From positions 1-64,000 of the forward strand of contig NZ_JSZO01000030.1 of the NCBI RefSeq assembly GCF_000801955.1: a stretch of 64,000 nt of DNA, written 5' to 3'. Below the pieces are notes generated by a model that was not told where the DNA came from, did no database searches, and saw only the letters and a program-made list of their open reading frames with translations. Shown one piece after another: positions 1 to 64,000 of the stretch (position 1 is its first letter; every line of letters begins with the position of its first letter). This DNA is from Ralstonia sp. A12. GTDB taxonomy: Bacteria > Pseudomonadota > Gammaproteobacteria > Burkholderiales > Burkholderiaceae. A program made the translations under genes and the position numbers.

Positions 1-15
1 AGAAAGGCGCGCCCG

Positions 16-131
16 ATGCGGCGAAAGACTCCTTGAATTTCCGTGACCGGGCGGAGGCGGGGAAAACTCGCTTCGCTCAAACAGTTCCCCGCCTTTTTTC
101 CGCCCGCTCACAAAAATTCAAGGCGCCGCAT
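16..131. repeat. Long imperfect hairpin element
   Basis: This is a 116-bp interrupted palindrome. The arms pair in blocks: 16-23 with 124-131, 31-40 with 114-123, 48-55 with 99-106 and 56-64 with 85-93. The central loop is about 20 nt (65-84). One arm has an unpaired T-run at 94-98, so the centre could also act as a terminator on the plus strand. No ORF of recognisable family lies here. The structure suggests a dispersed intergenic palindromic repeat or a non-autonomous mobile hairpin. Its copy number in the genome cannot be judged from this window. Confidence 0.6.
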
Positions 132-196
132 AGGGCAGGGTACGGCCAAACCGTCTGAGTGCATGTGTTGGTGCCGGAGCGTGCCTGATGTGCCAA

Positions 197-235
197 AGAA
201 AAACGCCACCGTGTTGTTTGCGGTGGCGTTTCTTT
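197..235 (-). terminator. Rho-independent terminator after the penicillin acylase gene
   Basis: An 11-bp perfect stem (201-211 with 221-231) has a 9-nt loop. Read on the minus strand it is followed by a short T-rich tract. It sits 18 bp beyond the acylase stop codon. The plus-strand side also has T residues at 230-236, so it may work in both directions. Confidence 0.75.
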
Positions 236-248
236 TTGAGCGTGCGAC

Positions 249-2699
249 TTACTTCGCGGGCACTAGATGCACGCGCGACTCCGTCGCGGCTTCCACTGCC
301 TTGCGCGAATACAGCAGCGGGAAGTATTCGCCCTTGAGCCACAGCGGTGCGAGGTCGCGGTAGTGCGGGCTGTCGGGGTTGCCGGACTGGCCGGGCAGGT
401 TGACGGCGCGGGAGTTGTCCCAGTTGCCGACATCCACCACCGTGCGGAACGACGGGCCGTTGGTCTGCAGGAAATCGCTCGCGCGGTACGTCGATTGATT
501 GGGCGTGTACGGGCTGCCGCCTTCCGGTGTCGGGCCGACGTTGAGCTTGCCACGCGTAGCTTCATCGACGATGGCCGCAAACGGATGGGCGTTCAGGTTG
601 TGGTGCAGTTCGCCCCAGTTCCACGCCTGCGGGTTCGGACCCTGGCGCTTCATCATGTCGGCCCATGCGTCTTTCAGGCTCGCGAGCAGCACGGCGTCAC
701 GTTTGGCGGCGGCCTGCTGCGGGTCTTCGCCGAACTTGCGTTCGCTGCCTTGCGGGTGCTCCAGTGTGTCGAGCATGACGGCGGTATCGGGCGCGCCCAT
801 CGCATCGGCGCCGGCCTTGGAGAGCACCGCGCTCTTGAACGCACGGCCCAGGTGATGCGTGAACCAGACCTCGTGCAGCGCAGCCTGTGGGGAATCCGCC
901 AGCATGGTCGCGTTCCAGCCCTTGAAGAGGTTGAGCGCGGCTTGCGTGTCTGCATCGCTGGAAGACAGCGGCGCCAGCAGCGCCATCAGCCGGCGCGCCG
1001 GGATCGACACCATGTCGTTCTGCAGACGCATGGAGTCTTCGATCGACACCTTGTCGAGCTTGGCAAGCACTTCGTCAATGCGTGCGTGACGTGAGCCGTT
1101 GGTCCACTCGAAGCCGAGCTTGCGCTCGCGGTATGGGTAGTCCGCCGGCAGGTTCATCTCGTTGGACGAAGTGAAGTAGCCCGACTTCGGGTTGTAGGTA
1201 CTGGGCAGTTGATCGCCGCGCCAGAAACCGGCCCACTCGTAGCGGCCGTCACCCGGCACGGGCAGCAGGCCGTCCCAGTTCGGGCGGACGGGGGCGAGGC
1301 CGCCGGGCACCCAGCCGATGTTGCCCTTGGTATCGGCATAGACCTGGTTCTCGGTGGGCGCGCCCCAGTTCAGCATCGATTGCTTGAACTGCGCGAACGT
1401 GCGCGCGCGCATGTAGCCGACTGAACCGAAATATGGCGACATGCCCGGCGACAGCCACGCCGAGCGCACCGCATACGCGCGGTGCTTCTCCGCATCGATA
1501 TAGATGACGGGGCCGTGGCGCGTGAAAGTCAGGTCGACGGGGCGGGAGGTTGCGTCGCCCGCACCACCGCGCACCTTCACGGTTTCGTGCAGTACGGTGA
1601 AGGGCTCCCAGCCGCCCTTGTAGCGGTATTCGGTGTTGTTGGCCGGGTTCAGCTCGTAAACGTAGAGGTCTTCCTGATCGATGTTGAAGATGGTCAGGCC
1701 GAAGGCGACGTGGCCGTTGTGGCCGATCGACACAGCAGGCAGCGAGGGCTCACCCGCGCCGATGACGTCGAGCGTGGGCGTGCTGATGTGGGCGATATAG
1801 CGCAGGCTCGGCGCCGAGTACGCGCGGTGCGGGTCATTGGCCATCACGGCGCGGCCGGTGGTGGACTTGCCCGGCGCGATCACCCAGTTGTTGCTGCCCT
1901 CCATCGTCTCTTCGAGGTTGGTGGCGGCAGCTGCAGACACGGTAGGCGTGCTGTCGATGTCCACGCCCTTCAGCGATTCCGGCGTGAGTTTCACGCCTTG
2001 CGTGGCGAGCGTGAAGACCTTGAGCAGATCCTTCGGCAGGCATGGGTCAAGGCCCTCGGGCAACTGGGTTTGCCAGTCGGGCTGCAGGCCAAAGCGGATG
2101 GTGTCGTCTGCCAGGCTGGCCTTGCAGGCCACGTTGGCGCGCGCCACTTCTGATTGCAGGTTGCGCGTGAGGCCGTGGCTGCGGATGCGCACCACGTCTT
2201 CCGGCGCCCAGTGTGCGGGCGTGTAGTTCAGCTTGCGGAACTCGAACGGCATCTGCTCCGGGTGCTTGACCAGCCAATCGACATACGCATTGATACCGGC
2301 AACAAAGCGCGTGGCGATGCGCTGCGCATCGGGGCTGTAGTGGTTCCACTCGACCTGCATGTCACCGCGATACAGGAACAGCCGCGTGGCGCGATCCTGT
2401 TCCACGTAGGCGGGGCCGAATACTTCCGAGAGTTGCCCCAGGCCGCGGCGGCGCCAGAGGTCGATCTGGAACAGGCGGTCGCGCGCGGCATTGAAGCCTT
2501 GCGCAAAGAAGCCGTCGTCTTCGCTTTTGGCGTAGATGTGCGGTACGCCCCAGCGGTCGATCAGGATGTCGGCGGGTTTGGACAGGCCGGGCACGGTGAT
2601 TGTCTGCGTGGCAGCCTTGGGCGCGTCTTTGGCAATGGCCTGCGCAGAAATGCCGAGCGCAATGGCAGACAGCACAACGGAAAGTGAACGGATGGGCAT
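249..2699 (-). CDS. Penicillin acylase family protein (Ntn hydrolase), periplasmic
   Basis: The 816-residue product belongs to the penicillin G acylase / acyl-homoserine-lactone acylase family, which cleaves amide bonds of acylated amines. A signal peptide covers about residues 1-23. The alpha chain follows, then a spacer that ends at Gly268. Ser269 begins the SNNW motif, the N-terminal nucleophile exposed by autocatalytic cleavage, so the enzyme should mature to two chains. I chose the ATG at 2699 because it starts a clean signal peptide and has a GAGAGGAG-like ribosome site about 10 nt upstream; the frame is open 12 codons further. The substrate cannot be read from the sequence: beta-lactam side chains, AHL signals and other N-acyl compounds are all possible. 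It is followed by a strong terminator and is probably transcribed alone or from the kinase gene upstream. Confidence 0.88.
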   Translation of the reverse strand: MPIRSLSVVLSAIALGISAQAIAKDAPKAATQTITVPGLSKPADILIDRWGVPHIYAKSEDDGFFAQGFNAARDRLFQIDLWRRRGLGQLSEVFGPAYVEQDRATRLFLYRGDMQVEWNHYSPDAQRIATRFVAGINAYVDWLVKHPEQMPFEFRKLNYTPAHWAPEDVVRIRSHGLTRNLQSEVARANVACKASLADDTIRFGLQPDWQTQLPEGLDPCLPKDLLKVFTLATQGVKLTPESLKGVDIDSTPTVSAAAATNLEETMEGSNNWVIAPGKSTTGRAVMANDPHRAYSAPSLRYIAHISTPTLDVIGAGEPSLPAVSIGHNGHVAFGLTIFNIDQEDLYVYELNPANNTEYRYKGGWEPFTVLHETVKVRGGAGDATSRPVDLTFTRHGPVIYIDAEKHRAYAVRSAWLSPGMSPYFGSVGYMRARTFAQFKQSMLNWGAPTENQVYADTKGNIGWVPGGLAPVRPNWDGLLPVPGDGRYEWAGFWRGDQLPSTYNPKSGYFTSSNEMNLPADYPYRERKLGFEWTNGSRHARIDEVLAKLDKVSIEDSMRLQNDMVSIPARRLMALLAPLSSSDADTQAALNLFKGWNATMLADSPQAALHEVWFTHHLGRAFKSAVLSKAGADAMGAPDTAVMLDTLEHPQGSERKFGEDPQQAAAKRDAVLLASLKDAWADMMKRQGPNPQAWNWGELHHNLNAHPFAAIVDEATRGKLNVGPTPEGGSPYTPNQSTYRASDFLQTNGPSFRTVVDVGNWDNSRAVNLPGQSGNPDSPHYRDLAPLWLKGEYFPLLYSRKAVEAATESRVHLVPAK

Positions 2700-2967
2700 G
2701 GCGATGCAGTCTCCTCTCTGAGCCCGGAATGCCAATGCAGCCCGAGGTGGGGTGCAGGATTCAGGCGTTCTTATGGGTACGACAGACAGCCGCGAGCGCG
2801 GCTGATGGGAAGGGCAAGCTGGCCGATCGGTAGAGCAGGATGCTGGGAACTGCTAGGGGAGAGATGCCCACCGACCGGCACAGACGCCCAGTATGCGGAT
2901 GCGCGCACACGCGCGCCAATGACTTTTGTTCGGTCAACCATTCCGTCAAGGCATGGCTGCATGCGGA

Positions 2968-5040
2968 TCAGGCCAGTGTTTCTGGGCCCATCTTGCGACG
3001 CACGTTGGCGGCCAGCACGTGGCCCAGCTCACCGGGGAAGATCGGCTTGGTGATGACGGATTGGTAACCGGCCTCCTTGGCCGCCTTCAACCGGATCGGG
3101 TCGGCAAAAGCCGTGACGGCGATGGCAGGCAGGTCGACCATGCCACTCGCGCGCACGGCACGCACAAGCTGCATGCCATCCATGCCGGGCATGGCGAGAT
3201 CACTGACCAGCGCATCGAAGGGGTAATCCGCGGTGGCTTGCTCCAGCGCCTCGAGTGCGGCTGGCCCGTTGGATACGGTGACGACTTCAGCGCCGTAGCG
3301 CTCGAGCATCAGCGCAATCACGCCGAGCGATTCCGGGTTGTCGTCCACGGCCAGCACGCGCATGCCATCCAGCGCGGGGGCCGACGTGCCCGACACGAAA
3401 CCGGGCACGCGGCCCGCCTGCTCATCCGGTTGCGTGGCGTGCAGCGGCAGCGTGACAGCCATCATGGTGCCGTGATTGACTCCGCTGCTGGCCGCGGTAA
3501 TGCGCCCGTGGTGCAGTTCGACCAGTTGCTTGGCGATCGACAGCCCCAGGCCGAGGCCACCGTGCCGCCGCGTGTTGGACAGATCCGCCTGCTGGAAGCG
3601 ATCGAAGATATGCGGCAGGAATGCCGGCTCAATGCCGATGCCGGTATCACGCACCGTAGCCACCACGCCTTCCGGCGCCGGGTGTACCGACAACCGGACG
3701 TGTCCACCCTCGGGCGTGAACTTGACGGCGTTGGCCAGCAGGTTCCAGAACACCTGTTTCAGGCGGCCCGCATCACCTTGCAGCAGCGGTACGGGCAGGT
3801 ATTCGGTGTCGATGCTGATCTGCTTCTGGCGCGCCATCGGCTCAATGGTTTCCTTGGCGCGCTCCATCACGTCGGCCAAATCCACCGGCCCGACCTCCAG
3901 CGGCACTTTGCCGGAGAGGATGGCCGACATGTCGAGCAGGTCGTCGATCAGGTGGACCTGCGTACGGGCGCTGCGCTCGATGGCCGCCATGCCGCGCTTG
4001 AACATGGCCTCGTCGTAGGCGCGCATGTTCAGCAACTGCGCCCAGCCCAGCACGGCATTGAGCGGCGTGCGCAGTTCGTGGCTGACGGTGGCCAGGAAGT
4101 CGTCTTTCAGGCGGCTGGCGCGTTCGGCTTCTTCGCGTGCACGCGATTCGGCTTCGAGCAACTGTGCACGGCGTGCTTCGGCCTGGCGGCGCTCGCTGAT
4201 GTCGATGACGGCGTTGGTCAGGCCGACGATTTCGCCGGCCTCGTCGCGCAGGGGCATGACCACCACGTCGTAGACCACACGCTGCGTATGCCGGCGGCGG
4301 AAGGCGAATTCCACCCGCGTGGGCGTGCCGGTGGCAATCACGCGTTGGCCCGCTTCCGTCAGGCGTGCAGCGGCACGGCGGCCGAACACTTCGCGCACGG
4401 TGCGCCCCATCAACTGCTCAGGCTGCAAGCCGAACACGGGGTTGTGCACCCAGGTGAAGTGCATCGTGTTGTCGACGTCATAGACCGAGATGGGCGAGGC
4501 CTGCAGCGCCGCCAGCAGGCGCTGTTGCGATACGCGTTGCAGTGTTTCCGCCCGGGCGCGGCGTTCCGCACCGGCGCGGGCGCGGCGCAACTGTTCGCAC
4601 AGCAGGCAGATCAACAGCGCGCCCGCCGCGAACACGCTGAGCTGCACCGGCGTGAGGTTGGCGGGCGGCACCGCTTGCAGTTCGACCAGTCCAGCAAACA
4701 GCAGGGCATACGTGGCAATGGCGGCAATGCCCGGCCAGAAACCGCCGTACCAGGCGGCAATCGTCACCACCGGAAACGCCAGATAGAACGGCAGGCGGAT
4801 GCCCACGGCCGATTCCAGCATCAGCCGCCCGAACGTACCGACCACAGCCGCCCCGATCGCCACCAGCCAGGCGGATGGGCGGATAGCCGGCGAGACGTTC
4901 AGCCCGCTGCCGCTGAATGGCCCGGGGTCGGGCATACGCTCAGCCGGCGCGGGTGGGGGCGTCGGGCGTGCAGGGCGCCCGGCGCGGGCAGGGCGCGCGT
5001 CCAGTGGAGTGCGAGAAGGAGGATGCAGGATGAACTTCAC
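2968..5040 (-). CDS. Hybrid sensor histidine kinase with PAS and receiver domains
   Basis: This is a membrane sensor kinase of 690 residues. Order: a Pro/Arg-rich N-terminus, membrane helices at about 55-150 (DUF4118-like, as in KdpD-type sensors), a PAS domain at about 170-285, a HisKA domain with phospho-accepting His321 in SHELRTP, a HATPase domain with intact N box (NAVKF) and G boxes (DTGIGI, GLGLGLSIAKQ), and a C-terminal receiver with phospho-acceptor Asp614 (SDLAMPG). The internal receiver makes it a hybrid kinase that needs a phosphotransfer partner or signals by itself; no partner lies next door. The start is uncertain. The GTG at 5040 gives the full length; an ATG at 4935 would drop the 35-residue Pro-rich lead. 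Neither has a clear ribosome site. The ligand is unknown. Confidence 0.85.
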   Translation of the reverse strand: MKFILHPPSRTPLDARPARAGRPARPTPPPAPAERMPDPGPFSGSGLNVSPAIRPSAWLVAIGAAVVGTFGRLMLESAVGIRLPFYLAFPVVTIAAWYGGFWPGIAAIATYALLFAGLVELQAVPPANLTPVQLSVFAAGALLICLLCEQLRRARAGAERRARAETLQRVSQQRLLAALQASPISVYDVDNTMHFTWVHNPVFGLQPEQLMGRTVREVFGRRAAARLTEAGQRVIATGTPTRVEFAFRRRHTQRVVYDVVVMPLRDEAGEIVGLTNAVIDISERRQAEARRAQLLEAESRAREEAERASRLKDDFLATVSHELRTPLNAVLGWAQLLNMRAYDEAMFKRGMAAIERSARTQVHLIDDLLDMSAILSGKVPLEVGPVDLADVMERAKETIEPMARQKQISIDTEYLPVPLLQGDAGRLKQVFWNLLANAVKFTPEGGHVRLSVHPAPEGVVATVRDTGIGIEPAFLPHIFDRFQQADLSNTRRHGGLGLGLSIAKQLVELHHGRITAASSGVNHGTMMAVTLPLHATQPDEQAGRVPGFVSGTSAPALDGMRVLAVDDNPESLGVIALMLERYGAEVVTVSNGPAALEALEQATADYPFDALVSDLAMPGMDGMQLVRAVRASGMVDLPAIAVTAFADPIRLKAAKEAGYQSVITKPIFPGELGHVLAANVRRKMGPETLA

Positions 5041-5194
5041 GATCCGGCGCGGCAGAACAGAGCAGCCAAAGGTGACTCAGCATATGAACTCGCCGCCGCC
5101 GATGCCATCGGGGTTTCGCTGACATGCCTGCCAGAGGGCGGCCGATTTGGCGCCAGATCCCTGCCCGGGCCAATAGCGGCGCGGATGTGCAGCC

Positions 5195-6529
5195 TTACCC
5201 CCCTGACGAGGGGGGTGTTGGATGCGGCGGATGCGGGTCGCGCAGGCGGTCCCGATTCGTGAGGTCGGGAAACAGGCGCATCCAGATCGCCACCACCAGC
5301 AGCGTGCCGAGCGCGCCCACCACCACCGAGGCCACCGGCCCCAGCAGACCGGCCAACATGCCCGACTCGAACTCGCCCAATTGGTTGGACGCGCCCACAA
5401 AGACTGAGTTGACCGCACTCACGCGCCCGCGCATCGCATCGGGCGTATCGAGCTGCACCAGCGAGGTCCGGATCACCACGCTGATCATGTCTGACGCGCC
5501 CAGCACCACCAGCGCCAGCATCGATAGCGGCAGCCAGCGCGACACCCCGAACACCAGCGTTGCCAGCCCAAAGACCGCCACGGCAGTGAACATGATCTTG
5601 CCCACGCGCTGCTCCAGCGGCCGATGCGCGAGGAAGAGCGCCATCCCGAGCGCGCCCACTGCCGGCGCAGAACGCAGCAGCCCCAGCCCCCACGCCTGCG
5701 TGCCGAGGATGTCGCGCGCGTAGATTGGCAGCAGCGCAGTTGCGCCGCCCAGCAGCACGGCAAACAGGTCGAGCGAAATGGCGCCCAGCACTACCGGCCG
5801 CCCTTTGATGAAGGCGATGCCCGCGAACAGCGATTGCAGGCTCACCGGCGTGCTGACCGGTACCACGCGCTCCATGCGTACGAAGACTAGCAGTAGGTGT
5901 GCAAGCAGAAAGAGCCCGGCCGCCGTGGCATACACCACCGGCGCGCCGGCCACATACAGAAACCCGCCCAGCGCTGGCCCCAGGATGACGCCGGTCTGCC
6001 CGGCCGAACTGGACAGCGCCACCGCGCGCGGCAACGCCGGCGGCGGCACCAGCGATGGCAGCAGCGCCTGCAGTGTCGGCGTCTCGAACGCACGCATTGC
6101 GCCTATCACCACCACGCACAGGAAGATCGGCTGCACGCCGGCGTGCCCGTTGAACGCCATGATGGACAGCGTCACCGCCACCAGCGCCTCGATGGCCTGG
6201 CACGCGCGCACTACGCGGCGGCGGTCGTAGCGATCGGCGATATGGCCCGAGGCCAGCACCAGCAGCACCGAAGGCAGGAACTGGGCAAGCCCAACCAACC
6301 CGAGCACATAGGCGCTGCGCGTGAGGTCGTAGATCTGCCAGCCGACCGCCACGCCAAACATCTGGTAGGCGAAGGTGGTGGATAGCCTGGTGAACCAGAA
6401 CAGCCGGAAGGCGGGGTAGGAGAAGGGCGCGTGCGACAGTGCGGTCGCTGGATGAGCAGGCGCGGAAGACGAGGAAAGACCGGCGTCGCCAGACACAGTG
6501 AATGCTGCCGGCAAGCCGGCAATCTGCAA
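5195..6529 (-). CDS. MFS transporter, EntS-like exporter family
   Basis: The product (about 444 residues) has twelve predicted hydrophobic helices and the MFS loop motif GHIADRYDRRR between helices 2 and 3. A second loop after helix 8 reads DTPDAMRGRVSAV. This pattern matches the enterobactin-exporter-like (DUF894) branch of the major facilitator superfamily, so export of a small molecule is the likely role. The first in-frame start is a TTG at 6529; a GTG at 6496 is an alternative, and no ATG precedes the first helix. The last codons and the stop fall inside a C/G-rich hairpin. It ends about 155 bp upstream of the kinase gene and may be cotranscribed with it. Confidence 0.8.
   Translation of the reverse strand: MQIAGLPAAFTVSGDAGLSSSSAPAHPATALSHAPFSYPAFRLFWFTRLSTTFAYQMFGVAVGWQIYDLTRSAYVLGLVGLAQFLPSVLLVLASGHIADRYDRRRVVRACQAIEALVAVTLSIMAFNGHAGVQPIFLCVVVIGAMRAFETPTLQALLPSLVPPPALPRAVALSSSAGQTGVILGPALGGFLYVAGAPVVYATAAGLFLLAHLLLVFVRMERVVPVSTPVSLQSLFAGIAFIKGRPVVLGAISLDLFAVLLGGATALLPIYARDILGTQAWGLGLLRSAPAVGALGMALFLAHRPLEQRVGKIMFTAVAVFGLATLVFGVSRWLPLSMLALVVLGASDMISVVIRTSLVQLDTPDAMRGRVSAVNSVFVGASNQLGEFESGMLAGLLGPVASVVVGALGTLLVVAIWMRLFPDLTNRDRLRDPHPPHPTPPSSGG
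5197..5222 (-). terminator. G/C hairpin spanning the MFS stop codon
   Basis: On the plus strand ACCCCCCTGACGAGGGGGGT forms a short hairpin that covers the last codons and stop of the minus-strand MFS gene. There is no good T-run after it, so it may act as an mRNA-end stabiliser and not as a full terminator. Confidence 0.35.
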
Positions 6530-6685
6530 AAGTGATGAACGGAATGCCCGTCATCGTAACGGATGCCGACCGCCAGCGGCCGCCCGTGCGAGCGCCGGCT
6601 TGGAAAAATGGACGGCAAACCATTACAGGAACTTTCACCATGACCAGCGCCCGCAAGCTGAAGGCCGTTTGGCTGAACCGCGTGC

Positions 6686-6955
6686 TCAGATGGTCAGCAT
6701 GACGCTGAGCAGTTGACGCGCAACAGCCTTGAAGTCGCCCTGCGGCGAATAGGTGGACAGGGATTTGCCCTGATGTTTGACCGTGACGATGCCGTTGCGG
6801 GCCGAGTAGGTGGCCTCGATGCGGCGGCCGCCGCGTTCGATATGGAAGGCAACGGTTTCGGCCAGCAGGCGCGAAGTATCAGACGACGTGCCCGACGATG
6901 CAGACGTGCGGGGATGCGGGTGCGAGGCGATAGCTTGTTGGGCGGGGTGGCGCAT
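6686..6955 (-). CDS. Small protein of unknown function (89 aa)
   Basis: I do not recognise this family. The 89-residue product has no signal peptide or membrane helix. Residues 1-30 are Ser/Thr/His-rich and probably disordered. The rest reads like a small beta-rich fold followed by a helix (RGGRRIEATYSARNG, then DFKAVARQLLSVMLTI). A strong ribosome site (AGAGGAGG) lies 5 nt before the ATG, which is the main support for a real gene. It lies between the MFS gene and the mobile-looking element at 7288 and appears monocistronic. Confidence 0.6.
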   Translation of the reverse strand: MRHPAQQAIASHPHPRTSASSGTSSDTSRLLAETVAFHIERGGRRIEATYSARNGIVTVKHQGKSLSTYSPQGDFKAVARQLLSVMLTI

Positions 6956-7287
6956 GGCGCCTCCTCTAGGGGGACACGGGTGATCTACCTAAGGCACGTT
7001 CTGTGCCAACGGTGGAACGCCGTGATGTCATGCAAAAGCCGCGCAGGGTACCCGCGCAATATGACAGTTCAAGCGGGTGCCTCGGTTGGGTTTGACGCGC
7101 TGCGTCGGTCGGCGTGACAAGCTTTGTCAAATTTGTGAACGCAATTAACCGCCAGGCATTCAGCACGTCCACCAAAAAATGGGCTGGCAGAGTGGGGCCG
7201 CAGCAGCCATTCTGGTAAGTGACGTGGCGCACGCTCTGTCGTGAGCGCGTTCAGCGTGCAGTCTGCGGGAGACCTTCTGCACGACAC

Positions 7288-7554
7288 TAGGGTCTGTGGG
7301 CATATAAACGTGCGCACGTTGGCCCGAGCGGGGCCAGATGCGCGAAGGACGCCGCCGCAAAGGGTCATTCCCTTTGCAAGGCGCTCCGACAAAGCAGATG
7401 GCCCCGCTCGGGCCAACCCGGAGGGCAAGGCACAGATGGGCCGCATGGCGTCGTTACGGCCAGCTTGCTTAGCTGGCTAAGCGGCGCCGTCCGCGCCTAG
7501 CCCTGCGACCCATCCGTGCCTTGCGTGCGCACGTTTATATGTCCACAGACCCTA
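7288..7554. mobile_element. MITE-like element with 31-bp terminal inverted repeats
   Basis: Left end 7288-7318 and right end 7524-7554 are inverted copies differing at one base (G7300 versus T7542). The shared end begins TAGGGTCTGTGG and continues through CATATAAACGTGCGCACG. If the ends are taken as GGGTCTGT, the element is flanked by TA on both sides, a 2-bp target-duplication pattern seen with IS630/Tc1-type and some IS5-group elements. The inside has no ORF of recognisable family and folds into two further hairpins. In the first, 7319-7335 pairs with 7400-7416 (17 bp) around a small 7357-7364/7370-7377 stem. In the second, 7425-7440 pairs imperfectly with 7510-7525. Its right end stops 10 bp before the dodecin ribosome site, so it supplies that gene's upstream region. 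Confidence 0.7.
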
Positions 7555-7572
7555 AACCAACATGGAGGCGAT

Positions 7573-7821
7573 ATGGGTTCCCATACCTACAAGATGATCG
7601 AACTGGTGGGGTCTTCGCCGGAGTCGAGCGATGCGGCCATTCGCAACGCCGTCGCCCGGGCAGGCGAGACGCTGAAGTACCTGGACTGGTTTGAAGTGCT
7701 TGAGACGCGCGGCCACCTCGTGGACGGCAAGATTGCCCACTGGCAGGTGACGATCAAGGTGGGGATGCGGCTGGAGAGCCTGGTGAGCGAGAAGCCCGCC
7801 AGCAAGAAGAAAGGCAAGTAG
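7573..7821 (+). CDS. Dodecin family flavin-binding protein
   Basis: The product is 82 residues, close to the usual dodecin size of about 70 plus a Lys-rich tail. Dodecins form hollow dodecamers that bind riboflavin, FMN or related flavins between stacked tryptophans. The pattern seen is the helix after SSPESSDAAIRNAV, the conserved Trp in YLDWFEVLETRG, the HLVDGKIAHWQVTIKVGMRL strands, and then KKKGK. The start at 7573 is set by GGAGG five nt upstream; an ATG at 7516 lies inside the mobile element's terminal repeat and is unlikely. A terminator follows 12 bp after the stop. Confidence 0.85.
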   Translation: MGSHTYKMIELVGSSPESSDAAIRNAVARAGETLKYLDWFEVLETRGHLVDGKIAHWQVTIKVGMRLESLVSEKPASKKKGK

Positions 7822-7828
7822 GCAAAGA

Positions 7829-7856
7829 AAAAGGCAGCCCGGAGGCTGCCTTTCTC
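7829..7856. terminator. Bidirectional terminator between dodecin and phosphoesterase genes
   Basis: A perfect 7-bp stem GGCAGCC/GGCTGCC (7833-7839, 7844-7850) has the tetraloop CGGA. An A-run lies before it and TTTCT after it, so it suits both the plus-strand dodecin gene and the converging minus-strand phosphoesterase gene. Confidence 0.8.
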
Positions 7857-7876
7857 ATTAGGACCACGCTGCAGCG

Positions 7877-10033
7877 TTATTGCGACTGCGAGAAGTCCAG
7901 CGCGTTGGTCAGGTCGCCCATCGGCTTGTTGCCGTTGGCCACCAGGCCGTCGTCGCGTTGCTTCAGGCCCGGCAGCGTCGGCAGGGCAAAGCGGTGCGTG
8001 ATCAAACGCAGCACCGAAGCCGTGTCGTACTGGGTGTGGTCAATGAAGCCCTTCTTGGCGAACGGCGAGACGATGATCGCCGGGATACGCGTGCCCGGGC
8101 CCCAGCGGTCAGCCTTCGGCACCGTGGCGTGGTCGTAGAAGCCGCCGTTTTCGTCATACGTCACGACGATCACCATGTTTTTCCACTGCGGGCTCTTCTG
8201 CAGTTGGGCGATCACGTTGGCGATGTGGGCGTCACCGTCAGCCACGTTGGCGTAGCCGGCGTGCTGGTTCAGGTTGCCCTGCGGCTTGTAGAACGTCACG
8301 GCCGGCAGCTTGCCTGCGGCAGCGTCTTGCAGGAAGGCCGCGTCGTAGTCCTTCAGGTGAGCTGCGCGCTCGGCGGTACCGTTGGTGGTGGCCGGGTCGA
8401 AGCGGGTGAAGTAGTTGAACGGCTGGTGGTGCGGCTGGAACTGGATCGTGCCGCCGTAAATCACGTTGCGCGTGGCGTTCGGGGCGTCGGCCAGCGCTGC
8501 ATTCCAGGCGCCGGCGTACCAGGCCCAGTTCACCCCCTTGGCTGTCAGCAGGTCACCGATGTTGGTCTGCTGCGATTGTGCCGGCAGGGTCGAAGCCTTG
8601 GTCGGGTCTGCATAGGCTGCGTTGCCGCTGGCCGCTGCGTTGTTGCCCGACGGCTGGTACGGCGGCTGCATCGTGTTGACAGCGTACGAGTTGCCGTTGG
8701 CGTCGACCGGGGTCAGGGCGCCATCCTTCGTGCCGCCGGCATACGACGTCGGTGCACCTGCCATGACGGAGCTTGCGCTCGGCACCAGCGTCGGCGAGCC
8801 GTTTGCATCGGTATTGACCGCAGCGATGCTGCCCTTGGCCACCGAGGTGGCGGCGTTCGGGTAGACCGGTGCGCACGCGCAGATCAGGTACTGGTGGTTC
8901 AGGAACGAACCGCCGAAGGCGCCCATGAAGAAGTTGTCGGCCAGCGTGTATTGCTTGGCGATGTTCCACATGGCCATCTTGCTGCCGTCGTAGTAACCCA
9001 TCGACAGGCCGCCCGCGTCGGCAAAGGCGGCGAACTTGTCGTTCTTGCCACCGTTGATTTGCATCTGGTTCTGATAGAAGCGGTGCCAGAGGTCACGCGT
9101 GATGACGTTCTGACCCACAACAATGCCCGAGCTGCCGAAGCCCGACGTGGCATCGATCTGGAACATCTGGTTCGCCATGTTGGCGGACTGCGCCTGCGTG
9201 ACCTGCACGGTCTGGCCGGCAGCGGTCACACCACCCCAGGTCGGCGGCAGCGTCGGCAGCACGGAGCCGTCGAAGTCCTTCTGTGCAACGGCGGTGCCCG
9301 TCGAGGTCTGGTTCACACCCGGGATACCGTTGGCGCCCGGGAACAGGCCGTACAGGTTGTCGAAGCCGCGGTTTTCCGCGTAGATCACGACGATGGTCTG
9401 CACGTTGTTGTTCAGCGCCATACGCTTGGCAACGCCGTCGCGGATGCCCTTGTTGACGTCGCCGCCGCTGGCGACGGCATCGGCGATCAGGGCGATGGCC
9501 TGGTCGATCTCAGCCTGCAGCGTAGCCTTGATGTTGGCGTCGCTTTCCTTGTTGTGGTCTTCCAGCAGCTTGTCGATCGTCACGCCCAGGCGTGCGGCCA
9601 GAGCCGTCTTGGCAGCGTTGATGTCGCCGCCGTTGCTGTCCATCAGAGCAGCCAGTTCCGTCGAGATGGCGCTGATCACGCCTGCGGCGCCGGCCGGTGC
9701 GCGGAACACCAGCGGTTGCGTGATGGCATTGTGAGCACCCGTAGCCGGGTCATTGCGGAAGGCGTCAGTGCCGACTTCAACCGTGACGGCACCCGAACCG
9801 GCCAGCGTGTAGGCGCCGTTGGCATCGGTGTAGGTGCTGGTTTCACCCGAATCGCACTTGCCGTTGTTATTGGCGTCAATACAGACCTTGGCGTGCTCGA
9901 AGTAGCTGCCGGTCACCACGCCCGAAGTGGATTGCGTGGAGGCGGTGCTGTTGCTCGAGTCGCTGCCGCCGCAGGCGGACATGCTCGCCGCGACCAGCGC
10001 GGTCAGCGGCAGAAGACGGAATGCTCGGCTCAT
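7877..10033 (-). CDS. Phosphoesterase-family lipoprotein (acid phosphatase AcpA / phospholipase C-like)
   Basis: The product (718 aa) starts with a signal sequence that ends in a lipobox-like SMSACGG, so it is probably a lipoprotein. Residues about 45-85 contain a Ca-binding-style loop (CIDANNNGKCDSGE) of the kind found in secreted carboxypeptidase-like repeats. The main part matches the phosphoesterase family PF04185 (AcpA acid phosphatases and non-haemolytic phospholipase C). Metal-site motifs are visible: YAENRGFDN for the nucleophile region and TYDENGGFYDHA near the C-terminus. It should hydrolyse phosphate monoesters or phosphodiesters in the periplasm or at the surface. The frame is open 73 codons further upstream, but the ATG at 10033 begins the lipoprotein signal. 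It diverges from the cytochrome c peroxidase gene across 275 bp. Confidence 0.82.
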   Translation of the reverse strand: MSRAFRLLPLTALVAASMSACGGSDSSNSTASTQSTSGVVTGSYFEHAKVCIDANNNGKCDSGETSTYTDANGAYTLAGSGAVTVEVGTDAFRNDPATGAHNAITQPLVFRAPAGAAGVISAISTELAALMDSNGGDINAAKTALAARLGVTIDKLLEDHNKESDANIKATLQAEIDQAIALIADAVASGGDVNKGIRDGVAKRMALNNNVQTIVVIYAENRGFDNLYGLFPGANGIPGVNQTSTGTAVAQKDFDGSVLPTLPPTWGGVTAAGQTVQVTQAQSANMANQMFQIDATSGFGSSGIVVGQNVITRDLWHRFYQNQMQINGGKNDKFAAFADAGGLSMGYYDGSKMAMWNIAKQYTLADNFFMGAFGGSFLNHQYLICACAPVYPNAATSVAKGSIAAVNTDANGSPTLVPSASSVMAGAPTSYAGGTKDGALTPVDANGNSYAVNTMQPPYQPSGNNAAASGNAAYADPTKASTLPAQSQQTNIGDLLTAKGVNWAWYAGAWNAALADAPNATRNVIYGGTIQFQPHHQPFNYFTRFDPATTNGTAERAAHLKDYDAAFLQDAAAGKLPAVTFYKPQGNLNQHAGYANVADGDAHIANVIAQLQKSPQWKNMVIVVTYDENGGFYDHATVPKADRWGPGTRIPAIIVSPFAKKGFIDHTQYDTASVLRLITHRFALPTLPGLKQRDDGLVANGNKPMGDLTNALDFSQSQ

Positions 10034-10308
10034 GATTTCCCTGGATTGTTGTGTGGGGGACGAAAGCGAGCCGGAGTCTGGTCTTCCTGTGTGACAAGTT
10101 GATGATGAAAACGTTGGCCTGAAGCGAGTCTCGGTCCAATTGACCGTGATAACCACTATCAGGATGAGCAGGGGCACCACCGAACGTTTGAAGACAATTG
10201 CCACCATGAGGGCTCTCCAAGGGCTGACGTGACACACGTTTGACGACATCAAAGTGTCATGGGCGCCGTGCTAAGTTGCAAGGCTCCCAATACTCCGCCT
10301 TGTCGCCA
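10034..10308. promoter_or_regulatory. Divergent promoter region with a dyad operator candidate
   Basis: This 275-bp spacer must hold promoters for both divergent lipoprotein genes. A nested dyad lies at 10230-10259: TGACAC (10230-10235) pairs with GTGTCA (10254-10259), and inside it TTTGA (10239-10243) pairs with TCAAA (10249-10253). It is closer to the peroxidase gene. The regulator is not identifiable; the TGACA-like half sites do not form a convincing Pho box. Confidence 0.35.
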
Positions 10309-11685
10309 ATGCGTCGCCTTCTGCCTGTTGCCACTCTTCGCGTGATCGCCATCACGGCATGCGCGCTTGCCGGGCTGGCCGCTTGCGGACGCAGCGAACC
10401 TTCAGCGGCGCAGGCGGCGACTACCGCCTTGGCTCCATCAGCTTCTGCGCCGGCAGCCAAGCCAGTTGCGGCCTCCGCCCCGGCTGCGCCGGCCTACGAG
10501 AAGGCCTTCTACACGATGATGGCGACGCGCCGCCCCTCGGTGCCCGCGATGACGGCACTGGGCAAGGCGCTGTTCTTTGATCCGGCACTGTCGGCTTCGG
10601 GCAAACAGGCCTGCGCAAGCTGCCATAGCCCGACGAACGCCTATGGCCCGCCGAATGATCTGTCGGTACAACTGGGCGGCACGGATATGAACAAGACCGG
10701 TGTGCGTGCCGCACCCTCGCTGCGCTACATCCAGAATGTGCCGGCATTCACCGAGCACTTCTACGAGAGCGACGGCAACGATTCGGAAGACCAAGGCCCG
10801 ACCGGTGGCTACACCTGGGATGGCCGCGTCTCGTCCACGCACGATCAGGCCCGCATTCCGCTGCTTTCCGCGCACGAGATGGCAAACGGCACGCCGGCCG
10901 CCGTGGTGGCCAAGCTGCGCAACGGCCGTCATGCGCAGACGTTCCGCCAAGTGTTCGGCAATGACATTCTCGACAATGAGGACACCGCGTTCCGCGCAGC
11001 GTTGATGGTGCTGGAGGTCTTCCAGCAGACGCCGTCGGAGTTCTATCCGTACGACAGCAAGTACGACGCGTTCCTGCGCAAGCAGGTCAAGCTGTCGCCG
11101 CAGGAGATGCATGGCCTGCAGGTGTTTGCCGATCCGGCCAAGGGCAACTGCGCGGTGTGTCACGTGAGCGTGATCAAGCAGGACGGCGCCTTCCCGGCCT
11201 TTACCGATTTCGGCCACATTGCCGTGGGTGTGCCGCGCAACCGCGCGCTGGCGGCCAATGCCGATCCGGCGTTCTTTGATCTTGGCCTGTGCGGCCCGGA
11301 CCGGACGGACCTGAAAGACCGCGCCGACTACTGCGGCCGCTTCCGCACGCCGTCGCTGCGCAACGTGGCGCTGCGCAAGACGTTCTTCCACAATGGCGCC
11401 ATCCACTCGCTGGAAGATGCCGTGCGCTTCTACGCCCAGCGCGATACGCAGCCGCAGAAGTGGTATCCGCGCAAGGCCGACGGCACTGTCGACAAGTTCG
11501 ACGATCTGCCGCCGCAGTACCGCGCCAACGTCAACATGGAGCCGCCCTTTGGCGGCAAGCCCGGCGACAAGCCAGTGCTCTCCGAGGCCGACGTGCGCGA
11601 CATCGTTGTCTTCCTCAAGACGCTGACTGACGGCTATCGGCCCGTGCAGGCGTCAAAGCAGGCCGCCCGCGTGGCCCAGCGTTGA
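10309..11685 (+). CDS. Di-haem cytochrome c peroxidase / MauG family lipoprotein
   Basis: The product (458 aa from the ATG at 10309) has a lipobox LAAC with Cys26, an Ala/Pro-rich linker to about residue 62, and two c-type haem sites, CASCH (102-106) and CAVCH (281-285). That is the layout of bacterial di-haem peroxidases (CcpA/MauG group), which reduce hydrogen peroxide with electrons from small cytochromes, or oxidise other substrates. The conserved GxYTWDGR and the RTPSLRNVALRKTFFHNGAI stretch near the C-terminus fit this family. The frame is open 23 codons upstream but without a signal sequence. Membrane anchoring as a lipoprotein is somewhat unusual, since many family members are soluble in the periplasm. 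Confidence 0.87.
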   Translation: MRRLLPVATLRVIAITACALAGLAACGRSEPSAAQAATTALAPSASAPAAKPVAASAPAAPAYEKAFYTMMATRRPSVPAMTALGKALFFDPALSASGKQACASCHSPTNAYGPPNDLSVQLGGTDMNKTGVRAAPSLRYIQNVPAFTEHFYESDGNDSEDQGPTGGYTWDGRVSSTHDQARIPLLSAHEMANGTPAAVVAKLRNGRHAQTFRQVFGNDILDNEDTAFRAALMVLEVFQQTPSEFYPYDSKYDAFLRKQVKLSPQEMHGLQVFADPAKGNCAVCHVSVIKQDGAFPAFTDFGHIAVGVPRNRALAANADPAFFDLGLCGPDRTDLKDRADYCGRFRTPSLRNVALRKTFFHNGAIHSLEDAVRFYAQRDTQPQKWYPRKADGTVDKFDDLPPQYRANVNMEPPFGGKPGDKPVLSEADVRDIVVFLKTLTDGYRPVQASKQAARVAQR

Positions 11686-11794
11686 ACGCATGGGCGGTCG
11701 GCCCGTTTGTTGCGTTCTCTGCCGCAGCGCAGGCCATGCGTGCGCTGCGGTTATCATCAGCGGATTGCATTTGCGCTGTCACTGACTTTTCCCT

Positions 11795-13372
11795 ATGACC
11801 TGGCTTGCTGACCCGTCCATCTGGATCGGCCTGTTCACCCTGGTGGTGCTCGAGATCGTTCTCGGCATCGACAACCTCGTTTTCATCGCCATCCTTGTCA
11901 ACAAGCTGCCACCCGCGCAGCGCGACCGCGCCCGGATGATCGGCCTTGGCCTGGCGCTGGGGATGCGGATGGTGTTGCTGGCGGCCATGTCGTGGCTGAT
12001 CGGGCTGACCAAGCCGCTGCTGACGATCGGGCCGGTGGATCTGTCGGGGCGCTCGATCATCCTGCTGCTGGGCGGGTTCTTCCTATTGTTCAAGGCCACC
12101 TCTGAGCTGCACGAGCGCCTGGACGGTGAGCCGCAGGACGAAAGCCACGGCACCGGTCACGGTAAGTTCTGGAACGTGATCGCGCAGGTGGTGATTCTGG
12201 ATGCCGTGTTCTCCATCGACTCCGTCATCACCGCCGTGGGCATGGTCAATGACCTGCCGGTGATGATGACTGCCGTGGTGATCGCCATGGCCGCCATGCT
12301 GTTCGCTTCGCGCCCGCTCACCGCCTTCGTCAATGCGCACCGCACCGTGGTGGTGCTGTGCCTGAGCTTCCTGCTGATGATCGGTTTCAGTCTGGTGGCG
12401 GAAGGGCTGGGCTTCCACATTCCGAAGGGCTATCTGTACGCGGCCATCGGCTTCTCGATCCTGATCGAATTCTTCAACCAGGTGGCCCAGCGCAACACCG
12501 TGCGCTACGAGCGCCGCCGCCCGCTGCGCGAGCGCACGGCCGATGCCGTGCTGAGCCTGTTGGGTGACCGCCGCGGCGCTCCAGCCGATGCCGAAGCCCA
12601 CGAAGCTGCGCCGCATGCCAACCAGCCCGCGCCCGAGACTGTGTTCCGCCCGGAAGAGCGCAGCATGGTCAGTGGCGTGCTAGATCTGGCCGAGCGCTCA
12701 ATCCGGTCGATCATGACGCCGCGCCATGAAATCTCCTGGGTGGATCTGCATGCCGATGCGGCAGTGACACGCAAGCTGCTACTGGCCGTGCCGCATAACC
12801 AGTTTCCGGTGTGCCGTGGCGGGCTGGATGATCTGGTGGGAGTGGCGCGCGCGAAAGACCTGATGGGCGACCTCGACACGCGCGGCGCCATCGATGTGGA
12901 ACGCTCGATCAAACCTGCGCTGAAGGTGTCCGACAACCTCGGCATCCTGCGCCTGATGGATCAGCTCAAGCGCGCGCGCGGACGCATGCTGGTGGTAACG
13001 GACCCGCTGGATGTGGTGCAGGGGGTGGTGACGCCCATCGACGTGCTCGAAGCCATTGCCGGCGAGTTTCCCGACGAAGATGAGCGCTCCGATGTGCTGC
13101 CGCTCGACGACGGGGCCTGGGATGTGGCCGGCGAGGCCGACCTGCGCCAGCTCGAAGACGTGCTGCACGTCGACTGGCTGCTCGACGAGGGCGGTGGCGC
13201 CACGAGCCTGGGCGGCTACCTGTTCAACCAGTGGGATCGTCTGCCTGAAGTGGGTGACACGCTGGTGCGCCACGATTTGCGCTTCGTCGTGCTTGAAGCC
13301 GGCAGCCGCCGCATCGTGCGCGTGCGCATCGAGCGCATGGAAGAAGTGACGGCGCCCGACGCCGAAGCCTAA
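11795..13372 (+). CDS. TerC-family membrane protein with CBS and CorC/HlyC domains
   Basis: The product (525 aa) resembles the E. coli YegH/YoaE type. Residues about 1-235 carry seven hydrophobic helices with TerC signatures ([16 protein letters not shown] near the start and [18 protein letters not shown] in the second half, both with the conserved acidic residues). Residues about 290-420 hold a CBS pair ([12 protein letters not shown], then [19 protein letters not shown]). The C-terminal 90 residues match the transporter-associated CorC/HlyC domain. TerC proteins are linked to metal ion export, including manganese, and to tellurite resistance. No clear ribosome site is seen before the ATG. 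Its stop overlaps the converging B3/B4 gene by 4 bp. Confidence 0.87.
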
Positions 13373-14061
13373 GCCACGTATTCCGGCGCCGCCGCACTCA
13401 GCAGGCGCGGCGCCGAGACCACCATCCCGGCGGCCGTCAGCGCTGCCGACAGTGTTCCCAGCAACGTACGCACATCGGCAGCCGCACTCGCGTGCATGCC
13501 TTCCACCACGATCAACGCGTCCGCTGTGCGTGCATGCACGGCAGAATCGCCGCTCTGACGGTGACACCAGCGGCGCGCGTGCGCGTGGTTGGCAGCATCT
13601 GCAAAAATCACTTCGTCCACATCGGGTTGCTCGATTTCGCCCGCGAAGGTGACGTAGCGCTCATTGCCGGCGGCGCGGCGGACCGTCAAAGGCCATTCGA
13701 TGGCGGTTGTGTCCAACACCGCCACCGGAATCGCAAATGCCAGTGAAGCTGCGTTGCACACGTCGATGAGCGGATGCAGTTGTGGCAGCGCGTCGTCCTT
13801 CCTGAAACGTCGTAGTAGCGACTCGGCTGCGCAGCGATACTGCGTGGGTTTCAAGCCCATGCGCGTGAACGCACGGCGCCACGCCTGGATTTCCGGCAAC
13901 TCGCCTTCGGGCGTGCTCGCCAACCGAGTACGAGCGACTGCCTGCAGGCGGGCGATCTCCGCATCGAAGCGGGCATCCGGTCGGACCCCCTTGACCGACA
14001 GCACACCGGGCACGAGTTCAGGAAAGTCGCGCCAGATTTGGATGGCATGGGTGAAGTGCAT
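13369..14061 (-). CDS. Free-standing B3/B4 (PheT-like) domain protein
   Basis: The 230-residue product matches the B3/B4 domain that in PheRS beta subunits hosts editing of mischarged tRNA; here it stands alone, as in many bacteria. Recognisable stretches are [41 protein letters not shown] and [20 protein letters not shown]. Free-standing members may clear wrongly charged amino acids or bind tRNA, but the role is not proven. The ATG at 14061 follows the EamA stop by 2 bp, so the two are translationally coupled; the frame is open further upstream inside the EamA gene. Last gene of the AraC-EamA-B3/B4 minus-strand set. Confidence 0.82.
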
Positions 14062-14063
14062 GG

Positions 14064-14981
14064 TCAGGTGGACTCCTTGGGCATGGAAGACGCCGGTGCG
14101 GACGAGCGCGCCAGGCCGAGGCTCAACACCGCCGCCAGTACACACGCGATACCGACGATCTGCCGGCCGCTGACCGCCTCACCGAGCAATGTGGCGGCAA
14201 ACACCACCGCGGCCACGGGGGCAAGGGCCGTGAAGAGCGAGGCCTCCGCGCCGCTCACACGTGCCGCACCCGCGTACCAGAGTACGAAGCCGGCGACGGT
14301 GGGCACGACGGCGTAGTAGGCAACAGCGGCCAGCGCGTGCGTAGCCTCGGCTCCGGCATGCAGTTGCCAGGGCGCTTCCCACAGCGCCGGCAGCACGGCT
14401 GTCAACAAGCCGAACAGGCTCATCAGCGTCGACAGCGCCAGTGGCGGCACCGGCGTGTGCAGCCGCTTATTGAGCAGGATGAACAGCCCTTCGCAGACCA
14501 CGGCACCCATCACCAGCACGTTGCCCAGTAGCGGATGCGCTGCATCACTGCCCGGTTGGAATGCAATGGCCAGCACGCCCGCCGTCGCCAGCGCGATCGC
14601 GCCCAGTACCGCGCGCCCGGGGCGCTCGCCCAGCACCACGATGGCGATGAGTGCCGACACCACCGGCAACGTGCCGATGATGACGCCAGCGTCTGCCGCC
14701 GATGTATGCCGAAGCCCAGAGATCAGGAGCGTGGTGTAACCCACACTGCCGGCCGCCGCCTGCAGGAACAGCAGGCCCCAGTCTTTGCGCGAGAGCACCG
14801 GCCAGCGCGCACCCGTCACGCGCATGGCAACGAGAAACAGAGGCAGCGCGATCGCAAAGCGCAACGCCGTAGCGGTGAACGGCGGCAGCCCGGCGGCGAT
14901 GATCTTGCTGGCCGCAACCGTGCTGCCCACCAACACCATCGCCAGCGCGAGGTAGAGGCAACCTTCGAGGCGTTTGGACAT
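14064..14981 (-). CDS. EamA/DMT family transporter
   Basis: The 305-residue product has ten predicted helices in two five-helix EamA repeats (first starting LYLALAMVLVGSTVAASKII, second around LGNVLVMGAVVCEGLFILLN). Members of the drug/metabolite transporter superfamily export amino acids, metabolites or drugs. I took the ATG at 14981, which begins directly before the first helix; the longer open frame (to 15110) runs into the 3' end of the AraC gene. The coupled B3/B4 gene and the AraC regulator upstream suggest an amino-acid or analogue export unit, but this is inference. Confidence 0.83.
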   Translation of the reverse strand: MSKRLEGCLYLALAMVLVGSTVAASKIIAAGLPPFTATALRFAIALPLFLVAMRVTGARWPVLSRKDWGLLFLQAAAGSVGYTTLLISGLRHTSAADAGVIIGTLPVVSALIAIVVLGERPGRAVLGAIALATAGVLAIAFQPGSDAAHPLLGNVLVMGAVVCEGLFILLNKRLHTPVPPLALSTLMSLFGLLTAVLPALWEAPWQLHAGAEATHALAAVAYYAVVPTVAGFVLWYAGAARVSGAEASLFTALAPVAAVVFAATLLGEAVSGRQIVGIACVLAAVLSLGLARSSAPASSMPKEST

Positions 14982-15075
14982 GTCGAACCCTGCGTCTGTG
15001 AAAGCCCGCAGGATGGCGGTGCCCGAGGCGCGCGTCTTGAACGAAATTGCAGGGGGGAGGGGCCGCCGGTTGCCG

Positions 15076-15924
15076 CTACCGCGCCGCTGCCACCATGCCC
15101 GGCGACACACCGTACTTGCGCACGAACTGGCGGGTCATGTGGCTCTGATCGGCAAAACCGCAGGCGGCAGCGGCCTCCGCCAGCGGCAGGCCCTGGGTGA
15201 TCAGGCGGCGCGCAAGGGCAATGCGCCGCTGTAACTGATAGGCATGCGGTGTGAGGCCTGTAACGCGCGCAAAACCGCGCAACACCTGGAAGCGGCTGAG
15301 ACCGGTCTCTTGTGCAAGGTCGAGCAGCGAGACTGCGGCGGCGGGGTCATCGTCGATGCGCGTGCGGGCGATGCGGATGGCATCGGGTGGATTGTCCGTG
15401 CGGGCGTTGGCGGCGTGCAGCGCATCGGCCAGCACGGAGAGCAGCAATTGCTCGCGCAGCAGCGGATCGCATTGCGCGGCGGGTGCCGTCATCTGCGCGA
15501 ACAGCAGACGCACGCGGCGCGCCAGGTTGGCATCGTGCGCGACGGGCCGGTCGAACTCGGCATTGTCCTTGCCGATCTGCAGATCATGCGCAAGCTCACT
15601 GACCGTGCACGGGTCGAAGTACAGCATGCGCCAGGCGCGGCCCGCATCGCCGATCGGGGTGCCGTCGTGCACCTCGGCGGGGTTGACCGTGATGACGTCG
15701 CCCGCGCCGGCTTCCACCATGCCGCGCCTGCTGAATGATTTCTGCGCACCGCGGTCGACAACGCCGATGCCGAACTGCTCGTGCGTGTGGCGCGGGAACG
15801 TGTGGCTGGAGTCGGCGGCAACGGCCTCCACACCCCGCATGGCGCAGCGGAGCATCGAGAACGCAGGCTGGGGCGGCCGGCTGGGCAAGGCGGTCTCCTG
15901 GGTGGAGGGCGAATGCAGCAGCAT
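15076..15924 (-). CDS. AraC family transcriptional regulator
   Basis: The product is about 282 residues. The N-terminal half is an AraC-type cupin sensing domain (FPRHTHEQFGIGVVDRGAQ, then VITVNPAEVHDG), and the C-terminal 100 residues hold two helix-turn-helix motifs (SLLDLAQETGLSRFQVLRGF and AEAAAACGFADQSHMTRQF). It lies 94 bp upstream of the EamA gene on the same strand and is likely its activator. No ribosome site marks the start; the ATG at 15924 gives normal family length. Confidence 0.82.
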   Translation of the reverse strand: MLLHSPSTQETALPSRPPQPAFSMLRCAMRGVEAVAADSSHTFPRHTHEQFGIGVVDRGAQKSFSRRGMVEAGAGDVITVNPAEVHDGTPIGDAGRAWRMLYFDPCTVSELAHDLQIGKDNAEFDRPVAHDANLARRVRLLFAQMTAPAAQCDPLLREQLLLSVLADALHAANARTDNPPDAIRIARTRIDDDPAAAVSLLDLAQETGLSRFQVLRGFARVTGLTPHAYQLQRRIALARRLITQGLPLAEAAAACGFADQSHMTRQFVRKYGVSPGMVAAAR

Positions 15925-16160
15925 AGCGCGCTTTGTGCGGTGGGATGGGGCGAGGCGGCTAGCGCTGGTACGTGCGCGCGGCGCCATATCGAAACGCGGT
16001 GGAACGTGTTCTTCGCATTTCGTTCAATTTCTGACGCGGCGCGGTTGTTATCCTCAAGACATCCCGCCCGGGGTCACCCGGTAAGATGACGCAGAGCTGG
16101 CGTCCGGCCTTGCGGGAATCGTCCCCGCTGGTGCGGGCGACAGCGTGTTTGCATTGATCC

Positions 16161-17708
16161 ATGCGCCCGTCTTTCGGCATTACCTCCAAGCTGTTCGTTG
16201 TGCTGTTCGCGTTGAGCATCGTCGTGGCGCTTGCCATGGGTGCGGCCGTGCGCTGGCGCTTCGACGCCAATTTTCTCGATTACGTCAACACGCGCGAAGC
16301 CGAGCGCATGACCGTGCTCGCCCGCGGCGTTGAAGCGGCTTACACCGAGCACGGCAACTGGGAATTCCTGCGCAACGATCGCCAGGCGTGGTTCCGCCTG
16401 CTGCGCCGCGAAGGCGCGCGTGCCCGCGCCAATGGCATGGGGGGCGAGCATTTTGATCCGCCGCCCGGCCGCCACTTTGATCCGCTGCCGCCCGACATGG
16501 GGCGTGGCATGCCGCCCGATCCTGCGCCGAATGTGCCACATGCGGGTAGCCTGCCGCCGCATCCGCCCGGCGAGATGCCGCCGCCGATGCCTCGCTCGCC
16601 GATCTGGCTGCTGGATGCCGAACGCCACGTCATCATCGGCGATGGGCCGCCGCTGGGGCCCACCGCGAAATGGCATGAACTCCGCCACAACGATCTGACC
16701 ATCGGCTGGCTGGCCATGCCGGCGCGCATGCGCGTGCCCGAAGGTGCCGACCAGGCCTTCCTGGGGCAGCAGTTGCGTGCCACGTGGATCATCGCCGCGT
16801 TGTCAGTGCTGTTGGCCGCATTGGTGGCGGTCTTGCTCGCGCGCGCGCTGCTCGCGCCGATGCGCCGCTTGACGGATGCCACCCGCCGCATGGCCGACGG
16901 CGACTACGCCGCGCGTGTCGACGTCCATTCGCGCGATGAACTTGGCGGGCTGGCAGCCGACTTCAACCACTTGGCCACATCGCTGGAAGCCAACCAAAAA
17001 ATGCGCCGCCAGCTCACCGCCGACATCTCGCACGAGTTGCGCACACCGCTGGCCGTGCTGCGTGGCGAACTGGAGGCGTTGGAAGACGGTGTGCGCCCGC
17101 TGACCGCCGCTTCGCTGGCCTCGCTGCAGGCAGAGGTGGCGACGCTCAGCAAGCTCATCGACGATTTGTACGAGCTGTCGCTGGCCGATGTGGGCGCGCT
17201 GGCCTTCCACATGGAAACGCTCGACTTGGCCGATAGCGTGTGCAGCGCCGTGCAGGGCTTCACGCCGCGCCTGATGGAAAAGGGCATCGCGCTGCAACTC
17301 GATCTGCCAAGCGGGCCTTCACAAGAGACGCTGGTGAACGGTGACCCACAGCGCCTGCGCCAAGTCATGCAGAACCTGCTGGAGAACACGCTGCGCTACA
17401 CCGATGCCGGCGGGACGCTGCGCGTGCATGTCCACCAAGACGGTGCGTGGCAGCAGATCGACGTACAGGACAGTGCGCCGGGCGTGCCCGAGGCGATGCT
17501 GCCGCGCATCTTCGACCGGCTCTTCCGTGCCGACCCTTCACGCAGCCGTGCACAGGGTGGGGCCGGCCTTGGCCTGAGCCTGTGTCAAACCATTGTTGCC
17601 GCACACGGTGGCACCATTGAGGCCCGACCCTCGCCGCTGGGCGGACTCTGGATCCTCATCCGCCTCCCCATTCTTGATCTGCTTGATCCGCCTACCGCGC
17701 ATGATTGA
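16161..17708 (+). CDS. Sensor histidine kinase (BaeS/CpxA type) with His/Met/Pro-rich periplasmic loop
   Basis: The product has 515 aa. TM1 is at about 11-30 and TM2 at about 208-230, with a periplasmic sensor loop between them. HAMP spans about 230-285, then HisKA with phospho-accepting His291 (DISHELRTP), then HATPase with NTLRYTDAGG and GAGLGLSLC. The sensor loop at about residues 93-146 is unusually rich in His, Met, Pro and Asp (for example HFDPPPGRHFDPLPPDMGRG), which suggests direct metal binding. The response regulator gene starts 2 bp after the stop, so the pair is coupled. The Spy-like gene just downstream is the probable target. The kinase-before-regulator order is as in baeSR. Confidence 0.87.
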   Translation: MRPSFGITSKLFVVLFALSIVVALAMGAAVRWRFDANFLDYVNTREAERMTVLARGVEAAYTEHGNWEFLRNDRQAWFRLLRREGARARANGMGGEHFDPPPGRHFDPLPPDMGRGMPPDPAPNVPHAGSLPPHPPGEMPPPMPRSPIWLLDAERHVIIGDGPPLGPTAKWHELRHNDLTIGWLAMPARMRVPEGADQAFLGQQLRATWIIAALSVLLAALVAVLLARALLAPMRRLTDATRRMADGDYAARVDVHSRDELGGLAADFNHLATSLEANQKMRRQLTADISHELRTPLAVLRGELEALEDGVRPLTAASLASLQAEVATLSKLIDDLYELSLADVGALAFHMETLDLADSVCSAVQGFTPRLMEKGIALQLDLPSGPSQETLVNGDPQRLRQVMQNLLENTLRYTDAGGTLRVHVHQDGAWQQIDVQDSAPGVPEAMLPRIFDRLFRADPSRSRAQGGAGLGLSLCQTIVAAHGGTIEARPSPLGGLWILIRLPILDLLDPPTAHD

Positions 17709-17710
17709 CC

Positions 17711-18370
17711 ATGATTCTGATCATTGAAGACGAACCCAAACTGGCCGCACTGACGATCGACTACCTGCGCGCCGCCCACTACGAAACCGAATGGCTGGCC
17801 GAAGGTACGCACGCCGTGCAGCGCATTCGCGAAGTCATGCCCGAGCTGGTGGTGCTCGACCTGATGCTGCCCGGAAAAGACGGCCTGGAAATCTGTCGCG
17901 AAGTGCGGACCTTCAGCGAAGTCCCCATCGTCATGGTGACGGCGCGCGTGGAAGAGATCGACCGCCTGCTCGGCCTCGAACTCGGCGCGGACGACTACCT
18001 CTGCAAGCCTTTCAGCCCGCGCGAACTGGTGGCGCGCATCAAGACCATTCTGCGGCGCGCGCAGCGCAGCGGCGGCTTGCCCGAGAGCGCGCTCGTGATC
18101 GACGGCTCTGCGTACTCCGCCACGCTGCGAGGCCAGCGCCTGGATCTCACGCCGGTGGAGTTCCGCTTGCTGGCGGCATTGGCCGGCGCGCCGGGGCGCA
18201 TCCTCTCACGCGCGAATCTGCTTGAGCAGATCTACGACGACCATCGCATCGTGACGGACCGCACGGTCGATACGCACGTCAAGAACCTACGCCGCAAGAT
18301 GGAGCTGCTGAGCCCGGGCACCGACATGATCCACTCGGTCTACGGCGTGGGCTATCGTCTCGACGCGTAG
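17711..18370 (+). CDS. OmpR/PhoB-family response regulator
   Basis: The 219-residue product has an N-terminal receiver with acidic pair Glu6/Asp7, phospho-acceptor Asp50 (VVLDLMLPGKDG) and the conserved Lys in DDYLCKPFSP. A winged-helix DNA-binding domain follows (LDLTPVEFRLLAALAGAPGR, then TVDTHVKNLRRKM). An in-frame TTG two codons earlier overlaps the kinase stop, but the ATG at 17711 is the natural start. It is the partner of the kinase upstream, most like BaeR/RstA-type regulators, and should control envelope-stress or metal-response genes including the Spy-like gene. Confidence 0.9.
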   Translation: MILIIEDEPKLAALTIDYLRAAHYETEWLAEGTHAVQRIREVMPELVVLDLMLPGKDGLEICREVRTFSEVPIVMVTARVEEIDRLLGLELGADDYLCKPFSPRELVARIKTILRRAQRSGGLPESALVIDGSAYSATLRGQRLDLTPVEFRLLAALAGAPGRILSRANLLEQIYDDHRIVTDRTVDTHVKNLRRKMELLSPGTDMIHSVYGVGYRLDA

Positions 18371-18514
18371 GCGCCGAGCCTGCAGTGGAGCCGTTTCTGC
18401 CCCGGCAGAGGTTCAAGAAAACTCCTCCGTTTGCCCACCTTTGGTGCGACATCGATGGCTACAGTGAACGCATGGCTGGCGTGTCCGGCCGACGTTCTCA
18501 TCAGGAGCCTCATC

Positions 18515-19060
18515 ATGATCGCTGTCACTTCCCGCCGCCTGGTTGCCGTTGCTGCCGGGCTTCTTTTGTCTTGCGCTGCGATGGCCCAGACGGCCGCGCC
18601 CGGCGCTGCACCCATGTCGCCGATGCCGGGGCATGGTCCGGGGATGATGGGCCGTGGGCCGGGTCCGATGGGGCCGCATGGCATGGGTCGCCACCACGGT
18701 GGTGAGTTCTTCCTGCGTGGCCTGAAGTTGACTGAAGAGCAGCGCGACAAGATCTTCGCGATCAAGTACGCGCAGATGCCGCAGGAGCGCGAACAGCACA
18801 AGGCCGTCGCACATGCACGTCGTGACCTGCGTCAGATGGTGATGTCTGGCCAGTACGATGAAGCGCGCGTCCGCACGCTGAGCGAGGCGCTAGGCCGCGC
18901 CGTCACCCGCGAAGCCCAGCTGCGTGCGCAAGCCGGCGCCAAGATCATGCAGGTGCTGACGCCTGAGCAGCGCAAGCAGATCACCGATCGCGAAGCCCGG
19001 CGCGTGGCCGAACTCGAGCAGGGCGAGGACGGGCCCGCGCAGGAACTGGCGGCAATGTAA
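18515..19060 (+). CDS. Spy/CpxP-like periplasmic LTxxQ protein
   Basis: The product is 181 residues. A signal peptide ends near AAMAQ (residue 25). Then comes a Gly/Met/His/Pro-rich segment (PMPGHGPGMMGRGPGPMGPH and HGMGRHHGG), followed by a helical domain with two LTxxQ motifs, LTEEQRDKI and LTPEQRKQI. This is the Spy/CpxP/ZraP family of cradle-shaped periplasmic chaperones or stress repressors. The Met/His-rich segment could bind Cu, Ag or Zn, as in ZraP-like proteins. The ATG has a GAG ribosome core 8 nt upstream. It follows the two-component pair by 145 bp and is likely its regulon member. Confidence 0.82.
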   Translation: MIAVTSRRLVAVAAGLLLSCAAMAQTAAPGAAPMSPMPGHGPGMMGRGPGPMGPHGMGRHHGGEFFLRGLKLTEEQRDKIFAIKYAQMPQEREQHKAVAHARRDLRQMVMSGQYDEARVRTLSEALGRAVTREAQLRAQAGAKIMQVLTPEQRKQITDREARRVAELEQGEDGPAQELAAM

Positions 19061-19089
19061 TCGGACTTGCCAGTGTGGGTCTGCCGCCG

Positions 19090-19530
19090 CTAACGGTAGA
19101 CCACCACTGGAACACTCGCGTAGGTCAGCACCTTGCGCGTTTCATTGCCGATCAGCAATCGGCCCATCAAGCTGCGGTGCCCGTGCGATGCCATGAAGAT
19201 GACGTCGCACGCGTGCCGTTTCGCTGCATCCAGGATGCCAAGGTAGGGCTCGGCAAACTGCGAGACATCGCTGTCGAACTGGATGCCTTCTTCCTGGGCG
19301 CGCTCGGCAATGCGATCGATGCAATCCTTGGCGTAGCCGTTCACCTGCTCCATGTAGTACGCGTGCGGACACTCGCCCACCCCGGCGGAATACGCCATGT
19401 TGGGGAATTCTTCAATGCACGTGTAAGCGGTGAGGCGGCAGCCGGTGGCGCGCGCAAGCTTCAATGCGCCGTCGACTGCCTTGCGGCATTGCTCGGAGCC
19501 GTCGGTCGGCAAGAGGATATGGGTAAACAT
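19090..19530 (-). CDS. Universal stress protein (UspA family)
   Basis: The 146-residue product begins MFTHILLPTDGSEQCRKAV, the usual Usp opening, and ends with the nucleotide-binding stretch GHRSLMGRLLIGNETRKVLT and the final strand VPVVVYR. The usual Ser/Thr after the last Gly is replaced by Asn (GN), which may weaken ATP binding. An ATG 12 nt upstream overlaps the ribosome site GGAGAG, so the second ATG at 19530 is preferred. Usp proteins are induced by starvation, oxidative stress and envelope stress. It converges on the Spy-like gene. Confidence 0.87.
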   Translation of the reverse strand: MFTHILLPTDGSEQCRKAVDGALKLARATGCRLTAYTCIEEFPNMAYSAGVGECPHAYYMEQVNGYAKDCIDRIAERAQEEGIQFDSDVSQFAEPYLGILDAAKRHACDVIFMASHGHRSLMGRLLIGNETRKVLTYASVPVVVYR

Positions 19531-19671
19531 GGTGCTCTCCATGGGGAACCCACTTCCAAATTACTGCAACGCAAAGAGCACCTCCATCGTGGAAAACGCT
19601 AGGCCCAGCACAGCTTTTCAGCCGATGCTGAAATACGGTCGTTCGTTTTTTTGATGCAGGAGGTGGCGCGC

Positions 19672-20580
19672 TTAGTTGCCTTGCCAAGCCTGCCGGTAGC
19701 GTGAGGGCGAGGCCCCGAGTTGAGCGGCAAAGCGTCGGCTGAAATGGCTCGGGCTGGCAAAGCCGCAGCGCTCGGCAATCGTTGCCAGCGGCAGGATGGT
19801 CGAGCGCAGCAGGTCTTGCGCGCGGGCGATGCGTCGCTGCAGTACCCACTCGTGCGGCGCCACCCCAAACGATGCGCGAAACATCCGCGCGAAATGGAAT
19901 TCCGACAGGTTGGCTTCGGCCGCCAGCTCCCCGATTGACAGCAGCAAGTGCAGCTCGGCTTCAATGCGTGAGGCAATGCGGCGGCACACGTGCGGTGCCA
20001 GCCCGCCGCGCACCGCCAGCGCGCGTGTGCGGCCCTGCGTCTGCACGAGATACGACAGCGTGTCATTGGCCAGCGCGTTGGCGCGCATGCGGTCGTCCAG
20101 GTCGGTCCAGTCGAGCAGGGCGATGCGCGCGCACGATTGCGCGAGGTGTGCGTCTTCAATGAAGGTGCGGTCGTGCAGCGTAAAGAGGCGTGGCTCGGCG
20201 TCGAGCAAACGCACCGCGTGTCCGGCCAACGCATCGGGTGCGAAGTACAGATGGACGAAGCGCATTGGCTGGTCGATCACCCAGGCCGATTCGTGCTCGG
20301 CCGGCAGCATGCACACACGGCCCGGTGCGCCGAACAGGTTCGGCAAGTCCTGCCGGTGCGTGGTGTAACCGCCTTGCAGATACACCGACAGCGTGTGGTG
20401 GCCCGGCTGCACGTAGCGGGCTTCGTCATGCTCGTTGCACCAGATGGCGGCGGTTACGCCGTCGCCCAGATTGGCCACGCGCTCCAGCGACGCGCGCGAC
20501 CCACGTGCAAGCGTGCCGAAGACGCTGGCGTCTGCGGTCACACGTGGATCAGGTGAAGAAGGGTCGAGGGTGGGGCGCAC
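19672..20580 (-). CDS. AraC family transcriptional regulator
   Basis: The product is 302 residues with a GTG start at 20580 (no ATG precedes the domain). The N-terminal AraC-binding region includes HTLSVYLQGGYTTHRQ. The C-terminal domain carries both HTH elements (GELAAEANLSEFHFARMF and ATIAERCGFASPSHFSRRF) and ends soon after, as is typical. Its target is not clear: the neighbours are a universal stress gene downstream and two secreted unknowns upstream on the same strand. Confidence 0.82.
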   Translation of the reverse strand: MRPTLDPSSPDPRVTADASVFGTLARGSRASLERVANLGDGVTAAIWCNEHDEARYVQPGHHTLSVYLQGGYTTHRQDLPNLFGAPGRVCMLPAEHESAWVIDQPMRFVHLYFAPDALAGHAVRLLDAEPRLFTLHDRTFIEDAHLAQSCARIALLDWTDLDDRMRANALANDTLSYLVQTQGRTRALAVRGGLAPHVCRRIASRIEAELHLLLSIGELAAEANLSEFHFARMFRASFGVAPHEWVLQRRIARAQDLLRSTILPLATIAERCGFASPSHFSRRFAAQLGASPSRYRQAWQGN

Positions 20581-20629
20581 GCGCCGATGTTACCAACGAT
20601 CGTGCCGCCGGGGATGGCGGGCGTAGCCC

Positions 20630-21061
20630 CTAGCCCGAGCAGAGTTCGTGCGCCACCGCCCCGGCCAGGCCCACACCATCCACGCGCTGCCAGTTGGCAT
20701 CGTTGGCGAACTGCTTCTCGCTGACGGTCATGGCGCCCTGGTACAGCTTGGCGCGCGAGACCGAGAACTGCCGGCTGCGGCAGTCGACGGTGTAGAGGAA
20801 GTCGGCCATGTCACCGCGGAACGCACCGAACATGCGCTGCAATGAACGCATGCCCGCACGGTTGGACGCCTCCACGCGCACCCATACACTGATCGGGCCG
20901 CTGGGCATGCGCTGGATGCTGCCGGCATCGAGCGAGGCGTAGCTGTCCGGTTGATCGGGCAGCGTGATCCAGCGCTCGGCAGCGATCGCGTTGGAGGCGG
21001 TCATGGCCAGTCCGGCCAGCATGCCAGCAAGCACACCGCGTGCGATTGCGGAGCGTGTCAT
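20630..21061 (-). CDS. Secreted protein of unknown function, surface-adhesin-E-like
   Basis: The 143-residue product has a clear signal peptide (cleavage about ASNAIA/AE, residue 27-28). The mature part has the pattern of small periplasmic proteins related to the surface-adhesin protein E family: RWITL at the N-terminus, SIQRMPSGPISVWVRVE, a central DCRSRQF and a final VAHELCSG. Two cysteines may form a disulfide. The start overlaps the upstream gene's stop by 4 bp (ATGA), so the pair is coupled. Family assignment is tentative. Confidence 0.62.
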   Translation of the reverse strand: MTRSAIARGVLAGMLAGLAMTASNAIAAERWITLPDQPDSYASLDAGSIQRMPSGPISVWVRVEASNRAGMRSLQRMFGAFRGDMADFLYTVDCRSRQFSVSRAKLYQGAMTVSEKQFANDANWQRVDGVGLAGAVAHELCSG

Positions 21062-21465
21062 CGTGGCTTGGCGTTGCCCGGCACCGGAATGGCGACGGCG
21101 TCGGAATGGCTGCAGGCCATGGTCACGCCGGATTTTTCAAAATCGACCATCACGGCACCGGGCTTGTCGGCGCGGCTGGGCGTGCCGGCCAGGCTGCCCG
21201 ACAGGCGCTGCATGATGGCTTGGCAGGTGGGGGCTTTGCCTTCCTTGCCACTCTTGGCAGCCGCTGCGGAAACCGGTGCGGGCGGTTCGGTAGCTGCCGG
21301 TGCGCTGGCTGCTGCTGTGAGCGGTGTGCTCGGCTGCGTTGAAGCATGCGCGCGCGGCAACGCTACCAGCGCGGCAAGTGCGGCTACGGCAATCAGCAAT
21401 CGTGTGGAGCGTCGCAAGCCATGCGACGAGGACGACGATCGAGACGTGGGGGAAAGGGACGGCAT
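21058..21465 (-). CDS. Secreted Ala/Ser-rich small protein, unknown
   Basis: I do not recognise the family. The 135-residue product starts with a long n-region rich in Ser and Arg, then a hydrophobic signal helix (LLIAVAALAALVALPRAHA), an Ala/Pro/Ser linker and a short C-terminal domain with two cysteines (PTCQAIM and TMACSHSD). The start at 21465 is chosen because it begins the signal sequence. It is translationally coupled to the secreted protein downstream, which suggests a shared role in the periplasm. Confidence 0.6.
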   Translation of the reverse strand: MPSLSPTSRSSSSSHGLRRSTRLLIAVAALAALVALPRAHASTQPSTPLTAAASAPAATEPPAPVSAAAAKSGKEGKAPTCQAIMQRLSGSLAGTPSRADKPGAVMVDFEKSGVTMACSHSDAVAIPVPGNAKPR

Positions 21466-21889
21466 GACGGTCAAAGCACGGGGGTCAGAATGCGCCTGTA
21501 AAGCAACGCGGGCAGGCGGGATCTCTGGAGTGTAACGGCACTTCGTGTCGAAACTTGACGCGGCAAACTGCCCCATCGTTCTCCTGAACGTGATTCACCC
21601 TGCGCAAAATGATTCATGCAATCGACATAATCGGCGGATGTTGAACCCGATACGGAACATTCACGCGCGTGTTCCGACCAACCTATATGCCGGGGCGATT
21701 TATATGCACGATCGGCATCATCGTGCGATGCATGGCGGATCGCCAGCGCGCGCAGGCGGGACAAGCAGCAAAGGGGTTCGTGCAGTGCCAAAAAGAAGCG
21801 GTACGAAAAATGGGGCGGATTATAAAAAGGGATGGAATACCCTGCCTTTTTCGCACTTTGTTTTTTTGGGTGGGACACTATTATTCAAA
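21466..21889. promoter_or_regulatory. Gene-free spacer with direct and inverted repeats
   Basis: This 424-bp stretch carries no recognisable gene. It contains two TGATTCA direct repeats (21591-21597 and 21610-21616, 19-bp step) about 130 bp before the divergent secreted-protein gene. It also has a perfect 7-bp dyad GCACGAT/ATCGTGC (21706-21712, 21720-21726) and an A/T-rich part at about 21800-21890. A TATTAT box at 21879-21884 could be the -10 of the RNA that follows; no good -35 is seen. Confidence 0.3.
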
Positions 21890-22016
21890 GCATGGAAGCG
21901 ATGCCGGGGCAGCTATGTGCCCGTCGCTTCGTGGGTCGGTTCTCCTCTCTGGAACAGATCGACACGGTCCAGAGATTTCAACCCGCGCCTCGTCAACTGA
22001 GCGCGGGTTTTTCTTT
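21890..22016 (+). ncRNA. Candidate structured RNA ending in a terminator
   Basis: Three stem-loops lie in a row. The first pairs GAAGCGA (21895-21901) with TCGCTTC (21924-21930) and, inside it, GGGC (21907-21910) with GCCC (21919-21922). The second pairs CTCTGGA (21947-21953) with TCCAGAG (21968-21974). The third is a 9-bp terminator stem, AACCCGCGC (21980-21988) with GCGCGGGTT (22001-22009), followed by a T-rich tail. There is no ORF of recognisable family here. It is either a small RNA or a leader/attenuator for the GGDEF-EAL gene that starts 159 bp later. It does not match the GEMM c-di-GMP riboswitch or 4.5S RNA by eye. Confidence 0.5.
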
Positions 22017-22174
22017 GGGCGTCGTACCGAGGTGCGGGCCGTTGCCTTGCTGGCGCCGAGGTTATCGCGCAGAGCGCTCTTCAGTTTTCCGCCGGCGTGC
22101 CGTTGTGGATAGGGTCGAAACGCGTGTAGGCTGCATCTCCTGTCGCAGTCGCTGACCAAGCAACCGTATCCCCG

Positions 22175-24973
22175 ATGACCCGTTCCCATCCGGCCGATGC
22201 CGGAGCCCTTCCTGTTGACGCTGAGCCGGCCCTGGAAGCCATGCCACGTCCGGCGACGGCGCCTGTGCCTGCGGCGCAGACCGTGACCGAGCCCCAGGCT
22301 GCTGTAGCCGGGGAGCAGGCCATGGGTACGGATTTCGATGCGCTGGCGCGCCTGTCGTCCGATGCGGTGCTGCTGACGATGGAAGGGCGCGTCGTGCGTG
22401 CCAACCCCGCCGCCGCGCGCTTGATGAATGCGCAAGCGCCGGAGCAGCTTGAGGGCGCTCAGCTTGCCGGCCTGATCCATCCGGATGATGTTGGTCAGGC
22501 CGTGCCGCGTCTGGCGCGCATGGTGAGCGGCGGCCTGCCTGCACAACCCGTCGAGCATCGCCTGGTGCGTGCCGACTACACCCATGTGCTGGTTGCCAGC
22601 GAAGCTGCAGCCTGCGAGCACGAAGGCCAGCCGGCCGTGATGCTGGTGCTGCGTGAAGCGGGGTCGCGCCACGCGCTGGAGCGTCATGCCGTACAGGCCC
22701 GTGCCGAAGCCTTGCAAGCGCGTCGTCTGCTTGCTTCGGAGAACGCCGTGCTCGCGCAACTCGCTTCCAATGCGACGCTGTCGACGGTGCTACGCCACTT
22801 GTGCCTGTACGTCGAGCAGGTCTACCCGAATGCCATGGCGGCAGTGCTGCTGCTGGATACCGACAACCCGGACGAGAGCCAGAGCCTGCGCGTTGCAGCC
22901 GCGCCCACGTTGCCAGCGGCCTACGCGGCTACGCTGGAGAATTCGCCCGTCGGCCCCGATGCCGGTGCATGCGGTTGCGCGGTCTACCTGGGCAATGCGG
23001 CCCTTATTGGCGATATCGCAACCGACCCGCGCTGGCAGCACGAACGTACTGCAGCACTGGCTGCGGGTTTTGCGGCGGCCTGGGCTTTGCCGATCCGCTC
23101 GTCGCGTGGCGACAAGCTGGGCGCGCTTACGCTGTTCTACCGACAGCCTGGCCTGCCCAGCGAAGAAGAACTGAATTTCCTCGATGACGTGACCCACCTG
23201 GCCGGCGTCGCCATCCAGAAAGACACCATCGAGCGCGGCCTGGCCGAGAGCGAAGAGCGTTATCGCCTAGCTATCACGCACCTGAACGAAGGGGTGCTGA
23301 TCCAGAACCCGGACGGTGTGGTGCTGGCCGCCAACGCCAGCGCCGAGCGCATCCTGCGCGTGCGTGCCGGGCAGTTGGTTGGCCGCAACCGGCTGGACCC
23401 GCTGCAACGCGTGATTGACGAGGACGGCAACGAGGTCGCGCACGATGTCCTGCCTTCGCAGCTCGTGAAGCGTAGCGGCGAGCCGATCCTGGGGCGGGTC
23501 TATGGGCTCCTGCTCAAGACCGGCGAACTGATCTGGATTCGCGAGAACATCATCCCGATCCGCCGTCATGGCGAGCCGATGCCCAGCAGCATCATGCTGT
23601 CGTTCGCCGATATCACCGACATCAAGCGCGCCGAGCAGCGCCTGCGCCATCTTGCTGCGCACGATGCGCTCACGGGTCTGACCAACCGCAGTTTCTTCAT
23701 CGCGCATCTGGAAAGCGCCATCGAGCGCGCGCGTGACGAGAGCCGCGAGCTTGCGCTGTTCTTCCTGGATCTGGACCGTTTCAAGAGCGTGAACGATACC
23801 GCCGGCCATGCCTGCGGCGACACGCTGTTGCAGAGCGCTGCCGCGCGCCTGACCGATTGCATTGGCCCCGGCGACGTGATTGCCCGCCTGGGTGGCGACG
23901 AGTTCGTCATCCTGATCGAGCAACGCGTTGAAGGTAAGCGTATCGCGCTGCTGGCGGAACGTTTGCTGCAGACCATGCGCGAGCCGTTCGACACCGTCAA
24001 CGGGCGCTATTACCTGGGCGTGTCGGTGGGGGTGGCGCTGTATCCGCACGATGGGATTTCGGGCTCCGACCTGTTGCGCTCGGCTGATGCCGCCATGTAC
24101 CGCGCCAAGCAGAATGGCCGCAACCGTGCGCAGTTCTACACCGCTGAACTCAACGCCCGCCTGCAGCGCCGTTACCTGCTGGAGAACGCGCTGCGCGATG
24201 CGCTCGAGAACAACGAGCTGCAGCTCGTCTATCAGCCCAAGTACGACCTGGCCAGCCACCGCATCGTCGGTGCCGAGGCGCTGCTGCGCTGGAACAGCGC
24301 CAAGCTGGGTGCCATCTCGCCGGTCGAGTTCATTCCGGTGGCCGAAGAGACCGGCCTGATCGTGCCGATCGGCGAATGGGTGTTGCGCCGCGCATGCGAA
24401 CAGGCCGTGACGTGGTACGAAGCGCTGGGCTATGACTTTCGCATGGCAGTCAACCTGTCGGCGCGCCAGTTCCAGGCCGGTGATGTGGTGCCCATGATCG
24501 AGCAGACGCTGGCCGAGACCGGTCTGCCGCCCACCGCGCTGGAAGTGGAAATTACCGAAAGCCTGCTGATGGGCGGCGCAGATGAAGTCCGCCCGATGTT
24601 CGATGCGCTCACCGCGCAGGGCATCCGCATTTCCATCGATGATTTTGGTACGGGGTATTCGTCGCTGTCGTATCTGCAGCGTTTCCCGATCAGCAACGTC
24701 AAGATCGACCGCTCGTTCATCACGGGCATTCCGGGTGACCCGGATTCCGTTGCGTTGACCGAGGCCATCGTGGCCATGGCACGCGCTCTGGGCATGACCG
24801 TCACCGCCGAAGGCGTGGAAGATGCCGATCAGGTGGAGTTCCTCGCCAAGGCGGGCTGCCAGGAGATCCAGGGCTACTACATCGGCAAGCCCGTCACCGC
24901 GGACGGTTTCGATCGGCTGCTGCGGGCGCACCTCTCGGTGGTGGACGCCGGCGTGCGCGCCGCATTGGGCTGA
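22175..24973 (+). CDS. PAS-GAF-PAS-GGDEF-EAL c-di-GMP enzyme
   Basis: The product (932 aa) has, in order: a disordered Pro/Ala N-terminus, a PAS domain at about 55-165, a GAF domain at about 190-345, a second PAS at about 355-485, GGDEF at about 490-650 and EAL at about 665-920. The cyclase motif GGDEF (573-577) is intact, but the RxxD inhibitory site is lost (GPGD). The phosphodiesterase set is complete: E701-[35 protein letters not shown] and QGYYIGKP. It may therefore make or break c-di-GMP; EAL with activating GGDEF is common in this layout. It lacks membrane helices, so it senses a cytoplasmic signal. No clear ribosome site precedes the ATG. Confidence 0.9.
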
Positions 24974-25093
24974 CTGCGTGGGCTGAACGCCTAGGCTGAC
25001 CGTTCGCACCAGCCTTTCTGCCATTCGTCGCAAACCGCTCCTATGTGCGGGAGGCGGCGCCTAAGCTGGGGTCATTCCAACAGGGAGACCGCC

Positions 25094-25597
25094 ATGCCTG
25101 AATCGATCACCTCCATCGTGTCGCATACGCCCGCCTGGGTGTTCGTGGTGTTTGCCATGCTGATCGCGCTTGGCTTGCGCCAGACGCAGCCGCGCGTGGT
25201 ATCGCGCCGCCGCCTGATCGTGCTGCCGGTGGTGGTGGCTATGTACTCGTTCTACGGTGTCGTGATGGCGAGCCACGGCAGCGCACTCGCACTGGTGGCG
25301 TGGCTGACGGCCATCGCGGCAGCTTTCCTGCTGACGCGTTTGGTGCCGCCCAGCGGCGCCGTCTCCGAATCGGCTGCCACAGTGCGCGTGCCCGGCAGTT
25401 GGGTGCCGATGGTGGTGATCCTGAGCCTGTTCACCGCACGCTACGCCTACAACGTGATGCTGGCGATCCATCCGGACGTTCTGCAATCGGCCAGTTTCAT
25501 GACGCTGTTCAGCGCGCTGTTCGGGTTCCTGGGCGGGCTGCTGCTCTCGCGCTCGGTGCTGCTGCATGTGCGCACGCCGCGCTTGATGGCGGCTTGA
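25094..25597 (+). CDS. Small integral membrane protein (DUF6622-like)
   Basis: The 167-residue product has five to six hydrophobic helices (starting AWVFVVFAMLIALGLRQTQP) and no known catalytic motif. A similar family of small membrane proteins in Burkholderiaceae is annotated only as DUF. The ATG at 25094 has AGGGAGA 7 nt upstream; an open frame extends 17 codons earlier without support. It lies 120 bp after the c-di-GMP enzyme gene and may be cotranscribed with it. Function unknown. Confidence 0.65.
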   Translation: MPESITSIVSHTPAWVFVVFAMLIALGLRQTQPRVVSRRRLIVLPVVVAMYSFYGVVMASHGSALALVAWLTAIAAAFLLTRLVPPSGAVSESAATVRVPGSWVPMVVILSLFTARYAYNVMLAIHPDVLQSASFMTLFSALFGFLGGLLLSRSVLLHVRTPRLMAA

Positions 25598-25704
25598 GTT
25601 CACCCCCGCCGGTCGATGCGCCGATCTGCCCTCCGATCGGCGCGATGTGACCCGAATCGGCGTTAACATCCGCATGTTGCAATCTCCATCCAATACGAGA
25701 CGAC

Positions 25705-26517
25705 ATGCTGGAACTCGACGGCACCATCTGGCTGCGCGCCGGTGAAGACAACTGGGGCGGACACGGCCGCATCGAACTGCTGTCCGCCATTGGGCAGACA
25801 GGCTCCATCACGGCGGGTGCCAAGGCCGTGGGCCTTTCCTACAAGGCCGCGTGGGACGCCATCGACACCATGAACAACCTGGCCGGCGAGCCGCTGGTGG
25901 TGCGCACCACGGGCGGCAAGGGCGGCGGTGGCAGCGTGCTCACGCCGCGCGCGCAGCGGTTGATCGACAGCTTTCGCATGCTGGAAGCGGAGCACCGGCG
26001 CTTTGTGGAGCGTCTGGATGCGGCCGCCCAGGCCGCCCGCGAAGACGCCACCTTGCTGCGCCGCCTGATGCTGCGCACGAGCGCGCGCAACACGCTGTTC
26101 GGCACAGTGGAGTCCGTGGCCTCCGGCGCCGTCAACGATGCCGTCACGCTGCGCTTGCCAGGTGGCCAGGCCGTGGTGGCCACCATTACGCAGGAAAGCA
26201 CGCAAACGCTGGGGCTGGCGCCCGGTGTGCAGGCCGTCGCGCTCATCAAGGCGCCGGCGGTGATGCTGCTGCGCGGATCCGGTGAGTGGCGGGTCTCAGC
26301 GGAAAACCAGTTGCCATGCGTGGTGACGGAGATTCGTGACGGCGCGGTGCAGGCCGAGGTGCGCCTGCGTCTGCTGGATACGAATGCCGGGTCGGCGGGG
26401 GAAACGGTCCTGGTGGCCATGCTTTCGCGCACGGCTGTCGACACGCTGGCCCTGGCCGAGGGTGTGGAAGCCGTGGCCGTGTTCGAGGCATCGAGCGTGA
26501 TCCTGGGGTTGGCCTGA
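25705..26517 (+). CDS. modE: Molybdate-responsive regulator ModE
   Basis: The product is 270 residues, normal for full-length ModE. The N-terminal winged HTH has the family signature SITAGAKAVGLSYKAAWDAI, then NNLAGEPLVVRTTGGKGGGG. Two Mop/TOBE domains follow (about 125-192 and 198-266), the first with SARNTLFGTVESVASGAVND. ModE binds molybdate through the Mop domains and represses the molybdate transporter. A matching operator candidate lies before modB at 28525. The flavodoxin gene follows 5 bp later in the same direction. Confidence 0.92.
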   Translation: MLELDGTIWLRAGEDNWGGHGRIELLSAIGQTGSITAGAKAVGLSYKAAWDAIDTMNNLAGEPLVVRTTGGKGGGGSVLTPRAQRLIDSFRMLEAEHRRFVERLDAAAQAAREDATLLRRLMLRTSARNTLFGTVESVASGAVNDAVTLRLPGGQAVVATITQESTQTLGLAPGVQAVALIKAPAVMLLRGSGEWRVSAENQLPCVVTEIRDGAVQAEVRLRLLDTNAGSAGETVLVAMLSRTAVDTLALAEGVEAVAVFEASSVILGLA

Positions 26518-26522
26518 GCTTC

Positions 26523-27023
26523 ATGGCTGCATCCAAGACGCTGCTGATCGTCTATCACTCGATGACGGGCGGCACCCGGCAGATGGCCGAGGCCGCGCAG
26601 GCCGGCGCAGCAGAAGAGGGCAGCGTTGTCGTGCGCCTGCTCCACGCAGCGCAAGCCGGCCCCGATGACGTGCTCGCGGCAGACGGCTATCTGTTCGCCA
26701 CGCCGGAAAACCTCGCCGCCATCAGCGGACAGCTCAAGGATTTTTTCGATCGCTGCTATTACCCGGCGCTGGACCGCATCAACGGCCGCCCATACGCATG
26801 TCTCATCTGCGCGGGCAGCGATGGCCAGAACGCGGTGCGACAGATCGAACGCATTGCTACAGGCTGGCGGCTCAAGCCCGTGGCCGAGCCGATCATCGTA
26901 TGTACCCATGCGCAGACGCCGGAAGCCATCCTGGCAACCAAGCAGATCGGCACGCAGGATCTTGAGCGCTGCCGCTCGCTTGGCGAGGCGATGGCGACAG
27001 GGTTGGCGCTGGGCGTGTTCTAG
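26523..27023 (+). CDS. Flavodoxin family protein
   Basis: The 166-residue product has a flavodoxin-like fold with the FMN phosphate loop at about residues 10-20 (YHSMTGGTRQMAEAA), the second loop FATPENLAAISGQLKDFFDR and a C-terminal TGLALGVF. It most resembles the NADPH-dependent FMN reductase/flavodoxin family. It starts 5 bp after modE, so it should be co-transcribed. A link between a flavodoxin and molybdate handling (molybdoenzyme electron supply) is possible but not shown. Its stop overlaps the converging modC by 4 bp. Confidence 0.82.
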   Translation: MAASKTLLIVYHSMTGGTRQMAEAAQAGAAEEGSVVVRLLHAAQAGPDDVLAADGYLFATPENLAAISGQLKDFFDRCYYPALDRINGRPYACLICAGSDGQNAVRQIERIATGWRLKPVAEPIIVCTHAQTPEAILATKQIGTQDLERCRSLGEAMATGLALGVF

Positions 27024-27778
27024 GCCGAGCGGTTCGCCACCGCTGTCAGGTGCGGATGCGGTGACAGGGGAGCCGTATCGGGTGCACGCACCGCGTCTGC
27101 CACGACACGGCCATCACGCAGCTCGAACACGTGGTCGCCGAAGATCTCAACGTCCGCCGGGTCGTGCGTGATCATCAGCATCGGCACATCCAGCCGCCGC
27201 TGCAGCGCTGACAACTCCGAGCGCATGCGCGTGCGCAATGCCGGGTCCAGCGCGGCAAAGGGCTCATCGAGCAGCAGCATGGAGGGCTCGGCGATCAGCG
27301 CACGGGCCAGTGCCACGCGCTGCCGCTGTCCGCCGGAAATCTGCGTCGGATAGTTGGCGGCCACCGCTTCCAGTTCGAAGGTCTCGATCCACTGCCGCAC
27401 CCGCGCGTCGTGCTGGCGGCGCGGCGGGTTGAACCACCCGCGCTTGAGCCCGAAGGCGATGTTCTGCGCCACCGTCAGGTAGTTGAAGAGGGCGTAGTCC
27501 TGGAAGAGGTAACCGACGCGGCGCTCTTGCGTGCTGAGGCTGACGCCATCTGTATGGTTGAACAGTGTGCGGCCGTTCAATACGATGCGGCCCCGGTCTG
27601 GCGTCATCAAACCGGCGATGGCGCGCATGGTGAGGCTCTTGCCGGCGCCCGATGGGCCGTAGAGCACCACGCGCCGGCTGTCGGAGCGCACGGCAATGTC
27701 CAGCGAGAACACGCGCGCCGCGCTGGTCAGCGTTTTCTGTACGACGAGATCCACCATCGCAGCTTGGTTTGCGCTCAT
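27020..27778 (-). CDS. modC: Molybdate ABC transporter ATPase ModC (short form)
   Basis: The product is 252 residues with Walker A GPSGAGKS (41-48), Q-loop FQDYALFNYLTV, signature ISGGQRQR (147-154) and Walker B LLLDEPFAALDP with Glu172, then the switch His in MITHD. Neighbouring modB and modE support the molybdate assignment. It lacks the C-terminal Mop domain found in the roughly 350-residue E. coli ModC, so regulation by bound oxyanion inside the ATPase is absent. Its ATG overlaps the modB stop (ATGA), as in mod operons. Confidence 0.87.
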   Translation of the reverse strand: MSANQAAMVDLVVQKTLTSAARVFSLDIAVRSDSRRVVLYGPSGAGKSLTMRAIAGLMTPDRGRIVLNGRTLFNHTDGVSLSTQERRVGYLFQDYALFNYLTVAQNIAFGLKRGWFNPPRRQHDARVRQWIETFELEAVAANYPTQISGGQRQRVALARALIAEPSMLLLDEPFAALDPALRTRMRSELSALQRRLDVPMLMITHDPADVEIFGDHVFELRDGRVVADAVRAPDTAPLSPHPHLTAVANRSA

Positions 27779-28461
27779 GCCGGCTGCTCCTGCAGGCTGG
27801 GCGCACGGCCTTGCAGCAGGCGGCTGGCCACCACCAGCACCACAATGCAGGTGAGCGAGGTGATCAGCACGAGCGTGTTGGCGGTAGCGTCATCCCCGGC
27901 CTGTACGGCTTCGTAGATGGCGACCGACAGCGTCTGGGTGCGGCCGGGCAGGTTGCCGGCAATCATCAGCGTGGCGCCAAATTCACCCAGTGCGCGTGCA
28001 AACGCCAGCAAGACCCCGGCGGCGATGCCACGTGCAGCCAGCGGCAGGGTCACGCGAAAGAACACGGCCGCCTCGGGTAGGCCGAGCACGCGTGCTGCAT
28101 TTTCCAGTTGGTGATCCACGCCTTCAAAGGCGGCGCGTGCCGACTTCATGACCAGCGGGAAAGCCACCACTGTGGAGGCAATGACCGCGCCTTGCCAAGT
28201 GAAGACAAGCTGGATGCCCATGCTGTCCAGCCACCCGCCGATCGTGCCGCGTCTGCCCAGCAGCACCAGCAGGTAGTACCCCAGCACCGTTGGCGGCAAT
28301 ACCAGCGGCAGGGTCAGTACAGAGTCGATCAGGTCACGCAGGCGGCTGCGCGTGCGCGCCAGCGCGTAGGCGGCGGCCACGCCCAGTACGAGGTTGAGGA
28401 CGGTCGCCCAGCCGGCCACTTTCAATGAGAGCAGCAGGGGCGTCCAGACAGAATCGGTCAT
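27775..28461 (-). CDS. modB: Molybdate ABC transporter permease ModB
   Basis: The 228-residue product has about five helices and the ABC permease EAA-type loop (FEGVDHQLENAARVLGLPEAAVFFRVTLPLAARG), split around ALGEFGATLMIAGN, which is highly typical of ModB. The ATG at 28461 starts directly before the first helix; the open frame reaches 28791 but without transmembrane character. It pairs with modC. No modA (periplasmic binding protein) is found upstream or downstream. Confidence 0.89.
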   Translation of the reverse strand: MTDSVWTPLLLSLKVAGWATVLNLVLGVAAAYALARTRSRLRDLIDSVLTLPLVLPPTVLGYYLLVLLGRRGTIGGWLDSMGIQLVFTWQGAVIASTVVAFPLVMKSARAAFEGVDHQLENAARVLGLPEAAVFFRVTLPLAARGIAAGVLLAFARALGEFGATLMIAGNLPGRTQTLSVAIYEAVQAGDDATANTLVLITSLTCIVVLVVASRLLQGRAPSLQEQPA

Positions 28462-28524
28462 GCGGATGCGTGGTGTGCCAGAGGCATTTGGCTGGCGGAT
28501 GGGTGCCAATATGCGCGTTTCTAG

Positions 28525-28548
28525 CGAAATATAGGGTTGGTTATAACG
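28525..28548. promoter_or_regulatory. Putative ModE operator before modB
   Basis: The 24-bp site begins CGAAATATAG and ends TTATAACG on the plus strand, so its half sites are inverted CG(W)(W)ATA / TATAACG. It has the same length and outer halves as the E. coli modA operator as I remember it. It lies 64 bp upstream of the modB start, a suitable position for repression by ModE with molybdate. Confidence 0.5.
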
Positions 28549-30284
28549 ACGGGTCAATCCATTGCGCTTGATTCCGCACATGGGGCACGGGAAATACTCC
28601 TGGCCAGGGATGAGGTGGCGGGCGGAGCGATGCCAAATCTGCTGGCTGCCATCGGCTGTGTGGCTCTGGCTGCACTTCGGTAAGTTGTCGTGCGGCTGGT
28701 TGTCCGGACTCGCGGTGAGGCAGGGTGCGTGCGCGGTGTTGTCCGAGCATCGCGCCTCAGTTGCGGGCTGCCAATGCGAAATGCCGCTCAATCAAAAGAA
28801 GATGTCTTTCAATCAAAGCTATTTGAATCGATAGCCCCCCGAATGGGTGGTATTGGCGGGCTGATATCGTATTGGCATTCCTGTAAAATTCAATCTGTTT
28901 CAGCACCATTGAAATGAAGAGAGGCAGGGCGTGTAGCCTCATCGGTGGCACGGCTGCGGCGGCAGCACAGGCCCGATTGTGGGGTGTTGGCAATTGCTTC
29001 GCGTCTTAGCATTTTTAAAAAATTTCCGCAGACTGCATAGGGCCGGAAAAGAGGCGTTATCCAGATCCGTTGTTTTGTTTGGAATAATGCGTGGCGGTGG
29101 AGCGGGCGCTATGCCGAAAAAACGGGTGCCTGCATGCTGCTTATGCCTTGTATTGTTCATTTGCCCGAATGTTGGGGCATATACGGCGCCGGTCCTGAGC
29201 TGACCCCCTTGTCTATCCTGAGTGAGGCATGCACCGAAGCGCACAAGATGGCGCTGCTCGTCAGCGTTACGGGCCGCGCAAGCAGGCGCTGCAGCAGGCT
29301 GCTGTGCTTGCCGGTATCGTGCCGCCGCGGGTGTTTGCCTGGGTATTAAGTATCAGATTGCGGCTAAATGACGCGGATATCGGTTTCAGGGGCGAGCAGG
29401 TGGTAATGGCTGCGGTTTTGTTTCAGTGGTCATTGCAGTCGAGTAGATTTTCTGGGCACTCCCTCATATACCGGTGATTTCGTCATCAAACCAGTATCAA
29501 CGGCTTGTGAAGAAACGCTAACCCAATAATTAACAATTGTTGGAAAGCCAGCGTTCCCTACGGTTGGTGGGCACGTATCAGGAAATCTTGCGCTAGTATG
29601 CGCATCGCTGTACCCGCCGAAGCGGGCTGTTGCACAGACAGCTGGGGGGTATGGTGACAATAAAAATAAGTAATCCAATCAATAAGAAGGTTTAAGCCTT
29701 GAGTTGGTGGTCGGACGATGTTGGTCTGTATCTATTGGTGACGGGGAAGTTATGAAACAACGCATTATGGTGACGCGCGAGCATGCCCTGCGAGGGATCG
29801 CGACGCTCACTTCCATCACGCAGAGCGGGACGCTGTCCCGTTTGCCGACACACCACCTGTGCCGCCATGGCACGCGGGTCAACGTCCTGTTCGGCCCGAC
29901 CTGATTCTCAGACGCCGTTTTCCAGGCCCGGGGGCGCTGTCTTCCGGCATTGACTTGGCCGCGCGTCCTTGCGTGCCCGGCATGGCGTGTTTGCCCGGGC
30001 GCTGCACGGCGAGTTGTGCGTGGCCGAGTCAACCGATCGATTAGTGGTCGGGCCAAGCATTTCGGATGGGTGATCGGCGCAACGCGCGCTTGCGGGCGAT
30101 GCCTGCACGTCTGCACTCCACCTTTCTGCTGAAGTCCTCGTGAGCCGGGCGGCCACAGCTGGCGTTGCACGCAAACGCTAGCGCCCTGTAATGTCGCGCC
30201 CGGCTTGGATCGTGAACCGTGTGGCTGCTTCGCTTCGTGGTCGTTGTCGGCCGCAGCGGTGCATTTGTAAGAGAACGAATCCTG
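28549..30284. promoter_or_regulatory. 1.7-kb gene-poor, partly A/T-rich region before the exopolysaccharide operon
   Basis: No protein family is recognisable in this stretch, in either direction. It is clearly richer in A/T than the rest of the window between about 28790 and 29760. Visible elements: a promoter candidate TTGTGA (29505-29510), 16 bp, TAATTA (29527-29532), followed by the perfect palindrome AACAATTGTT (29532-29541); a CCCGC/GCGGG hairpin (29613-29617, 29622-29626); and a short ORF 29752-29904 (50 codons, GGGGAAG ribosome site), which may be a leader peptide or chance. It most likely holds the promoter, a long 5' leader and regulator sites of the operon starting at 30285. It may also contain decayed genes. 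Confidence 0.4.
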
Positions 30285-31478
30285 ATGCCAACCAAGATCC
30301 TTTCCATTTTCGGCACGCGCCCTGAGGCCATCAAGATGGCACCGGTCGTCAAGCAGCTCGAGTCGACGGCCGGCGTGGAATCCATCGTCTGCGTGACCGG
30401 CCAACACCGCACCATGTTGTCGCAAGTGCTTGATCTGTTTGGCGTCCGGCCGCATCACGACCTCGCGCTGATGACGGGTAACCAGACGCTTAACGGGCTG
30501 GCGTCGCGGCTGATTGTCTCGATCGACGAAGTGCTCGCCAGTGAACAGCCGGACCGCGTGCTGGTACACGGCGATACCACTACGGCCTGCGCCGCTGCGC
30601 TGGCCGCCTTCCACCGGCAGATCCCGGTTGGACACGTGGAGGCCGGTTTGCGCACCGGAAACCTCGCGCAGCCGTGGCCTGAAGAGATGAACCGCCGGGT
30701 GATCGACGTGATGAGCGACCTGATGTTCGCGCCAACCGACAGCTCGCGGACCAATCTGCTGGCTGAGTCGTTGGCGGGCCGCATCATCGTGACGGGCAAC
30801 ACCGTGATCGACGCGCTCTATCTGAGCGCCGCGCGCATCGACGCGGACGCTGCGCTGCGTGTGCAGCTCGATCAGACGCTGGCGTTTCTTGATCCGCAGC
30901 AGCCGGTGGTGCTGGTGACGGGCCACCGCCGGGAGAACTTCGGTGCGGGCTTTGCCGAAATCATCGCCGCGCTAGGCGATCTTGCGCGCAGCAACGTCGC
31001 GCAGATCGTCTATCCCGTGCACCTCAACCCCAACGTTAGCGGGCCGGTCCGGCAGGCGCTCAGCGGCGAGCCCAACGTGCATCTGATCGAGCCGCTGGAC
31101 TACCTGACCTTCGTGCGCCTGATGCAGCGATCGGCCGTCATTCTTACTGACTCGGGCGGCATCCAGGAAGAGGCTCCGGCGCTGGGCAAACCGGTGCTGG
31201 TGATGCGCGACGTGACCGAACGCCCCGAAGCGATCGCGGCCGGCACGGTGCGCCTGGTCGGCACCCAGCGCGAAACGATTGTGCGGGAAACGCGCACGGT
31301 GCTGGAGTACCTGGCAATCGGCGAGACCTTCTCTGGCCGCTCCAACCCCTACGGCGATGGCCATGCATCGGCACGCATCGTGGCGGCACTGACGGGGCAG
31401 CCGTTCCATGAATTCAATCCTGACGGGCCCGGACGCATCTCTGTTGGTGCAACTGCCCGCGAGCCTTTGCTGCGATAA
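30285..31478 (+). CDS. wecB: UDP-N-acetylglucosamine 2-epimerase (non-hydrolysing)
   Basis: The 397-residue product belongs to the WecB/MnaA family, which interconverts UDP-GlcNAc and UDP-ManNAc in the cytoplasm. Visible motifs are the N-terminal FGTRPEAIKMAPV, catalytic-region VGHVEAGLRTGN with PWPEEMNRR, VTGHRRENFG with its His, and the C-terminal TDSGGIQEEAPALGKPVLVM. The ATG at 30285 follows a long open stretch and is the normal family start. As the first gene of the operon with nfrB and nfrA, it should supply UDP-ManNAc. E. coli NfrAB-dependent polysaccharide also needs WecB, which fits well. Confidence 0.92.
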   Translation: MPTKILSIFGTRPEAIKMAPVVKQLESTAGVESIVCVTGQHRTMLSQVLDLFGVRPHHDLALMTGNQTLNGLASRLIVSIDEVLASEQPDRVLVHGDTTTACAAALAAFHRQIPVGHVEAGLRTGNLAQPWPEEMNRRVIDVMSDLMFAPTDSSRTNLLAESLAGRIIVTGNTVIDALYLSAARIDADAALRVQLDQTLAFLDPQQPVVLVTGHRRENFGAGFAEIIAALGDLARSNVAQIVYPVHLNPNVSGPVRQALSGEPNVHLIEPLDYLTFVRLMQRSAVILTDSGGIQEEAPALGKPVLVMRDVTERPEAIAAGTVRLVGTQRETIVRETRTVLEYLAIGETFSGRSNPYGDGHASARIVAALTGQPFHEFNPDGPGRISVGATAREPLLR

Positions 31479-31508
31479 GGCGCCATCCATCATTGCGAGA
31501 CTATCGAC

Positions 31509-33707
31509 GTGAATTCTGAACGTTCTTTTCGCTGCATGACACGCGCTTGGGCGGCGACATTTGCGGTTGCCTTGCTGGTTGCGGGCGGTGCTCAGGCTGC
31601 GCCCGATGACCTTGGCGCGGCACTGGCCCAGCTTTCGCAAGGGCGCGTCGTGGCGCGCAGCCTGTCGCTGGCAGACGTGGGCGTGCGCGAGCCGCTGGTG
31701 CTGCAGGCGCCGGATGCCATCCGCGAGCTGTACCTGCCGGTGCCGGCCAACCTGCCGATCTCTGACGCAACGCTCCAGCTGGATGGTGACTACATGCGTG
31801 CAGATGGCGGCCGCACCACCATGCTGGTGTCGCTGGACGGCGCGCCGGTGCTGGCGCGCGGCTTTACCCAGTTTCAGGGCGACGCGGCGGCCAGCCTGGG
31901 TGTGGATGGCGGCCCGCGGCCTACCGGTTTTGTCCGTCTGGGGCTGCAGTGGTCGTCCATCATCAACGACACCATCTGTACCGACCAGACCGCCATCGGC
32001 AACGTGCTGCGTATCGCTCCCACGTCGCGGCTGACATATCGCTTTGACCCGGCTGCGGTGAAGGATCTGCGCACCGCGTGGAGTGCATTGCCGACGGCAC
32101 CGACGGTTGCGCTGAGCGCAAACAAGGTGGGCGCACCCGCCTATGACGTGAGCTGGCGGACGATCGCGCTGCTCCAGGCAGAGAACAAGCGCCCGGCCGT
32201 GCGTGCATGGCCCGTGGCGGGCGATACGGTTGACCTGACCGGGGTGAGCGTGCCCAAGGCGCTGCAGGCCGTGCCGGCATTTGCTGCGCTGGCTGCCGGT
32301 GGCCAGCACAAGCTGGCCAGCCCGGCAGAGGCTGGGGCGTTTGTGTTGCTCGCGTCGCGCTCGGCATTCGCACCGGACATCGTGGTGGTGGATGACGCAT
32401 TGCGCGAGGGCCTGAAGACATCGCTGGATGCACTGCGCGCGCAGGTTGCTGCGGTATCCGCGCCGGCTGTTGCAGCGTTTGACCAGTGGCGTGTGCAGAC
32501 CTGGGCGCCAATCACCGAGCCGCTGACGGCAGGCGAAGTGCGGCTCGCCCATCTGCCGGGGCAGGTTGTGATCGTGACGGGCGATGTTGGCGGGGTAGCG
32601 GCACTGGCCGCAGCGTGGCGTCCGATCGACACGTCCAACCGCATCGTGGTGCACCAGTTGGAAGGCGCGCCGCACGCATACGGTGACAAGGTCGCGCTGT
32701 CGCTGCTGGGCGGCGAGCCCCGGACGATGGAGGTGCTGGGGCGTGCGACGTGGGATGCCAGCTTTGACCTGAGCACCGTCTCGGGACAGGGCAAGCTGCC
32801 GGGCGAAGTGGTGCTCGACATTGCGGCCGCGCCGTCGGCCAGTGTGGGCGGCCAGGTCGCGTCGGTCTATTTCAACGGCATGCTGATCGGCTCGGAATTG
32901 CTCAAGCAGGACGGCCGCGTGCAGCGCATCACGGCGCGCATCCCGCGCTACGCGCTGGGCGCATCCAACCTGCTGCGTGTGCTGTTTCAGCGCCCGCCCG
33001 AAGACGGCTGCCGTGCCCGTCTGCAAGGCTATCCGGTGGCCGTGCTGCCGAGTAGCCACGTGACGCTGGAAACCGCCAGCCTGGACCCGGATTTCACCGG
33101 CATGGTTGCGCGTTTCGCCTCGCAGGCCAATGTGATGGTGCCGACCGCCTATCTGGGCGATGCAGCGGCAACGCTGCCGCGTGTCGCGCGCCTGGCCAAC
33201 GCCGCCGGCATCGCGCCCACGCGCAGCCAGCTCACCGCGGTGGCTGACAACGAGGCGGCGGCGCCCAAAGACACCTTCCTGGCAATCGATGTGCCCCTGC
33301 GTGACGAGACCGGCCGCGCTGCCCTGTCGAAGGATCGCCTGACGCTGACGACGACTTCCGACAAGTTGCTGGCCGATGTGTCGGGCCTGACCAACCTCGG
33401 CATCGTGCAAGTGGCAAAGGCGGGTAGTGCGACGGGCGTGGTCTATCGCACCGTCGGGCCGGTGGCGCCGGTGCTGCCTGCCACGCTGCGCCTGTCGCGC
33501 GGCGACGTGGCGGTGGTGGCCAGTGACGGCATCGCCCGCGTGTTCGACACGCTGCACCCCGGTGAAGTCCTGCCCAGCGATGAAGATCGTCCGCGCCTGG
33601 CCAAGAGCTTCTGGTCGTGGGCCGGGCCGGGCATCGTGGTGCTGGTGTTCCTGATCCTGCTGGCAGTGGCGGGCATCGCACGCCGGCGTCGCCAGTCGAA
33701 GTCGTGA
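31509..33707 (+). CDS. BcsB-like periplasmic polysaccharide synthase subunit
   Basis: The 732-residue product has a signal peptide (to about AQAA, residue 31), a long beta-rich periplasmic region and one C-terminal helix (WAGPGIVVLVFLILLAVAGI) followed by an RRRRQ cytoplasmic end. That is the BcsB layout: a membrane-anchored periplasmic partner that guides the growing glycan. Matching stretches include LPVPANLPISDATLQLDGDY and SVYFNGMLIGSELLKQDGRV. No BcsA-type synthase is nearby; the NfrB-type glycosyltransferase starts inside its last codons (GTG at 33704), so the two are coupled. It probably replaces BcsB for a ManNAc-type polymer. Confidence 0.82.
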   Translation: MNSERSFRCMTRAWAATFAVALLVAGGAQAAPDDLGAALAQLSQGRVVARSLSLADVGVREPLVLQAPDAIRELYLPVPANLPISDATLQLDGDYMRADGGRTTMLVSLDGAPVLARGFTQFQGDAAASLGVDGGPRPTGFVRLGLQWSSIINDTICTDQTAIGNVLRIAPTSRLTYRFDPAAVKDLRTAWSALPTAPTVALSANKVGAPAYDVSWRTIALLQAENKRPAVRAWPVAGDTVDLTGVSVPKALQAVPAFAALAAGGQHKLASPAEAGAFVLLASRSAFAPDIVVVDDALREGLKTSLDALRAQVAAVSAPAVAAFDQWRVQTWAPITEPLTAGEVRLAHLPGQVVIVTGDVGGVAALAAAWRPIDTSNRIVVHQLEGAPHAYGDKVALSLLGGEPRTMEVLGRATWDASFDLSTVSGQGKLPGEVVLDIAAAPSASVGGQVASVYFNGMLIGSELLKQDGRVQRITARIPRYALGASNLLRVLFQRPPEDGCRARLQGYPVAVLPSSHVTLETASLDPDFTGMVARFASQANVMVPTAYLGDAAATLPRVARLANAAGIAPTRSQLTAVADNEAAAPKDTFLAIDVPLRDETGRAALSKDRLTLTTTSDKLLADVSGLTNLGIVQVAKAGSATGVVYRTVGPVAPVLPATLRLSRGDVAVVASDGIARVFDTLHPGEVLPSDEDRPRLAKSFWSWAGPGIVVLVFLILLAVAGIARRRRQSKS

Positions 33708-35884
33708 CGTTCGACGCGATCCAATGGTATGCGGGCCACCTGCTGGCCCAGTACTACCACGGGCTGGAGTTGCTGGCCATCGTGGTGGCGGTGCTCATCC
33801 TGATTTCGAGCCTCGACGATTTGTTCATCGACGTATGGTTCTGGGTGCGCGAGGTCTACCGCTTCTTCACGGTCAAGCGCGTGTACACGCCGCTGACGGC
33901 CGAGCAGCTCAAGGCCCGTGCTGAGCAGCCAATCGCCATCATGGTGCCGGCATGGCTGGAGTACGACGTGATCGCGGCCATGATCGAGAACATGGTGCGT
34001 GTGATGGACTACCGCAGCTACATGGTATTCGTCGGCACGTACCAGAACGATGCGCAAACGATCAATGAAGTGGAGCGCATGCGCCGCCGCTACAAGCAGT
34101 TGCGCCGCGTGGAAGTGCCGCACGACGGCCCGACCTGCAAGGCCGACTGCCTGAACTGGGTCATCCAGGCGATCTTCAAGCACGAGCGCGACCACAACAT
34201 CGAGTTTGCCGGTGTGGTGCTGCACGACAGCGAGGACGTCCTCCATCCGCTGGAGCTGCGCTTCTACAACTACCTCCTGCCGCGCAAGGACATGATCCAG
34301 TTGCCCGTGGCATCGCTCGAGCGCAACTGGTTCGAGCTGGTGGCCGGCACCTATATGGATGAATTTGCCGAGTGGCATGGCAAGGACCTCGTGGTGCGCG
34401 AAAGCCTGGCCGGCACGGTGCCGTCCGCCGGCGTTGGGACCTGCTTCTCGCGGCGCGCGCTGCTCGCGCTGGCCGCCGAAACCGACAACCAGCCCTTCAA
34501 TACCGAAAGCCTGACCGAGGACTACGACGTGGGTGCGCGGCTGGGCAAGATGGGCATGCAGTCTATCTTTGCGCGCTTTCCGGTGCAGTTCAGCATGCGG
34601 CGCAAATCGTGGTTCGGGCTGGGGCCGGAGCGCGATTTCACGCTCACCATGCCGTTGTGCGTGCGCGAGTTCTTCCCAGATACCTTCCGCACGGCGTACC
34701 GGCAGCGGGCACGCTGGGCGCTGGGCATCGGGCTGCAAGGCTGGAAGCAGACCGGCTGGACGGGTGGCCCCGCCAACCGCTACCTGCTTGCGCGGGATCG
34801 CAAGGGCATTGTCACCGCGTTCGTTGGCATTCTGGCCTACGTGCTGATCGTGCAGTTTCTGCTGTTTGCGGTGGCCGATCAGTTTGGGTGGATGCCCGAG
34901 CTGATCGCCTCGCCGCTGTCCAAGTACGAATGGCTGGGCACGCTGCTGTGGTTCAACGCCATTGCGCTGACGCTGCGTGTGGTGCAGCGCGTGTACTTCG
35001 TTACGCAGCTCTACGGATGGGAGCACGGCGTGCTGTCGGTGCCGCGCATGATCGTCGGCAACTTCATCAACTTCATGGCGGTATCGCGGGCGTGGAAGAT
35101 GTTCCTCACCCACCTCATTACCGGCAAGCGGTTGGCATGGGACAAGACCATGCACGATTTTCCGTCGGAAGACGGCTTCAGCGGCGAGCGTCCGCGGTTG
35201 GGCGAACTGCTGGTGACGTGGCAGGCGATCGGGCAGGAGAACCTGGATCAGGCACTGCAAGACGCCCATGCCCGCCAGGCGCCCCTGGGCCGCGTACTGA
35301 TGGCCAAAGGCTGGCTGGACGACGAAACGCTGGCCGAGGCCATTGCCTTCCAGGCCGATCTTGAGCGTGGCGCACTTGATCTGGAGCGGTTGCGTGCGCA
35401 TGCGGACGTGCTGCCGCTCGAGACCGTGATCCGCCACCGTGTGCTGCCGCAGGGTGAGGATGCCTCGGGGCGTGTCGTGCTGCTGGTGGCCAGCCCGTTG
35501 CCCGATGTGGAGCTCGCACAGGTGGCCGCCCAATTGCAGCGCGATGTCGTGCAACAGATCGTGCGTGAAGGCGAGATCGCCATGGGCCTGCGCCAACTGC
35601 GCGGCATGAAGGTGGCGGAAGCCGGTGCAGCACCGGCGCCGCAGGCCGCGCATGTGGATGGCGCCGCCGCAGCGCGTGGTGTGCCGCTGCTGGGGGATCT
35701 GCTGATCGAGCGCGGCCATGTTCTGCGCGAAACATTTGACACCACACTGCGCGACTACAGTCCGCACCGCGACGGCCGCATCGGTGACTACATGGTCAGC
35801 CGCGGCGTGATCTCGCACGACGCATTGGAAGACGTGATCAAGGAGCAGCACCGCCTGGGCGGGGTGCTGGCAGCAGCGGCATGA
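33704..35884 (+). CDS. nfrB: NfrB-type glycosyltransferase with MshEN c-di-GMP modules
   Basis: This product (726 aa) should polymerise and move the glycan across the inner membrane. N-terminal helix at about 21-40; GT2 catalytic domain at about 72-345 with DSED (175-178), TED (271-273) and QRARW (334-338); further helices at about 370-470. The C-terminal 230 residues carry two MshEN-like modules, the first RPRLGELLVTWQ with APLGRVLMAKG, the second PLLGDLLIERG with RIGDYMVSRG. MshEN domains bind c-di-GMP. The layout is that of E. coli NfrB, the inner-membrane part of the phage N4 receptor system. GTG start overlaps the previous stop; its own stop overlaps nfrA. Confidence 0.88.
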   Translation: MTFDAIQWYAGHLLAQYYHGLELLAIVVAVLILISSLDDLFIDVWFWVREVYRFFTVKRVYTPLTAEQLKARAEQPIAIMVPAWLEYDVIAAMIENMVRVMDYRSYMVFVGTYQNDAQTINEVERMRRRYKQLRRVEVPHDGPTCKADCLNWVIQAIFKHERDHNIEFAGVVLHDSEDVLHPLELRFYNYLLPRKDMIQLPVASLERNWFELVAGTYMDEFAEWHGKDLVVRESLAGTVPSAGVGTCFSRRALLALAAETDNQPFNTESLTEDYDVGARLGKMGMQSIFARFPVQFSMRRKSWFGLGPERDFTLTMPLCVREFFPDTFRTAYRQRARWALGIGLQGWKQTGWTGGPANRYLLARDRKGIVTAFVGILAYVLIVQFLLFAVADQFGWMPELIASPLSKYEWLGTLLWFNAIALTLRVVQRVYFVTQLYGWEHGVLSVPRMIVGNFINFMAVSRAWKMFLTHLITGKRLAWDKTMHDFPSEDGFSGERPRLGELLVTWQAIGQENLDQALQDAHARQAPLGRVLMAKGWLDDETLAEAIAFQADLERGALDLERLRAHADVLPLETVIRHRVLPQGEDASGRVVLLVASPLPDVELAQVAAQLQRDVVQQIVREGEIAMGLRQLRGMKVAEAGAAPAPQAAHVDGAAAARGVPLLGDLLIERGHVLRETFDTTLRDYSPHRDGRIGDYMVSRGVISHDALEDVIKEQHRLGGVLAAAA

Positions 35885-38412
35885 GGCAACTGAATGTGAA
35901 ACCCGCGCGCGCATTCCAGCAACGCATTCCGGCGCGCATGGCGATGGCTGCGTTGGCGGGCGCGCTGTGCGCACCAACGCTGCTGCACGCGCAATCGCAT
36001 GGCGCCCAGCCATTGCCGCTGGCCGGTGCCGCCTATCGTGTTGCCCAGCAGGCCTACGATGCCTGCAAGCGCCGTGCGTATAGCAGTTGCGTGGCACTGG
36101 CGCGTGAGGCGATTCGGCAGCGTCCTGACGTCATGTCACTCCACCTGTTGCTGGCCGATGCGCTGGCAGCGCAACGCCAATATGGGGAGGCCGGGCGTGT
36201 GCTCAACGGCGCCGTTGCGCGTTTCGGCCCTGACCGGCAGCTCGTCGAGCAGCGCAAGCGCGTTGCCGCCTTGCGGGCACCTGCCAACGCTGCAGGGCAC
36301 GCGCAGGCCAAGGATGAGGAGGGCGGTGCACTGCTGACCGGCGCGGCGCTGGAAGCGGCCAAGAGCGCTTACCAAGCCTACAACGCCAAGGACTTTGCAG
36401 GCGCCGTGCGGTACGCCAACGAGGTGATTGTGCTGCGTCCGGACCTGAAGCGTTTTCGTTTGTTGCTGATCGATGCCTCCAGCGCCGCTGGCGATGACGC
36501 CGCTGCGTGGGACGCCGACATGGCCGCCGTCCGCCAGTTTGGCGACAGCGAACCACTGCGCATCCGCCGCGAATTCATTGGCGTCGGCCTGGGCATGAAG
36601 GTGGCCGAGGCGGCGCTCAATGCGCGCCAGTCGGGCCGGGCAGACGATGTGGCGCGTGCCATCGAGCTGGCGCGTCAGGCGGTCGTCTATGCACCGGCAC
36701 GTTTTGACTACCGCCTGCAGCTCATCGACGGGCTGCTTGCCACGAGCGATCTCGCTGGCATGGAGCGCGCGATGGACGACGCTATCGCCTACGACGATAC
36801 GGAAATCATGGCCTGGACGCTGCGCGGCTACGCACGCGCGGCACAGGGCAAGTCGGCGGCAGCCAACGCTGACCTGGCGCAAGCGGCCAAGCAGACCGAT
36901 GCCACCGCGGCGGTGCGGCGTTCGATGCAGACCATCGCCGCCGATATCTGGCTGGCCCAGGGCGAGCCGCAGCGCGTGATCGACATGCTCGGCAATCTCA
37001 AGCCGATCGACGACGACACGGATTCGCTCATCACCATGCGCGTACACAGTGCGCGCCTGCAGTTGGCAACTGCGTCGGCAGCAACGGCCACACCGGCCCC
37101 GTCTGCCGAGGCGATCACGCAGCGCGTGGCGGTGGCGGCTCGCCCAGTGATCGACTGTGCCAGCAGTGAGTTCGGATCGGACTGCGATCTGTATCCGGCA
37201 GACGCCGGCTTCGCGCCGGCACAGGCGGCAGCCCGCGCCACCGAGGCAAAAGACACCAAGCTGGCGCTTGAGTATGCCCGTCAGGCTGTGCAGGCCGCGC
37301 CGCAGGACGCACAGCACCGCGTTGATCTGGTCAACGCGCTGATTGACGCCAAGCAGGAGCGGGCAGCAACACGCGAATCGAAGGCGATTGTTGACGACGG
37401 GCTGCTCGATGCGCTGCCACCGCTTTCCGCTGCGTATATCGCGCAGCGTGCAGGCGATGATCAGACCGCTTCCGACCTGTTCGAGCGCGCTGACAAGATC
37501 ACGCCGCTGTCGATCGACGAGCGTACCGATGCCGCTTACTCGGCCATGGCAGCGCGTCGCAACCAGCTTGCCATTCAGCATCTGGAAAGCGCCATCGATG
37601 CGGGTCTGGCGCCGCCGGAGGGCGATGACCCACCGCCCACGCCGCAGGCCATGCTCGACATGCGCGAGGCCCATGCAGACGCCACGCGCAACTGGGGCTT
37701 CGACGCGACGCTCAGCTACCGTGGCGGCGGCATGCCATCAGGCCCGCTGCTGGCCACCACGCCGGGCGATGCCAACGCGTGGCAGTTGGGTGTGGAAGGG
37801 TACTGGCGCCCATTTGGCCCGCTGGGTGACCGGATGTTCGAGGTCTATGCGCGCGCCTTCGAGAGCTTTGGCGTCAAGGGCGGTGAAGCCAGCGGCGCCC
37901 AGACACTGCAGGCTGCGGTGGGCGTGCGGGTTAAACCGTTTGCCGATGTGAATGCGATCTTCGCCATCGAACGCGTCATCCCGATCGGTTCCGCCGCCAA
38001 CGGCGATTGGCTTGCGCGCGCCGCGTATTCCGACGGCTTCGGCACTGAGCGCCGCATCGACGTTCCGTCGTGGTGGACGGGGCGCTTCTATGCAGAAGCC
38101 GGGCGCTACCTGCAGGCCGGCACCAACTACGCCACCACCAACGCCGAGTTAGGCCGCACCTATCGCATTGACCGCGTCAGCTCGCGCTGGACGGTGTTCC
38201 CGTACGTCGTCATCGGCGCGGACTACGACAGCAGCGTCAACGGCAGCGTGCCGATCGGCGCGGGGGTGGGGGTGTCGACGCGTTACGTCTTCCGCGAGAG
38301 CAAGTACGACGCACCGCAGTCGTATGTCGACCTGTCCTTGCAATACCGCTTCAAGCTGGCCGGCGATGACCGGGCCCGCGGAGTGTTCTTCAACGCCATC
38401 TATTCCTATTGA
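35881..38412 (+). CDS. nfrA: NfrA-type outer-membrane TPR/beta-barrel protein
   Basis: The 843-residue product has a signal peptide (end near LLHAQS, residue 39). A long alpha-helical region with TPR-like repeats follows (residues about 45-580, e.g. YDACKRRAYSSCVALAREAI). The C-terminal about 260 residues have the amphipathic-strand pattern of an outer-membrane barrel and end in aromatic FFNAIYSY. This matches the bacteriophage N4 adsorption protein A layout, where the barrel exports the glycan and the TPR part spans the periplasm. It overlaps nfrB by 4 bp. In E. coli NfrA is the N4 phage receptor, so this protein could also be a phage receptor here. Confidence 0.83.
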   Translation: MRQLNVKPARAFQQRIPARMAMAALAGALCAPTLLHAQSHGAQPLPLAGAAYRVAQQAYDACKRRAYSSCVALAREAIRQRPDVMSLHLLLADALAAQRQYGEAGRVLNGAVARFGPDRQLVEQRKRVAALRAPANAAGHAQAKDEEGGALLTGAALEAAKSAYQAYNAKDFAGAVRYANEVIVLRPDLKRFRLLLIDASSAAGDDAAAWDADMAAVRQFGDSEPLRIRREFIGVGLGMKVAEAALNARQSGRADDVARAIELARQAVVYAPARFDYRLQLIDGLLATSDLAGMERAMDDAIAYDDTEIMAWTLRGYARAAQGKSAAANADLAQAAKQTDATAAVRRSMQTIAADIWLAQGEPQRVIDMLGNLKPIDDDTDSLITMRVHSARLQLATASAATATPAPSAEAITQRVAVAARPVIDCASSEFGSDCDLYPADAGFAPAQAAARATEAKDTKLALEYARQAVQAAPQDAQHRVDLVNALIDAKQERAATRESKAIVDDGLLDALPPLSAAYIAQRAGDDQTASDLFERADKITPLSIDERTDAAYSAMAARRNQLAIQHLESAIDAGLAPPEGDDPPPTPQAMLDMREAHADATRNWGFDATLSYRGGGMPSGPLLATTPGDANAWQLGVEGYWRPFGPLGDRMFEVYARAFESFGVKGGEASGAQTLQAAVGVRVKPFADVNAIFAIERVIPIGSAANGDWLARAAYSDGFGTERRIDVPSWWTGRFYAEAGRYLQAGTNYATTNAELGRTYRIDRVSSRWTVFPYVVIGADYDSSVNGSVPIGAGVGVSTRYVFRESKYDAPQSYVDLSLQYRFKLAGDDRARGVFFNAIYSY

Positions 38413-38416
38413 TCCT

Positions 38417-39157
38417 ATGCCACGTTGCATGACATTGACTGACCTGATGCGCGCGCTGGGCGCCGTGCTCGTGCTGGGCGTGCCCGCCGCCGCGCACGCT
38501 GCCGCGCAGGATGTTGCCGGCCTGTACGGTCCGCAGCCGCCTGCCAATGCCACGTATGTGCGCGTGGTCAACCTGGCCGCGCAACCTGCCCGCGTGACGC
38601 TGCCCGGCAGCGAGGCTGCACAAACGGTGGCGGCCGGCGCATCGACGCGACTGAGCGTCGTGACGCCGGGCACACCGCTGCGCGTGACGGTTGACGGACG
38701 GGAGCCCGCACAGGCCGCTGCTGCCGCTGCCGCCGATGCAGCAGGCGCGGCATCGGCCAGCGATGCCACGGCCGGCCAGGCCATCACCGTGGTGCTTACG
38801 CGTGAAGCCCAGGGCTGGCGCGCCACGCGCGTGGCCAATCCGCAGGAGCGCTTGGATGCCATGCGCGCCACGCTGCGCGTCTACAACTTTGCAGGCGCCT
38901 GCGCAGGAAAGATCGCCGTGGCCGATGGTGGCCCGACCGTGTTTGCGCAGGTGCCTGCAGGCACGCAGCAGGCGCGCGCCATCAACCCGATTTCTGCGCG
39001 CCTGACGGGCAGCTGCGGCACCGCTACCACAGCGCCGCTGCAACTGCCGGCGCTGGCCGCTGGTGACAGCTACAGCCTGTTCCTGGCCGGCGATGCCGCC
39101 AAGCCCGTGCTCACCGGCGTGCGCGACGACCTTGCCTGGCCGCCCGCCAAGAAGTGA
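38417..39157 (+). CDS. AlgF-like periplasmic O-acetylation protein
   Basis: The product (246 aa) has a signal peptide ending near AAHAAAQ. Two domains with an AlgF-like pattern follow: LYGPQPPANATYVRVVNLAA and the second-half ATLRVYNFAGAC, each a beta-sandwich-style segment, separated by an Ala-rich stretch at about residues 100-120. AlgF helps pass acetyl groups during alginate O-acetylation. Position directly before AlgJ/AlgX/AlgI-like genes supports the call. The ATG lies 4 bp after the nfrA stop and no ribosome site is obvious; a second ATG at 38429 is possible. Confidence 0.77.
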   Translation: MPRCMTLTDLMRALGAVLVLGVPAAAHAAAQDVAGLYGPQPPANATYVRVVNLAAQPARVTLPGSEAAQTVAAGASTRLSVVTPGTPLRVTVDGREPAQAAAAAAADAAGAASASDATAGQAITVVLTREAQGWRATRVANPQERLDAMRATLRVYNFAGACAGKIAVADGGPTVFAQVPAGTQQARAINPISARLTGSCGTATTAPLQLPALAAGDSYSLFLAGDAAKPVLTGVRDDLAWPPAKK

Positions 39158-39186
39158 ACCTCACCACCGAATCTGAAGGCCTCATC

Positions 39187-40239
39187 ATGACCGCATTGCT
39201 TCGTTCGCCGTTCGGCCCCAACAGTCAGTCCGTCGATGCCCGTCGCCGCCGCGTGCTGTTCTCGCTGGGGGCTGCGCCCTTGGCCGGTGCACTGGCCGGG
39301 TTGCCCACTCTCAGCCTTGCTGTGCTGGGCACGCAAGCGCCTGCCACCAAGGTGCAGACCATCATCGAAGGGCGCGACCGCTGGCTGTTCCCCGGTTGGG
39401 AAAGCCTGACCGATGACGACACCGGTGCCTGCCTGCAGGTGCTCGACCTCATCCGCAAGGCGGCCGACAAGCTCAGCGCGAGCGACATCCGCACGGTGAT
39501 CGTCATCGCACCGCTCAAGGCGCGCGCCTACGCCGACAAGCTGCCCGACGGCACGACGCTGTCGTCCGCAGTGAAAGGCCGCTACGCAGCACTGGCAACA
39601 CATGCCGGCAAGATCGGGCTCGACCTGGTGGATGCGGAAGCCGCCATTGCCACCGTCAACCCGACCGACGACACAACGTTCATCCGCGCCGACTACCACT
39701 GGTCGGGCCGCGCCGCCGAGGCCAACGCCGCTGCCACTGCCAAGCTGCTGCAGGCACGTGGCTTGTTCACCGAGCGCACCGGTGGCGGCACGCGGCTCGG
39801 CAAATGGACCGAAGAAATCAGCTACGGCGATCTGGCCGACCTGCTGCCGCCCGAAAAGAAAAAGGCTGTCGGCAAGGACCATTTCTTCGTGCGTCAGGCC
39901 GGCAACAGCAAGGACCTGCTCGATAGCGCGCCCCCGGTTGTGCAGGTGGTCGGCAACAGCATGGTGCAGCCGTACCTTGGTTTTCCGCAGAAGCTCTCGA
40001 ATGCGATCGACACCCCCGTTGGCCTGACCTGGACCTTCGGCAACGTTGGCCCGTGGAAGACGCTGCTGAACTATCTGGAGTCGCCTGCGTTCAAGTCCGG
40101 CAAGATCAAGGCGCTGGTTTGGCAGTTCAATGAGGGCCAGATGATGAACGGCCCGAATGCAGCCACGCAGTGGGATGCCGCCTCGATCATGGCGGAAGAC
40201 GCATGGCTTGCTCGCCTGGACAAGGCGCTGGCGCGATGA
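39187..40239 (+). CDS. AlgJ-like O-acetyltransferase (SGNH-type)
   Basis: The 350-residue product begins with an Arg-rich n-region (RRRRVLFSLGAA) and a hydrophobic helix, so it is exported or anchored in the inner membrane. The AlgX/AlgJ-family catalytic set is visible: DYHWSG (Asp169, His171) and VGNSMVQ (Ser257). These enzymes carry O-acetyl from AlgI to the polymer. The ATG at 39187 has GAAGG 8 nt upstream; a GTG at 39154 overlapping the previous stop is less likely. Its stop overlaps the next gene's start (ATGA). One of two such proteins in the operon. Confidence 0.8.
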   Translation: MTALLRSPFGPNSQSVDARRRRVLFSLGAAPLAGALAGLPTLSLAVLGTQAPATKVQTIIEGRDRWLFPGWESLTDDDTGACLQVLDLIRKAADKLSASDIRTVIVIAPLKARAYADKLPDGTTLSSAVKGRYAALATHAGKIGLDLVDAEAAIATVNPTDDTTFIRADYHWSGRAAEANAAATAKLLQARGLFTERTGGGTRLGKWTEEISYGDLADLLPPEKKKAVGKDHFFVRQAGNSKDLLDSAPPVVQVVGNSMVQPYLGFPQKLSNAIDTPVGLTWTFGNVGPWKTLLNYLESPAFKSGKIKALVWQFNEGQMMNGPNAATQWDAASIMAEDAWLARLDKALAR

Positions 40240-41411
40240 GCGACGGGCTCGCACGCTCGCCTGCAACCGCGCTGCCAGGGGAAGCGCCGGCAGAGGCTGC
40301 GCCACCGGACCGGTCCGCGTTCTGGCATCGGGCTGTGGCGTGGCTGGTGGCGTTGCTTCTGGCTGTCGGTTTGGGCATGGCCGTGGTAGCACTCGCGCGA
40401 CAGGCCGATAGCGGCGAGCCGTTCAATTGGAGCGGATGGCGTGATGGTACGTTGGGCCATCAGGTTGAAGGTGCCATCGATGTGCCGTATGCCCGCATGC
40501 TGCACCGCTGGCAGGCAGCGGTGCGCTATCGCGTGCTGGGCGATCTCGGGCCACAGGTGCGCGAGGGTTGCCCGGGCTGGCTCTTTTACGCCGATGGATT
40601 GCGCCCGCCCCCGGCTGCGGCCGGGCGGGTGCGGCAGGTGGGTGTGCCCGGTGCCGATGCGTTGCTCGATGCGCGCATCGCGACACTGCACCGCTATGCC
40701 GACGCGCTGCGCAAAGACGGCATTCGCCTGGTGGTCGTGACGGTGCCTGACAAGGCACGCGTTGAGGCGCAGGCCTTATGCGGCCTGCACCAGGACGCCC
40801 GCATGACGCAGCGCCTGACTGGATGGCAACAAGCGCTGGACGCTGCCGGTGTCGCACGCATTGAATTGCTGCCCGCGTTGCAACAGGCAAGCCCCGCGTA
40901 CTTCCGCACCGATGTGCACTGGAATGCAAGCGGCGCGCAGGCTGCTGCCAACGTGATCGGCGCAGCTGTGCTGCCGTTGCTGGGGGGGCGAGGCGAGGCA
41001 GGCTTCGAGCACCAACAGGGGCCGGTGGAGCCACGCGTCGGCGATCTGCTTACGCTGAGCGGTCTGGGCGACGTGCCCGACGCATGGCGCCCGGCGCCCG
41101 ATCAGGTGACGCCGCAAACTATCGGCGTGGTGCATTCGGGTGGCCTGCTGGATGACGCACCGCCGGTGGAAGTCATGCTGGCAGGCAGCTCGTTCTCGCG
41201 GCGCAGTGAGTTTGCCGGGCGTCTGGGCGAACAGCTTGGCCGCGAGGTCTGGAACGTGAGCCTGGACGATGGCCAGTTCGACCGGGCCATGCAGGCCATG
41301 TGGGACAAACGCGCCACCTGGCCCAAGAGCGTGCGCGTGCTGGTGTGGGAAATGTCGGAAGACGCGCTGCACCTGCCGGTGAAGAACACTGCTATCGGCG
41401 CAAGCCATTGA
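40236..41411 (+). CDS. Second AlgJ/AlgX-like SGNH acyltransferase
   Basis: The 391-residue product has an N-terminal membrane helix (about 34-54) and a periplasmic SGNH domain. DVHWNASG gives Asp226 and His228, and AGSSFSRR gives the likely nucleophile Ser319. It differs clearly from the AlgJ-like protein upstream, so it is not a recent duplicate. With two SGNH enzymes the operon may place two kinds of acyl group (acetate and perhaps D-alanine), or one may pass acyl groups to the other as in AlgJ/AlgX. Overlaps the previous gene by 4 bp and ends 7 bp before algI. Confidence 0.78.
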   Translation: MSDGLARSPATALPGEAPAEAAPPDRSAFWHRAVAWLVALLLAVGLGMAVVALARQADSGEPFNWSGWRDGTLGHQVEGAIDVPYARMLHRWQAAVRYRVLGDLGPQVREGCPGWLFYADGLRPPPAAAGRVRQVGVPGADALLDARIATLHRYADALRKDGIRLVVVTVPDKARVEAQALCGLHQDARMTQRLTGWQQALDAAGVARIELLPALQQASPAYFRTDVHWNASGAQAAANVIGAAVLPLLGGRGEAGFEHQQGPVEPRVGDLLTLSGLGDVPDAWRPAPDQVTPQTIGVVHSGGLLDDAPPVEVMLAGSSFSRRSEFAGRLGEQLGREVWNVSLDDGQFDRAMQAMWDKRATWPKSVRVLVWEMSEDALHLPVKNTAIGASH

Positions 41412-41418
41412 GGCCGAG

Positions 41419-43032
41419 ATGCTATTCAACTCGTTCATTTTCCTGACGCTGTTCCTGCCGGTTTCGATTGCCGGCTATTACCTGCTGGGTGCGCGCTCGC
41501 CGCGTGCGGCGTCGGTCTGGCTGTGCGTTGCGTCGTTCCTGTTCTACGGGTGGTGGAACCCGTCGTTCGTGCTGTTGCTCACGTTGTCGATCGCGTTCAA
41601 CTTTGCGATGAGCTGGCTGATCCTCAGCAACCCGGCGGGGTCGCGTGCGCACCGCGCGTGGCTGGCCTTCGCCATCGTTGTCGATCTGGCGGTGCTGGTG
41701 CGCTACAAATACCTGGCCGCACTGCTTGGCCTGGTGGTGAACGCGGCCGACATCATGCCGGCCGGCTGGGTTGCCGTGGCGATGGAGGACGTGGCGCTGC
41801 CGCTGGGCGTGTCGTTCTTCACTTTCACGCAGATCGGCTATCTGCTCGACTGCAACGCGGGCATCGTCAAGGAGCGTGATCCGCTGGGCTTCATCCAGTT
41901 CGTCACGTTCTTCCCGCACCTGATTGCGGGCCCCATCCTGCACCACAAGGAAATGATGACGCAGTTCGCGCGCCCCGAGACGTACCGGCTGCGCGCGGAG
42001 AACCTGTCCATCGGCCTGACCATGTTCACCTGCGGGCTGGCCAAGAAACTGCTGCTGGCCGACGCGATTGCGCCGTACGCCGATCATGGCTTTGCTGCAC
42101 CGCACGAGCTGCAGATGCTGGCAGCCTGGGGCACCTGTCTGGCGTATGCCATGCAGCTCTACTTCGACTTCTCGGGGTACTCCGACATGGCGATGGGGCT
42201 GGCGAAGATGTTCGGGGTGCGCTTCCCGCTCAACTTCAATTCGCCATTCAAGGCCGGCAGCATCATCGAGTTCTGGCAGCGCTGGCATATGACGCTCACG
42301 CGCTACCTGACCAGCTACCTCTACTACCCGATGGCGATGCGCATCAACCGCGCACGCATGAGCAGCGGCAAGTCGACGGGGCGGCTGGCGCAGCGCTCGG
42401 TGGACGGCTTTGCGGCAACCGTGGCCGTCCCGACCTTCTACACCATGGGTCTGGCCGGTGTCTGGCATGGGGCAGGGCTGCAGTACCTCATCTACGGCCT
42501 GCTGCATGCGGCCTTCCTGAGCGTCAACCACGGTTGGCGTGCGTGGCAGGCAGCACGCGCGCCAGCCGGTGCGCCGGCACAGCCTGCACCGCCCACGCCG
42601 CTGCGCCATGCAGGCAATGTGCTGCTGACGTTCGTTGCTGCGCTGGTCGCGTTCGTCTTCTTTCGCGCGCACGGTGTGCATGACGCGCTGCAGATGCTGG
42701 GCGGCATGGTTGGCCTGCGCGGCATCGAGCCACTGGGTTGGCCCGCCTGGGGCGAAGCCGGCATGACCGGCCTGGAGTGGCTGCGCATCGTGCTGGGCCG
42801 CTCAATGCTGGCGCTGCAGATCGTGGTGATGCTGGCCATCGTCTGGTGCCTGCCCAACGTGCATCAATGGATGGGCCAATTTTCACCGGCGCTGGAGCGT
42901 CCTGCCAACGCTGCGGCTTCACGTTTTGCGTGGCGGCCTTCGCTGCGCTGGAGCGTTGTCATCGTCGGCCTGCTGCTGTTTTGCATGGCGCAGTTGCACG
43001 GCGAAGTGCGCTTTCTCTATTTCCAATTCTGA
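41419..43032 (+). CDS. algI: AlgI-like MBOAT acyltransferase
   Basis: The 537-residue product is a polytopic membrane-bound O-acyltransferase. The N-terminal MLFNSFIFLTLFLPV is typical of AlgI; the MBOAT core follows, with FPHLIAGPILHHKEMM, QLYFDFSGYSDMAMGLA, His290 in WQRWHMTL and the catalytic His350 in LAGVWHGAG. AlgI moves acyl groups from the cytoplasm to periplasmic acceptors; DltB belongs to the same superfamily and does so with D-alanyl-DltC. The DltC- and DltA-like genes directly downstream make a DltB-like role for this protein possible. Confidence 0.9.
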   Translation: MLFNSFIFLTLFLPVSIAGYYLLGARSPRAASVWLCVASFLFYGWWNPSFVLLLTLSIAFNFAMSWLILSNPAGSRAHRAWLAFAIVVDLAVLVRYKYLAALLGLVVNAADIMPAGWVAVAMEDVALPLGVSFFTFTQIGYLLDCNAGIVKERDPLGFIQFVTFFPHLIAGPILHHKEMMTQFARPETYRLRAENLSIGLTMFTCGLAKKLLLADAIAPYADHGFAAPHELQMLAAWGTCLAYAMQLYFDFSGYSDMAMGLAKMFGVRFPLNFNSPFKAGSIIEFWQRWHMTLTRYLTSYLYYPMAMRINRARMSSGKSTGRLAQRSVDGFAATVAVPTFYTMGLAGVWHGAGLQYLIYGLLHAAFLSVNHGWRAWQAARAPAGAPAQPAPPTPLRHAGNVLLTFVAALVAFVFFRAHGVHDALQMLGGMVGLRGIEPLGWPAWGEAGMTGLEWLRIVLGRSMLALQIVVMLAIVWCLPNVHQWMGQFSPALERPANAAASRFAWRPSLRWSVVIVGLLLFCMAQLHGEVRFLYFQF

Positions 43033-43050
43033 CCGCGCTTAATCGCAACC

Positions 43051-43293
43051 ATGACCATGACTCAAACCGAAACCCTGCAGGCCGATGTGAAAGCGCTCGT
43101 CGAGAGCGTTGTCATGCGCACGGTCGAACCCGGCACGCCGCTCATCGAATCGGGCCTGGTCGATTCCGTCCTGGCGGTCGAGATCGTGATGGCGGTCGAA
43201 GTGCAGTTTGGCGCGCGCGTGCCACCCACGGAAATTGCCGAGCATCTGGCCTCGGTCAATGCACTGGCAGCGTATATCCAATCCACCAGATAG
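43051..43293 (+). CDS. Acyl carrier protein, DltC-like
   Basis: The 80-residue acidic protein has the carrier-protein helix pattern and a phosphopantetheine site in ESGLVDSVLAVEI with Ser39. The size and position before a DltA-like ligase fit DltC, the D-alanyl carrier protein. It could instead carry another acyl group loaded by the ligase. It sits between the MBOAT gene (18 bp upstream) and the ligase (9 bp downstream, GGAGAGG ribosome site), so expression is tightly linked. Confidence 0.83.
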   Translation: MTMTQTETLQADVKALVESVVMRTVEPGTPLIESGLVDSVLAVEIVMAVEVQFGARVPPTEIAEHLASVNALAAYIQSTR

Positions 43294-43302
43294 GAGAGGG
43301 CC

Positions 43303-44781
43303 ATGCGGTTCGATCTTCATACGGGTACCTTTGTCGATACCGGGCTGCGGCCCGACCACGATGCGGTGATCGGCGCCGATCGCACGCTCACCTGGCAAGC
43401 GCTGGCGGTAGAAGCGGCTGCCTGGTGTGAGCAGGCACGCGCCGCGGGCTTTGCTGCTGACGTGCCGGTCATCATCCGCGGGCACAAGGAGGCGGCGTTC
43501 TTCGTGGCCATTGCCGGTGCGCTGATGCTGGGCGCGCCCTTCGTGCCGCTCGACACGATCTACCCCGACGAGCGCATGGACCGCATTGCGCGCACATTGA
43601 GCGCGCACGCCTACTACGACGCGCGCACCGCAACCTTCGAGCCCCTGCCGCATGGCAGCAGTCCGCAACCGTTGCAAGAAAAAGGGCTGGCCTACGTGCT
43701 GTTCACCTCGGGCACCACGGGCGAGCCCAAAGGCGTACAGATTGGCCGCGAGAGCGTGCACACCCTGGTCGACTGGATGGCGCACGACTTTGGGTTGGGC
43801 ACGGCGCCGGTGTTCCTGAATCAGGCGCCGTTCAGCTTCGACTTGTCGATGTACGAGGTAATGGCCACGCTCGCGCTGGGCGGCGGCGTGGTGCTGGCCT
43901 CCCGCGAGGCCATTACCCAGGGCGATGCTTTCCTGAAGATGCTGGCCGCGCACGGCGTGACGACGTGGGTTTCGACCCCGTCATTTGCCCAGCAGCAATT
44001 GCTGCAACCGGATTTCTCGGGAAAGGGGTTGCCCACGCTCGACACCTTCCTGTTCTGCGGCGAGGTGCTCCCCGTGACGCTGGCACGTCACTTGCGACAG
44101 CGTTTTCCGAACGCGCGCATCATCAACACCTACGGCCCCACCGAGGCCACGGTTGCCACCACGTGGATCGTGGTGGACGATGCCATGCTTGCCGGTACAG
44201 ACAAGCTGCCCATCGGCTACCCCAAGCGCGGCAGCGAAGTCTTCGTGCAAGACGGTGAACTGTGCATTGCCGGCCCGCATGTGATGCGGGGCTATCTGAA
44301 CCGCGAAGACCTCAATGCCACGCGCATGTTCTCGCACAACGGCACGCGCGGATTTCGCACCGGCGACCTGGGCGCGGTGGACGAGCATGGCCGCCTGTTC
44401 TGCCATGGCCGGATGGACGACCAGGTCAAGGTGGGCGGCTACCGTATCGAGCTGTTGGAGATCGACGCCGCGCTGGGCAAGCTGCCCGGCGTGCAGAGTG
44501 CCGCAGCGGTGCCATTGCGGCGGCCCGATGGGTCGGTGGCGCGCATTGTCGGTTTTGTGCAGCCCGCGTCAGGCGATGCGCAGTCGCCGTTCTTGCCGCA
44601 AGACTGGAAGGCATCGCTGGGTGAGGCGCTGCCGCCGTATATGATCCCGTCGGAGTTGATTCCGCGGCAAACGTTGCCGGTGTCGGTCAACTTCAAGATC
44701 GATCGCGCCAAGCTGGCGCAGGATTACCGTGACATGCAACTCAACCCGATCCGCCAAACCGAGGGCAAGCACAATGCCTGA
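43303..44781 (+). CDS. DltA-like D-alanine--carrier protein ligase
   Basis: The 492-residue AMP-forming ligase has P-loop TSGTTGEPKG (135-144), NQAPFSFDLSMYEV, VSTPSFAQQ, TFLFCGEVLP, NTYGPTEATVA and the C-terminal NFKIDR with catalytic Lys465. Asp180 (SFDLS) and Cys252 (FLFCGE) match the positions that in Bacillus DltA bind the amino group and set D-alanine stereoselectivity. By overall pattern it is much nearer DltA than acetyl-CoA or aryl-CoA ligases. It should load D-alanine on the small carrier protein before it. The Dlt system is known mainly for teichoic acids in Gram-positives; in this operon the acceptor would be the exopolysaccharide. No DltX or DltD gene is visible; the SGNH proteins may stand in for DltD. 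Confidence 0.85.
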   Translation: MRFDLHTGTFVDTGLRPDHDAVIGADRTLTWQALAVEAAAWCEQARAAGFAADVPVIIRGHKEAAFFVAIAGALMLGAPFVPLDTIYPDERMDRIARTLSAHAYYDARTATFEPLPHGSSPQPLQEKGLAYVLFTSGTTGEPKGVQIGRESVHTLVDWMAHDFGLGTAPVFLNQAPFSFDLSMYEVMATLALGGGVVLASREAITQGDAFLKMLAAHGVTTWVSTPSFAQQQLLQPDFSGKGLPTLDTFLFCGEVLPVTLARHLRQRFPNARIINTYGPTEATVATTWIVVDDAMLAGTDKLPIGYPKRGSEVFVQDGELCIAGPHVMRGYLNREDLNATRMFSHNGTRGFRTGDLGAVDEHGRLFCHGRMDDQVKVGGYRIELLEIDAALGKLPGVQSAAAVPLRRPDGSVARIVGFVQPASGDAQSPFLPQDWKASLGEALPPYMIPSELIPRQTLPVSVNFKIDRAKLAQDYRDMQLNPIRQTEGKHNA

Positions 44782-45706
44782 ACGCCGTCCTTCCTGGCGA
44801 TGTGCCGCGCTGGTCGTGGCCCTGGCGCTGTCCGGTACGTTGACGGGCGGGGCGGTTGCGCAGGAGTTTGCCGGTGAGCCGCTGGCAGAGGGCGTCGTCT
44901 GGCAACCAGATGCCCTGCACAAGAATCCGAAGGGGACGTGGGACAGGCTCGGTGTCAGCAACCTGCTGGTGCAATGGACAGCCGTGGACGACGCGACCTT
45001 CGTGTCGGGCGCCCGGCCGTCGGCGGTGGCGCATGCCCCGGACTGGTCGCGCATTGCTGCCGAGCCCTGGGCGCGCAACGTCATCGTCGGGTTGGCCGGT
45101 GCATTTGATGAAACCTGGGCGCGCGCCCACGTTGAAGAGCTTGCCGAGCGCTCACGGCACCTGGTGTCGGTGCGCCCCCCCGTCAACGTTGAGGGCTGGT
45201 ACTTCCCGGTCGAAGTCGATCCCACGTGGAAGGACATGGCACGGCTCAAGCGCGCGCTGGACCGGTTGCCGCGGCCGCTGTGGATCAGCGTGTACGACCA
45301 CAGTGAACTTGGCGCCAAGGGCTTCGCCGATTGGGTTGCACGCTGGCTGCCCGCCGACGTGGGCGTGTTCTGGCAGGACGGTTGCGGCGCATTCAAGCGC
45401 GATCCGGCTACAGCGCGGGCCTATGCTGATGCGCTGGCCGGGCGCTTTGGCACCGAGCGCGTACGCGTGATTGCGGAGGCGTTTCGTCCCAAGCGCCGCG
45501 GCGGATTCCGCCCCGCCACTGCTTTTGAGCTGGCGCCGCAACTGGCGCGCTACCAGGGCTTCAAGGTTTATCTGTTCGACGGGCCGCACTACGTGTCGCC
45601 AACGCTCGTGGATGGACTGCTCAAGCACCCGCTGCGGAATACGCCGGGATTGGCGCTGGAGGCGCCGCAGCCTCCCGCAAAGATCGGGAGCGGGCAGGAT
45701 TCGTAG
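44774..45706 (+). CDS. Secreted TIM-barrel-like protein at the operon end (possible glycosidase)
   Basis: The 310-residue product starts within the last codons of the ligase gene (8-bp overlap). A signal peptide (LVVALALSGTLTGGAVAQ) is followed by a domain that reads as a (beta/alpha)8 barrel: NLLVQWTAVDD, NVIVGLAGAFDE, RPPVNVEGWYFPVEVDPTWKD, RPLWISVYDHS, DVGVFWQDGCGAF, RVRVIAEAFRP and GFKVYLFDGPHYVSPT. The general pattern resembles DUF4434-type glycoside-hydrolase-like proteins. A role in trimming or degrading the exopolysaccharide in the periplasm is the natural guess, but no glycosidase family can be named with certainty. Confidence 0.62.
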   Translation: MPERRPSWRCAALVVALALSGTLTGGAVAQEFAGEPLAEGVVWQPDALHKNPKGTWDRLGVSNLLVQWTAVDDATFVSGARPSAVAHAPDWSRIAAEPWARNVIVGLAGAFDETWARAHVEELAERSRHLVSVRPPVNVEGWYFPVEVDPTWKDMARLKRALDRLPRPLWISVYDHSELGAKGFADWVARWLPADVGVFWQDGCGAFKRDPATARAYADALAGRFGTERVRVIAEAFRPKRRGGFRPATAFELAPQLARYQGFKVYLFDGPHYVSPTLVDGLLKHPLRNTPGLALEAPQPPAKIGSGQDS

Positions 45707-45768
45707 GCACGCAGAGCCGAGCGGCCATTCAGGCGCGGATGGCGTTTGCGAATCTCGATCAGACCCAT

Positions 45769-45800
45769 GGCGCGGCGCTTTGAAGACGCCGCGTTTTTTA
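45769..45800 (+). terminator. Rho-independent terminator of the exopolysaccharide operon
   Basis: A 7-bp perfect stem CGCGGCG/CGCCGCG (45771-45777, 45787-45793) has a 9-nt loop and six T residues (45794-45799). It lies 65 bp after the last operon gene. Confidence 0.85.
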
Positions 45801-46086
45801 TCAAACGTTCATGTTGGGGCGATGCGGAAGCGCTCAAGTGCTTTCGTAGCGACGTCGCGCGTTGTGATTAAAACGCGTTAAGCCAGAATTCAAAAAGTTT
45901 CAGGCTCCAAGTAACGGAACGCTCATCTGCCAAACGCATGCATCCACTAGCATGCGATCCATCGCCAATCGACAACGTATCGATTGGATGCGCCGGGGGG
46001 ATTCCGGCCGAAGACAACGGGTGTTTCTGTTGACTGCGTAGTTGGCCCGGCCGGTGCAAATCGCATAGGACGATGGGAGCGGGCCC
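45801..46086. promoter_or_regulatory. Spacer before the vgrG island
   Basis: The 286-bp spacer contains no recognisable gene. It should hold the promoter of vgrG, but I see no convincing -35/-10 pair or known operator. The vgrG ATG is preceded by GGGAGCGGGCCC, which gives a GGGAG ribosome core. Confidence 0.3.
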
Positions 46087-48369
46087 ATGAGTTTCACAAC
46101 AACCGGAAACGGCAATGCGCCGTCCGGAAATTCTTTTCTGTCGACACTGTCCGGCAGCGGGTTGCAGGCGGGTACCAGCCTGCTGACGGATGCCGCGGGC
46201 ATGCTTGGCAACGTGCCGGGCGCAGGCCTGATCGGCGGTGCCGCGCGTGCGGCGCAACTCGCGCAGACGGGCATGTCGTTGCTCGGGCGCACGCCTGCGT
46301 CCATTGCCGATGCCATCAACGGCATGTCGGGTGCCAAGGCGCGGCTGACGCAGGACAGCCGTTTCGTGCGCATGGAGTCGCCGCTCGGGCACGACGTGCT
46401 GCTGGTCAACGCGCTGGTGGTGGACGAATACGTCAATCGCCTGCCGGAGATCCATCTCGATCTGCTCTCGCACCAGAGCGATATCGAGATCGACAAGATC
46501 GTCGGGCAGCAGGTGTCGGTGTCGCTGGAGCCGAAGTCGGCCGGGGGCCTGTTCGGCCAGTTGGCGGGCGGGCCGGAGATCGGCCAGCGCTACTTCCAGG
46601 GCTACGTTGCGTCGTTCGGGCGGGTGGGGCACCCGGGCGCTGTCACGCGCTACGAGATGACGGTGGTGCCGTGGTTCTGGTTCCTCACGCGCTCGACGGA
46701 TTGCCGCATCTTCCAGAACAAGACCGCTGAAGAGATCCTCTCGGAGATCTTTGTCGAACTTGGCTTTCATGACTTCGAATTCCATCTGAAGTCGGAACAG
46801 ACGCGGCTTGAGTACATCGTCATGTACCGCGAGTCCTACTACAACTTTTGCGCCCGCCTGATGGAGCAGGAGGGCATGCTCTGGACGCACCGTTACGAGA
46901 AAGACAAACACGTCCTCGTGATTGGCGACACCAACGATACGTTCAAGCCGATCGAGCCGGTCGATTCAATTCCGTACTACGGCGCGAGCGCCGCCAGCGA
47001 GCGCAACGGCATCGACCGTTGGGACGAGGCGTTCAACTTTCGCGTGGGCAAGATCACGTATCGGGATTTCAACTACGACACGCCATCGTCGCCGTTGATG
47101 CACGTGGAGGTGCCGACCACGCTGAAGAACCCCAACATCGGCGGCACCGAGCGCTACGAATACCATTCGCTCTACGACCACGGTGACGACGGCCGCCGCT
47201 ATGCACGCCAGGCGATGGAGGCAGAAGAAGCGCTGGCGCACCGCTTCAAGGGCACAGGGTTCGTGCAGGCGATGACTACGGGCGGACGCTTTCGGCTGAC
47301 CAATCACCCGGTATCCGCCTATGACGACAAGCCCTTCGTGCTCCTGCATGTGCGGCACCACGCGGTGAATGACTACACGCGCCAGGGCACCGAGCTGCCG
47401 TATCGCAACAGCTTTACCTGCCTGCCGGTGGAGGTGCCGTTCCGACCCGAGCGCCGCACGCCCAAGCCCTACATGTACGGCACGCAGGCAGCAGTGGTGG
47501 TGGGCCCCAAGGGCGAAGAAATCCATACCGACGGCAGCCGCGTCAAACTGCATTTCTACTGGGACAGGCGTGGCAAGCAGGATGGTTCCGACTCGATCTG
47601 GGTGCGCGTTTCGCAGCCGTGGGCAGGGGCGGGCTGGGGCGGCGCGGCCATCCCGCGTATTGGGCAAGAGGTGATTGTTGCCTTCAACGAGGGCGACCCG
47701 GACAACCCCGTGATCGTTGGGCGCGTCTTCAACGGCGAGGCCGCCAACCCCTACCACGGCGACAGCGGCCAGACCATGGGCATCCGCAGTCAGACGCACA
47801 AGGGCGGTGGCTCGAATGAGCTGCGCTTCTCTGACGTGAACGGCGCGCAGGAAGTCTTCATGCACGCACAGAAGGACATGAACACCGTCGTGCAGGATGC
47901 GCAGAGCACGCACGTGATCAAGGGCGACCGGACGATCCTGGTGTCGACGGGGGACCATGCAACGGAGGTGTCCACCGGCAACATGAGTGAAGCCGTCAAG
48001 GGCAACCACACCACACTGGTGACACAGGGTGACCACAAGACGCAGGTCGATACCGGCAACATGGAAACGACCGTCGGCAAGGGCGACAAGAAGCTCACCG
48101 TTGCCAAGGGCAACTACGAGACGACGGTGTCTGTGGGGGACCAGGCCCACACCGTGACCCAAGGCAATACGACGCAGAAGTCACCCGCAGGCGTGCACAC
48201 GATCGAAGCCAAGGAGCTGTGGATCAAGGTGGGCGGCGCGGGTGGCACGTCGATCCACATGACGGCCGATGCGATTGAACTGCACAAGGGCTCGTCCACC
48301 ATCCGGCTCGACGCAGCCGAGATCAAGATCCAGGCCTCCAACACCCATATCAACCCAGATAACGGCTGA
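46087..48369 (+). CDS. vgrG: T6SS spike protein VgrG
   Basis: The product has 760 residues. Residues 1-90 form a Gly/Ala-rich extension before the gp27-like domain, which begins at RFVRMESPLGHDVLLVNALV; most VgrGs start near that point. The gp27 core (LEYIVMYRESYYNFCARLME), the gp5-OB part (EIHTDGSRVKLHFYWDRRGK, DPDNPVIVGRVFNG) and a C-terminal beta-helix follow, the latter with GDxxTxVxxGN-type repeats from about 600. VgrG is the puncturing tip onto which the Rhs-PAAR effector is loaded. No other T6SS core gene is in the window, so this is an orphan island using a secretion system encoded elsewhere. Confidence 0.92.
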   Translation: MSFTTTGNGNAPSGNSFLSTLSGSGLQAGTSLLTDAAGMLGNVPGAGLIGGAARAAQLAQTGMSLLGRTPASIADAINGMSGAKARLTQDSRFVRMESPLGHDVLLVNALVVDEYVNRLPEIHLDLLSHQSDIEIDKIVGQQVSVSLEPKSAGGLFGQLAGGPEIGQRYFQGYVASFGRVGHPGAVTRYEMTVVPWFWFLTRSTDCRIFQNKTAEEILSEIFVELGFHDFEFHLKSEQTRLEYIVMYRESYYNFCARLMEQEGMLWTHRYEKDKHVLVIGDTNDTFKPIEPVDSIPYYGASAASERNGIDRWDEAFNFRVGKITYRDFNYDTPSSPLMHVEVPTTLKNPNIGGTERYEYHSLYDHGDDGRRYARQAMEAEEALAHRFKGTGFVQAMTTGGRFRLTNHPVSAYDDKPFVLLHVRHHAVNDYTRQGTELPYRNSFTCLPVEVPFRPERRTPKPYMYGTQAAVVVGPKGEEIHTDGSRVKLHFYWDRRGKQDGSDSIWVRVSQPWAGAGWGGAAIPRIGQEVIVAFNEGDPDNPVIVGRVFNGEAANPYHGDSGQTMGIRSQTHKGGGSNELRFSDVNGAQEVFMHAQKDMNTVVQDAQSTHVIKGDRTILVSTGDHATEVSTGNMSEAVKGNHTTLVTQGDHKTQVDTGNMETTVGKGDKKLTVAKGNYETTVSVGDQAHTVTQGNTTQKSPAGVHTIEAKELWIKVGGAGGTSIHMTADAIELHKGSSTIRLDAAEIKIQASNTHINPDNG

Positions 48370-48373
48370 CACC

Positions 48374-48796
48374 ATGTATCAGATGCAGGAAGGTTCCCTG
48401 TCGCTCCCGCCCGACTGGATCGACAAGTCGATGAACGTGTTCGTCTCTGCCGCAACCGGCACCGAGGGTGTGAGTTTTGTCGTGACGCGTGAACGTTTGC
48501 CGTGGGGCATGCAGTTTGCCGAGTACGCCACCAGCGAGCTGCAGAAGCTCGCCAAGCAGGTGCCGGACTACGAGGCCGTGGCCAGCAACGAGACCACGGT
48601 GTCCGGCCGCGCGGCGTATGCGCACGAATACAAGTGGTCGAACAACGGCCGGCCGCTACAGCAACTGCTCACGATGGTGGAAAACGGCAAGCAGGTGCTG
48701 ATGCTCACCTTCACCGCGCCCGGCGTGCTGAGCCCGAGCCAGAAGGCGCTGGTAGAAGGCGTCGTGCAGAGCCTGCGCTTGAACGCGCCGGCCTGA
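48374..48796 (+). CDS. EagR/DcrB-family T6SS effector chaperone
   Basis: The 140-residue product matches the DUF1795/DcrB fold (EGSLSLPPDWIDKSMNVFVS, then GKQVLMLTFTAPGVLSPSQK). In T6SS islands these EagR proteins hold the N-terminal transmembrane segments of Rhs/PAAR effectors before loading onto VgrG. Position between vgrG and an Rhs protein with two membrane regions fits exactly. The ATG at 48374 lies 4 bp after the vgrG stop. Confidence 0.85.
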   Translation: MYQMQEGSLSLPPDWIDKSMNVFVSAATGTEGVSFVVTRERLPWGMQFAEYATSELQKLAKQVPDYEAVASNETTVSGRAAYAHEYKWSNNGRPLQQLLTMVENGKQVLMLTFTAPGVLSPSQKALVEGVVQSLRLNAPA

Positions 48797-48809
48797 GCGC
48801 AGCGCTGTC

Positions 48810-51800
48810 ATGGCCGATCAAGATCCGAGCACGCCAACGTCACCCACCGGCCCGAGCGGTACCGCCGAGGAGCGCATCGCCGCGATCCAGCACCTGGAAG
48901 ACGGTGAGGCGAAGAAGCAGTCGCAGATGAAGTGGGTGGACGGTGCCAACTACGGCATGTTGGGCGCCGACGTTGGCTACGGTGCCTACGCGGCCGGCAC
49001 GGCTGCCACGGCGGCAGGTGCAACGGGTGCCGCCGCCGCCGGTGCCGCTGCGCTGGCCGCTGTGCCCGCTGTCGTTGCGCTGGGCGGTGCGTGGATACTC
49101 GGCAAGATCGGCGTGACCGGCGCCATGGCCGAAGGCGCTGAATGGCTTGGCGACAAGCTCGGCCTGACCATCGGCCGGGGCGATCCGCACCCCGCCTGCG
49201 TGGGCGATGACATTGCGCACTCGTCGGGCTTCTGGGGCATGGTGGCGGGGCTTGCCATTGGTGTGGCCATCGGCGCGATGGTTGCTGCCACTGTGGCCAC
49301 CGGTGGTCTGGCGGGCGCGGTGCTGGTGGGGGCTTGCATGGCGGGCGGCCTGAGCATCGGCAGCGCGTTGGCATCGGCCAGCCAGAGCATGGGCACCAAC
49401 TGCGGCAAGATCGCGTCGGGCTCGGGCAATGTCACGTTCGAGGGCAAAGCTGCCGCGCGTGTGACCGACATCATTGCCTGCGACAAACACCCCGGCCCAG
49501 AGCCCCTGGTAGAAGGCAGCTTGACCATCACGGTCAATCAACTGCCGATCGTGCGCATCGGCCATTCGAGCCATTGCAGCGGCAAGGTGAACTCCGGCCG
49601 CAAGAGCATCCTGATCGACAAGACCACCGGGCAGTTCGGCCCCAAGAATCCGGAGCTGACGGCGGGTGAGGAATTTGTCGCCGGGCTGGTGGGCGGGCTG
49701 CTTGGCGCCAAGCTGGGCGGCATGATTGGAGGCAAGGCGCCGGGCGAGCCGAACAAATCGGCGGAGCGTGATGGCGTCAAGGAGGAGACCGCGACCAAGT
49801 GCAACGATCCCATCGACGTTGCAACAGGGGAGATGGTGGAGATGCGTACAGACCTCTCCATTCCCGGCGTATTGCCGCTTGCGCTTGCGCGCCGCTATCG
49901 CACTCGCTCTGATGATGACGCCTTGCTGGGGCCGAAATGGTCGGTCAGTTGGTCACGGTGCCTGCGCCTGGATGAAGACCGACTCGTACGCTTCTTTGAT
50001 GGAGGCGGCCTCACCATCACCTTCGAAGCGCCGGATGCCGAGCTCAATGGCATCAACCTGCGCGAGCCCCGGTATCGGCTGGAGGGTACGCGAGCCGCAC
50101 CGCGCATCCTTGATGACGAGACACGGCAGATCATGGTGTTCGCGCCGCTGGTGGATGGTGGCGTCTCCCGCATCGAGCGCATCGAAGACTGGAACGGCAA
50201 CGCCATCGCCTTTGACTACGACGCGCACGGCCGCCTGGTCATGCTGCGGCATACGATCGGCTACGCGCTGATGTTGGACTATCGCGGCGCTGCGCGCACC
50301 GTGTCCAGCATCACGCTGCATGAGGTTTCTGGCGAGACGCGCCGTTTGGTCGACTACACCTATGACAACGGAATGCTTACGGGGGTATCGAGCTTCCAGC
50401 ACGGCCAGTTTCACTACACCTACGACGCGCATGGCTGGATGACGAGCTGGCGCGACGCCGATCAGACCGAGGTGCGCTACCGCTACGACAATGCCGGCCA
50501 GGTTGTTGAGACCGGAACGCAGCAGGGCTATCACACCGGACGCTTCGTCTACGAGGCGGGCCTGACGCGCATGTTTGATGCGGATGGCGAATGGGTCTAC
50601 GAGCACAACGCTGAAGGCCTGGTCACACGCGAAGTGGACCCGCTCGGACATGTCACGCAACGGGAGTGGCAGCTTGGACGTATGACGGCGCAGGTTGACG
50701 CGCTGGGGCGGCGCACTGAGTTCATCCACGATGCGCTGGGCAAGCTCACTGCCGTTCGTACGCCAACGGGTGCGACGACACAATTCAAGTACGACACCCA
50801 CCGACGGCTGGCCACCATTGTTGAGCCGGGCGGCGCTCGTTTGGTGCTCGAGTACGACCAACAGCATCGGCTGATTTCCCGCACCGATCCTGACGGAACG
50901 CTCAAGCGCTATCGCTACGGTGAGTACGGCGAGCTTCTCCGCGTGGTGGAAGGCGAGCACGAGACACGACTCCACTACGACGCCCAGCGCCTGCCGATGG
51001 AGATGCGCCTGCCGACGGGGGCGAAGCTCGGGACGCGGTTTGATGTGCTCGGCCGGCTGCTGGAGCAGACCGATGCTGAAGGCAACACAACACGCTACGA
51101 CCACACCGCCGGGGAGCGCAATCCTCGTGGCGGCATCACGCGCATTACGCTCGCAGACAACGCCGCCTACGACATTGCCTACAACCGTGAGGGATTGCCG
51201 GTCGAGCAGAAGGATCCACTGGGTCGGGTGACGCGCTACGACTACGGGCCATTCGACCTGTTGTTCGCCATCACCGATGCCATGGGTCGCACCACCCGCT
51301 TCGAGTACGACCATGCAACGCGGCCGACCAGAGTCATCAACGCGCTGGGCGAGACATGGGAGTACCGCTATGACGCCGCAGGTCGACTGATTGCCGAGAG
51401 CGACTGGGGCGGGCGCACCACCCGCTATGCACGTGATGCGGTCGGCCGACTGCTGACAAAGACACTCCCGGATGGGAGTACCTGGCGATACCGGTACGAC
51501 GCGGAAAATCGCCTGGTGGCATTGAACGCCGGCGACGTGAGGCTGATCTATCGTTACGATCGCGGGGGGCGCCTGAGCGTTGCAGCCGTACGATCCGATA
51601 CGACACACATCACACGGTTTCGCTACGACACCCATGGCCGCGTCATCGAGGAGGATCAGGCCGGACAGTTGCTGGCACATGTGTACGACGCAGGGGGCCT
51701 GCGCAGTGAGCGCAAGACGCCGCACCGTGCCACGCACTACGAGTACGACGCGCTGGGTGCGCTGACGCGCGTGGGCGCGCTCAACATCCAACGTGATGCG

Positions 51801-53252
51801 CACGGGCGAGAGGTGGGGCGGCAGGTTGGAGATTTCGTCTCGCAACGGCAGTACGACCCCGTTGGCAGAATCCTGCGCCAGACCGCTGGCCCGCGCTCAG
51901 CATTCGAGGCAATGCCGAGTGACCCGCTTCACGCACTCGAGCAGCTTGTCCGCCAGGGCTACCGCTACGATGCGGCGGGCCAACTCACGCATGCCGACAC
52001 AGAAGGTGGCAGCCTGGCCTATTCGTATGATTTGCGCGGGCAGGTTACGGCCTTGACCAGCGTCTGCCAGGGTGCGGAACACTATGCGTACGACGCAGCC
52101 CAGAACATCGCTGCCCATGGCAGGCAAGGCCCAGTGGATAGACATCACTACCTCCCAGGGGGGCTGCAGCAACGCGTGGGGCACGCGTCCTATCGCTATG
52201 ACGCGCGGGGCAGGGCGATCGAGAAAACTGTTGAGCGCCCGGGCTTCAGGCCCAAGACATGGCGCTACACGTGGGATGGATTGAACCGGCTGGTGAAGGT
52301 ACAGACACCCGAGAGCCGCGTTTGGGTGTATCGCTATGACGCATTCAACCGTCGTGTCGAGAAGATCGATACCGGCAGCGGCGAGGCGATCCAATTCCTT
52401 TGGGACGGATACACCCTTGCCGAGCGCTGGACACACAGGCGCGACGGCACGACAGGGCAGGTCGTCACGTGGCACATCACGCCGGAATCCGTGCCACTCG
52501 CGCAGGAAACAGATGCGGGCATGTATCCGATCACAACGGATCAGGTTGGATTGCCGAAAGCGATTTTCGATGCATCAGGCCGAACGGTTTGGCGGGCAGC
52601 GTACACGCTGTGGGGCAGCTTGCTTCCCGCAAGGCAGGCGGCCAATGATGCGGGAATCGATTCCACGCTGCGCTTCCCCGGCCAATGGGGCGATGAAGAG
52701 AGTGGCCTGAGCTACAACCTGCATCGCTACTATGATCCGGACGCCGGACAGTATCTCAGCCCCGATCCCTTGGGCCTGGAAGGCGGCTTACGCACGCATG
52801 GATATGTTGAAACGCCCAATGCCTGGGTTGATCCGTTCGGACTGGCTAAATGTCCGGTGCGCGAGGTCAACGGTACGAAGATCCATGGCACCGGGCAGAA
52901 GGATGGGACCCCTGGCCACGATCAGCTATCGGAGTTGATTGCCAACAAGCTGGCGATGAGTGGCAAGTTCACGGATGTCTATTTGAACCGCTCCTACAAC
53001 TTTGCCAATGGCAAGGGGGTGTCGATCAGACGCCCTGATATTATGGCCGTCGACGTGAACGGCAAGGTTCACGCGATCGAGCTGGCTTCCAAGACGGACA
53101 TGGGCGCCAAGCTGCCATCGCTGACGACGCGCAATCAGGCTGCCATGAATAACCTGCCGCCAGCCAAACAGGGTGAAATCATCGTGCTCGACCATCCGTA
53201 CGATGCCCCGACCATCAAGAGCGCGTTGGACCAACTGATTTCGATCATCTAG
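48810..53252 (+). CDS. Rhs-PAAR T6SS effector with PD-(D/E)xK-like nuclease tip
   Basis: The product has 1480 residues. Two hydrophobic regions (about 48-108 and 138-192) flank a prePAAR-like PACVGDDIAHSSG. PAAR follows (AARVTDIIACDKH, IGHSSHCSGK). The Rhs cage has many YDxxGR repeats and ends in DPLGLEGG and the core end DPFGLAKC. The last 133 residues (1348-1480) are the toxin: GTPGHDQLSELIANKL, then RRPDIMAVD with Asp1410 and IELASKTD with Glu1424 and Lys1428, the D...ExxxK layout of a PD-(D/E)xK nuclease. The toxin DNA looks lower in GC than the cage, the usual sign of exchanged tips. The membrane parts fit EagR chaperoning by the gene upstream. Confidence 0.87.
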   Translation: MADQDPSTPTSPTGPSGTAEERIAAIQHLEDGEAKKQSQMKWVDGANYGMLGADVGYGAYAAGTAATAAGATGAAAAGAAALAAVPAVVALGGAWILGKIGVTGAMAEGAEWLGDKLGLTIGRGDPHPACVGDDIAHSSGFWGMVAGLAIGVAIGAMVAATVATGGLAGAVLVGACMAGGLSIGSALASASQSMGTNCGKIASGSGNVTFEGKAAARVTDIIACDKHPGPEPLVEGSLTITVNQLPIVRIGHSSHCSGKVNSGRKSILIDKTTGQFGPKNPELTAGEEFVAGLVGGLLGAKLGGMIGGKAPGEPNKSAERDGVKEETATKCNDPIDVATGEMVEMRTDLSIPGVLPLALARRYRTRSDDDALLGPKWSVSWSRCLRLDEDRLVRFFDGGGLTITFEAPDAELNGINLREPRYRLEGTRAAPRILDDETRQIMVFAPLVDGGVSRIERIEDWNGNAIAFDYDAHGRLVMLRHTIGYALMLDYRGAARTVSSITLHEVSGETRRLVDYTYDNGMLTGVSSFQHGQFHYTYDAHGWMTSWRDADQTEVRYRYDNAGQVVETGTQQGYHTGRFVYEAGLTRMFDADGEWVYEHNAEGLVTREVDPLGHVTQREWQLGRMTAQVDALGRRTEFIHDALGKLTAVRTPTGATTQFKYDTHRRLATIVEPGGARLVLEYDQQHRLISRTDPDGTLKRYRYGEYGELLRVVEGEHETRLHYDAQRLPMEMRLPTGAKLGTRFDVLGRLLEQTDAEGNTTRYDHTAGERNPRGGITRITLADNAAYDIAYNREGLPVEQKDPLGRVTRYDYGPFDLLFAITDAMGRTTRFEYDHATRPTRVINALGETWEYRYDAAGRLIAESDWGGRTTRYARDAVGRLLTKTLPDGSTWRYRYDAENRLVALNAGDVRLIYRYDRGGRLSVAAVRSDTTHITRFRYDTHGRVIEEDQAGQLLAHVYDAGGLRSERKTPHRATHYEYDALGALTRVGALNIQRDAHGREVGRQVGDFVSQRQYDPVGRILRQTAGPRSAFEAMPSDPLHALEQLVRQGYRYDAAGQLTHADTEGGSLAYSYDLRGQVTALTSVCQGAEHYAYDAAQNIAAHGRQGPVDRHHYLPGGLQQRVGHASYRYDARGRAIEKTVERPGFRPKTWRYTWDGLNRLVKVQTPESRVWVYRYDAFNRRVEKIDTGSGEAIQFLWDGYTLAERWTHRRDGTTGQVVTWHITPESVPLAQETDAGMYPITTDQVGLPKAIFDASGRTVWRAAYTLWGSLLPARQAANDAGIDSTLRFPGQWGDEESGLSYNLHRYYDPDAGQYLSPDPLGLEGGLRTHGYVETPNAWVDPFGLAKCPVREVNGTKIHGTGQKDGTPGHDQLSELIANKLAMSGKFTDVYLNRSYNFANGKGVSIRRPDIMAVDVNGKVHAIELASKTDMGAKLPSLTTRNQAAMNNLPPAKQGEIIVLDHPYDAPTIKSALDQLISII

Positions 53253-53264
53253 GTGAACTGAACT

Positions 53265-54062
53265 ATGGCCGCAGGTTTGGCGATCTACGACACGGGCAGC
53301 ATCAGCCCGATCGAGGCATGCAGAATTGGTGAAGCATTTTTCGATGCCATTGGTGAGCGGGTTGCAAACGCTGCCTACTACCGATACGTCACCGTCAACG
53401 GGGAACAGGATGTCGAGCTGAAGGAGGTTCCTCTGCCGGAGTTGAGAGCCGGCTTGTCCTCCGGAGAGATGAAGGCCTTCAGACTGTACGCAGAAAAGCC
53501 GGGTGCCCAGCCATGGCTCGCGTCGTTCGGCTATATGACCGACGAGTTCGGCGGCTTTCATCACATGGATGCGCAGTGTACGGCCGACCTTGATGATGTC
53601 TACACGAAGCTTGTGCAGTACTTGAACGACGAGGTACCGCAGATCGCCTGTTCGTACGGAATGCTGTATCAGGCCAAGAAGGTTGCGGATGCCTTCTACT
53701 ACGCCGAGGGCGAAAACCTGGCGCGCCTGTTCGATTTTGAAGACCCGACCGTGTTCAAGCGCGATGCACCTGGTCGGTTCAAGGGGCCGGCACGTTATCG
53801 AAAAGACATCCTGAGGATGGTCTATCCGTGCAATGTCCTGAATGACTCACACTTGGATATCCAGATCCAGGGCACCTCGCTCAAGGCGTGGATCGCAAAC
53901 GCGCCGGATCGTGGGGCGCTGACAAGTGCCGGAGCCGGACTGTGGTTGTGGCAAGTCGAGGGGAGCAACATCGATAGCGTGAACCGCAGTTGCGGAGAGG
54001 CCGGCATTCTGCTGGCCTGGAAGCCACCCGCGCCTCAGAAAGCACGCAGAGCCTTGCCATGA
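53265..54062 (+). CDS. Putative immunity protein or island protein of unknown family
   Basis: The 265-residue protein directly follows the Rhs toxin gene (12-bp gap) and has no signal peptide or membrane helix. It starts AAGLAIYDTGSISPIEACRI. I cannot name the family with certainty; some sequence features recall Imm52-type immunity proteins. Position after a toxin tip is the main argument for an immunity role, which would need a cytoplasmic protein that blocks the nuclease. It is translationally coupled to the TPR gene (ATGA). Confidence 0.55.
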   Translation: MAAGLAIYDTGSISPIEACRIGEAFFDAIGERVANAAYYRYVTVNGEQDVELKEVPLPELRAGLSSGEMKAFRLYAEKPGAQPWLASFGYMTDEFGGFHHMDAQCTADLDDVYTKLVQYLNDEVPQIACSYGMLYQAKKVADAFYYAEGENLARLFDFEDPTVFKRDAPGRFKGPARYRKDILRMVYPCNVLNDSHLDIQIQGTSLKAWIANAPDRGALTSAGAGLWLWQVEGSNIDSVNRSCGEAGILLAWKPPAPQKARRALP

Positions 54063-54484
54063 TGGAACTCCCAGACGCCACCTACGCGCAAATCGCAGCG
54101 TTGTGTAACGAGGGTGATCGTCTGGTGGAGCAGGGCGATCTTGCTGCCGGCAAGCAGCACTACATCGCCGCACTGCGCCTGCTGCCCGACAACCCACTCG
54201 ACTGGGAAGCCGCCACGTGGATCTACGTCGCCATTGGCGATGTCCACTTCCGCACGAGCAACTTCGACAAGGCGTTCAAGTGCTTCTACAACGCCGTGCT
54301 GTGTCCGAAGGGGTTGGGTAACCCATACATCCACCTCCGTCTCGGCCAGCTCTATTACGAGCAGGGCAACTTCGACAAGGCGGCAGATGAACTGACCCGC
54401 GCCTATATGGGCGGTGGGTTGGACATCTTTCTGGAAGACGACTCGAAGTACCTGGAATTTCTGGAAACGAAGATCAAGCTCTGA
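54059..54484 (+). CDS. TPR protein, second candidate immunity gene
   Basis: The product (141 or 140 residues; ATGs at 54059 and 54062) holds three TPR-like helical pairs: ALCNEGDRLVEQGDLAAGKQ, IYVAIGDVHFRTSNFDKAFK and LRLGQLYYEQGNFDKAADEL. Small TPR proteins occur downstream of several Rhs and nuclease toxins and can be immunity or adaptor proteins. It ends the island; a minus-strand terminator follows. Confidence 0.72.
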   Translation: MMELPDATYAQIAALCNEGDRLVEQGDLAAGKQHYIAALRLLPDNPLDWEAATWIYVAIGDVHFRTSNFDKAFKCFYNAVLCPKGLGNPYIHLRLGQLYYEQGNFDKAADELTRAYMGGGLDIFLEDDSKYLEFLETKIKL

Positions 54485-54491
54485 GACGTTC

Positions 54492-54520
54492 AGAAAAAAA
54501 AAGCGCGGCCGAAGCCGCGC
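54492..54520 (-). terminator. Terminator of the RND efflux operon
   Basis: Stem GCGCGGC/GCCGCGC (54503-54509, 54514-54520) has a CGAA loop. On the minus strand it is followed by a run of ten T residues (A-run 54493-54502 on plus), about 37 bp after the oprC-like stop codon. Confidence 0.85.
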
Positions 54521-54556
54521 AGAATCTCGCTTTCCAGAGAGAGAGGAAACGAATCC

Positions 54557-56083
54557 TTACTGTTGTGCCACCGTCGCTTGAGCCGGCGGCAAGTCCCCCC
54601 AGCCACCGCCCAGCGCCTTGATCAGCCCCACTGTCGCATTCACGCGGCTGCCGGCAAGTTGGACGCCGATGCGCTCAGCAGACAGCATGTTGCGCTCCGC
54701 ATCAATCACATCCAGATAGTTGACTGACCCTGCGTTGTATCGCGTGCGCGAGAGCTGCGCGGCACGCGTGGAAGCGCGCACGGCATCGCCCTGCGCCTTG
54801 GATTGATCCGCCAGCAAGCGCAGGTCCGACAGGTTGTCCTCCACCTCACGGAAGGCGACAAGCACGCTTTCGCGGTAGTTGGCGACGTTCTCTTCGTACG
54901 CTGCACGTGCCTGCTTCACGCCGGCACTGCGGGCGCCACCGTCAAAGATCGGCAGCGACAACGCGGTACCTACCAGCGGCCCGAGAATCCACGTACGGCT
55001 GCCCCATTTGAGCAGGTCGCCAATGTCGTGCGACTCATAGCCGAAACCGCCCGTGAGCTGCAACTGCGGGAAGAACGCCGCGCGCGCCACGCCGATACGT
55101 GCGTTGGCTGCAGCCATCGAGCGCTCCGCAGCGGCCACGTCGGGGCGGCGCTCCAGCAGGGCCGAGGGCAGGCCTGCTGGCACGCGCACATCAGCGGCTT
55201 GCAGCGGGTCGGCGCCCATCGTGAAATCGGCAGGTGCCTTGCCCAGCAGGGTTGCCAGCGCGTGTTCCAGAACCGCGCGACGGCGTTGCACGCCAATGCG
55301 GTCGGAACGTGCGGTCGCCAGTTCAGCATCGGCGCGGGCGACGTCCAGTTCACCAATGTCACCGGTGTTGAAGCGGCGTTGCACGAGCTTGAGCGCCTCT
55401 TCGCGGCCGATCAGGGTGCGGGCGAGCAATGCCTCTTCCGCATCGAGTGTGCGCAGGCTGAAGTACGTCTGCGCCACATCGGCTTGCAGCGAGAGGCGGG
55501 CGGCGCGGTACAGCGCTTCGACACGCTCGGCATCAGCACCGGCGGCGTCGATGTTGTTGCGCACACGGCCGAATAGGTCGACCTCATACGCCACCGTGGC
55601 CTGTGCACGCCAATACGTCTGCGGCTGTACAGGCGCGCCTACCGGCAAGCCCGCCGATGCGGCCGAAGCTCGCTGGCGCGTCGGGCCGAAGCCCGCATCC
55701 AGTTCCGGGAACAGCGATGCACGGTTGGCTTGCACGAAGGCGCGCGCCTGGTTCACACGCGCGGCTGCGGCGGCCAGCGTTGGGCTGGCTTCCCCGGCCT
55801 GTGCTTCGAGCTTGTCGAGTGTCGGATCGTTGAAGATCTTCCACCACGCGCCGTCAGCGGGCAGGGAAGGCTCAGCGGTCTTCCATTTGCCTTGTTCACC
55901 GGCAGCCAGAGGTGCGTCTGCAGGTTGCGTAGCCTCCTTGAAGGCGTTGGGCGTGCCGACATCCGGCTTCTCGTAGGTTGGCGCCAGCGAGCAGGCCGCG
56001 AGGAACAGCGCGGCAGCCAGCGCCAGCGGAGTCCAGCGGCCCGGCCGCGCGGCCGAACCCATGTGTTGTTTAAACGCGTTCAT
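54557..56083 (-). CDS. oprC: Outer-membrane efflux lipoprotein (OprC/NodT family)
   Basis: The 508-residue TolC-like channel has lipobox LAAC with Cys31, then SLAPTYEKPDVGTPNAF. Two OEP repeats follow, ending in AQLSRTRYNAGSVNYLDVIDAERNMLSAE. It provides the outer-membrane exit duct of the tripartite pump. The ATG at 56083 lies 13 bp after the RND stop. Order (LlpE, MFP, RND, OMF) with a divergent LysR regulator matches BpeEF-OprC of Burkholderia; the symbol is by analogy. Confidence 0.87.
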   Translation of the reverse strand: MNAFKQHMGSAARPGRWTPLALAAALFLAACSLAPTYEKPDVGTPNAFKEATQPADAPLAAGEQGKWKTAEPSLPADGAWWKIFNDPTLDKLEAQAGEASPTLAAAAARVNQARAFVQANRASLFPELDAGFGPTRQRASAASAGLPVGAPVQPQTYWRAQATVAYEVDLFGRVRNNIDAAGADAERVEALYRAARLSLQADVAQTYFSLRTLDAEEALLARTLIGREEALKLVQRRFNTGDIGELDVARADAELATARSDRIGVQRRRAVLEHALATLLGKAPADFTMGADPLQAADVRVPAGLPSALLERRPDVAAAERSMAAANARIGVARAAFFPQLQLTGGFGYESHDIGDLLKWGSRTWILGPLVGTALSLPIFDGGARSAGVKQARAAYEENVANYRESVLVAFREVEDNLSDLRLLADQSKAQGDAVRASTRAAQLSRTRYNAGSVNYLDVIDAERNMLSAERIGVQLAGSRVNATVGLIKALGGGWGDLPPAQATVAQQ

Positions 56084-56096
56084 AGCGATGTCTTGA

Positions 56097-59000
56097 TTAG
56101 TGTTGAGCCGACGGCACAGGCAGTGCGCCATCCAGGTCCAGATCACGATCGGGTGCATCTTCCGCGCGCTGGCCGAGGCGGGTGGCCAGCGTACGCAGCA
56201 GCACGTAGAACACCGGCGTGAGGAACAGGCCGAACAGCGTCACACCCAGCATCCCCGCGAACACGGCCACGCCCATGGCATGACGCATTTCCGCGCCGGC
56301 ACCGGTCGACACCACCAGGGGCACCACGCCCATGATGAAAGCGATCGACGTCATCAGGATCGGGCGCAGACGCAGGCGGCAGGCCTCGATGGCGGCTTCC
56401 ACGATGGAGCGTCCTTGCAGCTCAAGCTCCCGCGCAAACTCCACGATCAGGATGGCGTTCTTACACGCCAGCCCCACCAGCACCACCAAGCCGATCTGCG
56501 TGAAGATGTTGTTGTCTCCATGCGAGAGGTACACGCCCAGCATGGCGGCAAACAGGCTCATCGGCACGATCAGGATCACGGCCAGCGGCAGCGTCAAGCT
56601 TTCGTACTGCGCAGCCAGCACCAGGAACACCAGCAGCACGCAGATCGGGAAGATCCACACCGCCGAGTTACCAGCCAGGATCTGTTGATACGTCAGATCC
56701 GTCCACTCGAAGCGCACGCCTTTGGGCAGCGTTTCATGCGCAATGCGTTCCACAGCCGCCTGTGCCTGGCCTGACGAGAAGCCCGGCGCCGGACCACCGT
56801 TGATGTCAGCAGCGGTGTAGCCGTTGTAGCGCACCACCATGTCGGGGCCGAAGCCTTGCGACACACGCAGCAGCGACGACAGCGGCACCATGTCACCCGC
56901 CTGGTTACGCGTCTTCAACTGCAGGATGTCTTCTGCATGGGCGCGGAACGGTGCGTCTGCCTGCACCTTCACCTGATACGTGCGGCCGAAGCGGTTGAAG
57001 TCGTTCACGTACAGCGAGCCCAGGTACACCTGCATGGTGTCGAACACATCCGTGACCGGCACGCCAAGCTGCTTGGCCTTCACGCGGTCCAGGTCGGCAT
57101 TCAACTGCGGCACGTTGATCTGGTAGCTCGAGAACGACGGGCCCAGCTCTGGCGTCTGGCGTGCCTTGGCCATGAAAGCTTGTGTGGCGGCAAAGAGCTG
57201 TTCGTAGCCGACCGAACCCCGGTCTTCCAGTTGCAGCTTGAAGCCACCCACCGTGCCGAGACCCTGCACCGGCGGCGGCGGGAACACTGCAATGAACGCA
57301 TCCTTGATGGCGCCGTATTGCTTGTTCAACTGGCCTGCGATCGCACCGCCCGACAGGTCGGCGCTCTTGCGCTGGTCAAACGGCTTGAGCGTGACGAACA
57401 CAATGCCGGCGCTCGGGCTGTTGGTGAAGCCGTTGATCGACAGGCCCGGGAAGGCCACGGCGCTTTCCACGCCGGGGTGTTTCAGGGCGATGTCCGACAT
57501 GCGGCGGATCACGTCTTCCGTGCGGTCCAGCGAGGCGCCATCCGGCAGTTGCGCGAAGCTCACCAGGTACTGCTTGTCCTGCATCGGCACGAAGCCGCCC
57601 GGCACGCGGTTGAACAGCAGCGCAGTCAGGCCGATCAGTGCGAGGTAGATGCCGAGCATCACAGCCTTGCGTCCGATCACGCGTGACGTGCTGCGGCCAT
57701 ACGATTCCGATGCGGCACCAAACGCGCGGTTGAACGGGCGGAAGATCCAGCCCAGGCTCTTGTCCATCGCACGCGCCAGCCAATCCTTCGGCGCGTCATG
57801 GCTCTTGAGCAGCAGGGCGGCGAGCGCCGGCGACAGCGTGAGCGAGTTGAACGCCGAGATCACGGTCGAGATCGAGATCGTCAGCGCGAACTGCTTGTAG
57901 AACTGACCGGTCAGGCCCGTCATGAAGGCCAGCGGCACGAACACGGCAATCAGCGTCAGGGCAATGGCGATGATCGGGCCGCTCACCTCGCGCATGGCCT
58001 TGTACGTGGCCTCGCGTGGCGATAACCCCTCGGCGATGTTCCGCTCGACGTTTTCCACCACCACGATGGCATCGTCCACCACAATCCCGATCGCCAACAC
58101 CAAGCCAAACAGCGACAGCGCGTTGATCGAGAAGCCGAACATCAGCATCAGACCGAACGTACCGATGATGGACACCGGCACCGCCAGCAGCGGAATGATC
58201 GACGCACGCCACGTCTGCAGGAACAGGATCACCACGAGCACCACAAGCGCCACCGCTTCCAGCAGCGTGTGCGTGACGGCTTCGATACTCGATCGGACGA
58301 ACTGCGTCGGGTCATAAACGATGCGGTAGTCGACGCCTTCGGGAAAGTCCTGCTTCAGCTCCTCCATCGTCTTGCGCACGTCATCCGAAATCTGCAGCGC
58401 GTTGGAACCTGGCGCCTGGAAGATTGGAATGGCCACCGCCTGCTTGTTGTCCAGCAGCGAGCGCAGACCGTACTCCGATGCGGCCAGCTCGATACGGGCC
58501 ACGTCACGCAGATACGTCACTGCACCGTTGGGCGAGCTCTTGAGGATGATGTCGCCGAATTCCTGCTCGGTCTTCAGGCGGCCTTGCGCGTTGACGGACA
58601 GTTGCAGGTCCGTGCCCGGCACCGACGGCGAACCGCCGATCACACCAGCGGCCACCTGCACGTTCTGGTCACGGATGGCACGCACGACTTCATTGGCGGT
58701 CAGGCCACGCTCGGCCACCTTGTTCGGGTCGAGCCACACGCGCATCGAGTAGTCACCCGAGCCGAACAACTGCACCTGGCCCACGCCACCGATACGCGCA
58801 AGGCGATCCTTGACGTTGAGCACTGCGTAGTTGCGCAGGTACGTCATGTCGTAGCGGTCGTTGGGTGACAGCAAGTGCACCACCATCGTCAGGTCGGGGC
58901 TGCTCTTGATGGTCGTCACGCCCAGGCGTTGCACCACGTCGGGCAGGCGCGGCAGCGCTTGCGAGACGCGGTTTTGCACGAGCTGCTGTGCCTTATCCGG

Positions 59001-59303
59001 GTCGGTGCCCAGCTTGAAGGTGACCGTCGTGGTCATGTTGCCGTCGCTGTTGGCTTGCGACTGCATGTACAGCATGTTCTCGACGCCGTTGATCTGTTCT
59101 TCGAGCGGCGAGGCGACGGTCTCGGCAATCACCTTAGGGTTGGCGCCCGGAAACTGTGCGCGCACCACCACCGAAGGCGGAACGACCTCGGGGTACTCCG
59201 AGATCGGCAATCGCCAGATCGAGATGATCCCGATCAGCAGGATCAGCGTGGAGAGCACGCCCGCAAAGATCGGGCGGTCCACGAAAAATTTAGAGAAGTT
59301 CAT
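56097..59303 (-). CDS. bpeF: RND efflux pump inner-membrane protein (HAE1, BpeF/MexF type)
   Basis: The 1068-residue product has the full RND layout. MNFSKFFVDRPIFAGVLSTL opens helix 1; porter domains and helix 4 with the proton-relay Asp pair (GIVVDDAIVVVENVERN) follow; the second half repeats with RPILMTSIAFIMGVVPLVVS. HAE1 pumps expel hydrophobic and amphiphilic drugs. Within the BpeF/MexF branch typical substrates are chloramphenicol, fluoroquinolones and trimethoprim, but specificity cannot be read here. The pump lies 39 bp downstream of the periplasmic adaptor gene. Confidence 0.93.
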   Translation of the reverse strand: MNFSKFFVDRPIFAGVLSTLILLIGIISIWRLPISEYPEVVPPSVVVRAQFPGANPKVIAETVASPLEEQINGVENMLYMQSQANSDGNMTTTVTFKLGTDPDKAQQLVQNRVSQALPRLPDVVQRLGVTTIKSSPDLTMVVHLLSPNDRYDMTYLRNYAVLNVKDRLARIGGVGQVQLFGSGDYSMRVWLDPNKVAERGLTANEVVRAIRDQNVQVAAGVIGGSPSVPGTDLQLSVNAQGRLKTEQEFGDIILKSSPNGAVTYLRDVARIELAASEYGLRSLLDNKQAVAIPIFQAPGSNALQISDDVRKTMEELKQDFPEGVDYRIVYDPTQFVRSSIEAVTHTLLEAVALVVLVVILFLQTWRASIIPLLAVPVSIIGTFGLMLMFGFSINALSLFGLVLAIGIVVDDAIVVVENVERNIAEGLSPREATYKAMREVSGPIIAIALTLIAVFVPLAFMTGLTGQFYKQFALTISISTVISAFNSLTLSPALAALLLKSHDAPKDWLARAMDKSLGWIFRPFNRAFGAASESYGRSTSRVIGRKAVMLGIYLALIGLTALLFNRVPGGFVPMQDKQYLVSFAQLPDGASLDRTEDVIRRMSDIALKHPGVESAVAFPGLSINGFTNSPSAGIVFVTLKPFDQRKSADLSGGAIAGQLNKQYGAIKDAFIAVFPPPPVQGLGTVGGFKLQLEDRGSVGYEQLFAATQAFMAKARQTPELGPSFSSYQINVPQLNADLDRVKAKQLGVPVTDVFDTMQVYLGSLYVNDFNRFGRTYQVKVQADAPFRAHAEDILQLKTRNQAGDMVPLSSLLRVSQGFGPDMVVRYNGYTAADINGGPAPGFSSGQAQAAVERIAHETLPKGVRFEWTDLTYQQILAGNSAVWIFPICVLLVFLVLAAQYESLTLPLAVILIVPMSLFAAMLGVYLSHGDNNIFTQIGLVVLVGLACKNAILIVEFARELELQGRSIVEAAIEACRLRLRPILMTSIAFIMGVVPLVVSTGAGAEMRHAMGVAVFAGMLGVTLFGLFLTPVFYVLLRTLATRLGQRAEDAPDRDLDLDGALPVPSAQH

Positions 59304-59342
59304 GGCGTGTCAGCAATGAGGTTCAAACGCAGCGCGTTACGT

Positions 59343-60662
59343 TCAGGCGCGATCGGCCGGAAGACGTTGTGCGTTGGCTGCGGTCTTGGCGCTCGCAGGC
59401 TTGGTTTCAGCCTTAGCGGCAGGCGCAGTGGTGGTGTCGGCTTTGGCTTCAGCAGGGGCGGTGGGCGCCTCTGCTGGGGTTTCCGGTCGGGCACCCGGCA
59501 GCACCACGCGCTTGGTGACCAGGCTATCCATGGTCACGGCGTTGGGTGCTACGGCGTCGCCCGGGCGTACGCGCTGGATGCCGTTGACGACGATGCGGTC
59601 ACCCGCCTTCAGGCCCGACTTCACCACGCGCAGGCCGTCGATGGATGCCCCCACCGTGACCGCGCGGTAGCTGGTCTTGTTGGCGGCATCCACCACCAGG
59701 ACGAACTTCTTGTCCTGGTCCGTACCGATGGCCTTGTCGCTGATGAGGATGGCGTCGTGTGGTGCGCCGGTGCTCATTCGCACGCGGGCATAGAGGCCCG
59801 GCGTGAGGCGGCCGTCGGCGTTGTCCAGCGTGGCGCGCACGCGGATCGTGCCCGAGCGCACATCCAGCCGGTTGTCGACGGACTGAATGGCGCCTTCGCG
59901 CGTGTAGCCGTCTTCATTGGCCAGGCCGATGTAGACCGGCGTCTTGGTGCCCTGGGCGGCCTTGGCCGAGTAGCGCAGGTAGCTCTGCTCGTCGGCATCG
60001 AACGCCACGTACATCGGCGACACCGACACCAGCGTCGTCAGCACCGGCGCAGCACCGCCGGTGGCGACCACGTTGCCCACGGTGATTTCCGCGCGGGACA
60101 CACGACCTGAAACCGGCGCCACGATGTGCGTGTATTCCAGGTTCAGCTTTGCGGCATCCAGTGCAGCGGCAGCGCCCAACTGGTTGGCTTGCGCTTCGCG
60201 TGCGGCGTTTTCCTTCTCTTCGAACTCGCGGCGGGCGATGGCGTTGTCGGCCACCAGCTTTTGCGCACGGTCCAGTTCCGACGTGGTGTAGGCCACGCGC
60301 GATTTGGCGGCGGTCAGTGCGGCCTGCGTGCGGGCGACTTCAGCGGCGTAGGGGCGTGGGTCGATGGTGAACAGCGGGTCGCCCTTCTTGACGATGCTGC
60401 CGTCCTTGAAGTGGACCGCCGTGACGGTACCGCTCACCAGCGGGCGGACTTCGACGCGCTCCACGGCTTCAATGCGGCCGGAAAACTCGTCCCACTCCGC
60501 CACGTTGCGTGCGACGACGGGGGCCACATCCACCGGCGTGGCGGCAGGTGCGGCTGGCTGTTGTGAGGCGCCGGCACTGGAAACAAGACCGTAGGTGCCT
60601 ACGGCGGCAGCGCCAAGCACTGCTGCGACCGAAATGGCGATGGTGCGTTTGGACAGGCTCAT
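59343..60662 (-). CDS. bpeE: RND periplasmic adaptor protein (BpeE type)
   Basis: The 439-residue membrane-fusion protein has a signal/anchor segment to about residue 33. The biotinyl-lipoyl motif is FSGRIEAVERVEVRPLVSGT, then FKDGSIVKKGDPLFTIDPRPY; helical hairpin and barrel parts follow; the C-terminus from about residue 385 is Ala/Pro/Lys-rich. It links the RND pump to the outer-membrane channel. The ATG at 60662 has GAGAGAC about 6 nt upstream; a long open stretch before it lacks support. Confidence 0.9.
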   Translation of the reverse strand: MSLSKRTIAISVAAVLGAAAVGTYGLVSSAGASQQPAAPAATPVDVAPVVARNVAEWDEFSGRIEAVERVEVRPLVSGTVTAVHFKDGSIVKKGDPLFTIDPRPYAAEVARTQAALTAAKSRVAYTTSELDRAQKLVADNAIARREFEEKENAAREAQANQLGAAAALDAAKLNLEYTHIVAPVSGRVSRAEITVGNVVATGGAAPVLTTLVSVSPMYVAFDADEQSYLRYSAKAAQGTKTPVYIGLANEDGYTREGAIQSVDNRLDVRSGTIRVRATLDNADGRLTPGLYARVRMSTGAPHDAILISDKAIGTDQDKKFVLVVDAANKTSYRAVTVGASIDGLRVVKSGLKAGDRIVVNGIQRVRPGDAVAPNAVTMDSLVTKRVVLPGARPETPAEAPTAPAEAKADTTTAPAAKAETKPASAKTAANAQRLPADRA

Positions 60663-60783
60663 GATGTCTCTCGATTTCGTTGGGTAAGCAAAGAGAAGTG
60701 ACTCTGAAAGGCTCGGGAAGGCAATTCGGCCGCAGCGTAGAAACACGCGCGCGGCCTCGCACTCCGTTTGTTGTTGTATGGGT

Positions 60784-61881
60784 TCAGCCAGGCGTTTCGC
60801 CGGTTGGGTCAGGGGGCGTGTGGTCCTTGCGGTCCGCACGTGCACGGCGCTTCGGTCGTGCTTTCGGTGCTGCAGCCTGGCGCGTCATGCCAAGGTGCCA
60901 GCGCAGGAAACACGTCATCTCGTCTTGCGCGACTGCACTCAGGGCAATCGAGTCATGGCACGCCTCGTTCACGCGCACCACCTGCGTGACCACGCCCGCT
61001 TCAATGAGCGCGGTGGCGTAGCGCTCGGCTTCGGTACGCAGCAGGTCTTGCGGGGCGGTCAGCAGTAAGGCGGGCGGCAAGCCTTGCAGCCGGCGCGACT
61101 CCACCGGCGCGGCATACGGGTGCACGCGCTCGGTTGGGCGAGGCAGGTATTGGCGATAGCAATCGGCGCAAACTTCGGCCGAGTTGTCTGCGTTGGCCAG
61201 GTGGTCGGGGCGCACGCGGGCCATAGTCGGGTCGAGCATGGGCGCGATCAGCACCTGCGCACGCAGGTTGGGGCCGCCGCGGTCACGCGCGATCATCGTC
61301 AACGCGGCCGACAGGTTGCCGCCCGCATCGTGACCGGCCACGGCCATGCGGCGCCGGTCGATGCCCCAGGCGGTCGCATGCTCGGCCATGCAGCACAGCG
61401 CGGCGTACACATCTTCTGGCGCAGCAGGGAAGGGCGCCGCCGGTGCCAGCGAGTAGCCGACCGTCACCACCACGGCGGGCAGTGTTGCCGCCAGATGGCG
61501 CGCAGGCGCGTCCGCATCGTCAATCGTGCCGTTCACGAAACCGCCGCCATGCAGATACAGCACCGCTGGCTGGCGCAGCGGCGCAGCCTCGTCAGCGTGC
61601 ATTTCAGGGTGGAATACGCGCAGGCGGATGCGGTTGGCGTAGCCCTGGGTCCAATAGTCTTCGGCCCGCACCTCACGCGGCAGGGCATCCGCTTCAACCG
61701 GTTTTCCGGCGCAGAGTATTTGCTCAGGCAACGCAGATGTTGCGCTGCGCAAATGGTGATTCGGCGCAACGTTTGTGGCGCCTTTGGCGGAGTACGATCG
61801 CTCCGCGCGAACATCGGCCGAAGCCGATGAGGTGGCGAGCGAGCGATCCGAAACAACCAGACGCGGTGGAGAAGAACCCAT
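60784..61881 (-). CDS. llpE: LlpE-like alpha/beta hydrolase (HSL family) with Asp at the nucleophile elbow
   Basis: The product (365 aa) is first in the efflux operon, as llpE is in the Burkholderia bpeEF-oprC operon. It has the HSL-family oxyanion motif HGGG (111-114) and the later acid/His region (TAPQDLLRTEAE, ACHDS). The expected nucleophile motif GDSAG reads GHDAG (183-187), with Asp185 in place of Ser. Such a GHD elbow is normal in epoxide hydrolases and dehalogenases and not in esterases, so chemistry may differ or be lost. An Arg/Lys-rich tail (KARPKRRARADRK) ends the protein. The start is uncertain: the N-terminal 60 residues are low-complexity and no ribosome site is clear. Confidence 0.8.
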   Translation of the reverse strand: MGSSPPRLVVSDRSLATSSASADVRAERSYSAKGATNVAPNHHLRSATSALPEQILCAGKPVEADALPREVRAEDYWTQGYANRIRLRVFHPEMHADEAAPLRQPAVLYLHGGGFVNGTIDDADAPARHLAATLPAVVVTVGYSLAPAAPFPAAPEDVYAALCCMAEHATAWGIDRRRMAVAGHDAGGNLSAALTMIARDRGGPNLRAQVLIAPMLDPTMARVRPDHLANADNSAEVCADCYRQYLPRPTERVHPYAAPVESRRLQGLPPALLLTAPQDLLRTEAERYATALIEAGVVTQVVRVNEACHDSIALSAVAQDEMTCFLRWHLGMTRQAAAPKARPKRRARADRKDHTPPDPTGETPG

Positions 61882-62200
61882 GATGTCAGGCGGGGCTTAC
61901 CTTTGCGGATAACCCGGATGTCGATGGGCTGAATGATGGTGATTAGACGATCGCGGATAAATGCCTATAATCGGACATCACTATTAGTCACAGCCGAACA
62001 ATCAAAATTGTCGTTTGTGCTACAAAGTGTCATTGCTCGAGGCCGGTCTTGTTGCACTGCGAAAATCTCTTGAATCCGCAGATGCCGTTTCCTGATCGCG
62101 CCAAGCGGGTGCACCCCTCAGATCCCACGCTCGTTGCGCATTGCCGTTTGGATTCCGGCAGTGCGCGCCGTCCGTGGGGTCCGACCCTCAGGAGCCGCAG
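61882..62200. promoter_or_regulatory. Divergent promoter region between the efflux operon and its LysR regulator
   Basis: The 319-bp spacer contains a perfect inverted repeat ACAAT-CAAA-ATTGT (61998-62011), a T-N-A style site that could bind the LysR protein. The A/T-rich part at about 61940-62040 probably holds both promoters; on the minus strand TGTGAC ... TTATAG near 61990 to 61965 is a weak candidate pair. LysR regulators usually bind such divergent spacers. Confidence 0.4.
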
Positions 62201-63145
62201 ATGGATCGATTGCAGGCCATGCAGGTTTTCACGCGCGTTGTGGAAGCCAGCAGTTTCACCAAGGCTGCCGACAGCCTTCAGTTACCTCGTGCCACGGTGA
62301 CGAACCTGGTGCAAAGCCTTGAGGCGCACCTGGGCGTGCGCCTGCTGCACCGGACCACGCGCCGTGTGAATGTCACTGCTGACGGTGCGGCCTATTACGA
62401 GCGCTGCGTACGGCTGCTTGGTGATTTGGAAGAGACCGAAGCCGCGTTCTCGCAAAGCGCATCGGGCGCGCGCGGCACGTTACGCATCGACGTGCCCGGC
62501 TCGATTGGCAAACGGTTGCTGGTGCCGCGTATCCGTGATTTTCACGACGCGTACCCCGATCTTCAGCTTGAGATTGGCATGAGCGATCGCACCGTCGACC
62601 TCGTGCAGGAAGGCGTGGATTGCGCCGTGCGCGTGGGCGAGCTGCAGGATTCCAGCCTGGTGGCGCGCCGCATCGGTCAGCTGTCGATGGTGAACTGTGC
62701 ATCTCCGGAGTACCTGGCGCGGCACGGCACGCCCACGACGCTGGAGGATCTGCAGGATCACACGGCGGTGAACTACTTCTCGCCGCGCAACGGCCGCCGC
62801 ATGGATTGGGATTTCGTGATCGACGGCCAGAAGCAGATCCATAAGGTGCGCGGCATGGTGTCGGTCAACGATGCGGAATCCGCCGTGGCATGCGGGTTGC
62901 ACGGCTTGGGCCTGATGCAGACGGCACGCTTCCTGGTGTACGAGCACCTGATGTCGGGTGCGCTGGTGGAGGTGCTGCCGGACTACATCTCGGAGTCGGT
63001 GCCGGTGTCGGTCATTTATCCGCATAACCGTCATCTGTCGCCCAAGGTGCGCGTGTTTGTGGACTGGGTGGCGACGCTGTTTGCTGACCATCCGTGCCTG
63101 CAGCTCAAGGAAAATCCGCGCTTGCAGATTGTTAGCGCCGCCTGA
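62201..63145 (+). CDS. bpeT: LysR family regulator of the efflux operon (BpeT/BpeS type)
   Basis: The 314-residue product has an N-terminal winged HTH (QAMQVFTRVVEASSFTKAAD, then LPRATVTNLVQSLEAHLGVR) and a C-terminal co-inducer domain with a type II periplasmic-binding fold. The ATG at 62201 has AGGAG 8 nt upstream; longer frames lack support. Position opposite the llpE-bpeE-bpeF-oprC-like operon matches BpeT of Burkholderia, the activator whose mutations cause multidrug resistance. The symbol is by synteny. Confidence 0.83.
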   Translation: MDRLQAMQVFTRVVEASSFTKAADSLQLPRATVTNLVQSLEAHLGVRLLHRTTRRVNVTADGAAYYERCVRLLGDLEETEAAFSQSASGARGTLRIDVPGSIGKRLLVPRIRDFHDAYPDLQLEIGMSDRTVDLVQEGVDCAVRVGELQDSSLVARRIGQLSMVNCASPEYLARHGTPTTLEDLQDHTAVNYFSPRNGRRMDWDFVIDGQKQIHKVRGMVSVNDAESAVACGLHGLGLMQTARFLVYEHLMSGALVEVLPDYISESVPVSVIYPHNRHLSPKVRVFVDWVATLFADHPCLQLKENPRLQIVSAA

Positions 63146-63242
63146 ACAGTCTTTTTCCGGAAGTCGCATTTATCAGTCGGGAGCAACGATCTATTCTGGG
63201 TTCCAAGCGCAACAACGAGCGCAACCGAACAAGGAAACGATC

Positions 63243-63719
63243 ATGAACTCCCGTCTCTCCTCCCTCTTCTCCCGCCGCGCTGCACTGGCCCTGGTGGCTA
63301 CGCTGTCGGCTTCCGCAACCCTGCTGTCGGCCCAACCGGCTGCTGCTGCGGAGCAACCCAACTTCAACGCACCGGCCGCCACGCAGGCTGGCCGCTTCGA
63401 CCCATACACCCAAGGCGCAGATCGTCAGGCAGACACCTACGGCTATCTGTCCCGCGCCGGTGACCGCTTCGACCCGTACAGCCAGGGCGCTGACCGCCAG
63501 GCAGACACCTACGGTTATCTGTCCCGCGCGGGTGATCGCTTCGACCCGTATAGCCAGGGCGCTGACCGCCAGGCCGATACGTACGGCTACGTGGCATGGA
63601 AGAACGATCGCTTTGACCCATACAGCCAAGGTGCCGATCGTCAAGCAGACACCTACGGTTACGTGGCCTGGAATGGTGACGCGAGTTACCCGAACGGTGG
63701 TGCTACCTCGCGCGCATAA
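63243..63719 (+). CDS. Secreted protein made of four 24-residue tandem repeats
   Basis: The 158-residue product has a signal peptide (cleavage about AAAA/EQP, residue 37-39). Four perfect-length repeats then run at residues 51-146 with the core RFDPYSQGADRQADTYGY and a variable end (LSRAGD twice, then VAWKND, then VAWNGD), and a short tail. The repeat is rich in Asp, Tyr and Gln and lacks Cys, so a surface, matrix or ligand-binding role is possible. I do not recognise the family. Ribosome site AAGGAAA lies 5 nt before the ATG, and a strong terminator follows, so it is likely monocistronic. Confidence 0.75.
   Translation: MNSRLSSLFSRRAALALVATLSASATLLSAQPAAAAEQPNFNAPAATQAGRFDPYTQGADRQADTYGYLSRAGDRFDPYSQGADRQADTYGYLSRAGDRFDPYSQGADRQADTYGYVAWKNDRFDPYSQGADRQADTYGYVAWNGDASYPNGGATSRA
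63393..63680 (+). repeat. Four 72-bp in-frame tandem repeats
   Basis: The four 72-bp units encode the repeats of the secreted protein. They differ at scattered positions, several of them synonymous, so they are old enough to have diverged and are kept in frame. Confidence 0.9.
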
Positions 63720-63749
63720 ATCGCTTCTCTGATTTCTCCTCCCTTGTTG

Positions 63750-63780
63750 TGGCGTGACTGAACAGGTCACGCTTTTTTTT
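63750..63780 (+). terminator. Rho-independent terminator after the repeat-protein gene
   Basis: Stem GCGTGAC/GTCACGC (63752-63758, 63766-63772) has a 7-nt loop and eight T residues (63773-63780). Confidence 0.9.
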
Positions 63781-63820
63781 GGGGGGGGCGGGGCGGATAG
63801 CCTGAGCGCGCAGGCATGGG

Positions 63821-64000
63821 CGCCGAGCCTAGAGACTCAAATGCGGAGCAAAAAGCCCGGAGTGTCGAGTTCAAAGAGCCAGATGCGAGTGAAAAAGCTC
63901 GGAGCGCCGAGCTCAAAGACTCAAGCGCCGAGCAAAAAGCTCGGAGTGTCGAGCTCAAAGAGCCAGATGCCGAGCAAAAAAGCTCGGAGTGCGGAGCTAA
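63821..64000. repeat. 42-bp tandem repeat array of small hairpins, cut by the window end
   Basis: Three 42-bp units (63841-63882, 63883-63924, 63925-63966), a degenerate lead-in and a 34-nt partial fourth unit are visible. Each holds a CCGAGC-AAAAA-GCTCGG-type hairpin followed by a GAGCTCAAAGA-type stretch. As 42 is a multiple of three, both strands stay open: plus from an ATG at 63816 as a charged AEQKARSVELKEPD repeat, minus as a LRAFCSALESLSS-type repeat. The fourth unit has six A instead of five, which shifts the frame. Whether any of it is coding cannot be decided here. Confidence 0.6.

What the first reader, a model, noticed from the sequence alone, without database searches (positions are those of the whole stretch)
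30285..45706. Composite exopolysaccharide operon: WecB + BcsB-like + NfrB/NfrA + AlgF/J/X/I-like + DltC/DltA-like
Eleven genes with overlaps or short gaps join four modules usually found apart: UDP-ManNAc supply, a synthase/export core of the phage-N4 receptor type (NfrAB), an alginate-type O-acylation machine and a D-alanine activation pair. E. coli NfrAB with WecB is known to make a c-di-GMP-dependent polysaccharide; this operon adds BcsB and decoration genes. It predicts a ManNAc-type polymer that is O-acetylated and perhaps D-alanylated, which would change its charge, adhesion and phage binding. I know of no named system with this combination.
Basis: partly seen in the sequence, partly recalled or inferred. 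Interest (0 to 1): 0.88.

Follow-up and report, generated by a model that had tools for sequence, protein, structure and literature searches.

The report
Exopolysaccharide operon with amino-acid decoration machine
A Ralstonia bacterium carries one eleven-gene cluster that looks built to make a surface sugar polymer and, unusually, to attach an amino acid (probably D-alanine) to it with parts from two different decoration systems, which could change the polymer's charge and what sticks to it.

Summary
In detail: eleven co-directional genes (30285-45706, Ralstonia) encode WecB, a BcsB-fold protein, NfrB, NfrA, an AlgF-like protein, two AlgJ/X-like SGNH proteins, an MBOAT, a carrier protein, a DltA-like ligase and a YbcH homologue. 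The core is the E. coli Nfr/NGR system plus BcsB; wecB linkage and an alginate-type cassette in an nfr cluster are already published (PMC8669469). The new part is the decoration block, which comes in two kinds. Class B has an AlgI-type MBOAT without carrier or ligase. The window's kind (class A) has carrier plus ligase in 32 of 35 distinct loci; these MBOATs form one clade, keep the fused FxYxxF acyl-shuttle, but lack the PLGGN motif and carry a segment 20 residues longer (56 versus 36) where DltB docks DltC. The ligase keeps the four D-Ala-pocket residues. I therefore read one machine, not two: D-Ala is loaded on the carrier, passed by the MBOAT to the SGNH proteins and onto the polymer; O-acetylation is not needed. 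A second lineage has an altered ligase pocket, so the amino acid may vary. Polymer and D-Ala are inferred, not shown. Two loci lack carrier and ligase. New variant of known kinds.

The parts
30285..31478 (+). wecB (nfrC): UDP-GlcNAc 2-epimerase, UDP-ManNAc supply
   Evidence: TIGR00236 447 bits, cut-off 210
31536..33707 (+). BcsB-fold periplasmic protein with one C-terminal membrane helix
   Evidence: PF03170 34.9 bits N-terminus; AlphaFold model pLDDT 82, Foldseek 9fmt, 6yg8, 7l2z BcsB E to 1e-24
33704..35884 (+). nfrB: GT2 synthase with HDSED (174), TEDYD (271), QRARW (334) and C-terminal MshEN c-di-GMP domain
   Evidence: NF012033 1098 bits; NF053729 75.6 bits; motifs
35881..38412 (+). nfrA: TPR + NfrA_C outer-membrane exporter
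   Evidence: PF13283 190 bits, TPR_19 25.6 bits
38429..39157 (+). AlgF-like protein
   Evidence: PF11182 49.8 bits
39187..40239 (+). AlgX/J-like SGNH protein 1 (DYHWSG from 169, VVGNSM from 254)
   Evidence: PF16822 178.5 bits; motifs
40236..41411 (+). AlgJ-like SGNH protein 2 (DVHWNA from 226, AGSSFS from 316)
   Evidence: PF16822 218.5 bits; best PDB AlgJ 4o8v 63.7 bits; motifs
41419..43032 (+). MBOAT acyltransferase, class A: enlarged carrier-docking segment (about 294-349), His350, C-terminal FLYFQF shuttle Tyr534
   Evidence: PF03062 87 bits; DltB TIGR04091 177 bits below cut-off 375; only PDB hits DltB
43051..43293 (+). DltC-like carrier protein, predicted phosphopantetheine Ser39
   Evidence: PF00550 40 bits
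43303..44781 (+). DltA-like adenylation enzyme; D180, C252, V284 and the Gly of YGPT match the DltA D-Ala pocket, Lys465
   Evidence: TIGR01734 389 bits; PDB 3e7w 317 bits
44774..45706 (+). YbcH (DUF4434) homologue, predicted barrel of alternating strands and helices
   Evidence: model pLDDT 88.8; weak Foldseek hits (TM under 0.5) to a putative fucosidase, PgaB GH domain, GH18-like

Best explanation
The operon makes, exports and aminoacylates an exopolysaccharide. WecB supplies UDP-ManNAc; NfrB (c-di-GMP-gated through MshEN) polymerises; the BcsB-fold protein and NfrA carry the chain through periplasm and outer membrane; the YbcH-family barrel may trim it. The DltA-like ligase adenylates D-alanine and loads it on the carrier (Ser39). 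The carrier docks on an enlarged cytoplasmic segment of the MBOAT, which moves D-Ala to Tyr534 of its own C-terminal FLYFQF shuttle; the two SGNH proteins, helped by AlgF, pass it to sugar hydroxyls. Thus it is an alginate-type (AlgI-J-X-F) transfer machine re-wired to a Dlt-type donor. Shown here: gene content, conservation, pocket residues, shuttle motif, class-specific segment, BcsB fold (model). Inferred: substrate, donor use, acceptor, and function (positive charge on the polymer).
For: Carrier+ligase are with class A MBOATs in 32 of 35 distinct loci, with 0 of 7 class B MBOATs (one short flank), and the carrier with 0 of 50 named long-flank loci without MBOAT. Class A is one clade, SH-aLRT 100, quick trees. 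Segment from RWH to WHG: 56 residues in 34 of 34 class A measured (L240 could not be parsed), 36 in 7 of 7 class B and 16 of 16 parsed of 17 'other' MBOATs, 44 in 3 of 3 DltBs of separate dlt operons; PLGG[NS] motif 0 of 34, 7 of 7, 13 of 16, 0 of 3. In DltB this is helix HC (Met302, Val305, Ile306, Met309) that binds DltC (PMC11035591 section 10). Pocket Asp, Cys, Gly, Val as in L. plantarum DltA (PMC9338922 passages). FxYxxF as in PMC12148441 (passages): 32 of 32 plus 2 of 2 class A, and L240's printed end.
Against: Two loci (L238, L239) have the class A MBOAT, AlgF and SGNH genes without carrier or ligase in about 5.5 kb downstream; elsewhere those genomes have only weaker adenylation domains (best 175 and 146 bits, 33-35% identity; nearly all in very long NRPS-size frames, one in a 507-aa frame). 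A third (L240) has the carrier but no ligase on a 7.2-kb contig. The shuttle motif does not tell donors apart: class B and 'other' have it too. The class A segment arose once, so the correlation is one evolutionary event; it is 12 residues longer than in DltB and common descent with helix HC is not shown. The closest MBOAT relatives (45-49% identity) have no carrier nearby. Ligase and carrier score below the curated Dlt cut-offs. No chemistry exists; ManNAc is postulated even in E. coli.
Confidence: 0.7

Rival explanations
1. Two independent decorations: the MBOAT/SGNH set O-acetylates the polymer from acetyl-CoA, as in alginate, and the carrier-ligase pair aminoacylates the same or another target through some other transferase.
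For: AlgF, AlgJ/X homologues and FLYFQF are those of acetylation systems; two loci keep the set without carrier-ligase; sister MBOATs without carrier are abundant.
Against: No second MBOAT was found in the cluster; the only MBOAT has lost PLGGN and has the enlarged segment in 34 of 34, unlike 23 of 23 measured carrier-free relatives for the segment and 20 of 23 for the motif; carrier and ligase lie directly after the MBOAT.
Confidence: 0.15
2. Carrier-fed acylation, but with another acyl group or amino acid than D-Ala (glycine, L-Ala, serine, beta-alanine).
For: A sister lineage (11 loci) has FGAE and TEATC in place of FCGE and TEATV, so specificity can change; the ligase scores below the DltA cut-off.
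Against: In the window the four pocket residues described for L. plantarum DltA are kept, including the Cys for D- over L-Ala.
Confidence: 0.12
3. Ordinary nfr operon with inherited or decaying decoration genes of no present function.
For: Most sampled nfr-bcsB loci have no MBOAT (50 of 70 named loci with long flanks); two loci without carrier-ligase.
Against: Reading frames, catalytic motifs and gene content are conserved over MBOAT identities of 57-96% in several genera.
Confidence: 0.03

Closest known systems
E. coli NfrBA-YbcH / NGR (N4 glycan receptor) with WecB (PMC8669469: passages and section 11; PMC8669472: passages)
   Same: WecB, NfrB with MshEN, NfrA, YbcH homologue
   Different: The E. 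coli nfrBA-ybcH stretch has no BcsB-like or decoration gene beside it
nfr cluster with alginate-type acetyltransferase genes, Simplicispira suum (PMC8669469 section 11)
   Same: Alginate-type cassette inside an nfr cluster
   Different: The text names no carrier, ligase or BcsB (BcsB 0 occurrences; DltA 0); I could not inspect that genome, so it may be class A or class B
Dlt pathway (DltA-DltC-DltB-DltX-DltD) and Bordetella dra locus
   Same: D-Ala ligase, carrier, MBOAT, SGNH acceptor
   Different: Class A fuses the shuttle motif to the MBOAT, has two AlgX-family SGNH proteins plus AlgF, and sits in a polysaccharide synthase operon; separate dlt-type operons in two relatives (called dra-like by me, from recall) have a 375-aa DltB without the motif. 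The dra paper is known to me from a reference list only
Alginate O-acetylation AlgI-AlgJ-AlgX-AlgF
   Same: MBOAT with C-terminal FxYxxF, AlgJ/X SGNH proteins, AlgF
   Different: No carrier or ligase in alginate clusters (recalled; PMC12148441 says so for MBOAT-SGNH systems other than Dlt); class B MBOATs, my stand-in for AlgI, differ in docking segment and PLGGN
Bacterial cellulose Bcs (BcsB) with Wss acetylation
   Same: BcsB fold; a synthase with MBOAT-SGNH acetylation genes (Wss named in PMC12148441 passages)
   Different: NfrB/NfrA core, WecB supply, carrier-ligase pair

Membership tests
Nfr/NGR synthase system | NfrB GT2 with DxD, TED, QxxRW motifs | tested here: met
   HDSED, TED and Q-ARW columns invariant in 8 aligned NfrBs
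Nfr/NGR synthase system | MshEN c-di-GMP domain | tested here: met
   NF053729 75.6 bits, cut-off 38; binding not tested
Nfr/NGR synthase system | NfrA exporter adjacent, WecB available | tested here: met
   PF13283 190 bits; TIGR00236 447 bits
Nfr/NGR synthase system | ManNAc-containing product, phage N4-type receptor | not testable with these tools
   postulated even in E. coli (PMC8669472 passages)
Dlt D-alanylation pathway | DltA with D-Ala pocket | tested here: met
   Asp180, Cys252, Gly, Val284; but TIGR01734 389 bits is under its cut-off 560
Dlt D-alanylation pathway | DltC with phosphopantetheine Ser and docking residues | tested here: inconclusive
   Ser39 present; Val at +4 and an acid at +5 in 32 of 32 parsed of 33; score under the DltC cut-offs
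Dlt D-alanylation pathway | DltB plus separate DltX micropeptide and DltD | tested here: not met
   MBOAT 537 aa with fused FLYFQF, DltB model 177 bits of 375; SGNH proteins match the AlgX family; DltX not searched for
Alginate-type MBOAT-SGNH acetyltransferase | MBOAT with C-terminal FxYxxF, SGNH partners with Ser and DxH, AlgF | tested here: met
Alginate-type MBOAT-SGNH acetyltransferase | no carrier protein, acyl-CoA donor | tested here: not met
   carrier and ligase directly downstream; donor itself not tested

The most novel reading that the evidence does not exclude
A family of carrier-fed exopolysaccharide aminoacylation systems with exchangeable amino acids: an NRPS-type A-domain and carrier feed an AlgI-like MBOAT whose docking site was rebuilt, so that D-Ala (pocket type I: Ralstonia, Paraburkholderia, Trinickia, G207) or another amino acid (pocket type II, 11 loci) is esterified onto an Nfr polymer. 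That would be a third way, besides Dlt and acetyl-CoA MBOATs, of feeding transmembrane acylation.
Probability: 0.4. Interest if true: 0.85.

Novelty: new variant of a known kind. Interest (0 to 1): 0.7.

Why it matters
[quoted passage not shown] This cluster breaks that split, and it offers a natural comparison of carrier-linked and carrier-free MBOATs in otherwise similar nfr operons, with a named 20-residue difference to test. If right, it predicts cationic amino-acid esters on a Gram-negative exopolysaccharide that is a relative of a phage receptor, so adhesion, antimicrobial-peptide binding and phage adsorption could depend on it. My full-text searches (open-licence PMC only; I saw listings, not the papers) showed no title or abstract start about D-alanylated exopolysaccharide, no paper with four literal phrases for it, and no listed paper with both NfrB and DltA (25 listed of 27).

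Tried and rejected
Search for an alginate-type exporter PF13372 in the genome: none. Rfam on the 1.7 kb upstream: only a sub-threshold match, no riboswitch. Promoter and terminator scans at both ends gave numbers within the spread of shuffles, so operon ends are not shown. Class A MBOAT in a class-wide sample: 1 of 369, the window itself; in plasmids: none at E 1e-100; so I see no sign of broad spread outside Burkholderiales. Idea that all AlgI-like MBOATs near nfr are carrier-linked: rejected by class B. Idea that the decoration is chance neighbourhood: rejected. Profile search of the BcsB-like and YbcH-like proteins against PDB sequences: no hits, hence the structure models. A first pattern search missed some SGNH motifs in type II loci; on an alignment Asp-x-His and the Ser are in all 11 type II loci and in L038.

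L137's AMP-binding hit is on the other strand at the locus edge and was not counted as a ligase of the cluster. Some of the 20 regions are cut short by contig ends (L176, L177, L185, L192).
Full report
1. The operon. Eleven + strand genes run from 30285 to 45706 with 4-8 base overlaps or 7-57 base gaps for the starts I chose. Their families are given under parts. The genus is Ralstonia: the best named relative of NfrB is Ralstonia sp. ASV6, 95%, and the window is contig C24 of a 6.1-Mb genome. Within the genus the ligase gene is in 3 of 16 genomes at E 1e-80, so it is accessory there.

2. Core. NfrB carries the three GT2 motifs and the c-di-GMP MshEN motif. NfrA, WecB and the YbcH homologue complete the E. 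coli NGR set. The second gene is a real BcsB relative: an alignment of 23 sequences gave a model (pLDDT 82) whose first 22 structural matches are from cellulose-synthase BcsB entries. A BcsB-like gene was found in 80 of 80 named loci kept by a scan with BcsB-linked NfrBs (80 kept of 527 relatives, so the sample is biased toward this type), WecB in 71 of 80 and NfrA in 79 of 80. The own genome has a second NfrB (47% identity) next to WecB and NfrA but no BcsB hit.

3. Two decoration classes. Of the 70 named loci with at least 9.3 kb after NfrB, 14 have a class A MBOAT and all 14 have carrier and ligase; 6 have a class B MBOAT and none has either; 50 have no MBOAT, none has the carrier and 1 has an AMP-binding gene on the other strand at the locus edge. 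One more class B locus has a short flank. NfrB is beside them in 32 of 35, the other three being on contigs that end first. Frequency: 25 of 200 genomes of the family, 6 of 25 genera; 4 of 349 of the order at E below 1e-150; 1 of 369 of the class, the window itself.

4. The MBOAT. Class A is one clade with a long stem (SH-aLRT 100), sister to MBOATs in other contexts; in 20 fetched regions around such MBOATs, some cut by contig ends, profiles of carrier and ligase found nothing at E 1e-4. These are quick trees; the program warns of long branches. All 34 measured class A, 7 class B and 17 'other' proteins end in FxYxxF, the 3 DltBs of separate operons do not. Between RWH and WHG, class A has 56 residues in 34 of 34, the carrier-free groups 36 in 23 of 23 parsed, the DltBs 43-44. 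The position is helix HC of DltB, which holds DltC (Met302, Val305, Ile306, Met309; PMC11035591 section 10; my count puts that Met at 302). Positions at least 90% fixed in class A and at most 10% in 'other' number 39, of which 16 lie in 294-364. The class A carriers keep Val at +4 and an acid at +5 after the Ser (32 of 32 parsed of 33), the places of DltC Val39 and Glu40 in that interface.

5. The ligase. The best PDB relative is 3e7w, a D-alanine--poly(phosphoribitol) ligase, 317 bits. In L. plantarum DltA the D-Ala amino group is held by Asp198, Gly296 and Val302, and Cys270 takes part in D over L choice (PMC9338922 passages). The window and the 20 other type I loci keep them; 11 type II loci have Gly-Ala for Cys-Gly and Cys for Val, while keeping Asp. 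Ligase types form two clades in a quick tree, and the composite ligases as a whole are apart from the five separate dlt-type ligases with support 87 only.

6. The SGNH proteins. Asp-x-His and the active Ser align in both SGNH proteins of the type I, type II and class B loci listed (the rarest variants were not printed), so loss of catalysis is not the difference between classes.

7. Mechanism. The best reading is an alginate-type transfer chain fed by a Dlt-type donor: D-Ala-AMP, D-Ala-carrier, D-Ala-Tyr534 in the MBOAT, SGNH Ser, polymer. Steps after gene content are inferred from DltB/DltX and PatA (PMC12148441 passages). The two loci without carrier and ligase retain the 56-residue segment, which fits secondary loss but also a carrier supplied from elsewhere or a donor that never was a carrier; I cannot choose.

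8. Novelty. The Nfr core, wecB linkage and an alginate-type cassette in nfr are in print. Carrier plus ligase with an AlgI-like MBOAT is what my searches did not bring up (listings of open-licence full texts only).

Noticed in passing
window 22175-24973 (+): PAS/GAF/GGDEF/EAL protein 5.3 kb before the operon, a candidate local c-di-GMP enzyme for NfrB.
   Followed up: no
window 46087-53252 (+): VgrG-like (phage GPD/gp5 domains) protein, DcrB-domain protein and a 1480-aa PAAR-RHS protein directly downstream, which looks like a type VI secretion effector cluster.
   Followed up: no
L039 (own genome C8:88000-107900): Second nfr locus in the same genome, NfrB 47% identical, with WecB and NfrA but no BcsB or decoration hit.
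   Followed up: partly
L037, L060, L228-L236: Altered ligase pocket (FGAE, TEATC), AlgF moved to the end, no YbcH homologue seen; NfrB frame only 565-573 aa in 10 of these 11 (L236 is longer).
   Followed up: partly
L058, L059: Separate dlt-like operons in Burkholderiales with ligases about 60% identical to the window's.
   Followed up: partly
L130, L131, L134, L137, L143: Pseudomonas nfr-bcsB loci with AlgF and one AlgX-like protein but no MBOAT found within the locus: a decoration cassette apparently without its membrane transferase.
   Followed up: no
window 28792-30284: 1.5 kb gap of lower G+C (58% in 28001-30000) before wecB without a clear gene or RNA family.
   Followed up: partly
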